64,000 nucleotides of DNA from Branchiostoma floridae (lineage: Eukaryota; Chordata; Leptocardii; Amphioxiformes; Branchiostomatidae). The stretch is from NCBI RefSeq assembly GCF_000003815.2, contig NC_049990.1, positions 10,377,995-10,441,994 on the forward strand. Direction: 5' to 3'. The notes under the pieces were generated by a model. That model worked only from the letters and a program-made list of their open reading frames with translations, made no database searches and was not told where the DNA came from. The translations under genes and the position numbers were made by a program. Below, piece by piece: positions 1-64,000 of this stretch; position 1 is the first letter of the stretch, and every line of letters begins with the position of its first letter.

Positions 1-60
1 TTAAATTTTTTCCGTCACACGCAGCACATTTCCGTCAACTGACGGAAAAACGGACGCTGG

Positions 61-415
61 CTAGAGCCCTGGTTCAGCACCAGGGACAAGCCTGTTTATA
101 TGTGTGGGTAATATTTATCACCAGGGACAGGCCTATCTCTATATGTAGATAGAGTTCAGCACCAAGGAGAGAGCTGTAATTCATGTGTGGATAGTTTTCA
201 GCACAGGGACAGAACTGTTAACTGTGTGTGGATAGAGTTCAGCACAAAGGACAGAACTGTTTCCATGTGTGGATAGATTTCAGCACCAAGGACAGGTTTA
301 TTTCTATGTGTGGTTAGTGTTCAACACCAAGTACGGGACTGTTCCTTGTGTGGACAGTGTTCAGCACCAAGGGTAGGCCTGTTCCTGTATTTGTATGTTA
401 GCACACTGGAAGGTA
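61..415. repeat. Minisatellite, ~55-60 bp unit
   Basis: Six or so imperfect copies of a unit containing TTCAGCACCAAGGACAG, then CTGTT and TATGTGTGGATAG. It lies upstream of the first recognised ZBBX exon, so probably in a ZBBX intron. The same unit family recurs at 8845-9030. No coding sequence is recognised in 1-831. Confidence 0.85.
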
Positions 416-831
416 GATCTAGGAAAATTTATACTAAAGAATTGAAGATATGAAAGATATGAAAGTATTAGTCACATAATATTGACATGTTGTAATTGTA
501 TTTGTTATTCTAAAATGATGACAGAATGACTCCGTAGTGTAATGTGTACCATTATAATCCATGACATATTATGCAGAATCATGACTCATACATGTTTGTA
601 ATGGTACATATCATCAATGCCACAGATGACTGTGTTTAGTTTAAACATGCTGACTGTATTATCTTGAAAGTTCATCTGTGTTGGTAGAAGTCATTCTTGA
701 AATGTGGATTGTTCATTCCTTGACAAAGACTGATACTGTGCAGTCAAAAATTTGGGTGAGTCCAATTTTGGTGTTGGAAATTACAGTTCAACTATTTCAA
801 GAATGCTGACTGTATGTTGTATTGTCCACAG

Positions 832-3800
832 TTATGTGAGGACTGTGGGGAGCTCTACTGCACAGCCTGCTTTGCTCAGTTCCACATGAAGGGGGCACTG
901 CGCAATCATAATGCCATCCCTTATAAGGTAAGAATGGAGGCTTTTGACCTAGCACTTTGAGCTTGAATGTACAATACCAGGGTTGTAGCTGCTGTATTTT
1001 AGCATATGAGGGTGGAGGTGGGTATCATGTTATTATTTGTGCCCATAGGCATTGCACCAAATTCAGTATGATTGTTCTTATTTCCAAGTACATTGTAGCC
1101 TAAAGATACATGTGCTTTGCTAATATTTGTTTTTTTTTTGCTCTCCAAACTGACAAAAATTCATTTAATGACATGTGATCCGAAAAACAAAGTCACCCCA
1201 TGGATACCCTTAGAATGCCAACTTTTTAAGTTACATTTTGAAAATCTCCCACACCATCCCCTGATTGGTTGAAAAGGAACCAATCAGGGGATGGTGTGGA
1301 AGTGGGAGATTTTCAAAATTGTACCATTGTCATCAAATAGAATCCTTGCTAGAGCACTGAATGCACTGGATTTAATAGTATGGGACTCTTAAGAAGGTCC
1401 CAAATTCCCTCAGCTGCATTTTTGTTATTGATGCTAGTAGCATCCTGCATATGATGTTAATCTTAATCAAACTTTGTTTGTTGTTACCATTTTTCTTCTT
1501 ATCCAGGAGGGGAGCAGCCCATCATCAGGGTCCCAGAGTGCCAGGAAGATGTATGTAGAAATGTTACATCATATTCTTGGTTCTTGGATTTTTGCATGAA
1601 ATTAATTTAGTAGGCAGGCAAAAATATAGATAAGATAAAAGAAAAAGGACATGTGAATCCCACCAGGCTGGTTAGTATTCAAAACAACAGGTAATAAAAA
1701 AACTTGTAACTCATTGATAAGTGAAAAAAACTGTAACAGCTAGAGGAAAAGATGTTTCTTCAAGTTTTGGGGTCATTTTGGGTTGCTTTACATCCAGAGA
1801 GGTGCTATCTTTGCAGAAAGTCAGAAAAAAAAGTTGTGGCAAATCCAAGAACCAAGAAATAAAAGTCTAGCGACATTTGAAATAAAATAATATTATATAA
1901 GAAGATGAATTTTCATGCTGAACAAGAATAATTGCATGTACATGTACAACATATGTAGCTAAGAATGTGTTGTTCAATGTGTAGTTATATTGCAAATGAC
2001 AGAGTATTACATTTTACTGAGCGCAGCAAGCCGCTAAGTCTTTTCCCTTATCTTATGCTACCACGAGTAGGTTTGCCACAAAGGGTTTTCTGTGCCATTT
2101 GTAAGTTCCGCTGCCTCAAAGCATTACGCGCCACATTTGTTGGATGCTCCCACGTGTGTTGATCCAGCTCATTTATCTTTCAATGCTGTCTACATGTGTG
2201 TGTGTCTTATCTCCACAGGACACCATCCTTAAGCAAACTGGGAAAACAGAAGAAGGTTGACAGTAAAGAAGTAAGTATAAAATGATTCAGGCTTACGTTA
2301 ATTCTGGAGTCCTCAGGGCTTGGAATGCCATTCTCCTATTTCCTGTGATACATGATCCATGCGTGTAGTACTTTTCCTGAATATCTTTAAAGTCTGATAT
2401 TAAAGTTCCTAGTTACGTCCAGGAAAAGTGAAGGTAATGTTTTTGATGTGTTCGTGTGTTTGTGCCTATGTCACCCCGACCAATCGAATGGGGACATCCC
2501 TCGCGAATGTGCACACTCCTCTAGAAAATAGGACACTCCTCGACTTTCAAGGGGGCGCTCCTCTTAAAAGGGGATGTTTCTCCCTCAATTAGGGGACGCT
2601 CCTCCGGAAATGGTATGGTCATCGGGCATAGGGGACGTCCCTCCAACACCCCCGCCGGCCCGTGGAATCGGCCGCTAACCCGACAAATCCCTTTCTAGTT
2701 CATCTAAATCGCAACATCCAAAACTTTAACCCCGTCAGTGCTCTCGACAAACGTCATANNNNNNNNNNNNNNNNNNNNNNNNNNNNNNNNNNNNNNNNNN
2801 NNNNNNNNNNNNNNNNNNNNNNNNNNNNNNNNNNNNNNNNNNNNNNNNNNNNNNNNNNNNNNNNNNNNNNNNNNNNNNNNNNNNNNNNNNNNNNNNNNNN
2901 NNNNNNNNNNNNNNNNNNNNNNNNNNNNNNNNNNNNNNNNNNNNNNNNNNNNNNNNNNNNNNNNNTCTAACACGATGTCAGACGTAGTTTTCAGGATTTT
3001 TGTACAACGCGGCTACATGGCCCGATACCGTATCCGTGTGCTTGTCGAGACTGGCTTCCCTCCCCAGCACACGTACGGGCGCCGGGTCTCTGTCACGGTA
3101 AGCCGTAATACCGGGCGTTTCCAGTAAACCGCGGCCTTTTCACAAGCCATAACAGATAACTACGCCTGACATCGTGTTAGAAACTTCTCCCATGTACGTG
3201 TGTTAGGGAGGGAGGCCTTAAAACTCGACAAGCACGCGGATATTCAAGCTAAAACTCGATGTTTTGCTTGCCGGGCGTGCGGTACGCCGCCATTTTAACA
3301 CTGAAGACTGGTGATGTTTTGCCGTGCGGGCGGCTTTTTTTCCAACATGCCTCAATTTTTATTAAAAAACTATCATTACCTGGCGAGGTATGACGTTTGT
3401 CGAGAGCACTGACGGGGTTAAAGTTTTGGATGTTGTGATTTAGATGAGCTAGAAAGGGATTTGTCGGATTAGCGGCCGATTCCACGGGCCGGCGGGGGTG
3501 TTGGAGGGACGTCCCCTATGCCCGATGACCATACCATTTCCGGAGGAGCGTCCCCTAATTGAGGGAGAAACATCCCCTTTCCAAGAGGAGCGCCCCCTTG
3601 AAAGCCGAGGAGTGTCCTATTTTCTAGAGGAGTGTGCACATTCGCGAGGGATGTCCCCATTCGATTGGTCGGGGTGTATGTGTGTCTGTTTGTGTTCTAG
3701 ATATTTGTGGTAATCATAACTGAAGAATGGCTGGATGGATTGTGATGATATTTGGTATATGGGTTGGTCTTGAAAAGTCTAAGGCCAAAGGTCAAGTTTG

Positions 3801-6800
3801 CTCCTCCTGGCAGCTGTTGTTTGTACTGCACCACTGTTCATATCTTTTGACCAGGACATAAATTTTTCTCTGCAATCTTAAAAAGTTTTTCTGCAAAGTG
3901 CATATTATTATGAATTGTCATGAAGTCAACATCAATTCATTTCCAAATGTTCATTCCACAAAACCGAAAGAATCACTGAGTCTGTTTAGAGAAGCCACAA
4001 AGACTTATCCCAACTTCCCCACATTGACAGACGAACCAAAAGCCACTTTTCTCTTGAAATTGCAGAACCCGCAAATTCTAGAAAATGTTGGGCTTTTCGT
4101 CTCCCTCTGCTTCCAAAAAAGAAGGAAAACCCAACCTGTTTAGAAATAGCCAACACTAGTATTAGAGTAGAATATTGTTCATGACTGTCCATTGACACCA
4201 TGTTTATACCATGTACTTGCAATTAGCCCTCGGACACGAACTTGCAAATAAACTTTACATCAATTAAGGGATCAGCATGAATTCAAAAACATGCGTGACA
4301 GTACATAAAAGGATCACCTCCCTTCATGTAACAGCCTGGCAGTTCAAATTAGATTCTTAATTGTTTGATTTCCTTTAAGATTTGTTGTATAATCTTAAGG
4401 ATTAGTGTACCAACTCAAGTTGCTGGGAATGCTGGGGTTATGTCTAACAAGAACTTGAAGAAGTATATTGTTTTGTAAACCATGTAGCTTTCATTATTAG
4501 GGTATTCTACAGTATGCATCAAGTTTGTTACTTTGCAGGTTCTTGCATGTAGCTAATAATGGACAAATGAAAAAGATATTAATTAAGTCTTTTGCATTGC
4601 TAACTGTATTTAATGTTGGATCACTTCAGACCAATTGTAAAAGAAAGAGAAACAGTTTAAAGAGAACCCGTACCTACCAACCCCATTTCTTCAGGACTGT
4701 ATCTAGAAATATTAACATCTTTCCTTGGCATAAGCAAAGGTTTGCTGAGAGGATAGGAAATAAAATCATTGAGGATGAGGAAAGGCCAAAAGCAGTCAGG
4801 TCATAGCCATCCCTCCTGAGTGTAACCCTGGGAAATAAAACATCGTCAAAGGAAATCTGCAGTGCCTGATAAGGTCAGGGCATGGACTGTACATGACCCC
4901 TCCGAGCAGTGCACAGGAAATTAAGTGCCAATTTAGATTTACCCTAAATCTTGTTCCTTCTGTCTGACATCTATTACTACCAACAAGTGTGTACGTACTA
5001 CACAGTTTTTATCAGGGGTGCACACATTACAATGATTACCTTCTTCAGATTGTTTTTGGTGCAGTTTGTGTGTGTGTGTTTTTGGACAGCATGACTCAAG
5101 GAGCTGTGTTTGGATCCTAATGATATTTGGAATGTGCGCAGAGGTTATAGAAGGTCAAGTTCGATAATGTGCCCCTTAGCTTTCTACAGAACTGCAGTGG
5201 AGCTAGCGTTGGGTGCGTAGTCCAGTAGTTAGCGGCCCTGCCGCTGGAACTAAAAGCTGTGAGTTTGATTCCGGTTGTGTCGCTCACCCAACATGCACGC
5301 TGCCAGAAAGGGTTGCAGTCTTTAGGACGGGACGTTAAAGGACAGCATCAGAAAATTTTCAATTCTTTATTTTCCAGTAGTTTACTCATTAAAAAGTTGA
5401 TGTACGTCAATTTTTACATTGATCCGCCTAATATGACCCTGTAGACACGTTTGAACTTCGCGCTCTCCTTCTCTCCCCGCCGCGCTGGCCGATGACGTAA
5501 TGGCCTCGTTCTGATCGTCTGAGATTGTATGACGTCACGGATCCAAAACTTCTAGCCAGCCATTTTTCTCGGTGAACCTCGGTCCTCTCAGCGGTGAATA
5601 ATCACCCCGCCATTCTGGAGTTCAGTTTGTTGTTGTTGAAAATTACTTTCGTGGACCTGTAAGTCGCATTGTGAGCTGTCTACGAAGCCATAGTCCCCGG
5701 GAGACTGAACATGAATAAGCTTGCCTGCGAGTAAACCGCGCGGCGACGGGACGAAATCAAAACAATGGCGGTGGGGGAGGTTCACGCACCGTGCCTTTCT
5801 GGACTATTACAAGAGCGAGTTCGGGTCAGTTCTTACCTTCTCCTTTCCGGACAGCACAGCGATAATTACACGTAAGCTTCCACGAATTTTGGTTGAATTC
5901 ACAATTGTCCAACTGGCAGGGACATTAAAAAAACCATTTTTCCTCTGACAACATACCCTTGATCGCTACATATCGAACGACCCCCTTTTCGCGCCGAAAC
6001 AGATAGCACCGCAACTTGTACAGATCGTGCGAGTTACGCCTCGCCTCTCACTTTATTTTCTGTTTCTCGGGTAAATTATCTGGACTGGTCGGTTTTTCAA
6101 TCATGTAGCTTTGGCGGAGATTGCTAGGGGTTCATTCAAAACAAATCACGGACTCTGAAACGAAGCCGACATTTCGCGCCATTCACAATGCCGGCCTGTG
6201 TTGTATGTAAAAACAACAATGCTGCACGTACGTTTCGGCGCGGAAGGGGGATCGTTCGATATGTAGCGANNNNNNNNNNNNNNNNNNNNNNNNNNNNNNN
6301 NNNNNNNNNNNNNNNNNNNNNNNNNNNNNNNNNNNNNNNNNNNNNNNNNNNNNNNNNNNNNNNNNNNNNATCGCTGTGCTGTCCGGAAAGGAGAAGGTAA
6401 GAACTGACCCGAACTCGCTCTTGTAAAGTCCAGAAAGGCACGGTGCGTGAACCTCCCCCACCGCCATTGTTTTGATTTCGTCCCGTCGCCGCGCGGTTTA
6501 CTCGCAGGCAAGCTTATTCATGTTCAGTCTCCCGGGACTATGGCTTCGTAGACAGCTCACAATGCGACTTACAGGTCCACGAAAGTAATTTTCAACAACA
6601 ACAAACTGAACTCCAGAATGGCGGGGTGATTATTCACCACTGAGAGGACCGAGGTTCACCGAGAAAAATGGCTGGCTAGAAGTTTTGGATCCGTGACGTC
6701 ATACAATCTCAGACGATCAGAACGAGGCCATTACGTCATCGGCCAGCGCGGCGGGGAGAGGAGGAGAGCGCGAAGTTCAAACGTGTCTACAGGGTCATAT

Positions 6801-9800
6801 TAGGCGGATCAATGTAAAAATTGACGTACATCAACTTTTTAATGAGTAAACTACTGGAAAATAAAGAATTGAAAATTTTCTGATGCTGTCCTTTAAGCTG
6901 TGGTCCACTGTTCATTTTGCTTGTCGAAAAGAGCTAGGGGAATTTCCCTTGTACAATCAACCTGTAAATACTGTACATAGCATCTGTCCGCACTGTCACG
7001 ACCAGTAGAAGACTAGCTCTTCAGTGAACTGAAACTAGATCAAGATCACTTTCCTTAACTCCTGGTTTGATATCTTCTTATTTTGTCAGATGGAAGATCA
7101 AGGGAGAAGAACCAGCCCAGTTGGAGCCTCGGCAGGGGATGATTCAGCGCTACTCCAGGGGGAGTATGATGAGGCAGCCAGTGCAGCATCCTTCCAGCAG
7201 GCTCTGTCTGAGTGGAGAGCCAGCAAATCCACGGGGAAAACCAAACAGGAAGCAGCAAAGCAGCAGGGTGACAGGAGGACAAGTGTGGAAGGTAGATATT
7301 CATCTTTACCTGAGTGTATGAATGTATTACGGTTAGTGTATGTTGAAATCTGTACACCTTTCAAATATGGGTACCTGTCAAACATGTAAACCTGTCAGAT
7401 CTGTACACCTGCACCTATCAAAATAGTAGGCTTTATTGGAAATGCAACAAAGGCAATACAATGGGACCACTTGGCAGCTAGGTATAAAGTATTATTGTAG
7501 CTGACAGTTGAACTGTATGTATTGCTAATATCTAACAAATCTAATCATCTGATTTATGAATAACATTAGTAAATCTGTGCATCTGTTGAATCTGTGCACC
7601 TGTCAAGTTTGTGCATATATGATCATGAGTGAAGCTTCGATATTGGCAACATTTGTGAGAAAATATGCAATGCAAAGTTCCCAGTTCTCTTGTTGTCATC
7701 ATTTTTGGCTGCTCAATCAATTGCAGCAAGGTCAATGAAAGTCAATTTACTATTCATTAATCACCTGTCAACCACGATGGTGATGGATTTGTTGTATATT
7801 TGTGATGCAGCAGTTAGATTTTATATTCAACATGCAAGAATACATGGTTGCTTATCTTGAAACCACAGTACACAGACAGGCATTTTCATGCCTATGTTGA
7901 AACCACTTGTTGTTATCTACATGAAAAATGGAGAATATAGTTTTGGGTGGGTGCGTATGTCTGTCTGTGTTTCCAAATTTTTATAGTCAGCATAAATCAA
8001 GAACCTCTCGATGAATTACAATGATATTTGTTATGTGGGTAGGTGTTGGGAAGATGAAGGTCAAGTTTGGGCCTCCTGGTAAGCAACATTGGTACTGCAG
8101 CAGAAATTCAATTTTTTAAAAATCTGTTGACCTGGATGTGCTATGGTTTTGTTCTCCTTAGTGTCTGACAGTGGCTGCGGGACAGCAGATGACAGAAAGA
8201 GGACAACCACGCCCGTGGAGATCCACTTCCAACAGCACTCAATCAGCTACATGGACAAACTGTTACTCAGGAAACACAGGAGGTCAGAACTCATACATTT
8301 TGTAATTTAAGTATCTAATAATACTGTATATTTCTCTCTCCAAAAAACAGTTGCTCAAATCACTGGATATGATTTTGGAAACGGTTAGATGTTGCAGATA
8401 GCATCCACTATCTTTCGTCAGTGACATCGACAAAAGATAGTGGATGCTAGATGACACTGACAAAGATATAGTGGATGCTATCTGAAATGTCTGTCCATTT
8501 CCAAAATCATACCCAGTTGATTGAGTAATTGCTTTTTGGCGTATCTTGTTACCTGGATGTCTTACCTCTATTGTCATGTATGTCACTGTTGTAATTGTAT
8601 CTTGTATGTGTAATACTTCATGTAATATATTCGTCTCACATAAGATTAGAACTTGCCTGTGATACCCCTGTAAAGACAACAGGAAAATTGATCAGCTGAC
8701 AAGTCGGCGGGGTCTAAATGACATTTTTGGCAGTGATACGTCCGGTCTTCTCTTCATCAATGCACAATTTTAGAGCTTGGCGAATATTCATAGGTCCCTG
8801 AGCCCTGTTCAGGGTGATTAAGTAGATATTGAAAATAATCTAGTGTTCAACACCAAAGACAGGCCTGTTAACCATGTGTGTATATATAATAGAGTTCAGC
8901 ACCAAGGACAGCCCTGGTCCATGTGTGGATGGTATTCAGCACCAGGGACAGGCTTATTTTTATGTTTGGGTAGTGTTTAGTACCAAGGACAGGTCTGTTT
9001 CTATGTTTGCACACTTGTCCCTGAGCCCTGTCCAGTATGATTTGGTAGATATTCAAATGAATCTTTGAATTTGGCAACTTTCTGGTAATCAACAGATATG
9101 GCCAATGCTTGCCAACTCTAAAGATGACTGAATAGAGAGAATTTTATCTCTCATGAGCAGCAAAATTTCCATCTAATATTCTATTTCATTCATATTGATT
9201 GCAATATTCAATGCCATTAACCATGCAAGGCAATGTTTGACATTCATGCCCTTTACGCCCTCTTACTTCTTCCTTAGAAATATAGAAGTATGGAGCAGAA
9301 ACTAGTATGCCATTGTTGATTAGTATCAATAGTGTGTGCTTTTTCCCTATTTGTCATATAAAGAGGATGTCCCTGCCCTCTCCACAACCAACAACTAAAC
9401 ATTAGGCAGTGTTTCCACCCTCTTACTACTCATTTTCCTCATAGAGAAGTATGGAGCAGAAACCATGCCATTATGAATTAGTATGCCATTATGAATTAAT
9501 ATCAATTTTTTTTTTTTCAATTGCCCAATAGAGAGGACGTTCCTGCCCTCCCCACATCAGACCAAGCCAATGGGAACAGCCATGACATGAGGAAGGCCTG
9601 GGAGGAGGACGAGCAACAGATCTTTTTCCTCTCAGGTAAGAAAATAGCCTATGATACACAATCTCTCACTGTCAGAGGCTCCTCTTGACTTTTGGCCCTC
9701 AAGCCTCTCAGTGCCTGACCAGTGAAAGCTGGTTTTGTCAATCTCAGATAAGAAACTGTCGAACAGTATATCATGGTAATGATATCATGATATTATGGTC

Positions 9801-12800
9801 ACCACAATCTATGTTGAACCTGACTTGTTATGTGAGTTGTATATAATCCTACCCTAGACAGATAGACACTATTGATAGGGACTTACAAACAGTCCCCTTG
9901 AAGTGTTTTACCCTTGATTGTTGCATAGATGAGGAGGAGGAACATCAGCGTATCAGACAGATGTTCCACCACAAAGGCAGCAGCAAACAGTCTCCCCCTG
10001 ACTACAGCAGGCAGGACACAGATGTGCTCATCACTGAACTGTCAGAGGTAAGGTACAGGATTAGGCCAGAGCAGATGATTTCTTTGGTTTCAGACAGTTT
10101 AGATAAAAATAAGAATTAAGGTCAGTCAAAATTGTCAAAGAAGACCACTCAGGGGACAGACAACATCTGATTCAAGCGGACAGGTGGTCACTTTGGACAG
10201 GATTTTTAATGGTTGTGTCTTTGCGGAAAATTATCAAAGATACCACAAAAGAGTTGTCACATTGGCCATGTGGTCCAATAAAGGTTTTTACTATTTTGAT
10301 GATGACTTTCTTATGTAGTGTTGTGTTGTCTATGTCTAGGTTAGTACATGTACTTAGAATATTGTCTATTTACATAAGTTGTATAATAAGATTTGCTCAC
10401 TGTGTTTGATGTTGCAGGTGGTGACAACCCCAGGTGTGGAGGAAACAAGTTCGTACATGGTAGATGAAGGAGATGACAATTCTGAACAAACATATAGGCC
10501 TGTGTCTTCATCAAGGTTAGTCAGGCCTGGAGTGTAGTGAGCCTCTCTGAAGTTAGAAATTTTGTTTGGTTACAAATCTTGTTTGGAAAGGTCCACAGGA
10601 TTGGACAAGTCCACTAGTCCGGTTGTCCTAGGCAAGTGAAAGTTCCAATTGGTCAAGCGCATGTCCTACCTCACCTGCCCAATTGGGCAAGTAAGATTTT
10701 TCCATGACTGAGATTTTGATATACTTGTAAGTTACTCTTTACAGTTATGGAATCAAGAATTGTTCAACAGAGAAAAATTGAGCCAATGATAATAAGCCTA
10801 AGAATTATTCCATTGCTAGAAGTGAAAGTATGTAGAAAATGTAATTTGAATTTTATGAAAAGTGAAAAGTCAGTTTGGGCCATGAAAAGTGAAAAGTCAG
10901 TTTGGGCAAGGCAATTTTTTTGTATTTGCACAATAAGACAAGTGAATTTTGATGGTATCCACAAAACCATTACACTTTTATGTGCTGTTTTGTCCCACTT
11001 TAAGAACACCTTTAAGAGATTATAATTGTAATCTTATTTTTCCTGCAGTATTCAAATTGAAGAAGCATTTGTGCCAAAATCAGGGCAACAAACCCCACAA
11101 CCAGAGAATAAGGATGTCTCATCTAAAAAGGAATCTCAAAGTAGGCCAAAATCCCAGTCTTCACGCGAGAGACTGGAGCAAAAACTCCAGCAACAGAAGA
11201 GTGCGTCACCGGTTCACACTCCATCCAGACCAGAAGGGAAGCCATCGACAGAACGCCAGCGGAGCGGACGTCAGCGTAGACCCATTTCTCGAACAAAGCT
11301 GGGACAAACCAAAGGGAAAGCCCAGTCGGAGTCCATGATTCTAGAGTCGTACACACCGAGGGTGAGGATGCACGCCATCAGAAGGGCGGAGAGTCTTCCA
11401 ACCCGACAGGAACCTATACTTCCAGGAGGGGGCATCACTACACAGCCTTCACAGGTTACTCTTTACTTTGACTTGAATTATACATGGTGAATGATGATGT
11501 TAAAACTTTCTGCAATATGAGTAAGTGGATAGTGAGTGGGTGAGTGAGTGGGGTTTGGTGGGCTGGTAGAGTGAGTGAGAGTGGGCGCATGGGTAGGATT
11601 TAAAGTTAGTGAGTGTGTACTTGTGGGTGTGGGTTGGCTGATATGAGAATGTGTTGATGGATGTGTAGATGGTTGTGTTGAAATTGAAAATGTGTATATG
11701 AGAGGTTAAGATTGAGTGAGTGAGCAAGCAAGCGAATCTCAAGTTTTATTTTGCACCTACTACAGGCTCTAAGGGCCACAAGTCGCCTATCTACAAACCC
11801 ACTCCATCGCTACGAAGAAGGACTGACAGACTTCTTCCTGGTGGGAGTGAAGAAAGCAGAGTATTCGGCACCTCCTGAGATTCAGGAACCTCCTGAACAT
11901 CACAAGAAAATTCTTGATGCTACTTTCAAAGGTAGCAGTGATGATGTTGACTCCTCAGGTATACTGCAGGCATTACGTCTTTGTGTGCTTTTCTTTTCCT
12001 ACGTTTTTTCTTTGTAGATATAGCCTTACCATAGTTCTCACATGTGTAGTTACGTAGTGGTGGTAGTAGTAGTAATAGCACTTAGAGGTACATGTAGAAG
12101 TCCATGTATTAGTCTTGCACCATCGGTCATTTTGTAGTCATGTAGAATTTTGTAGAATAGTCACGGGTGTTAGGCAGTTATCACAGAACTGGTGATGCAT
12201 CCTTATTCAGTCAAAATATGCATCTTTTTGTCTCATCATAAAAGAACAGAAAATACCAGCTGAATAATCAATTTGGTGAGACAAAGAAGTTCACAATTAC
12301 TTTGGTATTCGGTAATATTTGGTACAATTACAGTTGGTAGTAATGCATACATGTAATATGTAAGCACCCAGTGCATTAGATGAAAAGCACAAAATCAGTA
12401 ATTTCATTGAGAATTTTTTGTTGAAATATCAATTTGTGTTCACCTTTCCTAGGGTGGTAACTCACTTATTTTATATAAATGCCCAATGTCAGAGGACTCA
12501 TACCCAGGACTTCTGTTGTCTGGGCCAAATGCCCTAACTGTTATTGCCTTAGACAATCTAAATACATATAACATGTGTAATCCTTAATGTTAGGAGTCTA
12601 AACTAACCTATGATCAGTGATCTCAGGCAGGGGTAAAGGAGTTAGAAAGGGCTACCTGTTGCCATGTATAATTTCATTATAAACATCATGTATGCAGGAT
12701 GTGCAGATTCATGATCAGTTTATTGTGCAATACAGCATAATAATGTATAGAAATCTTCTGTAGTATATATGTCATTTTTATGCTTCCAGTAGGTTTTTCG

Positions 12801-14739
12801 TTCTGGAGACCGGAAAGCAGTGTTGCCGACCACACAGTCATACACTTCATGGACTTTGGCATCCAGGACTTCCTGAAGGGTGGGGACGGATTCTCCCCTC
12901 CCAAGGACGAAGCGGAGGAGCTGGTGTCCCCCCCAGAGCCCGGGGTGATCACCCTGAACGCGCCCCCACCCAGAAGGTGGTCTAGTGACGAGATGGAGGG
13001 AGTGATGGAGCAGTGTCCGGAGGACGATAGACCACCCTCCGGGGATCTGAGAAGGTCTCCCTCACCTCAGCCCTCCATGAGGAAACCCAACAGCAGCAGG
13101 GGAAACAAGGACGGCAAGAGGAGTCCCCGGACCACCCTCTCCCCGTCCAACCACGTAGACTTTGACGACGCTGACGACACAAACGAGATGAGTCTGTACC
13201 AGCGCGCCGTCAGGAGAAAGAGCTGCGACCTTGTGAAGGTGGATGAGAGCATTCCAGAGAGGCAGGAGTCGCATGACCAGGGGTATGAGAGGAACGTGGA
13301 GTCCAGGCTGGGGGACAACCTGGCCGACTTTGATCGCCTGAGTGATGACAACGGGCAGGAGGACAGGGAAACGTTAGACCAGCTGGAGTGGGAGCTGGCC
13401 TCGCAAACAGGACGCATCACAGGTATGGGCAATCTTATGAGTAACCTAGACAACCTTATAACTCTTATGGGCAAACAGGATGTATCACAGGAAAGGACAA
13501 AGTTTGATGAGTAATCTAGACAGCTTTATAAATCCTATGGGCAAACTCTATCCTACACAGACAATTAACAGGTCTATATATACAGCCATCTGTTAACGTT
13601 TGTAGTTTAAAAGCTACTTTGCTATTTTTGTTTTTCTATTCTAATACCCTGCAGTTCCAAAGACAGGCTGCTAGAAAGAGCAAACTTATTTCACTTCTTT
13701 CTGAGCACAAGAGCTATCTACTACTCAAGAAACATGACCATATAACATGTCCAGAACATGAGATCCAGATCAAATCTAGAGGTCCTGCTACAGGACCATG
13801 GAAAGCCGTGTGGGGGCCTGAATTTTTTTCATCAATTTGCCATCACCTACCAACATAAAACAAATATCTTTAAGATCCATCCACTACTTTTTGAATTATA
13901 CTGTGCACAGACAAACTGACACACACACACACACACAAAAACATAACCTTCTTGGAAATTTTATGAATTGATTCCTTGTCATTTTCCCTTGTTGATGTGC
14001 AGCTGATGGTCAGATCTCCAGAATGAGCATGGTAACCCCAGGAGGAGCTGAGCTGGACACAGACACAGAGCTGGGGATCCAGTATGACGACGGGCGCGGC
14101 ACGGGGCTCAGCTCATCTTACGATGATGTAGACCTCAGCCATCGCCTTAGTGAAGAAGACCTCATGGCAGACTTTGAAGAGGTTTGTTGCATGAATTTGA
14201 TTTTGGTTAACAAACTCTTAAAACACATTTTGATTTCTTGGTTGGTTCGCAGTATGCAAAACAGTGATGATGAACTGAATGATGAAGACAGAAAGATGGT
14301 CAGAGTTAGACTACTTAAGGTAGGCACAGTTTGAGGACAATAATAATGTCAGAGCTATCTTGTCCTCCTATTCTTGTGAGGCCTTAGAAACAGGTCAAAA
14401 TCTCCATATGATTGCTTGCTACAGTCATATACCCAGACGCATACATTCCAAACATGATTCTCTTGATTGACATATACATGTACATGTACAATATATTTTG
14501 CCAAGCTTTATTGCGGGAAAGGGTTCATGCAGTCTACCTGGTACTTACTAAACTGTTTAGCCTGCCTCCTCTGAACACCATGGTGGTTGAGACCAGTCTG
14601 TTAGTTTACGTTGGCTGAATTCATTGGATTATTTTATAGTACGACCATGGTTTTTAAGTTGTTTTTGTGTCCGTAGGTGGAACGACAACTACAGCGAGAA
14701 GAACACGAAGACCAGGAAGACGTGAAGGCCCTGCACTGA
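832..14739 (+). CDS. ZBBX: ZBBX orthologue (B-box zinc-finger protein), 5'-partial, 14 exons
   Basis: Exons: 832-927, 1507-1550, 2219-2270, 7090-7291, 8162-8282, 9532-9635, 9929-10047, 10418-10515, 11049-11454, 11766-11958, 12790-13422, 14003-14181, 14253-14319, 14677-14739. All have AG/GT borders and phases match throughout except between the last three exons. Exon 832-927 encodes part of a B-box zinc finger (CEDC, YCTACF, FH, GALRNH spacing). Exon 7090-7291 carries EAASAASFQQALSEWR and exon 8162-8282 carries VEIHFQQHSISYMDKLLLRKH; both resemble conserved segments of vertebrate ZBBX as I recall them. The long exons (11049, 12790) are polar, Ser/Pro/Arg-rich and probably disordered. The biochemical role of ZBBX is unknown; in vertebrates it is mainly reported from multiciliated cells. 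The amino-terminus, including the first zinc ligands, lies left of the window. Exon 14253-14319 has a one-base frame problem, reported as a finding. Orthology is confident, exact 3' structure less so. Confidence 0.88.
1234..1319. repeat. Perfect-stem inverted repeat (MITE-like hairpin)
   Basis: ATTTTGAAAATCTCCCAC and ACCATCCCCTGATTGGTT are followed, after a loop of about 6 bases, by their reverse complements with a 1-2 base irregularity. It lies in the ZBBX intron between 927 and 1507. No ORF. Confidence 0.85.
2472..3676. mobile_element. Foldback (long inverted-repeat) element with sub-terminal repeats
   Basis: The sequence from CACCCCGACCAATCGAATGG at 2472 to about 2757 is the reverse complement of about 3391-3676. 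The left arm runs into an N gap. Each arm contains five or six copies of a GGGGACG/TCCTCC motif spaced about 30 bases apart, as in transposons with sub-terminal transposase-binding repeats. Inner inverted pairs (TCTAACACGATGTCAG at 2966 with its complement near 3167-3182; 3029-3080 with 3190-3241) suggest a nested second palindrome. No transposase is visible, so it is non-autonomous. It lies in ZBBX intron 2270-7090 and looks inserted into another interspersed repeat whose remainder starts near 3671. Confidence 0.85.
2759..2965. other. Assembly gap (207 N)
   Basis: A run of N inside the foldback element, where a palindrome is hard to assemble. It is expected to hold the partner of roughly 3240-3390. 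Confidence 0.99.
3671..3890 (+). repeat. Interspersed repeat family A, copy 1
   Basis: Starts with a TGTGTGTCTG-rich stretch and continues with GGATTGTGATGATATTTGG, GGTCAAGTTTG and a CTCCTGG...TACTGCA block. The same order is found at 5060, 7945 and 31050. Family not identified. Confidence 0.7.
5060..5205 (+). repeat. Interspersed repeat family A, copy 2
   Basis: TGTGTGTGTGTTTTTGGACAG, then AATGATATTTGGAATGTG, GAAGGTCAAGTTCG and GAACTGCAG, in the same order as the copies at 3671, 7945 and 31050. The SINE at 5212 follows directly. Confidence 0.65.
5335..6896. mobile_element. TTAA-flanked foldback element, ~0.66-kb arms
   Basis: Left end TTAAAGGACAGCATCAGAAA, right end its exact reverse complement. 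The arms (about 5335-6000 and 6230-6896) match almost throughout, with small indels. TTAA on both sides is the target-site signature of piggyBac-type transposases; that class assignment is an inference. The centre contains a 100-N gap. Short ORFs in the arms (for example from 6188, starting MPACVVCKNN) are mirror-image products and not recognised proteins. Confidence 0.85.
6270..6369. other. Assembly gap (100 N)
   Basis: A run of exactly 100 N near the centre of the TTAA foldback element; its true length is probably unknown. Confidence 0.99.
7945..8130 (+). repeat. Interspersed repeat family A, copy 3
   Basis: GGGTGCGTATGTCTGTCTGTG, then ACAATGATATTTGTTATGTG, GGTGTTGGGAAGATGAAGG and GGGCCTCCTGGT. 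Nearly the same blocks occur at 31050-31330. Confidence 0.7.
8340..8539. mobile_element. MITE-like inverted repeat element
   Basis: CCAAAAAACAGTTGCTCAAA, a TATGATTTTGGAAA block and GATAGCATCCACTAT are mirrored on the right, ending GCTTTTTGG at 8539. The centre has a third AGATAGTGGATGCTA copy. The right end and following bases (to about 8570) are also found as a fragment at 56575-56650. It lies in the ZBBX intron after exon 8162-8282. Confidence 0.8.
8845..9030. repeat. Minisatellite, same unit as 61-415
   Basis: Three to four copies of the GTTCAGCACCAAGGACAG ... ATGTGTGGAT unit in another ZBBX intron. Related to the array at the left edge of the window. Confidence 0.8.
9235..9565 (+). repeat. 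Tandem duplication spanning a ZBBX exon start
   Basis: About 9235-9390 and 9405-9565 are diverged copies sharing CCCTCTTACT, AGAAGTATGGAGCAGAAAC, TATGCCATT and the first bases of exon 9532. The upstream copy has AAGAGGATGTCCCTGCCCTC, but its would-be acceptor reads ATAAAG instead of ATAGAG, so it is probably not spliced. Confidence 0.8.
11515..11735. repeat. Degenerate GAGT/GTGG simple repeat
   Basis: Low-complexity GTGAGTGGGTGAGTGAG-type sequence in the intron after exon 11049-11454. Confidence 0.75.
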
Positions 14740-15989
14740 CCCACAATCCACAGCTGACACTAGACAACATTGTGACATACCAAATTCTCATACTGTATAT
14801 TTTCTAGGCATTTTATGACATTGGTGCCTAAACGTATTAGTGTTTTTCTTTCCCAGTCTTTTCTTCTAACCCCATAATGTAGTGTTAGCAATGATTTACA
14901 GGTTGGAGAGTTGTTAACTCCAAGTCAAAGTCAATAGAGGAATTGTTACTGCTTGGATTTTTTTAGCAACCACTTTCCTATTGATTAAATATATACATGT
15001 AAGACAAAACTACATTATTTTGTTAGTTGGAAATACTGAAGATGGATATCGAGTTTAATTTACACAGAAACACAAACTGAAACAGTTTTAGGGTTGCACC
15101 CTAAAATTCTTCTAAAAGAACATCCCAGCAATATTTGTTATCACACATTCCGCTTAAACGCAATACAGGCCTTGTACCCTTGAAACATTCCTGTAAATAG
15201 CTTTTTGATGCTGTGTTATGAAGTTTAAGATATGAATTCTTTTTGCAGATGTTTATTGTTGTGAGATACAGTTAAAAAGGGGAGACATGTCCATGGTGGA
15301 CATCTTCACTATTGTTGTCACTCGAAAAGCACCAGGTTTTGAGGTGGTCACTTTCGTATTCGTACCTTGTTTTGAGTAAGTTGATTGTAAGATGTTATAT
15401 TGCTGCTGTTGTTGATTATTTTCAAGTATATCAAATTTTTAAATGCTGTTGTGAATTCTTAGTATGAATATATATTGTGATTGAAACTGCCTCCTATTTC
15501 TTTCTTACCTCCACTTCCTTTTTCAGCATCACATTACACATACAAGTATTGCTATTGATTCAAGCAAGTAGCTTGGTATGACTAAATGTTTTGGAATCCA
15601 TGAATGAATGGTGAATGTTTTATCATACCTTATATCAGAGCAAGGGGATAAATTTTACCTTGTTCGCAGATCATAGTTGAATTTTTCAAAATCCATATTC
15701 ACCGCTATATCTATCAAACACCCACCACTTATATACACAATATACCATTAGCATTAGGCACACACTTTACATAAAGCATCATCATGAATATGGAACAATA
15801 GAATCAGTATGATATGTGAGATATTGTGTTTCCCATGTTGATGAAAAAACAACACAGAATTGCTTAACATGGTAAACTGCCACATAGGATGATACACCAA
15901 ATCTACAAAGGAATATTCTTTACTACTCCATGCCTTGTTACACTCAGAATCTACTGTAAGAGTCATTTTGGAGTTCCAAGTCTTGGCCT
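14740..15989 (+). other. ZBBX 3' flank and intergenic sequence
   Basis: AT-rich sequence after the ZBBX stop at 14737-14739. It probably includes the 3' UTR. I see no gene and no cleanly placed polyadenylation signal. Confidence 0.5.
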
Positions 15990-16810
15990 CTCTTAAGCTT
16001 GGTACGCTGATTCTAACCGCTGGTGCCAGAACAGTCTATCTTTGTTGTATTGCTTACAAAACGATTCACTGAAAGAAAAAGCATCATGCCATCTCATTTT
16101 CTGAACAGTCAGTCTTTTTTTTTGTCTAATGCTTTCCTCAGATACCCTGCTTTTCATAGATCTGCAGAAGGCTGAGACGTCATTGTTGATTTGCTTGAAA
16201 TGTTTGACCTCTCCTAGAAAGTCATCGTCCTCTTGACTGATCTGTTTATAGAGTGAGTCATTGAAACGAGTGTACAACACGACATCAGCCATGTTGTGCT
16301 TGAAAAAACGTCTTTCATGAAGTCCGATAAGTTCCTTTTTTCTGTATTCCTTCTTGAATGAACTCCATACACATAAATGATGTTGTATTAGGTCCAACAC
16401 ATGCGCCGTGTGAGCAGCACTAAAGAGTCTGAGAAATATTCACAGCACAGTAGTGAAGTTGTTTTCTATTCCTTGTATAAACTCCTCAACGCCAGTGTAG
16501 TCCCAAGTCGCGACTGCAAGTCCCAAGTCACGACCTAAACTAACACAACAATGTTCTGTCCCATCTGGAGAATGGGGCTGCTGGTATTGTGTATCCCAAA
16601 AGGCAGGTCTCTTATGGTGCGTGGTGACGTAAGCGACTCCCGGGGGAGCGTGGTCTTCAAGTCCAGGAAATCTGTTTTCAAGATGAAAGTACTGAAAAGC
16701 AGACTTAAGTCGTTGTACATAGTGGTTCTCATAGAATGGTAACATTCCTTGAAAACAAGGCTCAGGAAAACCACATGACGTGGTAAAATGTACATAATAC
16801 TAAAAGTGTA
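15990..16810 (-). pseudogene. Galactose-3-O-sulfotransferase (GAL3ST)-like pseudogene
   Basis: Read on the minus strand, pieces of the GAL3ST family appear in order but in different frames: CGFPEPCF (near 16765), RLKSAFQYFHLENRFPGLE (16630-16710), a segment ending GVEEFIQGIENNFTTVL (to 16443), EYFSDSLVLLTRRMCW (16386-16438), then ELIGLHERRFFKHNMADVVL and YTRFNDSLY (16220-16340). Live enzymes are Golgi type II proteins that transfer sulfate from PAPS to galactose 3-OH. Here at least two frameshifts and an in-frame TAA after MCWT break the chain. About 50 residues that normally separate the GFPEPF and SAFxYF motifs are missing, and I could not find the amino-terminal PAPS-binding motif. No introns are visible, so it may be a decayed retrocopy or an old single-exon gene. 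Family assignment is fairly secure from the motif order; the boundaries are approximate. Confidence 0.75.
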
Positions 16811-17039
16811 TATGTTCATGACCTTTTCAAGACAATGGTAAACAAACATCTTTCTTCAGAATCCAGTACTGTAACCCAAAACGTTCCATGAGCCTTATTT
16901 TGAGGTGAACTCCAAGTAAATAAAAAGTCATCGCACTAGGATTCCATTGCTCTGTTATTGGCGTCTGTATATCTCTGAAGTGACAAATATCATTATACAC
17001 TACGGCCGCGGGATATATTTGGTCTAAATCCAATATTTC

Positions 17040-18351
17040 TTAGTTCTATCAGACTACAACAGAGACGGGGCTGATACCGATTTGCTGGTACCTTTTACCC
17101 GTTGCTGAAGTCGCACTTTCGTTCGGGTCACGTGACAGAGACTTCGGGTCATTTCATGATCAAGTTGAAACGGATCAAAGGATGGATCGAAAGCTTGTTG
17201 GTAAGCGCTTAACTTTGTTTACGGTGATGACATTTTATACACAACCAAGTCGGGGATTCACTTTCTTCCCATGGAACGGACTCGTAACAGAATATATAAT
17301 AAAACATCATAGTTTGCGGACACCATTGCCATCAAATCTGTTGGGACCGTTTACCTTGTATCGGGAGCCTGTGTGGCAGGGCAACAATCTATTTATCCTC
17401 CAAAGCGCACCGAAACATGATGTCGTTGGCAACTGTCCTAGAGCCGCATTTGTGAATTCCTTCACGAAGGCAACGTTAAGATGAGATTTACAGGTGCCGA
17501 TGTTTCAGCCTCGATGTTTTCACTGTATGACAAAAATAAAGCATTGATTGCAAGGTGACGGTAACTTACGCACACGCACGCGTTAAACAAATTGAAATGT
17601 TGCTTTATGTATGTTTTGCCGCTTGTCACCCCCACCCCCACGCATGTTTATTCGCTCGAATGTGGCATTGGCCAGTGAGTGATATAGCATCGACATTTAT
17701 AAATCGGAACGACCGTGTGAGCGACAGATACGCACATGGTTCTTGCATTCTAGGTTGATTTATGGTAAAAATATGAAAATTGATAACCACAATTTTTTTT
17801 TCAGAAAAAGAAGTTCTCGAAAGTGTCGTCGGATAAAGTTGTGTGTTCTGCTAGGTAAGGTAGGTCACGGCGTCTATTTGTTACCTGGTCCCGGGCCGAT
17901 TTTGACTCCGCGACTTTGTATGAAACTGGTGCCCGCTCCGGGTCGTGCTCATATTTATCCCGGGAGCCGTAGGATATCCCACGTGGCCACGTAGGGGCCA
18001 CGCCCGAATGTGCCAAAGTGACAACCCGTGAACTGCCCGGTAGGACCCCCTTTTCACATTGGGATCAAGGATAAATCCTCCTTTTTGGGACCTAAGCCTA
18101 GACTATTTTCCAGTGGCCTGTGGAGTCTGACAGAGGCTTCATTAAAAGCTCTGTGGTCCGCTGTAAGTGACTGGGACCCGGCTGGGCAGTTTTTGGGAAC
18201 GAAATGTATGATATAAAAGACACAAAAATAAGACATAAAGAGAATAGTCGTCGGCATTATTTGTCCATATTTTTAGGTATACATTTCTATTTTTGGTTTC
18301 CACAAACAGCCCGGCCGGGCCCCGCGGTCTGGAAATGTGACTTTAGCCTTA
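17040..18351. other. No supported gene; two exon-like fragments
   Basis: Mostly unique-looking sequence. An ATG at 17182 is followed after six codons by a good donor (GTTG then GTAAGC). At 17815-17869 a T-rich acceptor and a GTAAGG donor flank a short open stretch beginning KKKFSKVSSDK in one frame. Neither can be tied to a protein family. An E-box CACGTG-like site precedes the ATG. Nothing else seen. Confidence 0.35.
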
Positions 18352-18740
18352 GGCCATGTTGATTTCATTATATGGATGACATCCGCGCATCAATTTTCGG
18401 CCGTTTTCAGAAATAAAAAAAAGTTTTCCACCATGGCATGCTAAATTGCTATGAATTGTACAAAGCAGCTGTAGAATGAGCAAATACATGCGGCAGATTA
18501 AAAGAAAAATATATCGGAAAACATACACTTATGTCAAGGTCAATTTCAATGTCAAAGAAAAAGACTGCTAAAACAAAAATGAAGAATCTATTGTTCGGTA
18601 TTCAATACTCTGTCATTTGTTCAGCCTTCACTTAGATTTTCATAATGAACTTTTTTTGGCCAACCTTTTTTTATTCGCACGCTCGCATCATCTTTGGGCT
18701 TCCCAGGAGATGTCATCCATATAATCCAATCAACATGGCC
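18352..18740. mobile_element. MITE with ~33-bp terminal inverted repeats
   Basis: GGCCATGTTGATT, two variable bases, then ATTATATGGATGACATC at 18352 is matched by its reverse complement ending at 18740. The 390-bp interior is AT-rich without an ORF. Confidence 0.82.
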
Positions 18741-19324
18741 GTACGGAGAGCTGATGTCATCCAGGTATGTGACCGTAGCCGCCCTTAAAATGTGAGGCCA
18801 CTGCTTTCAACCAACAACGGCCATGCCAATTCCAGATAGCGTTCGTTGAGCCCAGTGGCAGTGGCGGCAAAGGCAGTGCCTAGGGAGTCAAGGGAGTGAC
18901 TGGAGTCTGGAAGGGCCCTGGGTGGGCGTGGTGCTATGCTGTCTCTTGCTGTACTTGTGTACGTACATACACACAATGTACTTGGCAGGAAACTTTTTTG
19001 AATTAATAATACAAACGTAGATCAAAGTTATAAAACTTGTGTAATTAACGTGTTATGACGTTCTATCTATAATTTTCATACTCAAAATCATACGTTAATT
19101 TGTTCCATTAATCGAAGACGACGTCATTGTAAACGAAAATCGTGCAAACTTCACATTTCACCAATGATTTTGTGAACGTGCAGACTTTGTGGGATTGCCA
19201 TCGACGCCCGATGATCAGCGAGCCGGGCAAAACCCCAATGCGGTCCCTTCGAGTCCAGTGGCCCGGTAAACCCCTGGAGATCCGATGTTGGAGCTCGCTG
19301 ACTCGGAACTTGAGATAGAGAACC
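18741..19324. other. Upstream region of the NXF-like gene
   Basis: No gene seen. The last ~150 bases before the ATG at 19325 are repeated in diverged form at about 19855-19986, so they belong to the duplicated block. No clear TATA box. Confidence 0.4.
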
Positions 19325-20385
19325 ATGGCGCTAACATTTGGTCTTTTTGGTCAGCAATTAGGATATGTATTTAAGCCACCAACTAGGAGAGAAGCCCCCC
19401 GGAGCAGTCAGAGCCCTTTCCAGAAGATCACGTCGTGTTAGTATTTGTTTTTGTTCAAGTTTCAACTTGTTCGTTGTTGTTGTTGACACTCGGCGTGGTG
19501 TCTTGGTATATCACATGGGTCAGCTTCCAGTCTTTCTAGGTGACTTTGATAGCTCTTGGTAAATAACGTTATATTCATTCAGCGTCGTCAATATCTATAA
19601 CTTAATAATTTGTATAGACAATTGATATATTCCTGTGGGAGGGGCGCTCTTGTAGACACGAAGACCCACAACTAAACTATGATTCAAAGGCGGTTTTGAC
19701 ACATAGTTTAACCTGATGATTGCATCACAGTTTCAGGTGGTGGAGAGGGACAAGCAGTGAAAGCAGAGAAGTCAGCCGAGCAGACAGAAGATAAGGAAGT
19801 TAAAAATGTTGTTGAGGATTGCCATATGTAACATCATGGTGACCAAGTCACGGAAATTCTAAGAGAGTCATGGTCGGGACAAACCGCCATGCGGGCCCTT
19901 TGGGTTCATTTCATGGTCCTGGTAAACCCCTGGAGATGCACACAGATTGTTAGAGCTGACAGAATTGCAGAACAGAGACGGAGACCATGGCGCTCACATT
20001 TAGTCTTTTTGGCCAGGAATTAGGAGACGTATTCCCACACTTGTGGAAATGTGAGATAGACGGGAGCAGTCAGAACCCTTTCCCATGTTTCCAGAAGATC
20101 GTGTCGCTTTAGTATTCAGCAAGGAGCTAACGTTATCCCTGCTACTAATTAGTGTCGTCAACTATTAACATGATAAACTGCATAAGGAACGTATAAAGTC
20201 CTGTATGTAGGGATCCCTACATACACCGGAGGGGCACCCCCATTTTGTGGAAACTTGCAAGAGAGACAGTTTTGTCACATTTGTTTGTGCATTTTTACAT
20301 TTTCAGGTGGAGGAGTGGAGGAAGGAGAGAAAGCCAAGAAGCCAGCTGAGCAGACAGGAAAGAATGAAGGTGGGAATGATGTAAT
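19170..20385 (+). repeat. Tandem duplication of NXF-like exons 1 and 2
   Basis: About 19170-19810 and 19850-20385 are diverged copies. Each contains an ATGGCGCT(A/C)ACATTT start, the blocks GGAGCAGTCAGA and CCAGAAGATC, and a second exon preceded by TTTCAGGTGG and encoding a GG-E-A-K-AEQT-type peptide. Copy 1 keeps the exon-1 donor (T|GTTAGT at 19436/19437), copy 2 has CTTTAGT there. Copy 2 keeps the exon-2 donor (GAAG|GTGGGA), copy 1 has GAAGTTAAAA. Confidence 0.8.
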
Positions 20386-23300
20386 TACAGATAGTTATCA
20401 TTTTTTAGGCGAAAGATGTGATGTATAATTTCATAAGCTTTTAACGTTAACCATAAAAAAACTTGTGTCTCCTTTCTTCTGTTTCCTCTTAACAGGGGGG
20501 GGGGGGGTAATGGCTGGATGTTAGGAGGGCAGCATAAATTTTCTTGCAAAGGTAGTCAAGGTCCACAAAGTTGATTAACCTCATCAGTATCATTCAATGT
20601 TTGAATATAAGAAGGACTTGATATTGATACTAGAAAGGCCGACATTTGCTAAGAGCAAATACAGCATATTTCAGCCATACCCCTTCCCACGCAACATTGG
20701 ACTGTTCCAAATCACCCCTGCGCAAAAATGGAACATCCTCTTAACAGTACATTATCCCCCAAAGTGGACTGGTATTGTGAATTGATTCCAGGTAAAAACA
20801 GAGCTTGCTTCTATTTTTCAGAAAATGACAATAATCACACCTTCCATTCAGAAAATTTTCATCATGACTGAAAATTGTTGAATGACTTCATGTAATGTCA
20901 TTAACAATTTTCAGTACGATAACTAGGTGTAAGTTTAAAAAAGTATAAGCTCCTTGTGATACCTTGTGATACTTGTGGGTACATTTATTATTGCAGTGAA
21001 CTTTTTTTATTCAAGTAGGGCATACGATTTAATAATTATCAAGCAGGTGCAGGTACTGTAGGAGCGTTTGTTTTCTTCAAGCTGTAAAACTGTTAAACTG
21101 TTTTACTTTGTATGCAATCAGCCATCGAGCCTATTCTTAATTAAGTTTAACAACTTTCTGCCAGACCCGGAAGATACGATTGAACCTTGTTCGAGGATTT
21201 ATTTTCGTCTGTCTGGTCAGTCTGTTCATACCCTGGCGCTGAGAGTGTTTTATTGGGCTGAAACTCTGGCAGTTTAAAGTTACTTACAATTTAAATGTTC
21301 AAAGTTTATGTCAAACAACAACAGCACTAGGAAATGTGGCCACTATAGACAGGTGGTCACTATAGAGAAAATGCTGATCTATTGACTAGGAGCCATACGT
21401 TACACATGATTTCAGTACACTGATCATTGATCATATAAACATTGCACAGGTAAGCCAATTGTTTAGATGTACAATTAAGTTCAAATAATTCTGAAGAGAA
21501 ATATTGATGAGAAAATAATCATTCTCGCCACTGTCTAACTTATAATTACGTATCAAAACTAAACGCAGATTTTCTAACTAACGCACCTTTCGCCGACTTC
21601 ATCAAAGGACCGCCGGCTATCAATCAAACACGGCTGTTGATTAGACTTAGAGTTTCAAACAGTCATGTGCTGTGTGCCAGTTGACAGCGAACTTCATGCT
21701 ACGTGATGTTTTACATTGCTTGGACCTTCTTTCCTACAGCGGTGCTTCTACAAAATATGTAAACTGTAACACTGAGTCCCACATGTTTTATAGAATAGAA
21801 TTTGACGCAGAACAGCGTTTTTTGCTGGGTATTTTTCTTGAAACATGTCCGTGGGAATATCAGCGAGGCGGCGACGTAGGGATATCAGACCGTCAACAAA
21901 AGTCGCACGGCGGCTAACGGCGCAGCGAAGATACTAGCGCTATAGATAAGCGCTTCAACTAAGGATGGCAACCCGTACAATATTTTTGTATACTGTTGAG
22001 CTAAGTAAAGTTTGTTGTTTATGAGGTTTTAGTTGTCTTTGAAGCTTTGACCCGAAATATTTTAAAGTCAAACTGCTGAAGAGAAGTAAGTGACTGCTAC
22101 GATTATCGTAGATATGGCCCTAAAAAACTTATAAAAGAAGCCTTCTCAATAGTCTAAAATGCAAGAGCTTCCGGGGGGGCTTCGCCCATATTCAATTATG
22201 AATATTAATTAGCCTTCGCTTTCCTCTTCACTGATTGGCTGAACCATTAATTGAATTAAGTCTTCCTGCCGGCTAGACGCAGGTGTAGATGTCGGCTCTG
22301 TGGGGTGAACGTCCGAAAGGTCATGGCATGGAGAACGAAAGAAAACCAATTTCCCCTAAAAAAAGTGCTGTAATTAAGCCTTTTACAGTACTTTATGCCA
22401 AACATTTTACTTGGATCATTTTACCAACTATCTTATGCCTATCTATACCAAATGTTACTCATACCAGGGTACAGGGGTGCAAAATATACCGTTATAAGAC
22501 CGTCAACAACAGTCGCACGGAGCTAACAGCGCAGCGAAAATACCATCGCTAGCGTTTCAACTTCGGATAACAAGTTATAAGTACTGTTGAACTCAGTAAC
22601 GTTAAAGTTTGTTTTTAGTTGCCTTTGACGGTTTGACCTGAAATAGTGTTACGCTAAACTCCTGAAGAGAAGTTAAGTGACTGCTGCGATTATCATAGAT
22701 ATGCCCCTAAGAACTGATACAATATAAAGCCTTCTGAATAGTCTAAAATGCGAGAGCCTTAGGCGGGCTTCGCTCCCCCTGGCGGGAACACTGCTATATA
22801 TACGGGATCATGAGGCCCCGCTTATGAATATTAATTAGCCTTTGGCCTCCTCTTCGCTGATTGGCTAGGTCTTTGATTCAATTAACTCTCCGGCTGACGC
22901 GCACAGGTGTGGCTCTGTGCGGGGTCACGGAAGGTCACGTCAGGAGGCCAAAAGAAAACAAATTTCCCCTCAGAAAAGTGCCAAAATTAATCATTTTAAA
23001 GTTGTTTATGTCAAAAATTTTACTTGAATCTTGTTACCAAGTATCTAATGCCTATCTATACCAAATTTCAGGTCATTTAATTGTAATACCAGGGTACAGG
23101 AGCCAAAAGTGTCCTTTTTTGGTCAAAAATTGGCCAAAAATCGCAAAAATAAGCATTTTGTTGCACTGTTCACCAAAAGTGTTATTGAATTTATATGAAG
23201 GGATTATCAAGGCACATCTGTGTCAAATTTCAGCTCATTCGGTTGCAATACCAAGGTACAGGAGCCAAAAGTGTCCTTTTTTGGTAAAAAATTGGTCAAA

Positions 23301-26300
23301 AAATCGCAAAAATAAGCATTTTGTTGTACTGTACACCAAAAATGTCATTGAATTTATATGGGGGCATTATCAAAGCACATCTCTGTCAAATTTCAGCTCA
23401 TTTGGTTGTAATACCAGGGTACAGGGGCCAAAAGTGTCCTTTTTTGGTAAAAAAATTGGTCAAAAAATCGCAAAAATAAGCATTTTGTTGTACTGTACAC
23501 CAAAAGTGTTATCGAATTTATATGGGGGCATTATCTAGGCACATCTCTGTCAAATTTCAGCTCATTTGGTTGTAATACCAGGGTACAGGGGCCAAAATAT
23601 ACAGTTTTGGTCTAAAATTGACCAAAAAATCTCAATAAAATCATTTTAGAGGCAGATATGAAAAAACTGAGAAAAAAGAATCAAGGTATTGGCCCATTCT
23701 ACCCCTGTGCCAAATTTCAGGTCATTCGGTCCAGGAACGGCGGAGATGAATCACTTTGAAGATTTGACAGGAGAAAGAAGAAGAAAGAAAGAAGAAACAT
23801 TACGAATACAATATATTTCACCATACTATGTATGGCTGAAATATAATTATAATGATAAGTCTTTTTATAGCTTTTACAACAAAATGTATGTTATATGATT
23901 GACATTGTAATGTAATTGCTGCATGTGTATTAATTTGTTCAACAATCTAGGCTGGTCACTCGCACACCAATTTTAACAGGTCTGAAGGTCTAAACACTAC
24001 ATTCTCAAGATCTGAGTCTGTTATTTCAGAATACAGAGCATCACCTGCCCCCAGTGGATATGGTCAGAGCCGTGGCCGTAGGGCTGCCAAGAAAAATAGA
24101 AGAAAAAGATCTGGAAAAAGTGGACAAGCACGGAAAGGGGGACTGACACAAAGATAGTAAGTACCTTGTTTTTCATTATACAAAATGTGTCACCAGATTA
24201 CCAGCAATTTAAAGTAAGGTGTATTGATGATGTGGTATTAAAAGAATTCTCTTGTTTTTTTTGGCTGTATCCATTTCATTCAAGCTTATCATATAACCTC
24301 AGAAGATGTAGATGGTAAAACTAAAAGGCCTCACAGCTCAGGGGTAATATGAAACTAATGAATTACTCTCAGAGCAAGTACCTTAGTTAAAAACCTGTTC
24401 TCTTTACTTCTCGTGAAATGAAATCAATGAGAACAGAAGAAAGCAGCTGTTGAAATACAGAGAACATGGCCTGGTGACTAATAGTCAACAGTGAAAAGTA
24501 AATAATGCTTTTTTGCTTCAAGCTCTTGGAAACTAGCCTGTGTATCATACTCCGTAGTAACCGCTGGCTNNNNNNNNNNNNNNNNNNNNNNNNNNNNNNN
24601 NNNNNNNNNNNNNNNNNNNNNNNNNNNNNNNNNNNNNNNNNNNNNNNNNNNNNNNNNNNNNNNNNNNNNNNNNNNNNNNNNNNNNNNNNNNNNNNNNNNN
24701 NNNNNNNNNNNNNNNNNNNNNNNNNNNNNNNNNNNNNNNNNNNNNNNNNNNNNNNNNNNNNNNNNNNNNNNNNNNNNNNNNNNNNNNNNNNNNNNNNNNN
24801 NNNNNNNNNNNNNNNNNNNNNNNNNNNNNNNNNNNNNNNNNNNNNNNNNNNNNNNNNNNNNNNNNNNNNNNNNNNNNNNNNNNNNNNNNNNNNNNNNNNN
24901 NNNNNNNNNNNNNNNNNNNNNNNNNNNNNNNNNNNNNNNNNNNNNNNNNNNNNNNNNNTTAATTTTATATCAAGTCATTTTCCAGTAATCCATATGGCGG
25001 ACCCCAGTCTGGTAACTCTGGGAATGTGCAGATGATTCCAGTGGTGCCATGGCCAGTAGCAGAAGTTTGCCGGGGTACAGAGAGTTGGGTGCACAACAAA
25101 GCACATTTCAACAGTGCAGGAGTGGGTGCTGAGGATTGCAAGAACAAAACAATCAAAGTACCAGGCCTAGGGGAGTTGATTAGCCAGGGTACAGAGACTC
25201 AGGTGCACAATACACTACAATATTCTAACAGTGCAGGATCCCGTGCTGAGGATGGCCATTACAAGTTTGATTTCAAAATCAAGGTATCAGCAAATCCAGA
25301 GTCACTTGGCCAGATTAAAGAGACTCAGGTGCACAACACAGTACATTCCAACAGTGCAGGAGAGGGTGCTGAGGATTGCAAGAACAATATCACAGTGCCA
25401 GAAGAGTTGATTGGCCAGGGCATGGAAACTAAGGAGGGTATAGAAATTCAGGTGCACAACACAGCACATTCCAACAATGCAGGAGAAGGTGCTGAGGATT
25501 GCAAGAACAATATCACAGAACCAGGGGAGATGATTGGCCAGGGTATAGAAACTAAAGAGGGTATAGAGACTAAGATGCACAACACAGTACATTCTAACAG
25601 TGCAGGAGAGGGTACTGAGGATGACATTGGCAAGAACAATATCATAGCACAAGCAGAGTTGATTGGCCAGGGTACAGAAACTAAGGTGCACAACATAGCA
25701 CATTCCAACAGTGCAGGAGAGGGTGCTGAGGACTGTAAGAGCAATATCACAGTACAAACAAATTTGATTGGTCACGGTATAGAAACTAAGGAGGATATAG
25801 AAACTAAGGTTCACAACACAGTAGGACTAGGAGAGGGTGCTGATGATTGCAAGAACAATATCACAGTACAAGCAGAGTTGATCGGTCAGGGTAAAGAAAC
25901 TAAAGTGCACAGCACAGTCCATTCCCACAGTGCAGAAGAGGGTGCTGAGGATTGCAAGAACAATATCACAGTACCAGTGGAGATGACTGGTCTGGGTATA
26001 GAAACTAGGGAGGGTATAGAGACCCAGGTGCATAACACAGTCCATTCCCACAGTGCAGAAGAGGGTGCTGAGGATTGCAAGAACAATACCACAGAACCAG
26101 TGGAGATGACTGGTCTGGGTATAGACACTATAGAAACTAAGAGTAAGATGCACAACACAGTACATTCCCACAGTGCAGTAGAGGATGTCCAGCTCAAGCT
26201 TGATTTCAAGATCACAGTACCAGCAGATCTGGAGTCGATTGGTCAGGTTAAGGAGACTCAGGTGCACAACACAGTACCTTCCAACAGAGCAGAGAATGTT

Positions 26301-26493
26301 CTGAGAATGGTCAGCTGTGCTGAGAATGGTCAGCTCAAAATCACTGTACCAGCCGATCCAGAGTCACTTGGCCAGGTTACAGAGACTGAGGCACACAACA
26401 CACTACTTTCCCAGACTAGTACTAGTGCTGAAGACTGTACTGAGGATGGCTGGCACAAAATCACAGTACGTACAGAGCTTAATGGGTGTGTGT

Positions 26494-26524
<31 letters not shown>

Positions 26525-29500
26525 TGAGTGGGTGGGTGAGTGGATTGGTTGCTTGAGTGAGTGAGTGAATGACTGAGTGTGAGTGAATGAATGAATGTTT
26601 AACATGTCTATTTAACATGTTTATTTAATGCCCAGCCTGCATGGGCACAGAAACTAGAAAACATTGTGTAGATTGACAACAAATGCATAATTGACTTGCG
26701 TTGTTGTTTGTCACTTTAGGTACTTCATGGAAAGAAATATGACAAGGAGTTGTTAACATTTCTGCTGAAGACAATGTGCCCAGTACCATTCCAGTTTACA
26801 GACGTAAGTTTAAGTTTTTAAACATAGAATGTTGAAATGTACAATGTTAGAATCATGGTAGAATGTTCATGGAATGTGTGTAAAGAGACTTTTTTGTAAT
26901 TGTCAACTGTACTTTAGACTCAACCTTTTCTTGGAACATACTTTCAGTTCCACTATGTCAAGTCTCGTCACATGGTTTTCTACGTTCCTGACAAGGCCAC
27001 AGCCGACGACCTCCAAAGTCTCAGCAGGAAAATCAAGACAAGGAATGGCAAGGTAAAGCCATGTAGTTTGGGCATGATGAAAATAAGAAATATTTTACCC
27101 TTTCCATTGAAAAAAAGCAAAGTAAGTACTAGTTGTTACATTGACCTGAGCTAAAGGCAGGGCAGGGCATAGTACATCTTACACAATAAAAGTTAAAGCC
27201 CTATTGATTTGGAACAAAAATGTCTTCTAGATTTTAGACTTGGGTCTGTAATAGCAAATTTGTTCTAGCAGTGCCACTGTCAACCCTTGAACGTAAATAT
27301 TTTCCAAAAAGTATGATTATAATACCATATTATCATTTATTACTTTTTTTACTAACATGATGAAGTGGTCATCATGTGTATGTGATGACAATAAACTTTT
27401 TGTGCCTTGTCCATTTACACACTAAATCAACATTGTTTTCCCCCTTAATTTTTAGCTTGTTATCGTTGCCAATCCTGAATTACCTAGAAGTCTCCAGGCT
27501 ATGGACCAGGCTACAATGGAGGCAATCAAAGTAAGATCTTACTAGTAATTCCACACATCATATCAGTTAGGTCTTTATCCACTCAAGTGACTATGATGTA
27601 AGTATTGTCCATCATGCTGGTTGTATACACCCCGGGATTATTGATGCTGCTTCAGTACTTTAAATTCACATATTTTTCCTCATGTGCTGTATTATGGAAT
27701 CCGATAGAATTATGAGAGTTCATGTTATCTGTAAAAAAATGTCCAAAGACTTGCAAAGAGTAGGAAGAAAGTAAATCTCTTGCTAGTCTTGACATTAGTG
27801 GACTAAAGTTCAAAGCTACATTGTATTCTATTTTTTTTTGAGTCTGAGTTTACATAATTTTCTTTTTGCAATGCAGCTTACTAGTAACTATATTTTGGTC
27901 TGTTTTGACAGCTGTGCATTCTGAAGAGATTTGATGCTGCCACCTCAACACTCAACCTGAGCAATCTGTATTGGGACACTGGTAAGACTGGTTTGTACTA
28001 TTCATCACAATTTATAAATCATTGAAACAATTTTATGTCTGGGAATGCTAGATCCAATGACTCCATAGAAATTATTTTTCTTTATAATTATAGTATCTCT
28101 ACTACATGTATGGTGCACTCATAGTCATATAGTGTACATGAATTAAAGGCATCATATTCATTATAATCATTTAAATATACATGTACTTGTGTTTCTTTAT
28201 AATAAAGTATTTTTCTTTCATAAGTTCATCTTCCAATACAGATGAACTTTCATGCTGAGTACTTTAACATGTTTATAAAGTCATTTTTGACACAATTTGT
28301 ACCAACAGAACTACAAGCACAGGACATCCATGTGGTCCTGAACCAGAAGTTTTACATGAACTCTGTCATTTCAATCATCATGGAGATTGTGCCAGTGGTG
28401 AGTCATTATTCTTAATGATATGTTTGTAATAATTCTCAAAATGATATCGATACTTACAGGAAATATTTCTTGCCTAGCTTTTCAAATCCATTGTCAAGCA
28501 CCATTCCTTTCCATGTATTTATACCACACTACTCTAGTGGACTTTAAACTCATTGCATGTACATGTACTTCAACTATAAGCATACTAGTCATGTCAAGGT
28601 GTTTTGGCTTTTGTACCAGGCTGGGAAGAAAACAGTTTATATATTTGCATGCTTGTGAGTGAGCTTCTGATATCCAGATATTCATTTTCTACTGACATCA
28701 TATATATTCAATAGTCTATTATAATTATCAATTAATTAAATCTATAAAATTTCATACATATTATTCCAGAGGTAAAGGATATCAGTTTGAAATAGCCTTT
28801 GCTGTGAAAATGTCCTGTTTTTCAGATTGATCACCTTGACATCAGTAACAATAGACTGTACAACCTGAACAGCCTGGCAGACTTAGTCTCCATCAGAGAG
28901 GGTGTCACCTCCTTGAACCTTTCTCAGAATCAGGTAGGGCATGTAAATGTGGTTACTTTTTTGTTAGTTTTATTTTGCATCAGGAGGTTTGAGAAATATT
29001 TTGAATTTGCAGTTAAAACAATTGTAGTACACTTGGCATGGAGAAGGATTGAATAGATAGTACATTTACTTTGTGTTGGTTTTGTTTTGCGTTAGGTTTT
29101 GGTGATACTTTGAAGGAAGGATTGAATGAATGAGTGTATGCATTTGTAGTCATACAAGGCAGAGTATTCACAAGGGTTAGAGAGGTCCCCATGAAAACCG
29201 CAAAATTGCACTATTTGATATAATTCCTCTTCTTATCCTACCAACTACAGAGTTAATAATTTATTGTTTAACTGTTTATTATCATTACCTCAGCTTGAAA
29301 TTGATTTCTTATCTAATTGTCTTTAGCATTATGCATTGATAGGATTATACCAGTCCTGTAGTAATCTTTAAGGTAGTAACATGAAAAACTAAATGCTTTA
29401 TTTTTCAGTTAAAGTGTGTTTCTGAACTGGACAAGATCAAGGCTTGGAACCTGACTATGCTCTGGATGAATGACAACCCATTGTGGAACAATTACTTTGA

Positions 29501-30414
29501 ACCCTCTACCTATTTCAGGTGAGAACTGGCTGGTATAACACTTGATGGGGGCTGGTCCTATAACACTTCGAAAGTTTGACGTGTTATTGAAGAACATTAG
29601 ACTTAGTAGTGTGCTGGAGGGCATCGTGTTTCCATAGTCAGATATTCATGGCAAGGACAGGATTGACTGCACTTAATATTACTCACAGTTTTAAATGTGG
29701 ACTGGTAACAAGTACCTTTGGAGGTTTCGATGCATTATACAGATCTGCTGCTATACATCTGAGTCAGTATTTGATGGGTCAATCCATTTGTCAATAAATC
29801 TTAGATATCCAGGTAACATTCAGCATACAAAATAAAACAGGCAAGTAGATGAATTAATGATAAGTCTTCAGATTTGCTTTAATATTGATAAGAAAATATT
29901 CATCATGAACAGATGATCATAGTGCTGTTTTGTAGCTTTAGGACTCCAGTGAAGCTTAGCCTAACAAAGCTCAGAGGTTGTGTGTTCTAAACCAAACTTG
30001 TATCTCCCCTGTAGCGATGTGAGGAAACGGTTCCCAAACATAGTCAGGCTGGTGAGTTGGTACATTCACAACTCTTGCTGAATACTTTTGAACTAACTTC
30101 TTTCTCTGAGTCAGTATGTTAATAGGAATGCCATTATTAGAATGTGCACAATATGCACTATAAGACGTGGGTACTTTTGATTTATTGTCTCCTTTAAGTC
30201 ATCTGATTTAGGTTGCAGTTTTATATAAGATGCAATTAGAATATTCCACAAGCATACAGAAACTGTTGATAACCCTTATTTTGGTATAAGAGCCACCTAG
30301 CACCTGCAATGTTTTATTAAATTCAATAGGACATGTGAAATGTGTGTAATAATGGTTGTGTTCTACATCTCTTCACAGGATGGACATGTGTACTCAGTGC
30401 CAACTGAATCATAG
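19325..30414 (+). CDS. NXF-like RNA-binding protein with repeat domain, lacking NTF2-like/UBA domains
   Basis: Proposed exons: 19325-19436, 20307-20369, 24030-24156, 24986-26465, 26720-26803, 26948-27052, 27456-27530, 27912-27981, 28309-28397, 28826-28933, 29409-29518, 30015-30051, 30379-30414 (TAG). All phases agree, giving 831 codons. Residues ~60-100 are basic (RGRRAAKKNRRKRSGK) and end in RYNPY, as in NXF1 before its RRM. Residues ~120-585 are tandem repeats. WHKITV and GKKYDKELL (588 on) open the NXF RRM, followed by CPVPFQF, FHYVKSRHMVFYV and VIVANPELP. Leucine-rich repeats follow (STLNLSNLYWD, DHLDISNNRLYNLNSL, TSLNLSQNQLK, LTMLWMNDNPLWNN, RKRFPNIVRLDGH). NXF1 exports mRNA from the nucleus; its NTF2-like domain binds NXT1 and, with the UBA domain, nucleoporins. 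Both are absent here, so an RNA-binding but not classical export role is inferred. Exons 1-2 are less certain than the rest; an N gap (24570-24958) lies in intron 3. Confidence 0.82.
20370..21867 (+). other. Intron 2 of the NXF-like gene, first part
   Basis: AT-rich intronic sequence with a G homopolymer run at about 20497-20507. No exon or repeat family recognised. Confidence 0.5.
21868..23060. repeat. Two ~600-bp tandem copies within intron 2
   Basis: About 21868-22480 and 22485-23060 share, in order, GACCGTCAACAA.AGTCGCACG, AACTCCTGAAGAGAAGT-like sequence, GTCTAAAATGC, TTATGAATATTAATTAGCC, TGATTGGCT and AATTTCCCCT. The second has a TATATATA stretch at 22795. They look like the 5' part of a non-autonomous element whose 3' part is the ~160-bp array that follows. 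Function unknown. Confidence 0.7.
23040..23740 (+). repeat. ~160-bp tandem repeat array (family B)
   Basis: CAAATTTCAG(G/C)TCATT recurs at 23062, 23224, 23397, 23551 and 23711, each followed by AATACCAGGGTACAGG and CCAAAA. A 225-codon ORF runs through the array only because the unit lacks stops in that frame; it has no recognisable domain. The same unit builds the arms of the palindrome at 34841-38636. After the last unit a purine-rich GAAGAAGAAAGAAAGAAG stretch and an A/T-rich tail end near 23850. Confidence 0.85.
24570..24958. other. Assembly gap (389 N)
   Basis: N run in the intron between NXF-like exons 24030-24156 and 24986-26465. The flanking exon phases (2 then 1) join in frame without it, but a hidden exon of length divisible by three cannot be excluded. 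Confidence 0.99.
24986..26465 (+). repeat. Protein-coding tandem repeat exon (~12 units of 32-45 residues)
   Basis: One 1480-base exon of the NXF-like gene, bounded by TTTTCCAG and GTACGTAC. The unit consensus is ETKVHNTVHSNSAGEGAEDC, then KNNITVP, xELIGQGIETKEGI. Unit starts are near residues ESWVHN, ETQVHNT (several), EIQVHNT, ETKMHNT, ETKVHN, ETKVHST and ETEAHNT. Most units are acidic and hydrophilic. The last unit ends EDGWHKITV, the first strand of the RRM. Confidence 0.9.
26485..26605. repeat. Microsatellite cluster (GT)n, G-run, (GAGT)n
   Basis: Alternating GT, a 14-base G run, then GTGA/GAAT repeats, starting about 20 bases after the repeat-exon donor. Confidence 0.9.
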
Positions 30415-32599
30415 TATCAATAGCACATTTGCATCAACTTCCTGTCGTTCCACTGGATGTGCCAAGTTCAGGAGTTGTTGACTGATCATGTTTATTGGTT
30501 TATTTGTTGTTTAATGGTTAATTGACTACATCATTAATTAAGACTTCACCATGCAATTTCTGAACTAGGTTTGTTACTCAGTGCAAAATGGGCATGTTCC
30601 CTTATATGTTTGTCATAAACAATGAATATACATGGCCTCAATTGGTTATTATTGGTAATCATGGTAAATTCGTTGTCAGCCCTACAACTTCAGATATGGC
30701 TAAATAGTCCTTTTTGACATTGGCAGTCTCTGCCACGTACAACACATTCTGTAAGCTGATTCTGTTCGTGTTGCAGTTAACTTTTCTGCACTGCAAATAA
30801 ATCTGGCTTCTCTTGAAACGAGGAATCATACTTATTTCAAAGTCAATCTATTCTACTATGATAATTGGGAAGTCAACAAGTTACACTGGTCACCTTAAAC
30901 ATGAGTTATATTCCATACTTCAACTATTTTGTTTCTGGATTGTGTCATGACATTGTGTAAAGTCTTGACTCACAAGATAATACATTGCAATAACATCTGA
31001 TTCAATACATACAGCATTTTGATTACCTGAATGAAAATGGAAGACCGTTTTTTGTGCGTGTGTGTGTGTTGTGTGTGTGTGTGTATTTGTGGTCATCATA
31101 ACATTTAAACCTCTGTATGGACTGTAATGACATTTGGTACAATATATGCAGGAAGGGGTTGGGAAGATGAAATTCAAGGTTTATATTGGGCCCCCTGGTG
31201 TGTGACATTGGTACTGCAACATAAGTTCTGGTTTCGTATCTTTTACGCATGGACATGCAATGATCTTGATATTTTTGTGACAAAATTAGCTTTTGAAGTA
31301 AGAAAGTTGTGTAGGTTTTGGTCCTCTATCAGATTGCTTTGAAACTGCAGGAGAGTTTTTGTAAACATTTGTAGGGGACAAGGAACAAAACGAGTTTTCA
31401 TGATATGCTACATACAAGACAGAAATGATAGCAAGATTTAAGGTCATCAAATATTTGAAGCGTGACCTTTCAGTGTTGCAGCAGATTTAGGCCCCACCCA
31501 CCCGTCGCCATCCATGTATGGTAGGGGAGGACATATTACCCAGTGGGACCAAATACATGTCACAGCCAACAACGGCCTTGACAGTAGGCCAAGTACCATT
31601 TCATTGGACAGCGATCGCACTGAGACCTAAACTGGATTAAAGCAACCCTTGACGTTATCATTTGAGTATCCAAGGCAAAATATCTGAAAGTATGACTGAA
31701 AGACAACGAAACACAAACTTAAACAAAGAGGTGAGAGATTCGTTTTAATCTGGTATGAACAGAATTGATTGTACCGTCGGATCGCTTGGCCGTAGCCTGG
31801 TCGCCACCCTAGTGGAATGGACACCTACAAGTAGCAATGTCGAAAATCCTGAATATTATGCTCACTGACCCTTGAGGAAATGACCCTACGGTGCACTGGT
31901 GAAAGTGTGATATAACCTCATTGACCCCATTTAGATACCATGACTCATCAACGTGACATCAAAGATATCCAAACAAAATCATTTACAGCAACCCTTTGCC
32001 TGAAGGCAACGTTAACAGTTTTAATTGAGTCTAAGCATAATAATATCGATGTTTCATATATATATATAAAGCATTAAGAGTATTTTACCCTGTCAGGCCA
32101 GTTCAACATTTTGGTGCTATTTTTCTCCCTTGCTGACCTTAAGGAATCCGTGCACAGTGCACCTGAGGCGATCACGTAGTCAGATGTTCACCGCGCACCA
32201 AATTGTCTCTGCCGCCGGGCAGACCTTGCTGAACCCCAGTACCATGACGTGCAAGCCACCAGCTCAAGGAAACGTCACAGTTCCCACGGAGTTTTAGGAC
32301 CCAAAAATCGATCTACAGGAACGAGTAAATACCTGGCCAGTAACTATAAGATATCCGTGCGGTTCTCAACTTTGAGATGTGTTTCGTGAAGTTCTGAAGA
32401 GTCGGCGACTACTTTGTGGGGAAGGTGAACGGGAAAAGTGGTATGGCGGCTTTGTGTTGACCATGACAAGTCAAGCGTTATACATTACATGTGAATATTT
32501 GGCAATGGCGATCAAGTCCTTTATGGCTTAAAACAACCACCATTTTGGAGGAGACCGCTTTTCCGTGGACGTTTCGTGACTCGTGGGATTGTTGAGGTG
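30415..32599. other. Intergenic region between NXF-like and MOLO1-like genes
   Basis: Contains a GT-rich stretch and a family A repeat (31050-31330), a TATATATATATAAAG near 32058 that could be a weak TATA box, and no recognisable exon. The NTF2-like and UBA domains expected for NXF1 were looked for here by eye on the plus strand and not found. Confidence 0.5.
31050..31330 (+). repeat. Interspersed repeat family A, copy 4
   Basis: (GT)n start, GTGGTCATCATAAC, TGTAATGACATTTGGTAC, GGGTTGGGAAGATGAA, GGGCCCCCTGGTG and ATTGGTACTGCA, matching the copy at 7945-8130. Confidence 0.7.
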
Positions 32600-34199
32600 A
32601 TGATTATATTGATTTTTGTATTGTCTGTGGCTGTGGACACTTCAGTTTACGGCCAAACAATTGTTCGCGATGGCGCTGCCACAAGTACGCCTACACCACT
32701 TTGGTCGTCATCCAAACCACAGGCAGGTGTCACTAGTAGGGCCACAGCGTCATCTTATAACAGAACTACCATCATCCGTACAGTCTCTACTGACAGAAAT
32801 ACTGCAGCTGATACTGCAGTTTCTGCTAAAACTAGAACTACACCTTTGGTGAACCGTTTACAGTCTACCACAAGGTCCAGTCGCAGATTGATATCAACCG
32901 AAGTCACCCGAACGTCTAGGAAGGTCTTGCCGAACAGAACTACGGGGATGCTTTTTAGGGGATCCGATACGACAACGAGAAGACTAACCCACCGACAACA
33001 GGCTACCGAATCAAGTCTTGCGACTATAAGGTTAATTACAACAAGTTCGACAATCTCTTCCGCCCCAACGACCGCAAAACCCTCAACTACGAAAATGGTG
33101 AATCCTACAACAAAGTCTTCCACACCCCAGCCATATACTACATCAATACGAGGTATCATCGAACGACAGACCACCGACACAAATTCCAACACCGCACCAA
33201 GAAAAACTACCCGCCGGCGACACACAACCGACCCCAGTCGACGGACGACGAAAATTCCGACGACGAATATCGCAGACTCGACTGCCTCGCTGAAATTATC
33301 GTCTGCGGCTCTTGATCCAACTGTGACAAACACAAGTGGACGCAATTCCATAGGCTTTAGTCGAATAAGTACAACTGAAGTTGTAGAGACGACCACAACG
33401 CCCGTCTCTACCACCCCGCTCGACCCTACCCGAATGATTCCCGACACATATGTCTGGAACCAAAGGAACAGACACATCTACCCCAACCCACGGACAGAAC
33501 CCACACGATGTCGAAGGACCGGCCCTTCTTGGGTCTGCGATCCTAGTGGATTGTTCACTACTGAGCAAGGTAAAGTTACAACATATTCTTGTAGCACTGT
33601 GTGTCACCTTAGAAAGCTTTGAATATGCTTATTTGTGTGTGAAAGTAAGGTGTAATTTCTGCCTAAGCACCAACTTGGTATTAAGTGTTAATAAAGTGTA
33701 ACGTTACATATTACCATTAACTTGTGGTTACAAATAAGAAACAGTCTTAACTAAGGCTAAACAATGGGATTTTCAGAAATCACCGCATTGACCTGTTATT
33801 CAACAGTTGTCCTCCGGCAGTTTTGTGAACTGTAATTATGGTCGTTGACTTGGCGACCTTAATTGACGCACTCTTAAACTAAAAGGGCAAAATATCACCA
33901 GGCTTGATCATTTTCTGATCTCAGTCAAGTACCTCTCCTGTACTTTCCACGCTCGTGTAAATAGTATCCCAGGGTAACACTAAATTGGTGTCCAATAGAA
34001 AAAAAGAGAGGGGGGGTGTGTGTGATCCAGAGAAGGGCAATTGACCGGGACCTTGCAGAGATGGGTTGCGGATGGGAGGGGGGCTCTATGGACAGCAAAT
34101 AAAAAGACTGTAGAAGCCACTGAAACCTGACTCTGTGCTAAGCATACGACAAGAATAATTATGTGTGTGCTGTGCATTTGTATATGTGAGCATGTGCGA

Positions 34200-34246
<47 letters not shown>

Positions 34247-37200
34247 TTGTGCCTTTAATTTTACCTGTGTTTATATGCCTCTTCCTATGTGTGGCTGTGT
34301 GTGTGTTGTTTGTGAGTGCGTGAGCATATGTGAGCCGGTGTGTGTGTCCTTTTATTTGTGTATCTATGTTCTCGTGTGTGTATGTGGTTGTGTTTCCTGT
34401 TCTGTTCTGCTTTTCATTTCATTTCATTTCATTCATTCATTCGTTCATTTATTTATTCATTCCCGTCACCTCTTACAGTTGACGAACTAGACGACATCTT
34501 GACATCGACTTCATTGCAAAGTGAATGTCCCTGTAACGAACACTGTCATCACCGTACCTACGGGTTTGTGGTCACACTGGCCATTCACTACCGATACGAC
34601 CCGTGAGTACACACCATACGCTTCTTTCAGGGTTGATCACGAGGACGCATGTATTGTGCCAGGCATTTGCAAATAGGCGCAAACCAGCGCCAGTTGCCCC
34701 AATGTGTCATCCGAAATTGCGAATTTGTCCTAAATAGTCCATTTAATAAAGGCAAAATCAAAGTCGCAATTGCATGTAGTAAAATGGCGCAAATGGTCGA
34801 CACAAATTGGCTCAAAGTGACGAAAACCAGTGAACATCCCTTAAGAGCTGATGTCTGTAAAAACCAAGCAAAATCAGAAAAAGTTGGCCAAACTCAAAAA
34901 ATCGATTTTCCTTAAATTTTGTGTGGTGGTAGGGCCTTGGTCCAAACCTACAAAAATGGCAAAGTTTTAGATCTGCGGTCACCGGTTGCCATGGCAACGG
35001 CCATTTTTCAAAATGGCGGATTTTCACCAAGAGAAGGCCTTGGTCGCGTCCAAAATAGGCCTCCTTTGGACTCCTGTAGCCCCCACAAATTAACAGATAT
35101 TTTATTGATTCTCGGATATGTTATTACCCATATTCTAATGAAAAAAATGATATATAGTGATGCTCAAAATGTTTTTGTAGTGAGGTGCAGCAGATGTTTG
35201 AAAATGATGTGTTTTCGTGAATTTCCAAAATTGACAAAAATCAATTTTTTGACCATTTTTATTGACCATTAGCTCATTTACAGGCAAATCAATTTGCTTG
35301 ATTTTTGGCACAGTTATAGTTTGAACCTTTGTATACATCATATGTAAAAAAAAGTTTGGGCCTTTTACGTATCGAACCGTGGTGGCCCCGAGAGTAAACC
35401 AATATTTCCATTTCAAGAAAATCGTAACCATAGAATTATTCCTGGAAAAACAGTCATAGCTTACCAAAAATGAATTTCAGTTTCATGTTATGTAGCAGAG
35501 GAACTTACCTATCACTTATAAAAGCAGGGTTGTTCTAGATTTTTTTATAATTGCCTTTAAAATGATTTTATTGAGTTTTTTTTGTCATTTTTAGACCAAA
35601 AAATGTATATTTTGGCCCAAGCACCCTGGTATTGCAACCAAATGACCTGAAATTTGGTATAGGAATGTCCTGGACAAGTACACAGATGGATTGATAACTG
35701 GTTTGCCATGTAATAGAACAAAATGCTGAATTTGGTGACTTTTTTGTGGCATTTTCGGCCCAAAAAGTACATTTTTGGCCCCTGTACCCTGGTTTTACAA
35801 CCGAATGCCCTGAAATTTGGTATAGGAATGCCCTGGACACATGCGCACATAGATTCAATAACCATTTTGGCATACTGTTCAACAAAATGCTTAATTTTGT
35901 GATTTTTGGTTTATTTTTTTCCAAAAAAAGTACATTTTTGGCTCCCATACCCTGGTTTTACAAGCAATGCCCTGAACATACATGTATGCGCACATGGATT
36001 CAATAACATGTTTTGCATACAGTACAACAAAATGCTTTATTTTGAACTTTTTGCCATTCTTTTTTCCCAAAATCATTTTCGCTCCTGTTCCCTGGTTTTC
36101 CAAGTAAATAACCGGTAAAAATTTGGTATAGGAGCGCCTTGGAAATGGCTTTTATAGCCCGTTTTTGCATACAGTGCAACAAAACGCTTAATGTTGTACT
36201 TTTGGGTCATTGTTTTACCCAAAGTACATTTCTGGCTCCTGTTCCCTATTAGGCATTACAGGCAAATGACCTCCTAGACGCCTGTAACCCCCACAAAGTA
36301 AGAGATATTCTATTGATTCCCGTATATGTTATTACCCATATTTAGTAATAAGAAAAGTGATATAAAGTTATACTCGAAAGTTTTTTGTAGTGAGGTGCAG
36401 CAGATGTTAAAAGATGACGTGTCTTTGTAAATTGCCAAAAAGTTTCAGAATTTCAGATTATTTAGTTGGAAAAACAGGGTACAGGAGCCAAAATGTTTTT
36501 TTGGGGGGGGGTAAAAAAAATGACAAAAAACACACAAAATTCATCATTTTGCTGTACTGTATGACAAGCATTCGGCTCGAAACCGAGAGGTGGCGGGTTC
36601 GAATCCGACTGCTGTGTCACCGATCTTGTGCCCTTGGGAAAGGCACTTTACATGACTTTCCTCACTTAACTCAGGTTTAAATGAGTATCTAGCTTCGGCA
36701 TCTCAAAGATGTCCACGTTCAAGGTTCAAGGTTCTAGCTTCGGCTAGTGGCCTTGGCGGGGCTTTGTGGCCGAGACAAGCCTTAGGGGCATGTTCGGGCA
36801 TGACGCACCCGCCATGACACACGAGTTGCGCGATCGGGGGTAGGAGGAACCCCTCACATCCTTGGTCGGAAGTCCTCCTAGGAGACGGAAACTCCAAATA
36901 ATAAACCTGCATCTGCTGAGGCCGTCTTACGTGGCAAACAGTTCTGTCCCTGTATGACTTAGTGCGCCAGTAGACGAGAGGGTGGAGAAGGGAGTGCACA
37001 CCCCTCCTTCACCTTAAAAATAGTCACGTGCAGGCCAGGCAGACTGGTCGTCTAATCAACCTTTTCTGCCTACCATTGATCTTCGGATACGAAGAAACAG
37101 CCATCATCATGCCAAAATTATTATTGACTCTATGTGCGCATGTGTCCAGGGCATTTCCATACCAAATTTCAGGTCATTTAGTTCTAAAACCAGGGTTCAA

Positions 37201-40200
37201 TGGGCCAAAAATGTACTTTTGGCGCCAAAAATTACAGAAAGAGCCAAAAATGTACTTTGGGTAAAACAATGACCAAAAATTACAACATTACGCGTTTTGT
37301 TGCACTGTATGCAAAAACGGGTTATAAAAGCCATTCCCAAGGCGCTCCTATACCAAATTTTTACCGGTTATTTACTTGGAAAACCAGGGAACAGGAGCGA
37401 GAAATGATTTTGGGAAAAAAGAATGGCAAAATGTTCAAAATAAAGCATTTTGTTGTACTGTATGCAAAACATGTTATTGAATCCATGTGCGCATACATGT
37501 ATGTTCAGGGCATTGCTATACCGAATTCCAGGTCATTCATCAGTTGTAAAACCAGGGTATGGGAGCCAAAAATGTACTTTTTTGGGAAAAAATTAAGCAT
37601 TTTGTTGAACAGTATGCCAAAATGGTTATTGAATCTATGTGCGCATGTGTCCAGGGCATTCCTATACCAAATTTCAGGGCATTCGGTTGTAAAACCAGGG
37701 TACAGGGGCCAAAAATGTACTTTTTGGGCCGAAAATGCCAAAAAAGTCACCAAATTCAGCACTTTGTTCTATTACATGGCAAACCAGTTATCAACCCATG
37801 TGTGTACTTGTCCAGGACATTCCTATACCAAATTTCAGGTCATTTGGTTGCAATACCAGGGTGCTTGGGCCAAAATATACATTTTTTGGTCTAAAAATGA
37901 CCAAAAAAACTCAATAAAATCATTTTAAAAGCAATTATAAAAAAAATCTAGAACAACCCTGCTTTTGTAAGTGATAGGTAAGTTCCTCTTCTACATAACA
38001 TGAAACTGAAATTCATTTTTGGTAAGCTATGACTGTTTTTCCAGGAATAATTCTATGGTTACGATTTTCTTGAAATGGAAATATTGGTTTACTCTCGGGG
38101 CCACCACGGTTCGATACGTAAAAGGCCCAAACTTTTTTTTACATATGATGTATACAAAGGTTCAAACTATAACTGTGCCAAAAATCAAGCAAATTGATTT
38201 GCCTGTAAATGAGCTAATGGTCAATAAAAATGGTCAAAAAATTGATTTTTGTCAATTTTGGAAATTCACGAAAACACATCATTTTCAAACATCTGCTGCA
38301 CCTCACTACAAAAACATTTTGAGCATCACTATATATCATTTTTTTCATTAGAATATGGGTAATAACATATCCGAGAATCAATAAGATATCTGTTAATTTG
38401 TGGGGGCTACAGGAGTCCAAAGAAGGCCTATTTTGGACGCGACCAAGGCCTTCCCTTGCTGAAAATCCGCCATTTTGAAAAATGGCCGTTGCCATGGCAA
38501 CCGGTGACCGCAGATCTAAAACTTTGCCATTTTTGTAGGTTTGGACCAAGGCCCTACCACCACACAAAATTTAAGGAAAATCGATTTTTTGAGTTTGGCC
38601 ACCCTATGCTTGGTTTTTACAGACAGAGCCTCTTAATCATTGCAAATCTCTTCTTTGCTAAATCTACAATCTTTGCACATTGCTTTAGTGTTGCAATTAT
38701 CTTGCATCGAAAGTGAGAATGTGACCATTTTGTTTGTCTTCTTTGGCCCCATACGGAAATGCGTCGCACATCGTGACGGCAAGAGAAAATTGGATCAAAT
38801 TTACAATGTTGGCTCAATTTCCTAGCGTAGTGTGCCGCGGTCCAGTGAGATATCTTCTTAGCATTCATCATAACGCGTGTATGTCTAGAAAGTACCACCT
38901 TGCATAACAATACCGCAAAAAGCCTCATAAAGCTAGTTACTAGTAAGTCATAAAGGGAGGCTAAGATCAAAATTTACCTATACAATCAAAATTTTCATAT
39001 GGAATCACAATAACAATGGTATATTTCACAAACTGCGCAGCTATTTAATGCGTGAACTATACTGTTCCATGCATTGCGGCTTGGACATGTAAATTATATC
39101 AACGCTATTTTTTGTCCGGATACAATACATAAATGTTGATTCAATCTCTAGAAGTTCATAGATAGGGGGTCTAGATGGTACTGAGTTTTGAAAAACAAAC
39201 AAAATAGACTTAACTTGCTACAAAGATCAATCGAATCATGCTAATAGGTGAATCCAAAAAGAATCATTAACGGTCAATGGTTTTGCACAATGAAGCACAT
39301 TCTTCTGGTAGGTGGGTTCCCATGACACTGGGGTTAATGCACTTACGATTACCCCATGTTGCCATATGTGGCTGTTGTTATGTGTTAGTCTCACAAAACC
39401 ATTTAAAGTTAAGTCTTCCGTTACTTATTCGTCGTACGATGGGTCTACAACGGCATTCCCAGGATAGTCGTGGACGTGTCGTGTAAACTTCAGCAGTCGG
39501 AAGAGAAGGTTGTTGTGGATAATCATTGACGGTTGTACCAACTGCCTCCTTAAAAATTCCAAGAAAAAATGTCGTACAAAAATGACGTTGCCTGTTGAAG
39601 ATTTGTACATTTGAAGAAAAAAAGGGTAAAATTGCCACCAAAGTCACCAAAGTCGATGAATAATAAGTCAAAATGTTGTTTATTGGATTCCTTTCTAATT
39701 ATTTCCTGCATGTCAGCGCATGCCTGGGGCACGTTTGGTGATACATTCCAAGCAGAGGTCGTGTTTCCTGTCAGAAAAAGACGGCATATAAGAGAAAGGT
39801 CACAATTTCCCCCATCAACCTCTGCTTGGAGAGTAGTTTGATGGGGAAAATCGTGACCGTTTCTTACATGTACATGCCGTCTTTTTCTGTCAGTTGTTGG
39901 GGGTATGCCTGGCAGAAGAAGACGGCATATAAAGAGAGAGCTCACAATTTCCCCATCAACTTCTGCTTGGAGAGTGGTTTGATGGTGAAAATCGTGACCT
40001 TTTCTTACATGCTGTTTTTTTTCTGTCAGTTGGTGGGTATTGCTGACAGAAAAATCTGCACGTGAGAAAAAGCTCACGATTTCCCCCATATAGCTCTATA
40101 ACGTTAGCTACTTGGGGAGTAGTTTTGTGACACGTTTGTATCGTCTGCAGACACGTTTGTACCATCTGCAGCTCACGATTTCCCCATCAACCTTTGCTTA

Positions 40201-42593
40201 GAGAGTAGTTTGATGGGGAAAATCGTGACCTTTTCTTACATACCGTCATTTTCTGTCAGTTGATGGGGATATCTGACAGAAAAAAACGGCATATAAAGAG
40301 AGAGCTCACAATTTCCCCCATCAACCTTTGCTTGGAGAGTGGTTTGATGGGGAAAATCGTGATCCTTTTTTACATGCCATCTTTTTCTGTCAGTTGGTGG
40401 GATAACTGACGAAAAAGGCGACATGGAAGAAAAAGCTCACGATTTTTTCCCGCCAACCTCTGTTTGGAGAGTAGTTTTGTGACACGTTTGTATCGTCTGC
40501 AGCCATCCGAACCAGACGGCGCCGTTCACGCGCCACCTGCGGAATGCCGAGCTGAGTGCAGGCACGTGTGGAGAGGACACGGTAGTGAGCTACGACTTCA
40601 GCAGGAAAATGGTACATTCCAGTGTCTTACTGGGTAAAGTGCCCTTAGAATTAATCACGAAAAATATGTAACTGCATTTGATAAAAGAATAGATATAAAG
40701 TATACTTCTTTGCGCTCTCTAAATTGCAGTTAAATATTCTTCTTCATGATGCATTACATGACAGCAACTGGCCTTATACTGATATAAAACTTAAACTGTG
40801 ATGTCAGCAAACAAAAAGTTACACCATCATCCAATTTGTAACGGCATAAAAATGGAATCATCGCACTATTCTAGTGTGTTTGTAGTCGTGTGTGTCCACT
40901 GTTCCGTAATGATGAACCTAAGTACGAAAAAAAACCTTCAGAAGTAAAAAACAAATTTCCAAAAACAACTAGAGTCTTCAAGGAGGTATGATATCATGTA
41001 GTTTTATTTCATTTGATTTTTGTCGAATAAGGATTTATAGTACAACAACTTTACCTCTGTTCTCAGCTCAACATCTCAACTGGCTTAGTGGCCTTCCAGA
41101 CCCTGACAGACCAGCTCTCGGACACACTCATGGCTCCGTACCTGGCAGATCTCACAAGTCTGGACGCGGAGAGAAATTTCATCGGTATAAAGGGATTCTT
41201 AACAATAGTCAAGACGGTATGTTCCTTCTGGTTTATTTGTTTGGAAAGAAAAATATGTGGCAGTAGGACTAGATGTCTGAATTACCATTGCTCAATATGA
41301 TACTTTCGGTAGCGTTATTTGTTTGGAAAGAAAAATTAAGGTTGTCGGACTAGCTGTCTTGAATTTATCACCATTGTTCAATATGATACGTTCGGTAGCG
41401 TGACTTTGTTTGCGTGGATTTGTTAATGAATGCTATGTGTGATAAGACGTCATGGTGATATAGATAGATTGTTGTGAAATTTGGTAAAGGGTTAGGTCTT
41501 GTGTTATCACGTAAATGGGTCAAGTACCTGTTTTTTTTAGGATTTTCTGAGTTTGTAATGTTATTGTTCTGAACATGCTTCATACTTGCAACGTGATTAT
41601 ATCATGTAATTTGGAAAGAACAGATTTGTTAGATGTGTGTGGATTTTTTTTGGCGTCATGTATTCCTATGTTTCCCCCAGGTGTTTATCGGTACCTACAA
41701 CCCTCCAGAAATGACAAATTTAGAGCGCCTTTTCATCGCTATCGGCGGGACTGTGGGGTTCCTGGTCGTCTGTTCTCTCTTCTTCTGTCTTATTCTCGGT
41801 ACCAGGGCCTTTTGGGGCCGCGGTAAGAAAAAGAACTCATCATCGTTCGACTTCGACGACGAAGAGGACAAATATTATGACCCTAAAGTCGAGGGAACCT
41901 ACATTCCATTCTACCACTTCATTCCAGAAGGAATAGTAGGAAATAAGGTAAAAAAAGAATACTTTTAGGTTACCCTTCTTTTCTTTCCTCTCAGTTGATT
42001 TAACTTCTCATAGCCCTCTTCTTCTCACTTTCTTCCGATCTAGGATCCAACATACAACGCACGTTCTATCGGCACCAGAACACCGTTTTTTTCCTACTGA
42101 AAGTAAAACTGAAAAGAATTCAATCGATCTGAATCGAATGCATATTTATCCAGTAGTACGTACATGCACATACCGGTAATTGCGATGACATGCAATATGC
42201 CCTTTTCATCATTTTGATAGACTATTCTCTTCCTCTTGGTTCCTCCCGTTTTGAATAATATGACAGCATATCTTTCCTTTAAAGCATTAAATGATGCAAA
42301 ATTAATACATTACTTTGAATTCTCATTGCATTCTTGTTCTTCTATTCTTCGTTTACAACACACAGAAAAGAATGGGGATTTTAGAAATGAACAGCAAGAT
42401 GAAGCAGACCAAACGTACCCGGGTCATCTCGACTGAGGAGGACGATCCGGAGGTGTACGATGACTTTGACCGCTTCGCGAAGGTCGGTCGGGCCGCCAGG
42501 ATGTGGAAGAGGCGCGCTCGGAATGCGCGGAAACCCCCGCCACAGCCTCCGCCGCCGCCAGTCGGGAAATTTCAACGCAGTCTAACTACCTGA
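32600..42593 (+). CDS. Membrane protein with Thr/Ser-rich stalk and MOLO1/TPM domain
   Basis: Exons: 32600-33569, 34479-34602, 40503-40611, 41067-41216, 41681-41947, 42366-42593 (TGA); phases agree, 615 codons. ATG 32600 is chosen because it begins a signal peptide (MIILIFVLSVAVDTSVYG). Residues ~20-290 are Thr/Ser/Arg-rich, a mucin-like, probably O-glycosylated stalk. WVCDPSGLFTTEQ, VDELDDIL, CPCN, YGFVVTLAI and later NISTGLVAFQTLTDQLSDTL and KGFLTIVKT fit the TPM fold of MOLO1 (modulator of levamisole receptor), a nematode accessory subunit of acetylcholine receptors. One transmembrane helix follows (RLFIAIGGTVGFLVVCSLFF), then an acidic and finally a very basic Pro-rich tail. The topology is type I. 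A role as a receptor accessory or adhesion-like surface protein is inference; ligand unknown. Intron 2 (5.9 kb) is filled with repeats. Confidence 0.82.
34203..34246. repeat. (GT)n microsatellite
   Basis: About 20 uninterrupted GT units, followed by a GT-rich degenerate zone to about 34400, in intron 1 of the MOLO1-like gene. Confidence 0.95.
34841..38636. mobile_element. 3.8-kb palindrome (TTAA-flanked foldback element) built of family B repeats
   Basis: About 34841-36240 is the near-perfect reverse complement of 37245-38636, so the arms are ~1.4 kb. Both ends show TTAA next to GAG and GTCTGTAAAAACCA (left) or its complement (right). The arms contain several ~160-bp family B units (CAAATTTCAGGTCATT...CCAGGGTACAGG) and an outer block with GGTTGCCATGGCAACGG. 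ORFs on either strand are mirror pairs without recognisable domains. A SINE sits in the ~1-kb loop. It occupies intron 2 of the MOLO1-like gene and could form a very long RNA hairpin in the pre-mRNA. Confidence 0.88.
36551..37115 (+). mobile_element. tRNA-derived SINE in the palindrome loop
   Basis: GAGGTGGCGGGTTCGAATCC contains a canonical B box (GGTTCGAATCC). CCCTTGGGAAAGGCACTTTA and CTTTCCTCACTTAACTCAGG follow, as in many marine-invertebrate SINEs. The body runs through GAGAGGGTGGAGAAGGGAGT to a short CATCATCAT tail near 37110. Confidence 0.8.
38637..39774. other. Intronic sequence without recognised features
   Basis: AT-rich; part of intron 2 of the MOLO1-like gene. Small ORFs on both strands have no family likeness. 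Confidence 0.5.
39775..40470. repeat. Tandem array of hairpin-forming ~130-bp units
   Basis: Four to five units. Each carries TTTCCCCCATCAAC, CTTGGAGAGTAG and TTTGATGGGGAAAATCGTGA (one hairpin), then GCCGTCTTTTTCTGTCAGTT and TGACAGAAAAAGACGGCA (a second hairpin). The array runs into the acceptor of exon 40503-40611. Confidence 0.85.
42044..42100 (+). CDS. Alternative C-terminal exon of the MOLO1-like gene
   Basis: Acceptor TCTTCCGATCTAG at 42043, then 18 codons DPTYNARSIGTRTPFFSY and TGA. Phase 0 matches the donor of exon 41681-41947 (GGAAATAAG|GTAAAA). Use of this exon replaces the basic 75-residue tail encoded by 42366-42593. Evidence is splice signals and frame only. Confidence 0.55.
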   Translation, partial: DPTYNARSIGTRTPFFSY

Positions 42594-44785
42594 TAACGTC
42601 GACAATAGTGTGATATATGACTTTGAATTCCTATAGACTGAACACAATGCTATAAGCATTTAGCTCATCCCTGTGGCTTCGCCAGAAACTTGAAGTAAGG
42701 CCACATGTAACGTTATAGCCAGTAAATTTTACTGACCTCAAACAGGTTATCATATAGATATGTAGATTCATGATAATCTGAGATTGCAGAGAAGTACATG
42801 CATGTATACTGATAAAATGATACGTTGGTATATTTCTATGAATTTTTATGAAAAAAATCAATGTATAGTGACGTTACCTGGGCATTCATATATGCCAACC
42901 ACGTTTAGAGCCTCACTAAGTTAGGTATATATAATTTTTAGTATTTCACGCTGTAGAATAGATGAAAGTTAAACGTTTGGGCCCGTCTACGCCTTGATAA
43001 TTTATTGCACCTACATGTAGCACGTCACACATAACAATAATCATTTCAGTAGGGCTTTCAAAAGTTTAGAACGTCTGTTAACATTTTATGTTTATTTGAA
43101 CAATGAGGGAGAATGTTGATAAAAAAGAGAAAAAAATATGATATCTTTGAACGGAAGGAAATGATATATATTTTCTCTTCATGTCATATCCGGACGCCAA
43201 TAATATTAATAAAGACACGTATGTGCTCATAATCTCCAAGCAGACGTTGAGATAGTAGGAATGACTGGAAGTAAAAATACAACGGTAATCTAGCATCTGC
43301 TTGGAGATTAACCGTACAATGAGTGTTGTCCTGACATTGTTCTTTCGAGTGTCACAAACTACGTAGTGTTCCTGACGTCATTAATCATCTTCATGCGCCA
43401 TGCGCATCGTTCATGCGCCATTAAATCTGACTCACCACCGCGACTAGACCCATTTTTATGGACTTCAAGTAATTATATAACTCTAAATGTAGTTGTCAAT
43501 AAGGTTTGGTTCAACTGACACTTGATGAGGTAAAATTTTCCCAACATGTTCGATCCTTACTTAGCCTGTAATTGGATACAAGAATGTTCGATTTGATACT
43601 TAGATTAAAGAAGGCGAGGCCACGTTGTGCTGGAGGGTACGGTACTCAATTATCAAACCAGACAGACCAGTCTTATCTGGTGCGATCAGGTCCTCTTGGC
43701 GACCCCATGTTCGTTGCGACCGTGGCAGCCCTGGGAATTGGAACCGCTCATGTTTTTGGAAGCGTCCGTGTGTGTGCGTGTACCTCTGTGTCACCACGAT
43801 AGCGCATGAAGGCCTAGATAGATTGCATTGATATCTAATGTATGAGTAGATCTTGATAAAACCTCGAAATGATCAGATTTTGGGCCACCTATTGGCTTGT
43901 TATGGTACTGCGGAAAAAACTCCCAATTTTNNNNNNNNNNNNNNNNNNNNNNNNNNNNNNNNNNNNNNNNNNNNNNNNNNNNNNNNNNNNNNNNNNNNNN
44001 NNNNNNNNNNNNNNNNNNNNNNNNNNNNNNCTGTTATAACAGTAATCGCGGAGATTGTGAAAATCAAACGCCCGGAATAATGTATATAGGATAAGGTCTC
44101 CACGTTGGAGTAAAAGATCGTAATGTTTTCTTACATGTAGTGACGACGAGGCTTCTCTTACGGTCCCTTCCCCTTATAAGAGGATGGGCAAAAAGGCCAA
44201 AGTTATTAAGGGTAAAACCGACGATGCCCACATTTATCTTAAACCTACTTATAACATAAAAATATGACGTGTACATAAATGTAGGTGGCGCTTCAATGGG
44301 CCGACATGATGAAGCATACGCTCGTGGCACGGCGCCTAAATTCAGTCCTTTTAATGTCAAGTTGTGTCTTAAAGTTAATTCTTTACGTATGTTAAGATTT
44401 CTAGACCTATTTGAGGACGTTTTCATCCGCCCCAAGTCTATCGTTTTCGTATTTCAACATTTTAAAAGCCGGGGCTGTATACCCTATTAGAGCCCAATCT
44501 GCAGTACCGCTCCCGGCCGCGTCCAGAAAGTTACTAAAACGACCGCCAAATTGCCAAATTTCCTTATTTTCGGGAATGGGGAAATCGAGAGAGGCTCGCA
44601 AAGGGGTTTTGATTTTGAGGCTTATTTGACCTTGTTTTTGAAAATACAATAATCTAGAATGAAGAATAATGTTATTAGAGACATTTCACAAAGAAAACCA
44701 TTGGTCATAAATGACACGTTTGCCTTTAGTTAGCATATTACCAACAATAGCGGTCGAGTGTTGTCCTGTAGATTGCCACATTACG
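42594..44785. other. Intergenic region, first part
   Basis: No supported gene. Contains a small inverted repeat at 43232-43309 (ATCTCCAAGCAGA and its complement, ~78 bp) and a 100-N gap. A 43572-43802 ORF has no recognisable domain. Confidence 0.5.
43931..44030. other. Assembly gap (100 N)
   Basis: Run of exactly 100 N in intergenic sequence. Confidence 0.99.
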
Positions 44786-45001
44786 ATGGGCTACCGCATC
44801 AAAATTTCATTCATACCTGAGAGACAAGACGACGCAGAACAACTGCAGCAGTTTCAATTTGTCTTTCAAAATCGAGGATGCAATATAAGCTTGGGCGCCA
44901 GGGGAGGCCGTTTGATAGACATAATTGGCCTGAAAGAACAAGGTGGAAGTGACACCGTGTACCGAAACATGACAGCCTACCTCCTTATGAATAAACAATG
45001 A
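44786..45001 (+). CDS. Unassigned small ORF (71 codons), doubtful
   Basis: ATG at 44786 after TTACG, ending TGA at 45001. The peptide starts MGYRIKISFIPERQDDAEQL and has balanced, protein-like composition with alternating polar and hydrophobic residues. No signal peptide or known motif. It could be a terminal exon, a pseudogene remnant or chance. Confidence 0.25.
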   Translation: MGYRIKISFIPERQDDAEQLQQFQFVFQNRGCNISLGARGGRLIDIIGLKEQGGSDTVYRNMTAYLLMNKQ

Positions 45002-46931
45002 TAACACTAACAGATTTAGTGCTTATCAAACCATGTTCTGTGTATTCAGTATTTTCACAAGTTGTGATCTTTTGATGCTCACAAGCCTTGTGTGCTACTG
45101 AATTTGAAAGTGTTGACTGGCTAATTCCAATAGACAGTTTCTGATGCGAAGGAATGAGGGATAACGATAATGCTAGTATGTCATGCATATGTCACAGAAA
45201 CTGGTTATTCCGATAGTGAGTATCAGATCACAGATCAATAATCATTCGTCCGCATTTTTGTTCGGACGAATAAACCACAAGTAAAATCGGTTTGCAAGCC
45301 TCGTGGATGTTACCTCATTTGTATACATAATCTTGTACGTAACGTAAGGTCAAGGATATATCATATGTCGACATCATCCGGCTTCACTTGCAAACGACGT
45401 GGCACTGGGGACCTCTATCTGTTACGTGAAGAATTGCAAGTCAACAGCGCGTGAACTTGACAATGCCACTGTCAGGATAGTACTACGGTAGTCATTGTTA
45501 ATCTCCATTCGAGTGGACGGTGATACACTCCTGTGACTCTAGTAGGATCTGAGAATGCTATCCAAGCTAATCCGTGGTTGTCGGCGCTTACTTCAGTCCT
45601 CATAATGAAAGTTGTGACGTGTTGTGCGACTGGGACCTTTAGCTGCAGTACTGACAATGATTAATAAATGTCGTTTTTGATCCATGCAACCCGAGCTGAT
45701 AAGTCGAGGACAAATTTAGACGATCTACATCATTCAGACCGGTTTGTCCTTGTAAATGTACCTAGGTGTTTGGTAATTGTTCATTCTATTTTTACACCTA
45801 CGTCTTTGCCAGATCGCTGTTCAGCGAGAAAAGCTAGAGTCTAGTAGAGAAGAAATTTGCTGAAGAAAGTCATCCAAGATCTGCATAGACTAACTAGACT
45901 AACGTAGACTCATACATGTATAAGTGCGCTATTTGAAACTAGACTTTTGTCAGGAGAAATCCAGTAAAGAATCAGACCCTGGATCATATTTACATGTATG
46001 TATTCATTTCAAGTCTTGAATTCTTCATATAAATCAAGAAGGAATAATTTTTCTTCATTTCTGTTGTAACAGGCAATTCAGGTAACCCTACAGATGATAT
46101 AGATAACTAATGGAAGCATGTCACTTAGTATAACAAAATGTACATTATTGTGATGGTTAAGTGCTTTGACTGACCTACAAATATTATACCAGTATATAAT
46201 GACAATTTCATATTCAGTAGGCAACTTCAAGCTTGTCTCAATTTTTACGCAACAAGAAACATAATAGCCGAATACACCTGAACTTGAAGAAGAGGCTTAG
46301 TGTTAATGCTAATGTTGATTATAAATAATTGAAGTGCAACCATTCTTTTCTGGGGAAAACACCTTTTGAATTATTCAAAAGTCACACTTCTTGTAAATAT
46401 CTCAATCATCTTTGCAGAACAAGGTACACTTTTTCCTGTTTGCACATTTCCATTTGGAATCAACAGTCTTTTAATGATAATTCCTTAGATACTTCAATTC
46501 AATACCATTTGAACATAATATCTGCATATGACATTATGTATCCGGTCACAACCACATACCTTTACAAAAGTCTGAATAATTTACCCACAAGTTCTTCAAT
46601 ACATCTGATGTATATGCTTCTAATCCTAGCTAGCTGTAGAAACCTTTTTATGGCTACCCTTTGGTCTTTGCTATAGCACTACAATACTGCAATAAATTGA
46701 CATAGAAACGTACATGTGTAGAAAAAAGTCTTCAACATACACGAAAATGAGTACATTGTCTAGTTGTTCAGCTGCCTTCTTTGCACATTTGATGTACAAT
46801 CACATAATTTTTTTTCTTACAAAGATCACAAAAGGTCTAGGCAACAGATAAATATCACAAGACTTTTGTCAAATTCAAATAGCTTGCAACTCCCAGGCAG
46901 GTTTTTGCCTCTTCAGAACTTTTTCGTCGTC
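45002..46931. other. Intergenic sequence and probable MED14 3' UTR
   Basis: AT-rich. The part nearest 46931 is downstream of the MED14 stop on the minus strand and probably 3' UTR; its end cannot be placed. No other gene seen. Confidence 0.45.
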
Positions 46932-49900
46932 TCACTGACACTGTGGAATCAGGTTGTGCAGAAGATCTCTGATGGCTGGGAAGATGGTACAATCTGAAAT
47001 ATAGGAATAGCCTCATTAATTGATAAAATACCTGAAGAAGAAATGATTATTGGAATACACTGCAAGACTTAATTTATGGTACAATACTACAGGAAAGTAA
47101 AGGTGTGTGGGGCGTTGGTGGCATGGAAACTAAAAGGAGACTTTTAAAAATCTATCCACCCCGTAAGTTAGTAGCCTCTTCCATTAACCCCACGACCTGG
47201 ACTGTCAGGTTCCATAAATAACTACTTTTACCATCTCTGACCTGAACTTCCTGTCACTCCAGGCAGGTATAACCTTTGCAGTCATCTTTCCACTCAATTC
47301 ATGTCCCTCTACTGACAGTGCATTCAAATGACTACCAACACACACCAACCCATAAAAACAAATAGATCCAAAAAATAGACTGTCATAGCAGGGTTCCGGG
47401 ACCTGTTCCTCCATCCTTGGATGGAAATTTCTTCGTTGGGATGGACAAATATTTCACCCCTTCCATCCAAAAAGTCTGACATAAAATTGCATTTTGGTAA
47501 GCATAAAACGACAGATTTAACAACAAAAATTAACAATACAGGATCCCAAACAATGTGTAGGATGGAAAAAATATGAAAGCTAGAGACAGCCCTGACATCG
47601 GGTCAAAACATAAAAAATGCAGAGTCCTCACCATTTCCTTGTTGCCCCTGGCTGAAAGAAGCCCATCTCTTCAGCATGTCTCCCACCATACCAGACAGGG
47701 CGTTTGGTGGGGCGGGTCCTCCCGCGGCACCAGCTCGGTTTGATATGTCTGCCTGTTGAGTCGTGTTTGTGGATGGATCATACAGAATTGGGACCACAAC
47801 GGTGGAGTCTTGTGTCGGGGGCATGCCCATCCTGGTCAGCTGGATCTGTGGAACACAATGATGAGGTTTTTTTAGACCCTTGTAGTGGCTTATGTCACAT
47901 ATTATCAAGTGTCCCTGCTGTTTCAGAATTAGGGTTTATTTGGGATTATTAGCCCCTCCTCTTTGATGTGCTCCAGGTACCTCTCGATACAGGACTCCCA
48001 TTTTACAACTCTTCCTTAACATGGTTGCAGGCCTAAGCAAGATATCTACACAGGATTGAACTGTGGTCTCCCAGGAGACACGAAGCTCAACTGTGAGGCT
48101 TCTACCAAGACTGGTACAAAAAGGAGGAACAGAATAAAAATTCATCAAGAAAGGTCCTCTTGAACCAGCTTTTTCTTTCTCTCAGTTTGTCATATCTTAG
48201 TGTATGGTGGACGGATTTTAAATCAAACCATTGTGGATTGGTGACGATAGTGCCAGTGATACACTGTACACCAATGCAGTTTCCAGGTTCCGATTTGAAA
48301 AACAATGCCTACTGAACAGAAAGATCAACATGAAGACAGAGTCTGAAGGAAAAGTCTATACTTTGGTGCACAGGTATTCATCCTACCCCTATGAAGGTTT
48401 ACTTTGCAATATCCAAAAATCAAGGAAACAAGTTGAAGAACAAATTCCAATACATGAGTCTCACATGACATACACATACAGAAAAAACACAGTGGTTCTT
48501 GACTACGTACAAAGAAGAGTATCTTTGTCCTGATGACGACAGCAGGAGTCCCGGGCGGGGCGAGGGGAGAGCCGCTGGGTGGGATGGTCAGACACCACTG
48601 GAGATGCCACTTCAGGGCCTGGTCTGGGAACTGTGGTGGGAGACAAGCACAGACAGTAGGTCATGGGTGGGTGTCATAATGTATCCTGGCTCATGTAATT
48701 AATGTCAATAACTACCATATGGCGTGATCGCATGGCGGTACCCCACATCAGTACCATAAGGGAGTATAGCACAGCAGTACTGCACGGCAGCTATTGATTT
48801 AAAACAGTTTAAATATAACACAAGAAAATGTTGTTTCCCTTTGAAACATAATATATATGATAAATTTTGATAAAAGTTAGTCCTTCCTTTCAGTGAAGCA
48901 ATCTCACATTAATTATTCTAATTTCTAATCATCAAAGAGACTCGGATGGACTACATTTGTAGCTATTACGCCCCAATGTTTAATACATTGAATCAAATGT
49001 TACTCTGTACAGAATTTGCATGCAAGATTTGTATTTTTCTCTGTAAGTACAATACCTGTACATGTATTTAAATCTCTTACCAACTCCAGTCTCATCAGCT
49101 GAATGCAGTCCCTCAGTACTGCAGTGGGGGCACACAACAGGCGCCCAAACGCTGTCAGTGTGTTGGCTTTGTACGGTGGACACACAACCTACATGGTAGG
49201 GAGCAAAAATACCTGGGTTTTTATCCTCTACTTCTGTATTCAGCACTTCCTGACAACAACATAGCTATATACATAATGTAGAGAAATGTAACAAAACTAA
49301 CAAAGTACTTGTAGAACAAATAAAGGAAGGAGTCTAACCTTTGTATCAAAAAAGCTCTCAAGGATGTTGAGCTCTTCTCGGGACCACATCTCCATAGCCT
49401 CTGTTGTACAAGAAACAAACATTATGGACAGGAATAAGAGTAGGTTATAGTGTACAAATGGTGGTTTTAGTCAATGGTTTAAGATTCATGACTAAGGGAC
49501 TGTGGTTATATTTGTTGTATAACTATAATATCAAATTTAGGACATCTTCAAAGTTCAGCAAAATTCACTGTTGGTTGCCTCACAGCCTTGCAAAAAAAGG
49601 CTAACAACATGTTACTGCAGCAACAGCATACATAATGCAGTGAGAGACAGACACACAATACAAACAGCAGTGAGAGCCAGCTACAAACAGCAGTGAGAGC
49701 CAGCTACAAACAGCAGTGAGAGCCAGCTACAAACAGCAGTGAGAGACAGCTACAAACAGCAGTGAGAGCCAGCTACAAACAGCAGTGAGAGCCAGCTACA
49801 AACAGCAGTGAGAGACAGCTACAAACAGCAGTGAGAGACAGCTACAAACAGCAGTGAGAGACAGCTACAAACAGCAGTGAGAGACAGCTACAAACAGCAG

Positions 49901-52900
49901 TGAGAGACAGCTACAAACAGCAGTGAGAGACAGCTACAAACAGCAGTGAGAGACAGCTACAAACAGCAGTGAGAGACAGATACAAACAGCAGTGAGAGAC
50001 AGACACACAATACAAACAGTAGTGAGAGACATTATAAACAGCAGTGGCAGACAGCTACAAACAGCAGTGAGATACATTTACAAACAGCAGTGAGAGCCAT
50101 GTACTGACCAGGCCTGGGTGTGGCCTTCAGGTGTAGTGTTTGCAGGGTGGAGGGGTTCAGCTGCACACGGAAGTTGATGGACTCCACATGGTACAAGATC
50201 ACTCCTGGCTCACTGGACTGTAACAGGTGCAGCTGGAAACACACAAAAGACTCTTACAATCATAATCAACATCTGAAAATAATTTCATCGGATTGTAGGT
50301 CACAGGACAGTAGAATTTTCTTTTGCACAACCAGTTAATCTTGCCTGCTGACATTCTGATGCCTGTCAGACATTTTCCTCACAGCCTCTAACTGTTCTAA
50401 AAGCGCCACTTACACCAGCTACATATAGCGACGAGAAGAAGAACTCCAGGTGGAAGCTCTGAGAAGATATCTGACAGGCATCGAAACATCAGCAGCTGAG
50501 ATTAACAGTTGCTGGTTGTGCAAAAAGACTCTACTATTCTCTTAATTCACATGTTTCTTTAACTACTGTACTGCAACAGTAACTGTAATGACTCAAGTAT
50601 GAGGACATTACCAGATACAGCTTCATTTTTCAATGATACAGATGGCCTCTATCTATAAGTTCATCTACATTGGTACAAATCATTCTGAACCAAGGTTGAA
50701 TGGTAATATCCAACACAAAAATTGGACTTTCCAAAACTTGCAACTTCCCAAGACCAGTCTTAGTCACCGGACCTGGACCTTACAAGCATCCCTCAAGAGA
50801 GAGGGAGTGCAATGAAGTTTCTACAACTTATGATCAACTGCTCATAGTGCATGTCCTATCTGACATCACAGAAGCAGTAGACTGCTCATTCTTTGACAAA
50901 GTTGGACAGTCAAGTCCAATTTTTGCATTGGTACTTGCAGTTCAACCTTACTTTAGAGTGTGATTTTTTGTATTGCTACCCATCTGTAGGCAGATATGCA
51001 TGGTTTACGCATGAAAAAAAACTAACCGACTCCTCCCCCTGGATGACCCTCTGTAGATGTCTCCTCATGTACACACACCCCAGGAACCTCTCCAGGGGGC
51101 AGCACAGGTACGCCGCCGGACCCCCCATCACCCCGGGGGGTGGGGAGGGGGTCATGAGGGTGGCGAAGGCCTCGTGGGACAGCAGGGTGGGGATGGAGGC
51201 CGCCCAGGACCGCTGGGGGAGGATACGTGAGGGAGGGCTCAACATGCTGCTGCCAACACCTGGGGAGAGAGACAAGGGTTCCATCATATTCATCATCATC
51301 ATCATCATCTTATCCTGACTGTCTATCACAATTAAAGGTCCAACCAATTGGAAAATGACAATGAGTCACATAACCAATGAGAGAGTGGCTGCATGTACAT
51401 CAAATATTTGTGTTTTGGATTTACATTTCTACATTTTGTCGGGTGGAGTGGGATTGGCCTATTCTGTGAAGTTCAAATCTATGACAAAATACATACTTTT
51501 TAAGATGAATATGCTCAGTTCTGGGACATTGCTGTTGAGTTCAAAATGTATGAATCTACTTCTACTTTGAAGTATTTCAAAATGGAGTACTAGTAGTTGC
51601 TGACTTCATTGTAGATGACTGCATTTGACCTAAATTGTACTGCTTTTTGCACTGAAGCTGTAACAAGTTCCAGATCATCAACAAACTGTTGGCTGTGATT
51701 TTACATGTCCTGTTTGAGAGTAAAGAATTTTGTTATCCAGTGATTCTCCAACCTTATTAAAATATTTCAGGAGCTGTAACAAGGCTAAATCTCTGACTTA
51801 ATGTTGTCAAAAGTTAAGAGAGACTTTGCTGGTTACCGGGTGAAGCCATCCCGACCCGTGAGGCGGGGGAGGGACCAGGCATGGAGGGAGAGCCAGGCCA
51901 CGGGTTCCTGGTGCCTGGAGACGGCATGGTCAGCCCAGCATGGAACGGTGATGGTGGACCTGCAAGGAACAAACAAGCTGTTAGTCAATAGGACTCAATA
52001 AATATAAGGACATTCAGAAGTAAATGGTGACACGGGGCCCTGTAAGGACCAAACCAGCTGTCAGTCAACAGGACTGAGTAAAGAACCATCGCCAGTAAAC
52101 TTCTCTCTAAAAATCAACTTTCGTCTGCCTTGGCCATAGTGCAAATAATCTTTCCTCCCCTCTACAATGCCTCCAATGAACAGAAAAACACCAGTCCAAG
52201 ACTGGTAACATTTGATGGCAGATACATAATGTTTACGTTCAAACGGTCAAAAGTACAGCTCTGTTTTTTTCTTCTTCAAACAATTCTTGACCAACCCCTC
52301 CAGCTGTCCTGACACTTGCTACATTTAAATCATTGTAATTGAACATAACAGGGTGTCTACTACTTTATCAGTAACCATGGTGACAGGTCACAGGTTCAAC
52401 AGAAGAAGAAAAAGAGGAGGAAATGCAGGAAAACAGCATGTTTCCCTTCCGTGAAGGTAAACATAATTCATAAACTTACCAGTTGGGTTCATGAAGGCAG
52501 GTGATGGTCCCATGTGGATCCCCATGGACTGGGGGGACGGAGCCGGCACAAACGAGCTCGGGGACGGGACACGTACGCTGGGCGAACTACTGGTGAACGT
52601 GCTGGGGGAGGGGGTCCCGTACAGCATGGAGGGTGAGGGGGTGGGGGCACTGGTGATGGGGGCGCCGGGGTTAGGGTGCTGGGGGGTGAGCTGGGGTGGG
52701 GAAGCTAAGGGGTAGGCTGACCCAGGGGACGTACTGTAGCTCTGGAAAACAGATGACAAACATTAGAGAAACAAACATGCGCATACACAGTCGAAGTTGA
52801 TAATAAAGTCTGATTTGTTGGATAACAAGCACTGCAAAATTCAGTAACCTTGCTGCACATGTTTGTATACCGGTAGTTACACACAAGCAAAGTTGAACAA

Positions 52901-55900
52901 TAATTTCTTGCACAAAAATTGGACTCAAATTTTGGGCCCGATAGGACAAGTGAATTTTAGAACACCTGTCCAAGCCTGCTGAGGAGACAAATTGGTATAG
53001 CCTACACTACAAGAGCAGGGCTTGAAATACCACCTGCACATGCAGGTTAGTGCAGGTAAAATTGGAGCTGTGCAGGTATTTCCGGTGTCTACATGCACCT
53101 AACCTGCACTGGTTCATGTACTGGGTTTCATACATCAATGCCTGGTGCAGGTAATTTTCAATGTTACCTGCACCAGTGCAGGTATGCAGAAAAAACTATT
53201 TCGAGCCCTGAAAAGTCCACGTACCTGTGATGTCGCCAGCATGGAGGTGTGAGGAGAGGCGGGTGTGGCAGGGTTGGAGTGGGAGGTGGGCGGAGTCATG
53301 GGGTTCATGGGGTGGTAGGCGCTGGGCTGGGTCCTGGGGAGGGGGGAGGCTCCTGTCGTCTGGTGGTGCAGCTGGTGCTGAGTCATGTACGTGTCCAGTT
53401 TGTCCATCCCTTAAGACGGGGAGAAATGGCAAAGGTCAATAAAGAATGCTATTTCCTGTAACATTATGTGCAGTACAGTAGAAGCCGCTTATTATTACAC
53501 ACTATTTACCAGCGTATTTTGTGCAATTATCCGCATGGTGCAATAATGCGAAGTTATCTAGCTGGACCGCCCTGGTTTGGGATTTTGGGATTCCATGTAA
53601 TAAACAGAAGTGTGTGGTAATCTGTTGTGCAATAAACTGGCTTCTACCGTACTACATATACAAAATGTCATGTAGAAGTACAAGCATATTTCCTTGGTTG
53701 GCAAGACAAAAAATGATTTTTCATAGCTACCATGGGGAATTCTATATGTTCAAAAGGGGTGCCATCCTACAAAGGCAGATCAGGCTATGTACGTCAGTAT
53801 ATGATACAAGGCACTGCCCCTGAGGTATTGCCAAAAATTATAAATTGGGAGCTACCAAATGGAGGCTACATGGGGTGGTTAAGCTCAGATACACCTAGAG
53901 TCATTGTCTGACTGACAACCGAGGGGATGAAGGAAACAATTAACAGTCACCAAACACAAGTGTATTTATCTACAGTATATCTCCACCAAAGGGAGCGAAG
54001 AGGATTAGGTAGGTAGGTAGGTATACATACAATAGGAATGCAGGACATACCGATAGGTGACGGTGGGTTGTCATCTTCGCTTGCTGACCTGCGTCTGGAG
54101 TGAGCCATGCTGTCCTCAAACATGGACAGGAATGCTTTGAGACCCTGTGTGGGGGTGAAACCTTCCACTACCTGCAAACATACATGAATATGTTTCAAAG
54201 ACAGAGTCAACATGGCACTGGTTTGTATTAGATTACTAGGAGTTACATTTTTAACTATAGTGGAAAAATTAGATAAATCATACACAAAATTCAAGACAAT
54301 CAACTTATAATTTTTTTATATGCATTAGCATTTATTTCATATACATATTCAATACACATTTTAATCAACCGTCTAAGTATATGAACAGGTGTTCCCATGA
54401 TTGACATATGATCAGCACATGATCGGCACATGATCAGCACATGATCAGGACATGATCAGGACGTGAAAGTGAAAATTATAGGTTCCCTGACCTTGCTAAC
54501 ATCAAACAGGCTGTATGCTCCGTCCCGTATGGCGACCAGGTTCCTCCCGCGGCAGTGCACGTCCAGGCAGTAGATGTTTCGGAACGCGATCCTCACGTGG
54601 TCCGAAGACTGCGGCAGGATGGTGAACGTCTGCGTCGGACTGAGCGGTTTGTTCGGACAGCCCAAGATGGTGGTCTGTGGGAGGCGTATGATGGACTGTA
54701 GCGGGCTCTGGGTCTCGCACAAGACTTGGATGAGCTGTGCGATGTTATGGTGCGTGTTGAACTCTTCCTGTAGCTGTGACTGTACCACCATGTGACAGTT
54801 TGGGTTGTTCACCCTCCCCACCATCCCTAAACCAAGCTTAAAGCTACCGCCATTTCCTTCTGGAACCCACTGGATTTTAACCGTGCTGGATCGCCCCACG
54901 CCATAGCTCAGCGTTAGCCTCTTGTACGAGAATGACTTAACCTCCACCATTTGGAATAGCTGCCGGTTGGGGTCCTTGTAGTTTCTGGCAAAGTCCAGAA
55001 CGGTTGCGTACATCTCAGCGATACTGTGCCAGTCCTGCATGAACTTGTCCATCACGAGTGTGATGTTTGCGTTCTCTGTGTTGTTACTAGTGCTGGCTTC
55101 AGATTCTGGCTTCAGGCCGTCGTATGTGAAGTACACGTGGCGACTGCTGGTCTGTTCACGCTGTGTCGTGCTCACCAGAGGACAGTTGGCAAACACAAGC
55201 TCTGCCGTCCACACGCGGCTGGTCTTGCCCTGGAGGCGGAAGGTACAGCCCAGACAGTCGGACTTGAGCTTGAAGACGACGTGATCGGGAATCCCTCGCA
55301 GTGACGGCAGGGCAAGAAGCTTCACACTGAGGCCGACATCATACCCCTCACTCTGGACACCCTGGGGTAGACAACAGTGAACACAGAATAAATAGGAGCA
55401 CAGCATCTCAGAAAATTTGGGCTTAAGATTTCTGTACGAGTGTTCACAAACAATCAGTTTGTATGGTACCTCTGTATGCAAGACTAGTTTTTGCCCCTCT
55501 TGCAAATCCTAGATCCATCAACCCGTGGACTTTGTGTGTGAATGTGATGCTAGTTTCTGTCTCACCTGACATGGGATGCCTCTCCTGCCCAGCTCCTGAC
55601 AGATGAGTGGGATCTGGGTGTGAATGTGATGCTAGTTTCTGTCTCACCTGACATGGGATGACTGGAACCTGGGTGTGAATGTGATGCTAGTTTCTGTCTC
55701 ACCTGACATGGGATGAGTGGGATCTGGGTGTGAATGTGATGCTAGTTTCTGTCTCACCTGACATGGGATGAGTGGAATCTGGGTGTGAATGTGATGCTAG
55801 TTTCTGTCTCACCTGACATGGGATGAGTGGGATCTGGGTGTGAATGTGATGCTAGTTTCTGTCTCACCTGACATGGGATGAGAATGTGATGCTAGTTTCT

Positions 55901-58900
55901 GTCTCACCTGACATGGGATGCCTCTCCTGCCCAGCTCCTGACACAGACTGATGAGTGGTATCTGGGTGTCGCACACGGAGATGAGATGAGCTACATCAGG
56001 CAGGTACATGGATGGTTCACCTGCGTCCACGCGCTCGCGTTTCAGTTGTGGCCCACCATGGCCATGCTGGATAGAAATCTGAGGAAAAAACATCATCTTT
56101 AAACAGTAATAAAATCATGAAATCCATTTTGTAAATTACTAACTCTCTGGGCTGTATTTGGCTAGTATTCTTCCCTTTCTTACAAGCTTCCAGTGATTTC
56201 CTTTCAATTCAATGATTCTTTCCTTATCCTGCTCTAGCTTTAAGGCTAGTAGTAAAAACCTAGTCTAAACATGGAATTTCTGTAGTCTACAAGCACATAA
56301 TTTTCTATCTCTCAAGAACACAGCACACACCTTTCTCTTGATTCCAGGAGTTGCCGTCCCTACTTCCTTGGAGAAGGTTGCAGGGTCCAGAGTGACCAGG
56401 CTGCCTGCTTGGGTGGACACTGCACTGTCACTGGACTCTCCTTCTGACTTCCCACCCGGATCCTTCAGCTGGAGCAGGTGGTATCTACAGGTGCACAACA
56501 GGGCAGTCAACATCAAGTCCACAGGTGTACAACCATGAAGTCAAACATAAAGTCCTTCTCTTTATTTGCTGCAACTAATTCCAAAATCATCTCCAGTTGC
56601 TTGAGTAACTGCTTTTTGGCATATCTTATTACCTGGATGTCGTATCAAAGTCCTTCCCACAACAGATGTGTTTTAATAACTCTTAGGCCACACAACTTTG
56701 TGAAATCAATACAGCAGGGGCTAGTCCATTGGCAGTGGTGTGTATTCAACTACCATACTTTTTCCCCAATGCAGTATGTACCATTTAAAAAACTTTTGGT
56801 ATCAGTTATGTCTTAGACGGGGATCAAACTCATGACTTTCTAAACGTAAGTTGAACACACTACTCACTGGCCATTGCACTGCTTTGAAATCAAAAGCTAT
56901 CAAACATGTTCAACCAAAACAAACTAAACCCTGAGATCAAAGGTGTTGCTGCAAATATTCCTGGGATTGAGATGTTCCTTACCTGTACTCTATCTCGTAG
57001 AACTGTTGGCCCTCAAGAAACTCTACCACTAAGTAGTACCCAGGATGTCTGGTGAGCCTGAGGTATACCTGTAGAGAACATAAGCATGGTAAACTTATAT
57101 ACTCGTAAAATGCAATAGAAAATGAAAGAAAAAAGGATATAAAACTCCTCAAAAAGGACTTTTTTCATAAAGCACTATTAGTTCATTGGACTGTAGTTTT
57201 ATAAGGTAACATGTCAGAAATCTTGTCTACCTTGTGAGAAGACAGTTTGGAGATAGGGTGTGTCTGAAAGTTCTCCAGATGAAGTTTCCGATGGCACACT
57301 GTTGGAAGGTGGAGCACGGTATGCTGACACCGCCGCCTCGCGATCACGAACCTCAGGTCGCTGACCATCCGGATGGTACGGCTCGCGTCCGAGTTGATGT
57401 TCTTCTCCATCTCCTCCAGGTGGGACTCTCCATGGTAGAACATGGGCTGTAGCATGCCAGTTTGTAAATCAGCCACTATGTTCATGTACTCTACTTCTGT
57501 GCAGGGGTACAGGATGGGGATCTTCAGGACAGGAGGGATCCCACAGATTAGAGACTGGTCGTCACGATTGTGAGCCTTGATCTGTAGCTGGAGCTCCTTC
57601 AGTCTCGCGTAGGCACGCGCTTGTACGGTCTGGACGAGCAGTTTCTCCATCGATAGACAGTCGCTCTAGAAAAACAGACAGCAAAACAGTCCTACTGGTT
57701 TCGTTTATCACTACCATATGACTATGCTTTAAAATCAGTTTTAGTAATTAATTAGGGGTAGGTAATGTGATGTGAGGTTGCAGGTCGAGGATTTAAAGAA
57801 CGTTATGGGGGACAGAGATATCTGGAAGGAGAGAGTAGAGTAGAGTAGAGAGTAGTTGGGGTGGGTACTGGTACAAAAAATTCATGTACAGGTCCACTTG
57901 AGGTCCAGAGGATTAGGTTCTGGTCTGGACCTGAACCTACCGTAATTGTTTGTGAAAACTTGTGTCTGCTTGTGAGTAGGCGATACTCGAAACAATGGTC
58001 CAATTTTCTACAAAGGAATCTATTACATCGTACCAGTACCCTGGTACCCACCCCTAGTAGTAATCATTTTGTATTACTTTTTTTCAGCAGGTACCCTCAT
58101 ACCTTAATGGCATGGTCCACTTGCACTGGCTCATGGGAAGGCAATGGCGGCTGATGCTTCACTTGGAGAGGCCGGCTCTTGTCATTGTCGTGCATCGCGA
58201 TCGTCAGTTTGTGCGTAACGGGAATCTCCAGCTTGTTCTGCGCAGCTTCGACAAGTTGCGCCCTCCAGTAGGAGACGGTGAGGGACTGACCAATGGTGTA
58301 TTCCTCCAGTCTGATATGGTCACTCCATCTCTCATGGATTAGCCTTTGTGTCTACAGATACAGGAGTACAGTACATGTGTGAATGAGAAAAATCATCAGA
58401 AAGAGAGGAAATGTCTGTGTAAAAGCTTTGATATGTGGCATCATGATGGCGTAATGGTTTAGGTGTTGGGTTTGACATGCCACCAATATTGTGCCTTGAC
58501 TATGTTTGGGGAGGTAAAAGGCGTCGAAAGAAGAGAGTTGGGCTCCACCTTCCAACAGACACAGAGGATAACAATCCACTGGATCCATGGCTCCAAAAAG
58601 GCTATAAGACTACCTTTACCTTTACCTTTAAGAAAGTTTTTATTTGACCTATGGTTGGCACCTGGAAAGGGCTTGATATTGAGTCAGAACACTAAGAATA
58701 GTCTGTGAATGTACAATGTACATGGAACTCAGGAAAAGAATCTACGTACCTGTGAATGGAGTACTTCTAACTGCAGGGATTGACAGAAGGAATGAAGGCA
58801 GTCATAGAGGTCATACAGTGGCCTGTCGTCGGCAAAAAGACGTGACTGGATGAGCTGATGAATGTAGTTGACTTGCAGACTGTGAACTAGTGCTGTGCCA

Positions 58901-61248
58901 TCTGTAGAAAAAAACAAGACATTTTTAGGAGACACAAAATATCAGGTATAAAAAAAAATGTCAGTAATAATGAGAAAACTAGAAAGGCAACATTTAAAAA
59001 AAAATGCAGCATGTTTTCCCTGTAGCCTTTTGTTCCAGTGACTCACACACAATATTATACCCTTACATTTGCCCTATAGTATTGTAAGTAAAAAGAATTC
59101 TCATATTTACAATAAAGCTAATAAATCTAATTTTTTTTTTAGATGCAGTTCTAAGCTCTTGGCTCCTGACAGAAAAAGAAAAGAACACACCAGCAAAAAC
59201 AACATGTTTTTCCTTTTGGAATAAATCATTGCTTGAAAGGCAAGACATATGCATTTGTAAATAGCCTATAAGACCTATGAAGAGTGTCATCGAGTACTGA
59301 CTTCCTGTGTCTTTGTCTTCCACCAGTATCTTGATGCCGAGTAGTCTCCAGGGTATGGAGGGTTCATCTCCCATCAGTGTCAGGGTGGCCTCAAACTCAT
59401 GGGACACCTGGAACTTCACCCTGCCATTGGCTGAAAGAACAACACAATTTAAAATCCTTAGTTCTGATTGGCTACTACACTAAGGAGTACTGACTGGCTA
59501 CTTTTGTATGATCCTCAAGCCTCAGTGCTCTACTCAGTGCAGCCTGAGACCTGATTGGCTATCCTAAAGGAATGCATTGCAACCAAAAAATGGGAGGTAA
59601 GGAGTATCAGAGGTCTCAGTCAAGAATCCTACAAGTATGCAACTTGGGTCGACAATATGTTCTTTCTCAGCTGAAACACACATAGTAAAATCTCAGGAAC
59701 ATGAACATTTGTACATTTGAATGCTATTCTTAATCAACTAAGAAGTCCCACTCACCTATAGTTAAGTTTCCCAGTTGTGGAGGCAGGTCTGTGGTGACCA
59801 GGCGGTGCTGAATGATCTGGTTCAGCCTCAGGAGGGTGGCTTTCCGCTCCGCTGGGGTGATCGGGTCAGGGGGGACGATGCGGTCTCTAAAATAAAAAAA
59901 TCAAAGATCTGTATTACGAATTTCTTGCTGATACTGTCTATGTGTTTTTATGCTTATGCAATGTTTGGCTACTGACTTGGCCACCTTTGAATTTTTTTAA
60001 CCTTCCCATCCTAAATCTTCTATCTCCAATTCTGTCACTCTTCTATTAACTATGTAGTAACTATGGAGACACACAAAGACAAATAAGCACAAGAAACTGA
60101 AAACAACACCTCCATTGATTAAAACACTAATGTCATTAACCGAAGAAGTGCTTACCTGCACTTTCTGTGGAAGACGCTGACGTACCAAGATTTGACTTAT
60201 CAGTCATCAAAGGCACTGTCAGGCTAGAACTTTAACGAATAACCAGTAACTAACTGAAGCCCTGACTGAAGCTGTTGACCTTCTTCAAGACGACAAAAGC
60301 CGAAGAACAGAACATTAATTTCAGGAATAGATGGCATTAGATTTAGAAGAGGGTAAATTATCTACAATTGGTTTCAACATTGCTACAGAGTATCTCTATC
60401 TACTTTCTGTACCTAATACACTTGGGCAGCCTGGGGTAGGTTCCCGTGGTGAGGACGTCCACCGCGTGGGGAATGTTGAAGCTCGGGAGTCGCGCGTGAA
60501 CCAGCTCCCGAACCATCCGGTACAGCATGTCTGCTGTGTCCACAAAGATCATGGCCTGCTGGTCCAGGAATGCTGAAATCATGGCGCACTTGTCCACCTG
60601 TAAGACAAGTAAAGATAAAAAAAAGCTGACTTGTGAAAGAAGTGTGTGCTATCAAAAGTATGACTGCATTATGGTATCTTAAATTTACCGGCTTGCACTT
60701 GCATATTACGGGCTTCCATTGAATTTAAAAAATGCTCTTTGCATGTGCCATATGCAAAGCTGTTAAAAATTCACATTCTAGATTTGAACTCAAATTTTGG
60801 TGCATTTTGCATGGAATTGTGTGTTTTCTCAGGTGGTTAAGTTAAGACATAGCACATTGGTCCCAGCTCGGATGCTTGTGAGATTGCCTAAAGGCCGAAT
60901 GGCCTTACGAATGGCGGTCAGGCTGGTACCTAGGGTTATACTTTAATTTTCTTTGTCTAACTATGACTTTACCTTGGCTGCACTGTTTGCCCACTTCACC
61001 AAAGCCAGCAGCCTTACAAACAGCTGCCTTGTCCTGTGTGCGAACTGCACAATGGCAATTTTCCTCTCCATGTCCGTCTTACGCGGCAGGAGTTCCGAGA
61101 GCACGGTCAGGTCGTGGTAAGTCCTCTGGATGATAAAGTCGACCAGCATACCCAGGGAGATGCTTCCCGCACTGCCCGGTGGACCTGGCCCGGCCGACGG
61201 GACCATGGTCATCTGTACCTGGGACTCTCCCGACGCTACGGGCGCCAT
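46932..61248 (-). CDS. MED14: Mediator complex subunit 14
   Basis: Complete, 22 coding exons (5' to 3'): 61248-60973, 60597-60413, 59886-59756, 59430-59302, 58901-58750, 58351-58103, 57665-57231, 57068-56983, 56484-56331, 56078-55908, 55361-54492, 54171-54051, 53409-53225, 52741-52480, 51959-51837, 51259-51027, 50232-50109, 49400-49339, 49188-49081, 48630-48511, 47845-47632, 46993-46932. Phases agree; 1483 codons against about 1454 in human. Diagnostic segments include [122 protein letters not shown] and [14 protein letters not shown]14 is the scaffold that joins head, middle and tail of Mediator in the nucleus. Exons 52741-51837 encode the Ser/Pro-rich disordered linker seen in animal MED14. 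ATG at 61248 matches the human start (MAPV). Introns are rich in MITEs and minisatellites; exon 10 carries a duplicated donor. Confidence 0.97.
49630..50098. repeat. 22-bp minisatellite, ~20 copies
   Basis: Unit CAGCAGTGAGAGACAGCTACAAA (about 22 bp) with a GAGAGCC variant. It sits in the MED14 intron between exons 50232-50109 and 49400-49339, starting about 10 bases after the donor on the minus strand. Confidence 0.95.
50309..50535. mobile_element. MITE-like inverted repeat element
   Basis: AGTAGAATTTTCTTTTGCAC, AACCAGTTAATC and TGATGCCTGTCAG on the left are mirrored on the right by CTGACAGGCATCGAAACATC ... TTGTGCAAAAAGACTCTACT. It lies in the MED14 intron upstream of exon 50232-50109. No ORF. 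Confidence 0.8.
51287..51310. repeat. (ATC)n microsatellite
   Basis: Seven to eight ATC units in a MED14 intron, just past exon 51259-51027. Confidence 0.95.
53027..53209. mobile_element. MITE, AGGGCT(T/C)GAAAT terminal repeats
   Basis: AGGGCTTGAAAT at 53027 and ATTTCGAGCCCT ending 53209. The interior repeats TGCAGGTA and its complement several times, so the whole 183 bp can fold. It ends 15 bp from the donor of MED14 exon 53409-53225. Confidence 0.82.
55561..55907 (-). repeat. Tandem copies of the MED14 exon-10 3' end and its splice donor
   Basis: The genuine exon 10 ends with CATCCCATGTCAG|GTGAGACAG at 55908. The same junction sequence recurs six more times between 55565 and 55880, spaced mostly ~55-60 bp (one 40 bp), with TGATGCTAGTTTCTGTCTCACC between. 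The most distal copy (55568-55615) also repeats 15-18 codons of exon 10 ([12 protein letters not shown]). Confidence 0.9.
56575..56650. repeat. Fragment of the 8340-8570 repeat
   Basis: CCAAAATCATCTCCAGTTGC, TTGAGTAACTGCTTTTTGGC and TTACCTGGATGTC match 8495-8565 closely. Confidence 0.75.
57857..58054. mobile_element. MITE, GGGGTGGGTAC terminal repeats
   Basis: GGGGTGGGTACTGGTAC at 57857 and GTACCAGTACCCTGGTACCC ACCCC ending 58054. About 200 bp, in the MED14 intron between exons 58351-58103 and 57665-57231. Confidence 0.78.
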
Positions 61249-61312
61249 CGCACTAAACTCCGCTCCGAGACCGTGATATAACTAACGTGACCGCGTGACG
61301 CAGAGAGATGTT

Positions 61313-61332
61313 CTACCCAGTGGTCATCATTT
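61313..61332 (-). promoter_or_regulatory. MED14 5' UTR exon start with a 5-codon upstream ORF
   Basis: On the minus strand TTTCTTTTCCAG ends at 61333 and is a good acceptor, so 61332-61249 is probably the 5' UTR part of coding exon 1. It opens with AAATGATG, giving a uORF MMTTG-stop (61330-61313) that ends 64 bases before the MED14 ATG. The upstream non-coding exon was not located. Confidence 0.5.
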
Positions 61333-62420
61333 CTGGAAAAGAAATATCATACCTTCATTAATCCTTTTGAATTTGACAAATACACTGGGAGACTCTTGCA
61401 TGTGTTCAACAGTACACAAGTTCCTGCACTAGATAATTAAGCAGTTGTTATGCACTGATGTATCAACATAACAAATCAACATATATACATAGGCCGTAAC
61501 CCTTACATACAAGTGTTTGCCTTTTGCAGGGAGCATAGTTAAGAGCTATCTTAAAAGTTAACTCAGTAACTGTATGGTATTTTTGCAGAACTGTGTAGAA
61601 CGGGGGTCCCGTGCTCGAGGAGGTGCCTCGACCACGTTAAACAGCCTCATTACTCATACTTTGGGTACCTACTGGCTGCAAAATACACCAGATTATTATT
61701 ATAGAAAGGTAAAGACCTGACACTGTCATGTGTGAATATGTTACCATACAACACCAAAGAAAAACCTTTATTAGCTTGTCTATCCTGATAAAATTGTAAC
61801 AGTAAGGTAAGCTAGCTATCATCCTGCTCTAGTTACATACGCAGAGAAGAGTACATTTGAGGAAACTTACGGAAAACCCATAAAAACTTACATTTTTATG
61901 GCAGAGAAATCTCGCCCGCCCTCCCCAACTTCTCATTTTCTGCAATGGGGAACTCTCGCGTTTTCACGCAATTTCCAATCATGTGACTTTTAAAAACAAT
62001 TGGTTTCTATCTCACGTATACATCATCTATCTGTGTGAAATCGGTATAGAGATACACTGAAATAGAGTGAGTTACAATGTTCATCAAATGATTATCAAAC
62101 ATGACTGATTAAGTTGTAAATATGACTGATAAAGTTGAATAAATCCAGGACAACTGAAACGAGATTTTCCGTGATTTTGTAGCGGCTTGTCATGTGACAT
62201 CGATTACCCCACAGCATAAACACGCAATACTAAAAATAATATTTTCGGTTGCCTAAAAACTTAACATACATTATATCTACAGTACTTACTACAATTGATA
62301 TAGATAAAATATTTTACAGAGATATTTAGATATTTTTACATCATTAGAATCAAAGTGATAAATTTGATGTTAGTGAAATATTTTTCCGTGTCTTTGCTGT
62401 CTTTATTTCTCGGTTCCAAA
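61333..62420. promoter_or_regulatory. Divergent MED14/WDFY intergenic region
   Basis: 1.1 kb between the oppositely oriented starts. It should hold the MED14 upstream exon and both promoters. No TATA box at a convincing distance. A short GAGGAGGTGCCTCGACCACG stretch near 61617 may be a repeat fragment. Confidence 0.45.
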
Positions 62421-62557
62421 ATGGCTGCCGAAATCCGTCCCAAGCCGACAGCACGCAGACCAATTTTGCTTTCTAAGCTCGAAGGGTCGGGAGATATCGT
62501 CAACCAGGCCGTCATCATCCCCAAGGAGGATGGAGTCATCAGTGTGTGCGACGACAG
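62421..62557 (+). CDS. WDFY1/2 orthologue (WD-repeat and FYVE protein), first coding exon
   Basis: AAAATGGCTGCC start. The peptide [22 protein letters not shown] and [14 protein letters not shown] matches the amino-terminus of vertebrate WDFY1/WDFY2, where KIEGH opens the first WD blade. These are endosomal adaptors with seven WD repeats and a PI3P-binding FYVE finger. The exon ends at a GACAG|GTCGGT donor in phase 2, at the position expected just before the blade-1 strand (human EDR|T). An in-frame ATG at 62355 exists upstream, but homology begins at 62421. The remaining exons lie right of the window. Which paralogue cannot be told. Confidence 0.82.
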
Positions 62558-63084
62558 GTCGGTACGAGGTTCCTAAGTAACAGAAATAGCCGGGGAAATG
62601 TTGGTCATTTTCGGATAACCCCTTCCGGAAGTGTTTGATCGACCCCTTCTGAAGATGATGTTGTTTAGCTAATCTTGTCTTGTACTGCGTGATACTTGTT
62701 CATGATATGAAAATTATAGCCTTTGCAAAGTTTTGTAGAAAGGAAATCCAGGAAAACAGTTGTCTATAGACATATTTTGTGTCCTTGGCGCCTTCAGATT
62801 GCGACCAGACTACTTAAAAGATTAAATAAAGGGGCGGGGCTAAGTTGTAAACTGTAAATCACGTAAAGTTTTAGTTATTATGTCACATAATTGAGTACTT
62901 TAAACTTTGAATGGTTGAATTCATCATGCAAAATGTACAGGTAAGAGGGACAATAGTATTTCTTTGAAAATCATTTGTTTTATTTCAAGAACTTTGTAAC
63001 TAGAATAATGGCTCCCTTTCATTGCAGTGGCTAGCGTACTTGAATTAGCACATTGTTTGAGGCAAGCTATGATATATCGCTGTG
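62558..63084 (+). other. WDFY intron 1, first part
   Basis: AT-rich intronic sequence without recognised features. Confidence 0.5.
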
Positions 63085-63135
63085 GCTATTGACACACTCA
63101 GTGTGCCAATAGCCAAACAGGCTATTGACACACCG
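63085..63135. repeat. Palindromic repeat, first cluster
   Basis: CTATTGACACACTCAGTGTG, CCAATAGCC, AACAGGCTATTGACACAC; related to the array at 63873-64000. Confidence 0.85.
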
Positions 63136-63872
63136 AGATGCCAGTCAGCCAATCAGATCTTGTAACATGCCTTTCCGGCAATATTTTACACAAGCAATAG
63201 TTGATTAGACATTGTTCGGAAGATTAGACATTGGAATCTTTGAATCTTGGAATGAACGGACGTATTCAAGTTATGCCCTACATTTGGGTTCCTGTTAATG
63301 CTACTTTTTTCGACCCGGTTCGAGTCCGCGCCGGAGTGTTTTTAATTTTTTTTTTTTCAATTTTTCTTGTCCCTTTTTTAACATCCATTTGATATAAGAA
63401 TATTTTATATATAAACAAATTTTAAAGTTTCTGTTAACAATATAAACCAAAAATAACACTGACCACAAAACATGTCATAATTTTCGGCCGTGTGGTTCCG
63501 GCGCTATCGGCAGCGACTCGGAAGAATATTTCTTTCACATTAAAAATAATGGAGGTAAAACAACAACTATAACTTCGCTTCCTTAGTGATATAAGTTTTG
63601 AGGCCGAAAATTCTCCAATATGGCAGGAATTCGTCGGTAAACACAGCTGAAAACGTGTTCCTAACCGATCCAACATGGCTGCCATGATCACGTGCGGTGA
63701 CAGTAAAACTAGCACCCTATATGATGGCAGATTCCGATGTTTAAAATTGTGCTGTAAACACGTGAAAAAGATCGTATTTTGGGTTGATAATGGACACAGG
63801 ATGCCATTTGTATTTTTCAGAGTGTTGATTGTCAAATATAATCGTAAGATTTCCTCATTTTAGTGGTTTCTA

Positions 63873-64000
63873 TCACTGGGTGTGTCGATAGCCTAACAGG
63901 CTATCGACACACTCAGTGTGCCAATAGCCTAAACAGGCTATCGACACACTCAGTGTGTCAATAGCCTGTTAGGCTATTGACACACTGGGTGTGTCAATAG
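63873..64000. repeat. Palindromic satellite array running off the window
   Basis: Alternating short palindromes CACACTCAGTGTG and ATAGCC(T)AACAGGCTAT with a period of ~36-38 bp. About three and a half units are visible and the array continues beyond 64000. Confidence 0.88.

Follow-up and report, generated by a model that had tools for sequence, protein, structure and literature searches.

In an NXF-like gene of Branchiostoma floridae, a single exon between the RYNPY motif and the RRM is filled with tandem repeats, the last of which runs into the first codons of the RRM. The locus raises the question from which piece of the gene these repeats were derived, and what they have made of the protein. 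The gene lies on the plus strand of the stretch of 64,000 nt that was analysed here as a whole (the window, on contig C12 of the assembly).

The NXF-like gene and its repeat exon

The following features were assigned, all on the plus strand and in window coordinates:

23951..24156, +, preceding exon; basic N-terminal region, open frame, donor ATA/gtaagt
24986..26465, +, repeat exon; NPY, 12 tandem units, EDGWHKIT; phase 2 in, phase 0 out
24987..25043, +, unique 5' part of the repeat exon, NPYGGPQSGNSGNVQMIPV; homologous to the start of the paralogue exon (shuffle alignment); its right edge is set by unit homology and uncertain by a few codons
25044..26345, +, units D1-D11; each a VPxxELIGQGTET-like A part (KEGIET in some units), then a QVHNTVHSNSAGEGAEDCKNNIT-like B part
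26346..26465, +, last unit, D12; its final codons (WHKIT) are the RRM start
26466..26719, +, intron; donor gtacgt, then a GT/G-rich simple repeat
26720..26803, +, next exon; VLHGKKYDKEL..., continues RRM strand 1
26948..27530, +, remaining RRM exons (26948-27052, 27456-27530)
27912..30051, +, LRR exons (27912-27981, 28309-28397, 28826-28933, 29409-29518, 30015-30051); LRR_NXF1-5 match
30379..30414, +, last coding exon; DGHVYSVPTES-stop, directly after the LRR

Throughout the 11 modelled exons the reading frame is uninterrupted, and all ten introns are of the GT-AG type. The first of these exons (23951-24156) ends in R-Y (ta/t) and gave no Pfam match; the start and the upstream exons of the gene are outside the model. 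In the Pfam search the RRM was recognised as PF09162 Tap-RNA_bind (E = 4.8e-19, profile positions 1-75 of 80) and the LRR as PF24048 LRR_NXF1-5 (E = 3.3e-40, whole profile). The repeat exon, bordered by the acceptor ..ttttccag and the donor ACA/gtacgt, begins by completing the Y of RYNPY, a motif that is presumably present ahead of the linker in human NXF1 too. Its final codons AAA ATC ACA (KIT) stand directly at the donor and the exon at 26720 opens with GTA CTT CAT (V L H), so that WHKIT-VLHGKKYDK is read across the junction. The W.KIT of this segment, which we take to be strand 1 of the NXF RRM, aligns with WFKIT of human NXF1. A hypothetical join of 24156 to 26720 leads to an immediate TAG stop; thus an RRM protein in this frame cannot skip the repeat exon.

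The preliminary description of this locus, made from the sequence alone, had noted about 12 repeats in this one exon, and 12 in-frame units are indeed found in 24986-26465. Cut at VHN, these are U1-U11 with 32-43 residues each and U12 with 26 residues up to the donor. Cutting after KIT gives 12 complete units, D1-D12, which measure 105-129 nt (35-43 codons), all of them multiples of three in length. D12 terminates at the splice donor, and ahead of D1 there remain 57 nt of unique sequence and the one base completing Y. The coding frame of the exon is free of stops, while the other two forward frames contain 39 and 26, and the head-to-tail copies within one exon, with the frame kept, make the array a coding internal tandem repeat. 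The last unit had been described as ending in EDGWHKITV. EDGWHKIT stands at the donor as stated, but it is the next exon (26720) that opens with the V, and among the units this V begins the next copy, so that it does not belong to the duplicated strand residues.

A profile of U1-U11 recovers U12 with E = 3.2e-9 and yields nothing below E = 1 in the window outside the repeat exon, which argues against a chance array. The search of the genome (513 Mb in 431 contigs) with the repeat exon gave at least one match, match counts being lower bounds; seven candidates were scored and the one returned was the window itself. The repeat exon alone found nothing credible among solved structures (one match, E = 0.24), and its three Pfam matches were all below their cut-offs. 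In the unit tree none of the nine inner branches is well supported. In the one assembly used, a gap of 389 bases (24570-24958) is situated in the intron just 5' of the repeat exon; since it lies so close to the exon, the assembly of the array is to be read with this caveat.

A repeat-free homologous exon in the same genome

By Pfam searches for RRM, LRR, and TAP_C a second NXF gene was located on contig C1 (31.348-31.367 Mb, minus strand), and 30 kb around it were taken for comparison. The genome searches for RRM and LRR recovered this paralogue and missed the window gene's own short exons; further NXF copies are possible. The other of the two LRR_NXF1-5 matches in the genome, L004, was discarded as an NXF copy, as it looks by eye like an unrelated LRR gene.

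The linker exon of the paralogue (C1:31366808-31366970) is 163 nt long and codes for NPYGRPDSRRSNRPNNSGRGGRGRGGGYRDLDAPSTSHSDRSEGGDEDGWHKIT. No tandem array was detected over it. The earlier suggestion was to count units in amphioxus NXF paralogues; in this one the homologous exon is short and repeat-free. Both linker exons share their phases, with coding parts of 1 + 162 nt in the paralogue and 1 + 1479 nt in the window, and both end in EDGWHKIT, without a difference in this segment, at a phase-0 donor in the same position. At first comparison EDGWHKITV matched by 100% between the two genes, the V of the paralogue being intron GTC there. Within the tblastn matches, RRM and LRR are 59.1% identical over 230 codons with a dN/dS of 0.25, which indicates constraint on at least one of the two lineages. 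The genes differ in the array, restricted to the window gene, and in their 3' parts, as the paralogue runs past the LRR and has a TAP_C match downstream.

With the last unit left out, the D1-D11 profile found its best match within the 30 kb at the paralogue exon end (E = 0.001), i.e., 51 nt ungapped with 13.1 bits, in register to KIT. The maximum over 40 dinucleotide shuffles of the 30 kb was 9.7 bits, and the window with the repeat exon and its intron removed gave nothing above 2.7 bits. When the units were cut in the other phase (U1-U11), the paralogue exon end ranked first again, but only with E = 0.029, which falls short of the HMMER inclusion threshold. The D1-D11 match is limited to the B part; with the rest of the paralogue exon shuffled, the score hardly changes (9 of 200 were as good or better). 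Compared to an ungapped B profile of five units (U3, U4, U6, U8, and U9), the 69 nt at the end of the paralogue exon received a higher score than all 184,287 other positions and all 5000 shuffles. Synonymous recodings were as good in 182 of 5000 cases for the 69 nt, in 470 for the first 45 nt alone, and in 431 for EDGWHKIT alone. The match is thus only moderately unusual against recodings, and part of it could be at the protein level. The window's own last unit fails to match this ungapped profile upstream of EDGWHKIT (68 of 5000 shuffles and 4939 of 184,383 positions were as good); it holds an insertion there, and its alignment needs a gap.

When its array is reduced to a single unit, the repeat exon aligns end to end with the paralogue exon (global alignment, mean over 12 units). 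No shuffle among 300 was as good for the 5' part, and none among 300 for the B part; with the A part shuffled alone under a shared permutation, 2 of 500 codon shuffles and 1 of 500 base shuffles were as good or better. Except for D7, which aligns poorly (score -13), the units score between 6 and 35 against the paralogue exon. The 5' part plus D8 amounts to 162 nt, the coding length of the paralogue exon.

The duplicated piece and the origin of the array

For the A part two sources were considered. In the paralogue exon the 42 nt ahead of the B part resemble the A parts in global alignment better than all of 1000 codon shuffles. The sequence compared here is short, and local tests gave weaker results: the best unit was equalled by 30 of 1000 codon shuffles over 42 nt, and by 129 of 1000 over 93 nt, which is not significant. 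Alternatively, the duplicated segment crossed the donor, each unit consisting of exon tail (B) and intron head (A), so that a third of each unit would once have been intron. This was favoured early, since the U1-U11 profile alignment runs 20 nt beyond the donor, and these 20 nt, in register with the A part, were equalled by only 15 of 20,000 shuffles and by 4 of 7639 GT-starting positions, with the nine other donors of the window gene scoring far lower. An origin in the intron head was not confirmed by controls with other methods or by the paralogue. The intron head was equalled in 5 of 200 cases with nhmmer and in 136 of 1000 with local alignment, in 175 of 20,000 after removal of GTAC, and in 628 of 5000 with the register free by 3. 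The intron head of the paralogue does not resemble the A part (945 of 1000 and 67 of 300 as good), in contrast to its exon. A further intron match at about 26643-26656 was not significant (28 of 500 shuffles and 24 of 609 window 100-mers as good) and was dropped.

As the paralogue exon resembles the A part and its intron head does not, we favour an exonic unit of 35-43 codons, which would comprise the last two thirds of the exon and end at its 3' end, and regard an intronic share as unlikely. GTAC is common to the start of the intron and to several unit starts, while the longer resemblance is weak; it is possible that GTAC marks breakpoint microhomology. If the unit is exonic, the in-register likeness of the intron head must be called GTAC microhomology plus chance.

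The 24 nt of EDGWHKIT fit the profile of U1-U11 better than all of 5000 shuffles and than 4998 of 5000 random synonymous recodings (drawn uniformly over codons, with no usage weighting), and none of the 61,569 other plus-strand positions of the window was as good. Narrower profiles were equalled by 19 (U3-U9), 198 (U2, U10, and U11), and 216 (U11) of 5000 recodings, and WHKIT alone (15 nt, against all 11 units) by 104 of 5000. At the protein level the gene's own WHKIT compared to the units was not significant (1805 of 2000 shuffles as good), and a link between KIT and the RRM strand on that ground by itself was given up. Human WFKIT was equalled by 77 of 2000 shuffles. WFKITIP of the human protein matches U10 with 1 of 2000 shuffles as good; this was set aside as a link to KIT, since its P pairs with a residue that is not part of the duplicated strand, and the shorter WFKIT only reaches the 77 of 2000 given above. 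Judged by these comparisons, the KIT link is weak on protein alone, and DNA and paralogue carry the case.

The preliminary description had proposed that the segment leading into the RRM, strand residues included, was amplified. Its direction is supported by the repeat-free C1 exon with the same EDGWHKIT donor and by the profile match to that exon, and the continuity of the units with the RRM strand by the W.KIT alignment and the fit of EDGWHKIT. As to the segment itself, it is mostly the preceding linker that appears to have been duplicated, and the share of the RRM is restricted to its last few codons (KIT). We take the strand as older and the array as newer, because the short exon has EDGWHKIT and the human protein WFKIT.

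That an array of unrelated origin formed within the exon or was brought into it, and that its end converged on the RRM strand, is extremely improbable: it would agree with the non-significant protein comparison of WHKIT, but not with the likeness of EDGWHKIT to the units at the level of codons (2 of 5000 recodings as good with the 11-unit profile), with that of the units to an array-free paralogue exon, or with the lack of any other repeat copy among the genome matches listed.

Considering these observations together, we think it very likely that the window gene arose as a second NXF1 copy and diverged, that amplification of an exon tail gave it a swollen linker, and that its RRM-LRR protein acts outside export. 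After the copies separated, the last two thirds of the linker exon, up to its exact 3' end, would have been tandemly duplicated and have grown to 12 copies, presumably via slippage or unequal crossing over. Every copy would hence end in a version of the first RRM codons (KIT). The last copy alone would be joined by splicing to the remainder of the RRM, whose first strand it provides, and the other eleven would have been free to drift as linker. The outcome would be a long spacer of about 490 residues, acidic and probably disordered, which separates the basic N-terminal region from an intact RRM-LRR.

Due to the fact that each unit copies the exon 3' end, former splice-donor contexts follow one another along the array, all in the same phase, and 9 of the 12 unit ends still read on into GT. 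If inner ends were spliced to the next exon, a ladder of linker lengths would result, in which the start of RRM strand 1 is rebuilt exactly or nearly, e.g., as DFKIT-VLHGKKYDK, behind a shorter linker. We consider such splicing very unlikely; a G at donor position +5 is found in the last unit only, and thus the inner donors would be weak.

The protein and related systems

Including the 5' part, the linker of the window gene comprises 493 residues, compared to 54 in the paralogue. U1-U11 are acidic (70 D+E and 33 K+R in 434 residues), whereas the paralogue linker is RG-rich, and by charge-hydropathy the repeat exon falls on the disordered side. Thus the array probably lengthens an acidic linker that is predicted to be disordered. 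Unit dN/dS is 0.73 (interval 0.50-1.09) for U1-U11 and 0.55 (0.33-0.95) for U3-U9, by which measure the units are under weak constraint at most.

The window gene stops 11 codons into the exon where the paralogue continues DGHELPPPIAFDLESNTTLP toward its C-terminal part. From 30300 to about 31900, no Pfam match was obtained for an NTF2-like domain, the partner of NXT1/p15, in the three forward frames, nor for the nucleoporin-binding TAP_C (UBA-like) domain on the plus strand. The genome search for TAP_C gave one match, which is located in the C1 paralogue, downstream on the same strand; as evidence of absence this is weak, since the RRM and LRR of the window gene likewise escaped searches of this type. 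According to PMC4330393, the NTF2-like and UBA domains of NXF1 hold the FG-repeat sites required for pore passage. Given the stop after the LRR and that neither domain was found, the window protein is probably not an export receptor, and a general role in export is unlikely. Our best guess is that it acts via its RRM-LRR, binding RNA or partners without ferrying cargo through pores.

It might be argued that the gene is decaying into a pseudogene, with an array that has no role, as the C-terminal half is missing and the units are weakly constrained. Against this stand the ten GT-AG introns and the uninterrupted frame through 11 exons, unit lengths that are all multiples of three, and the RRM-LRR dN/dS of 0.25, an average over alignable codons only that includes the paralogue's own constraint. 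We hold decay to be improbable and prefer a gene with a role outside export.

Similar to NXF1/TAP, the window gene combines a Tap-RNA_bind RRM with LRR_NXF1-5, has RYNPY before the linker, and starts the strand with W.KIT; it differs in the linker of about 490 residues and in that neither an NTF2-like nor a UBA domain was found. For human paralogues, in-frame internal tandem repeats are described to lengthen low-complexity stretches between domains (PMC2812944). The array resembles these as far as in-frame tandem units alter a paralogue between globular domains, but differs in that its units stop precisely at the exon 3' end and repeat the first codons of the next domain. Drosophila Nxf2 is an NXF paralogue working in piRNA silencing (PMC6677536), and thus likewise an NXF duplicate that serves something other than general export, which for the window gene is presumed. 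In contrast to the window gene, Nxf2 keeps its NTF2-like and UBA domains, and a comparable array is not mentioned for it in the sections of PMC6677536 consulted.

Each step is of a known sort, linker repeats included, and the combination is unusual. A description of the window gene was not found in the open-licence literature searched, which says little given that scope. Neither the combination nor a donor-bounded unit carrying the edge of the next domain was met with in literature searches, which were not aimed at all of these jointly. This array is a clear case of a protein repeat with a readable source, as a single-copy exon of the same genome names the duplicated piece, its boundaries, with the end at a splice donor, and the reused domain edge. 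As an NXF paralogue whose linker is swollen and whose domains are RRM and LRR only, the window gene is a candidate for an NXF duplicate that has gone from bulk mRNA export.

Further repeats were observed in both genes' surroundings. In the paralogue (L006:6575-6904 on C1), an LRR exon has its end, together with the donor (..VPV/gtaggta), repeated into the intron as about 5.9 copies of a 56-bp unit that are 98% alike, a second tandem duplication at an exon end within this gene family. Its unit is not a multiple of three, and by eye the frame beyond the first donor soon hits a stop. Minisatellites with periods of about 152-163 bp are situated on both sides of the NXF-like gene (23062-23647, 35589-35976, and 37437-37725); by eye they look related (GGTACAGGAGCCAAAA type) and occur in both orientations. 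Of the neighbouring genes in the window, one (32495-33619, plus strand) codes for a protein that matches the MOLO1 domain and contains a long T/S-rich stretch, and another is MED14 with Med14 RM domains (54459-57665, minus strand).
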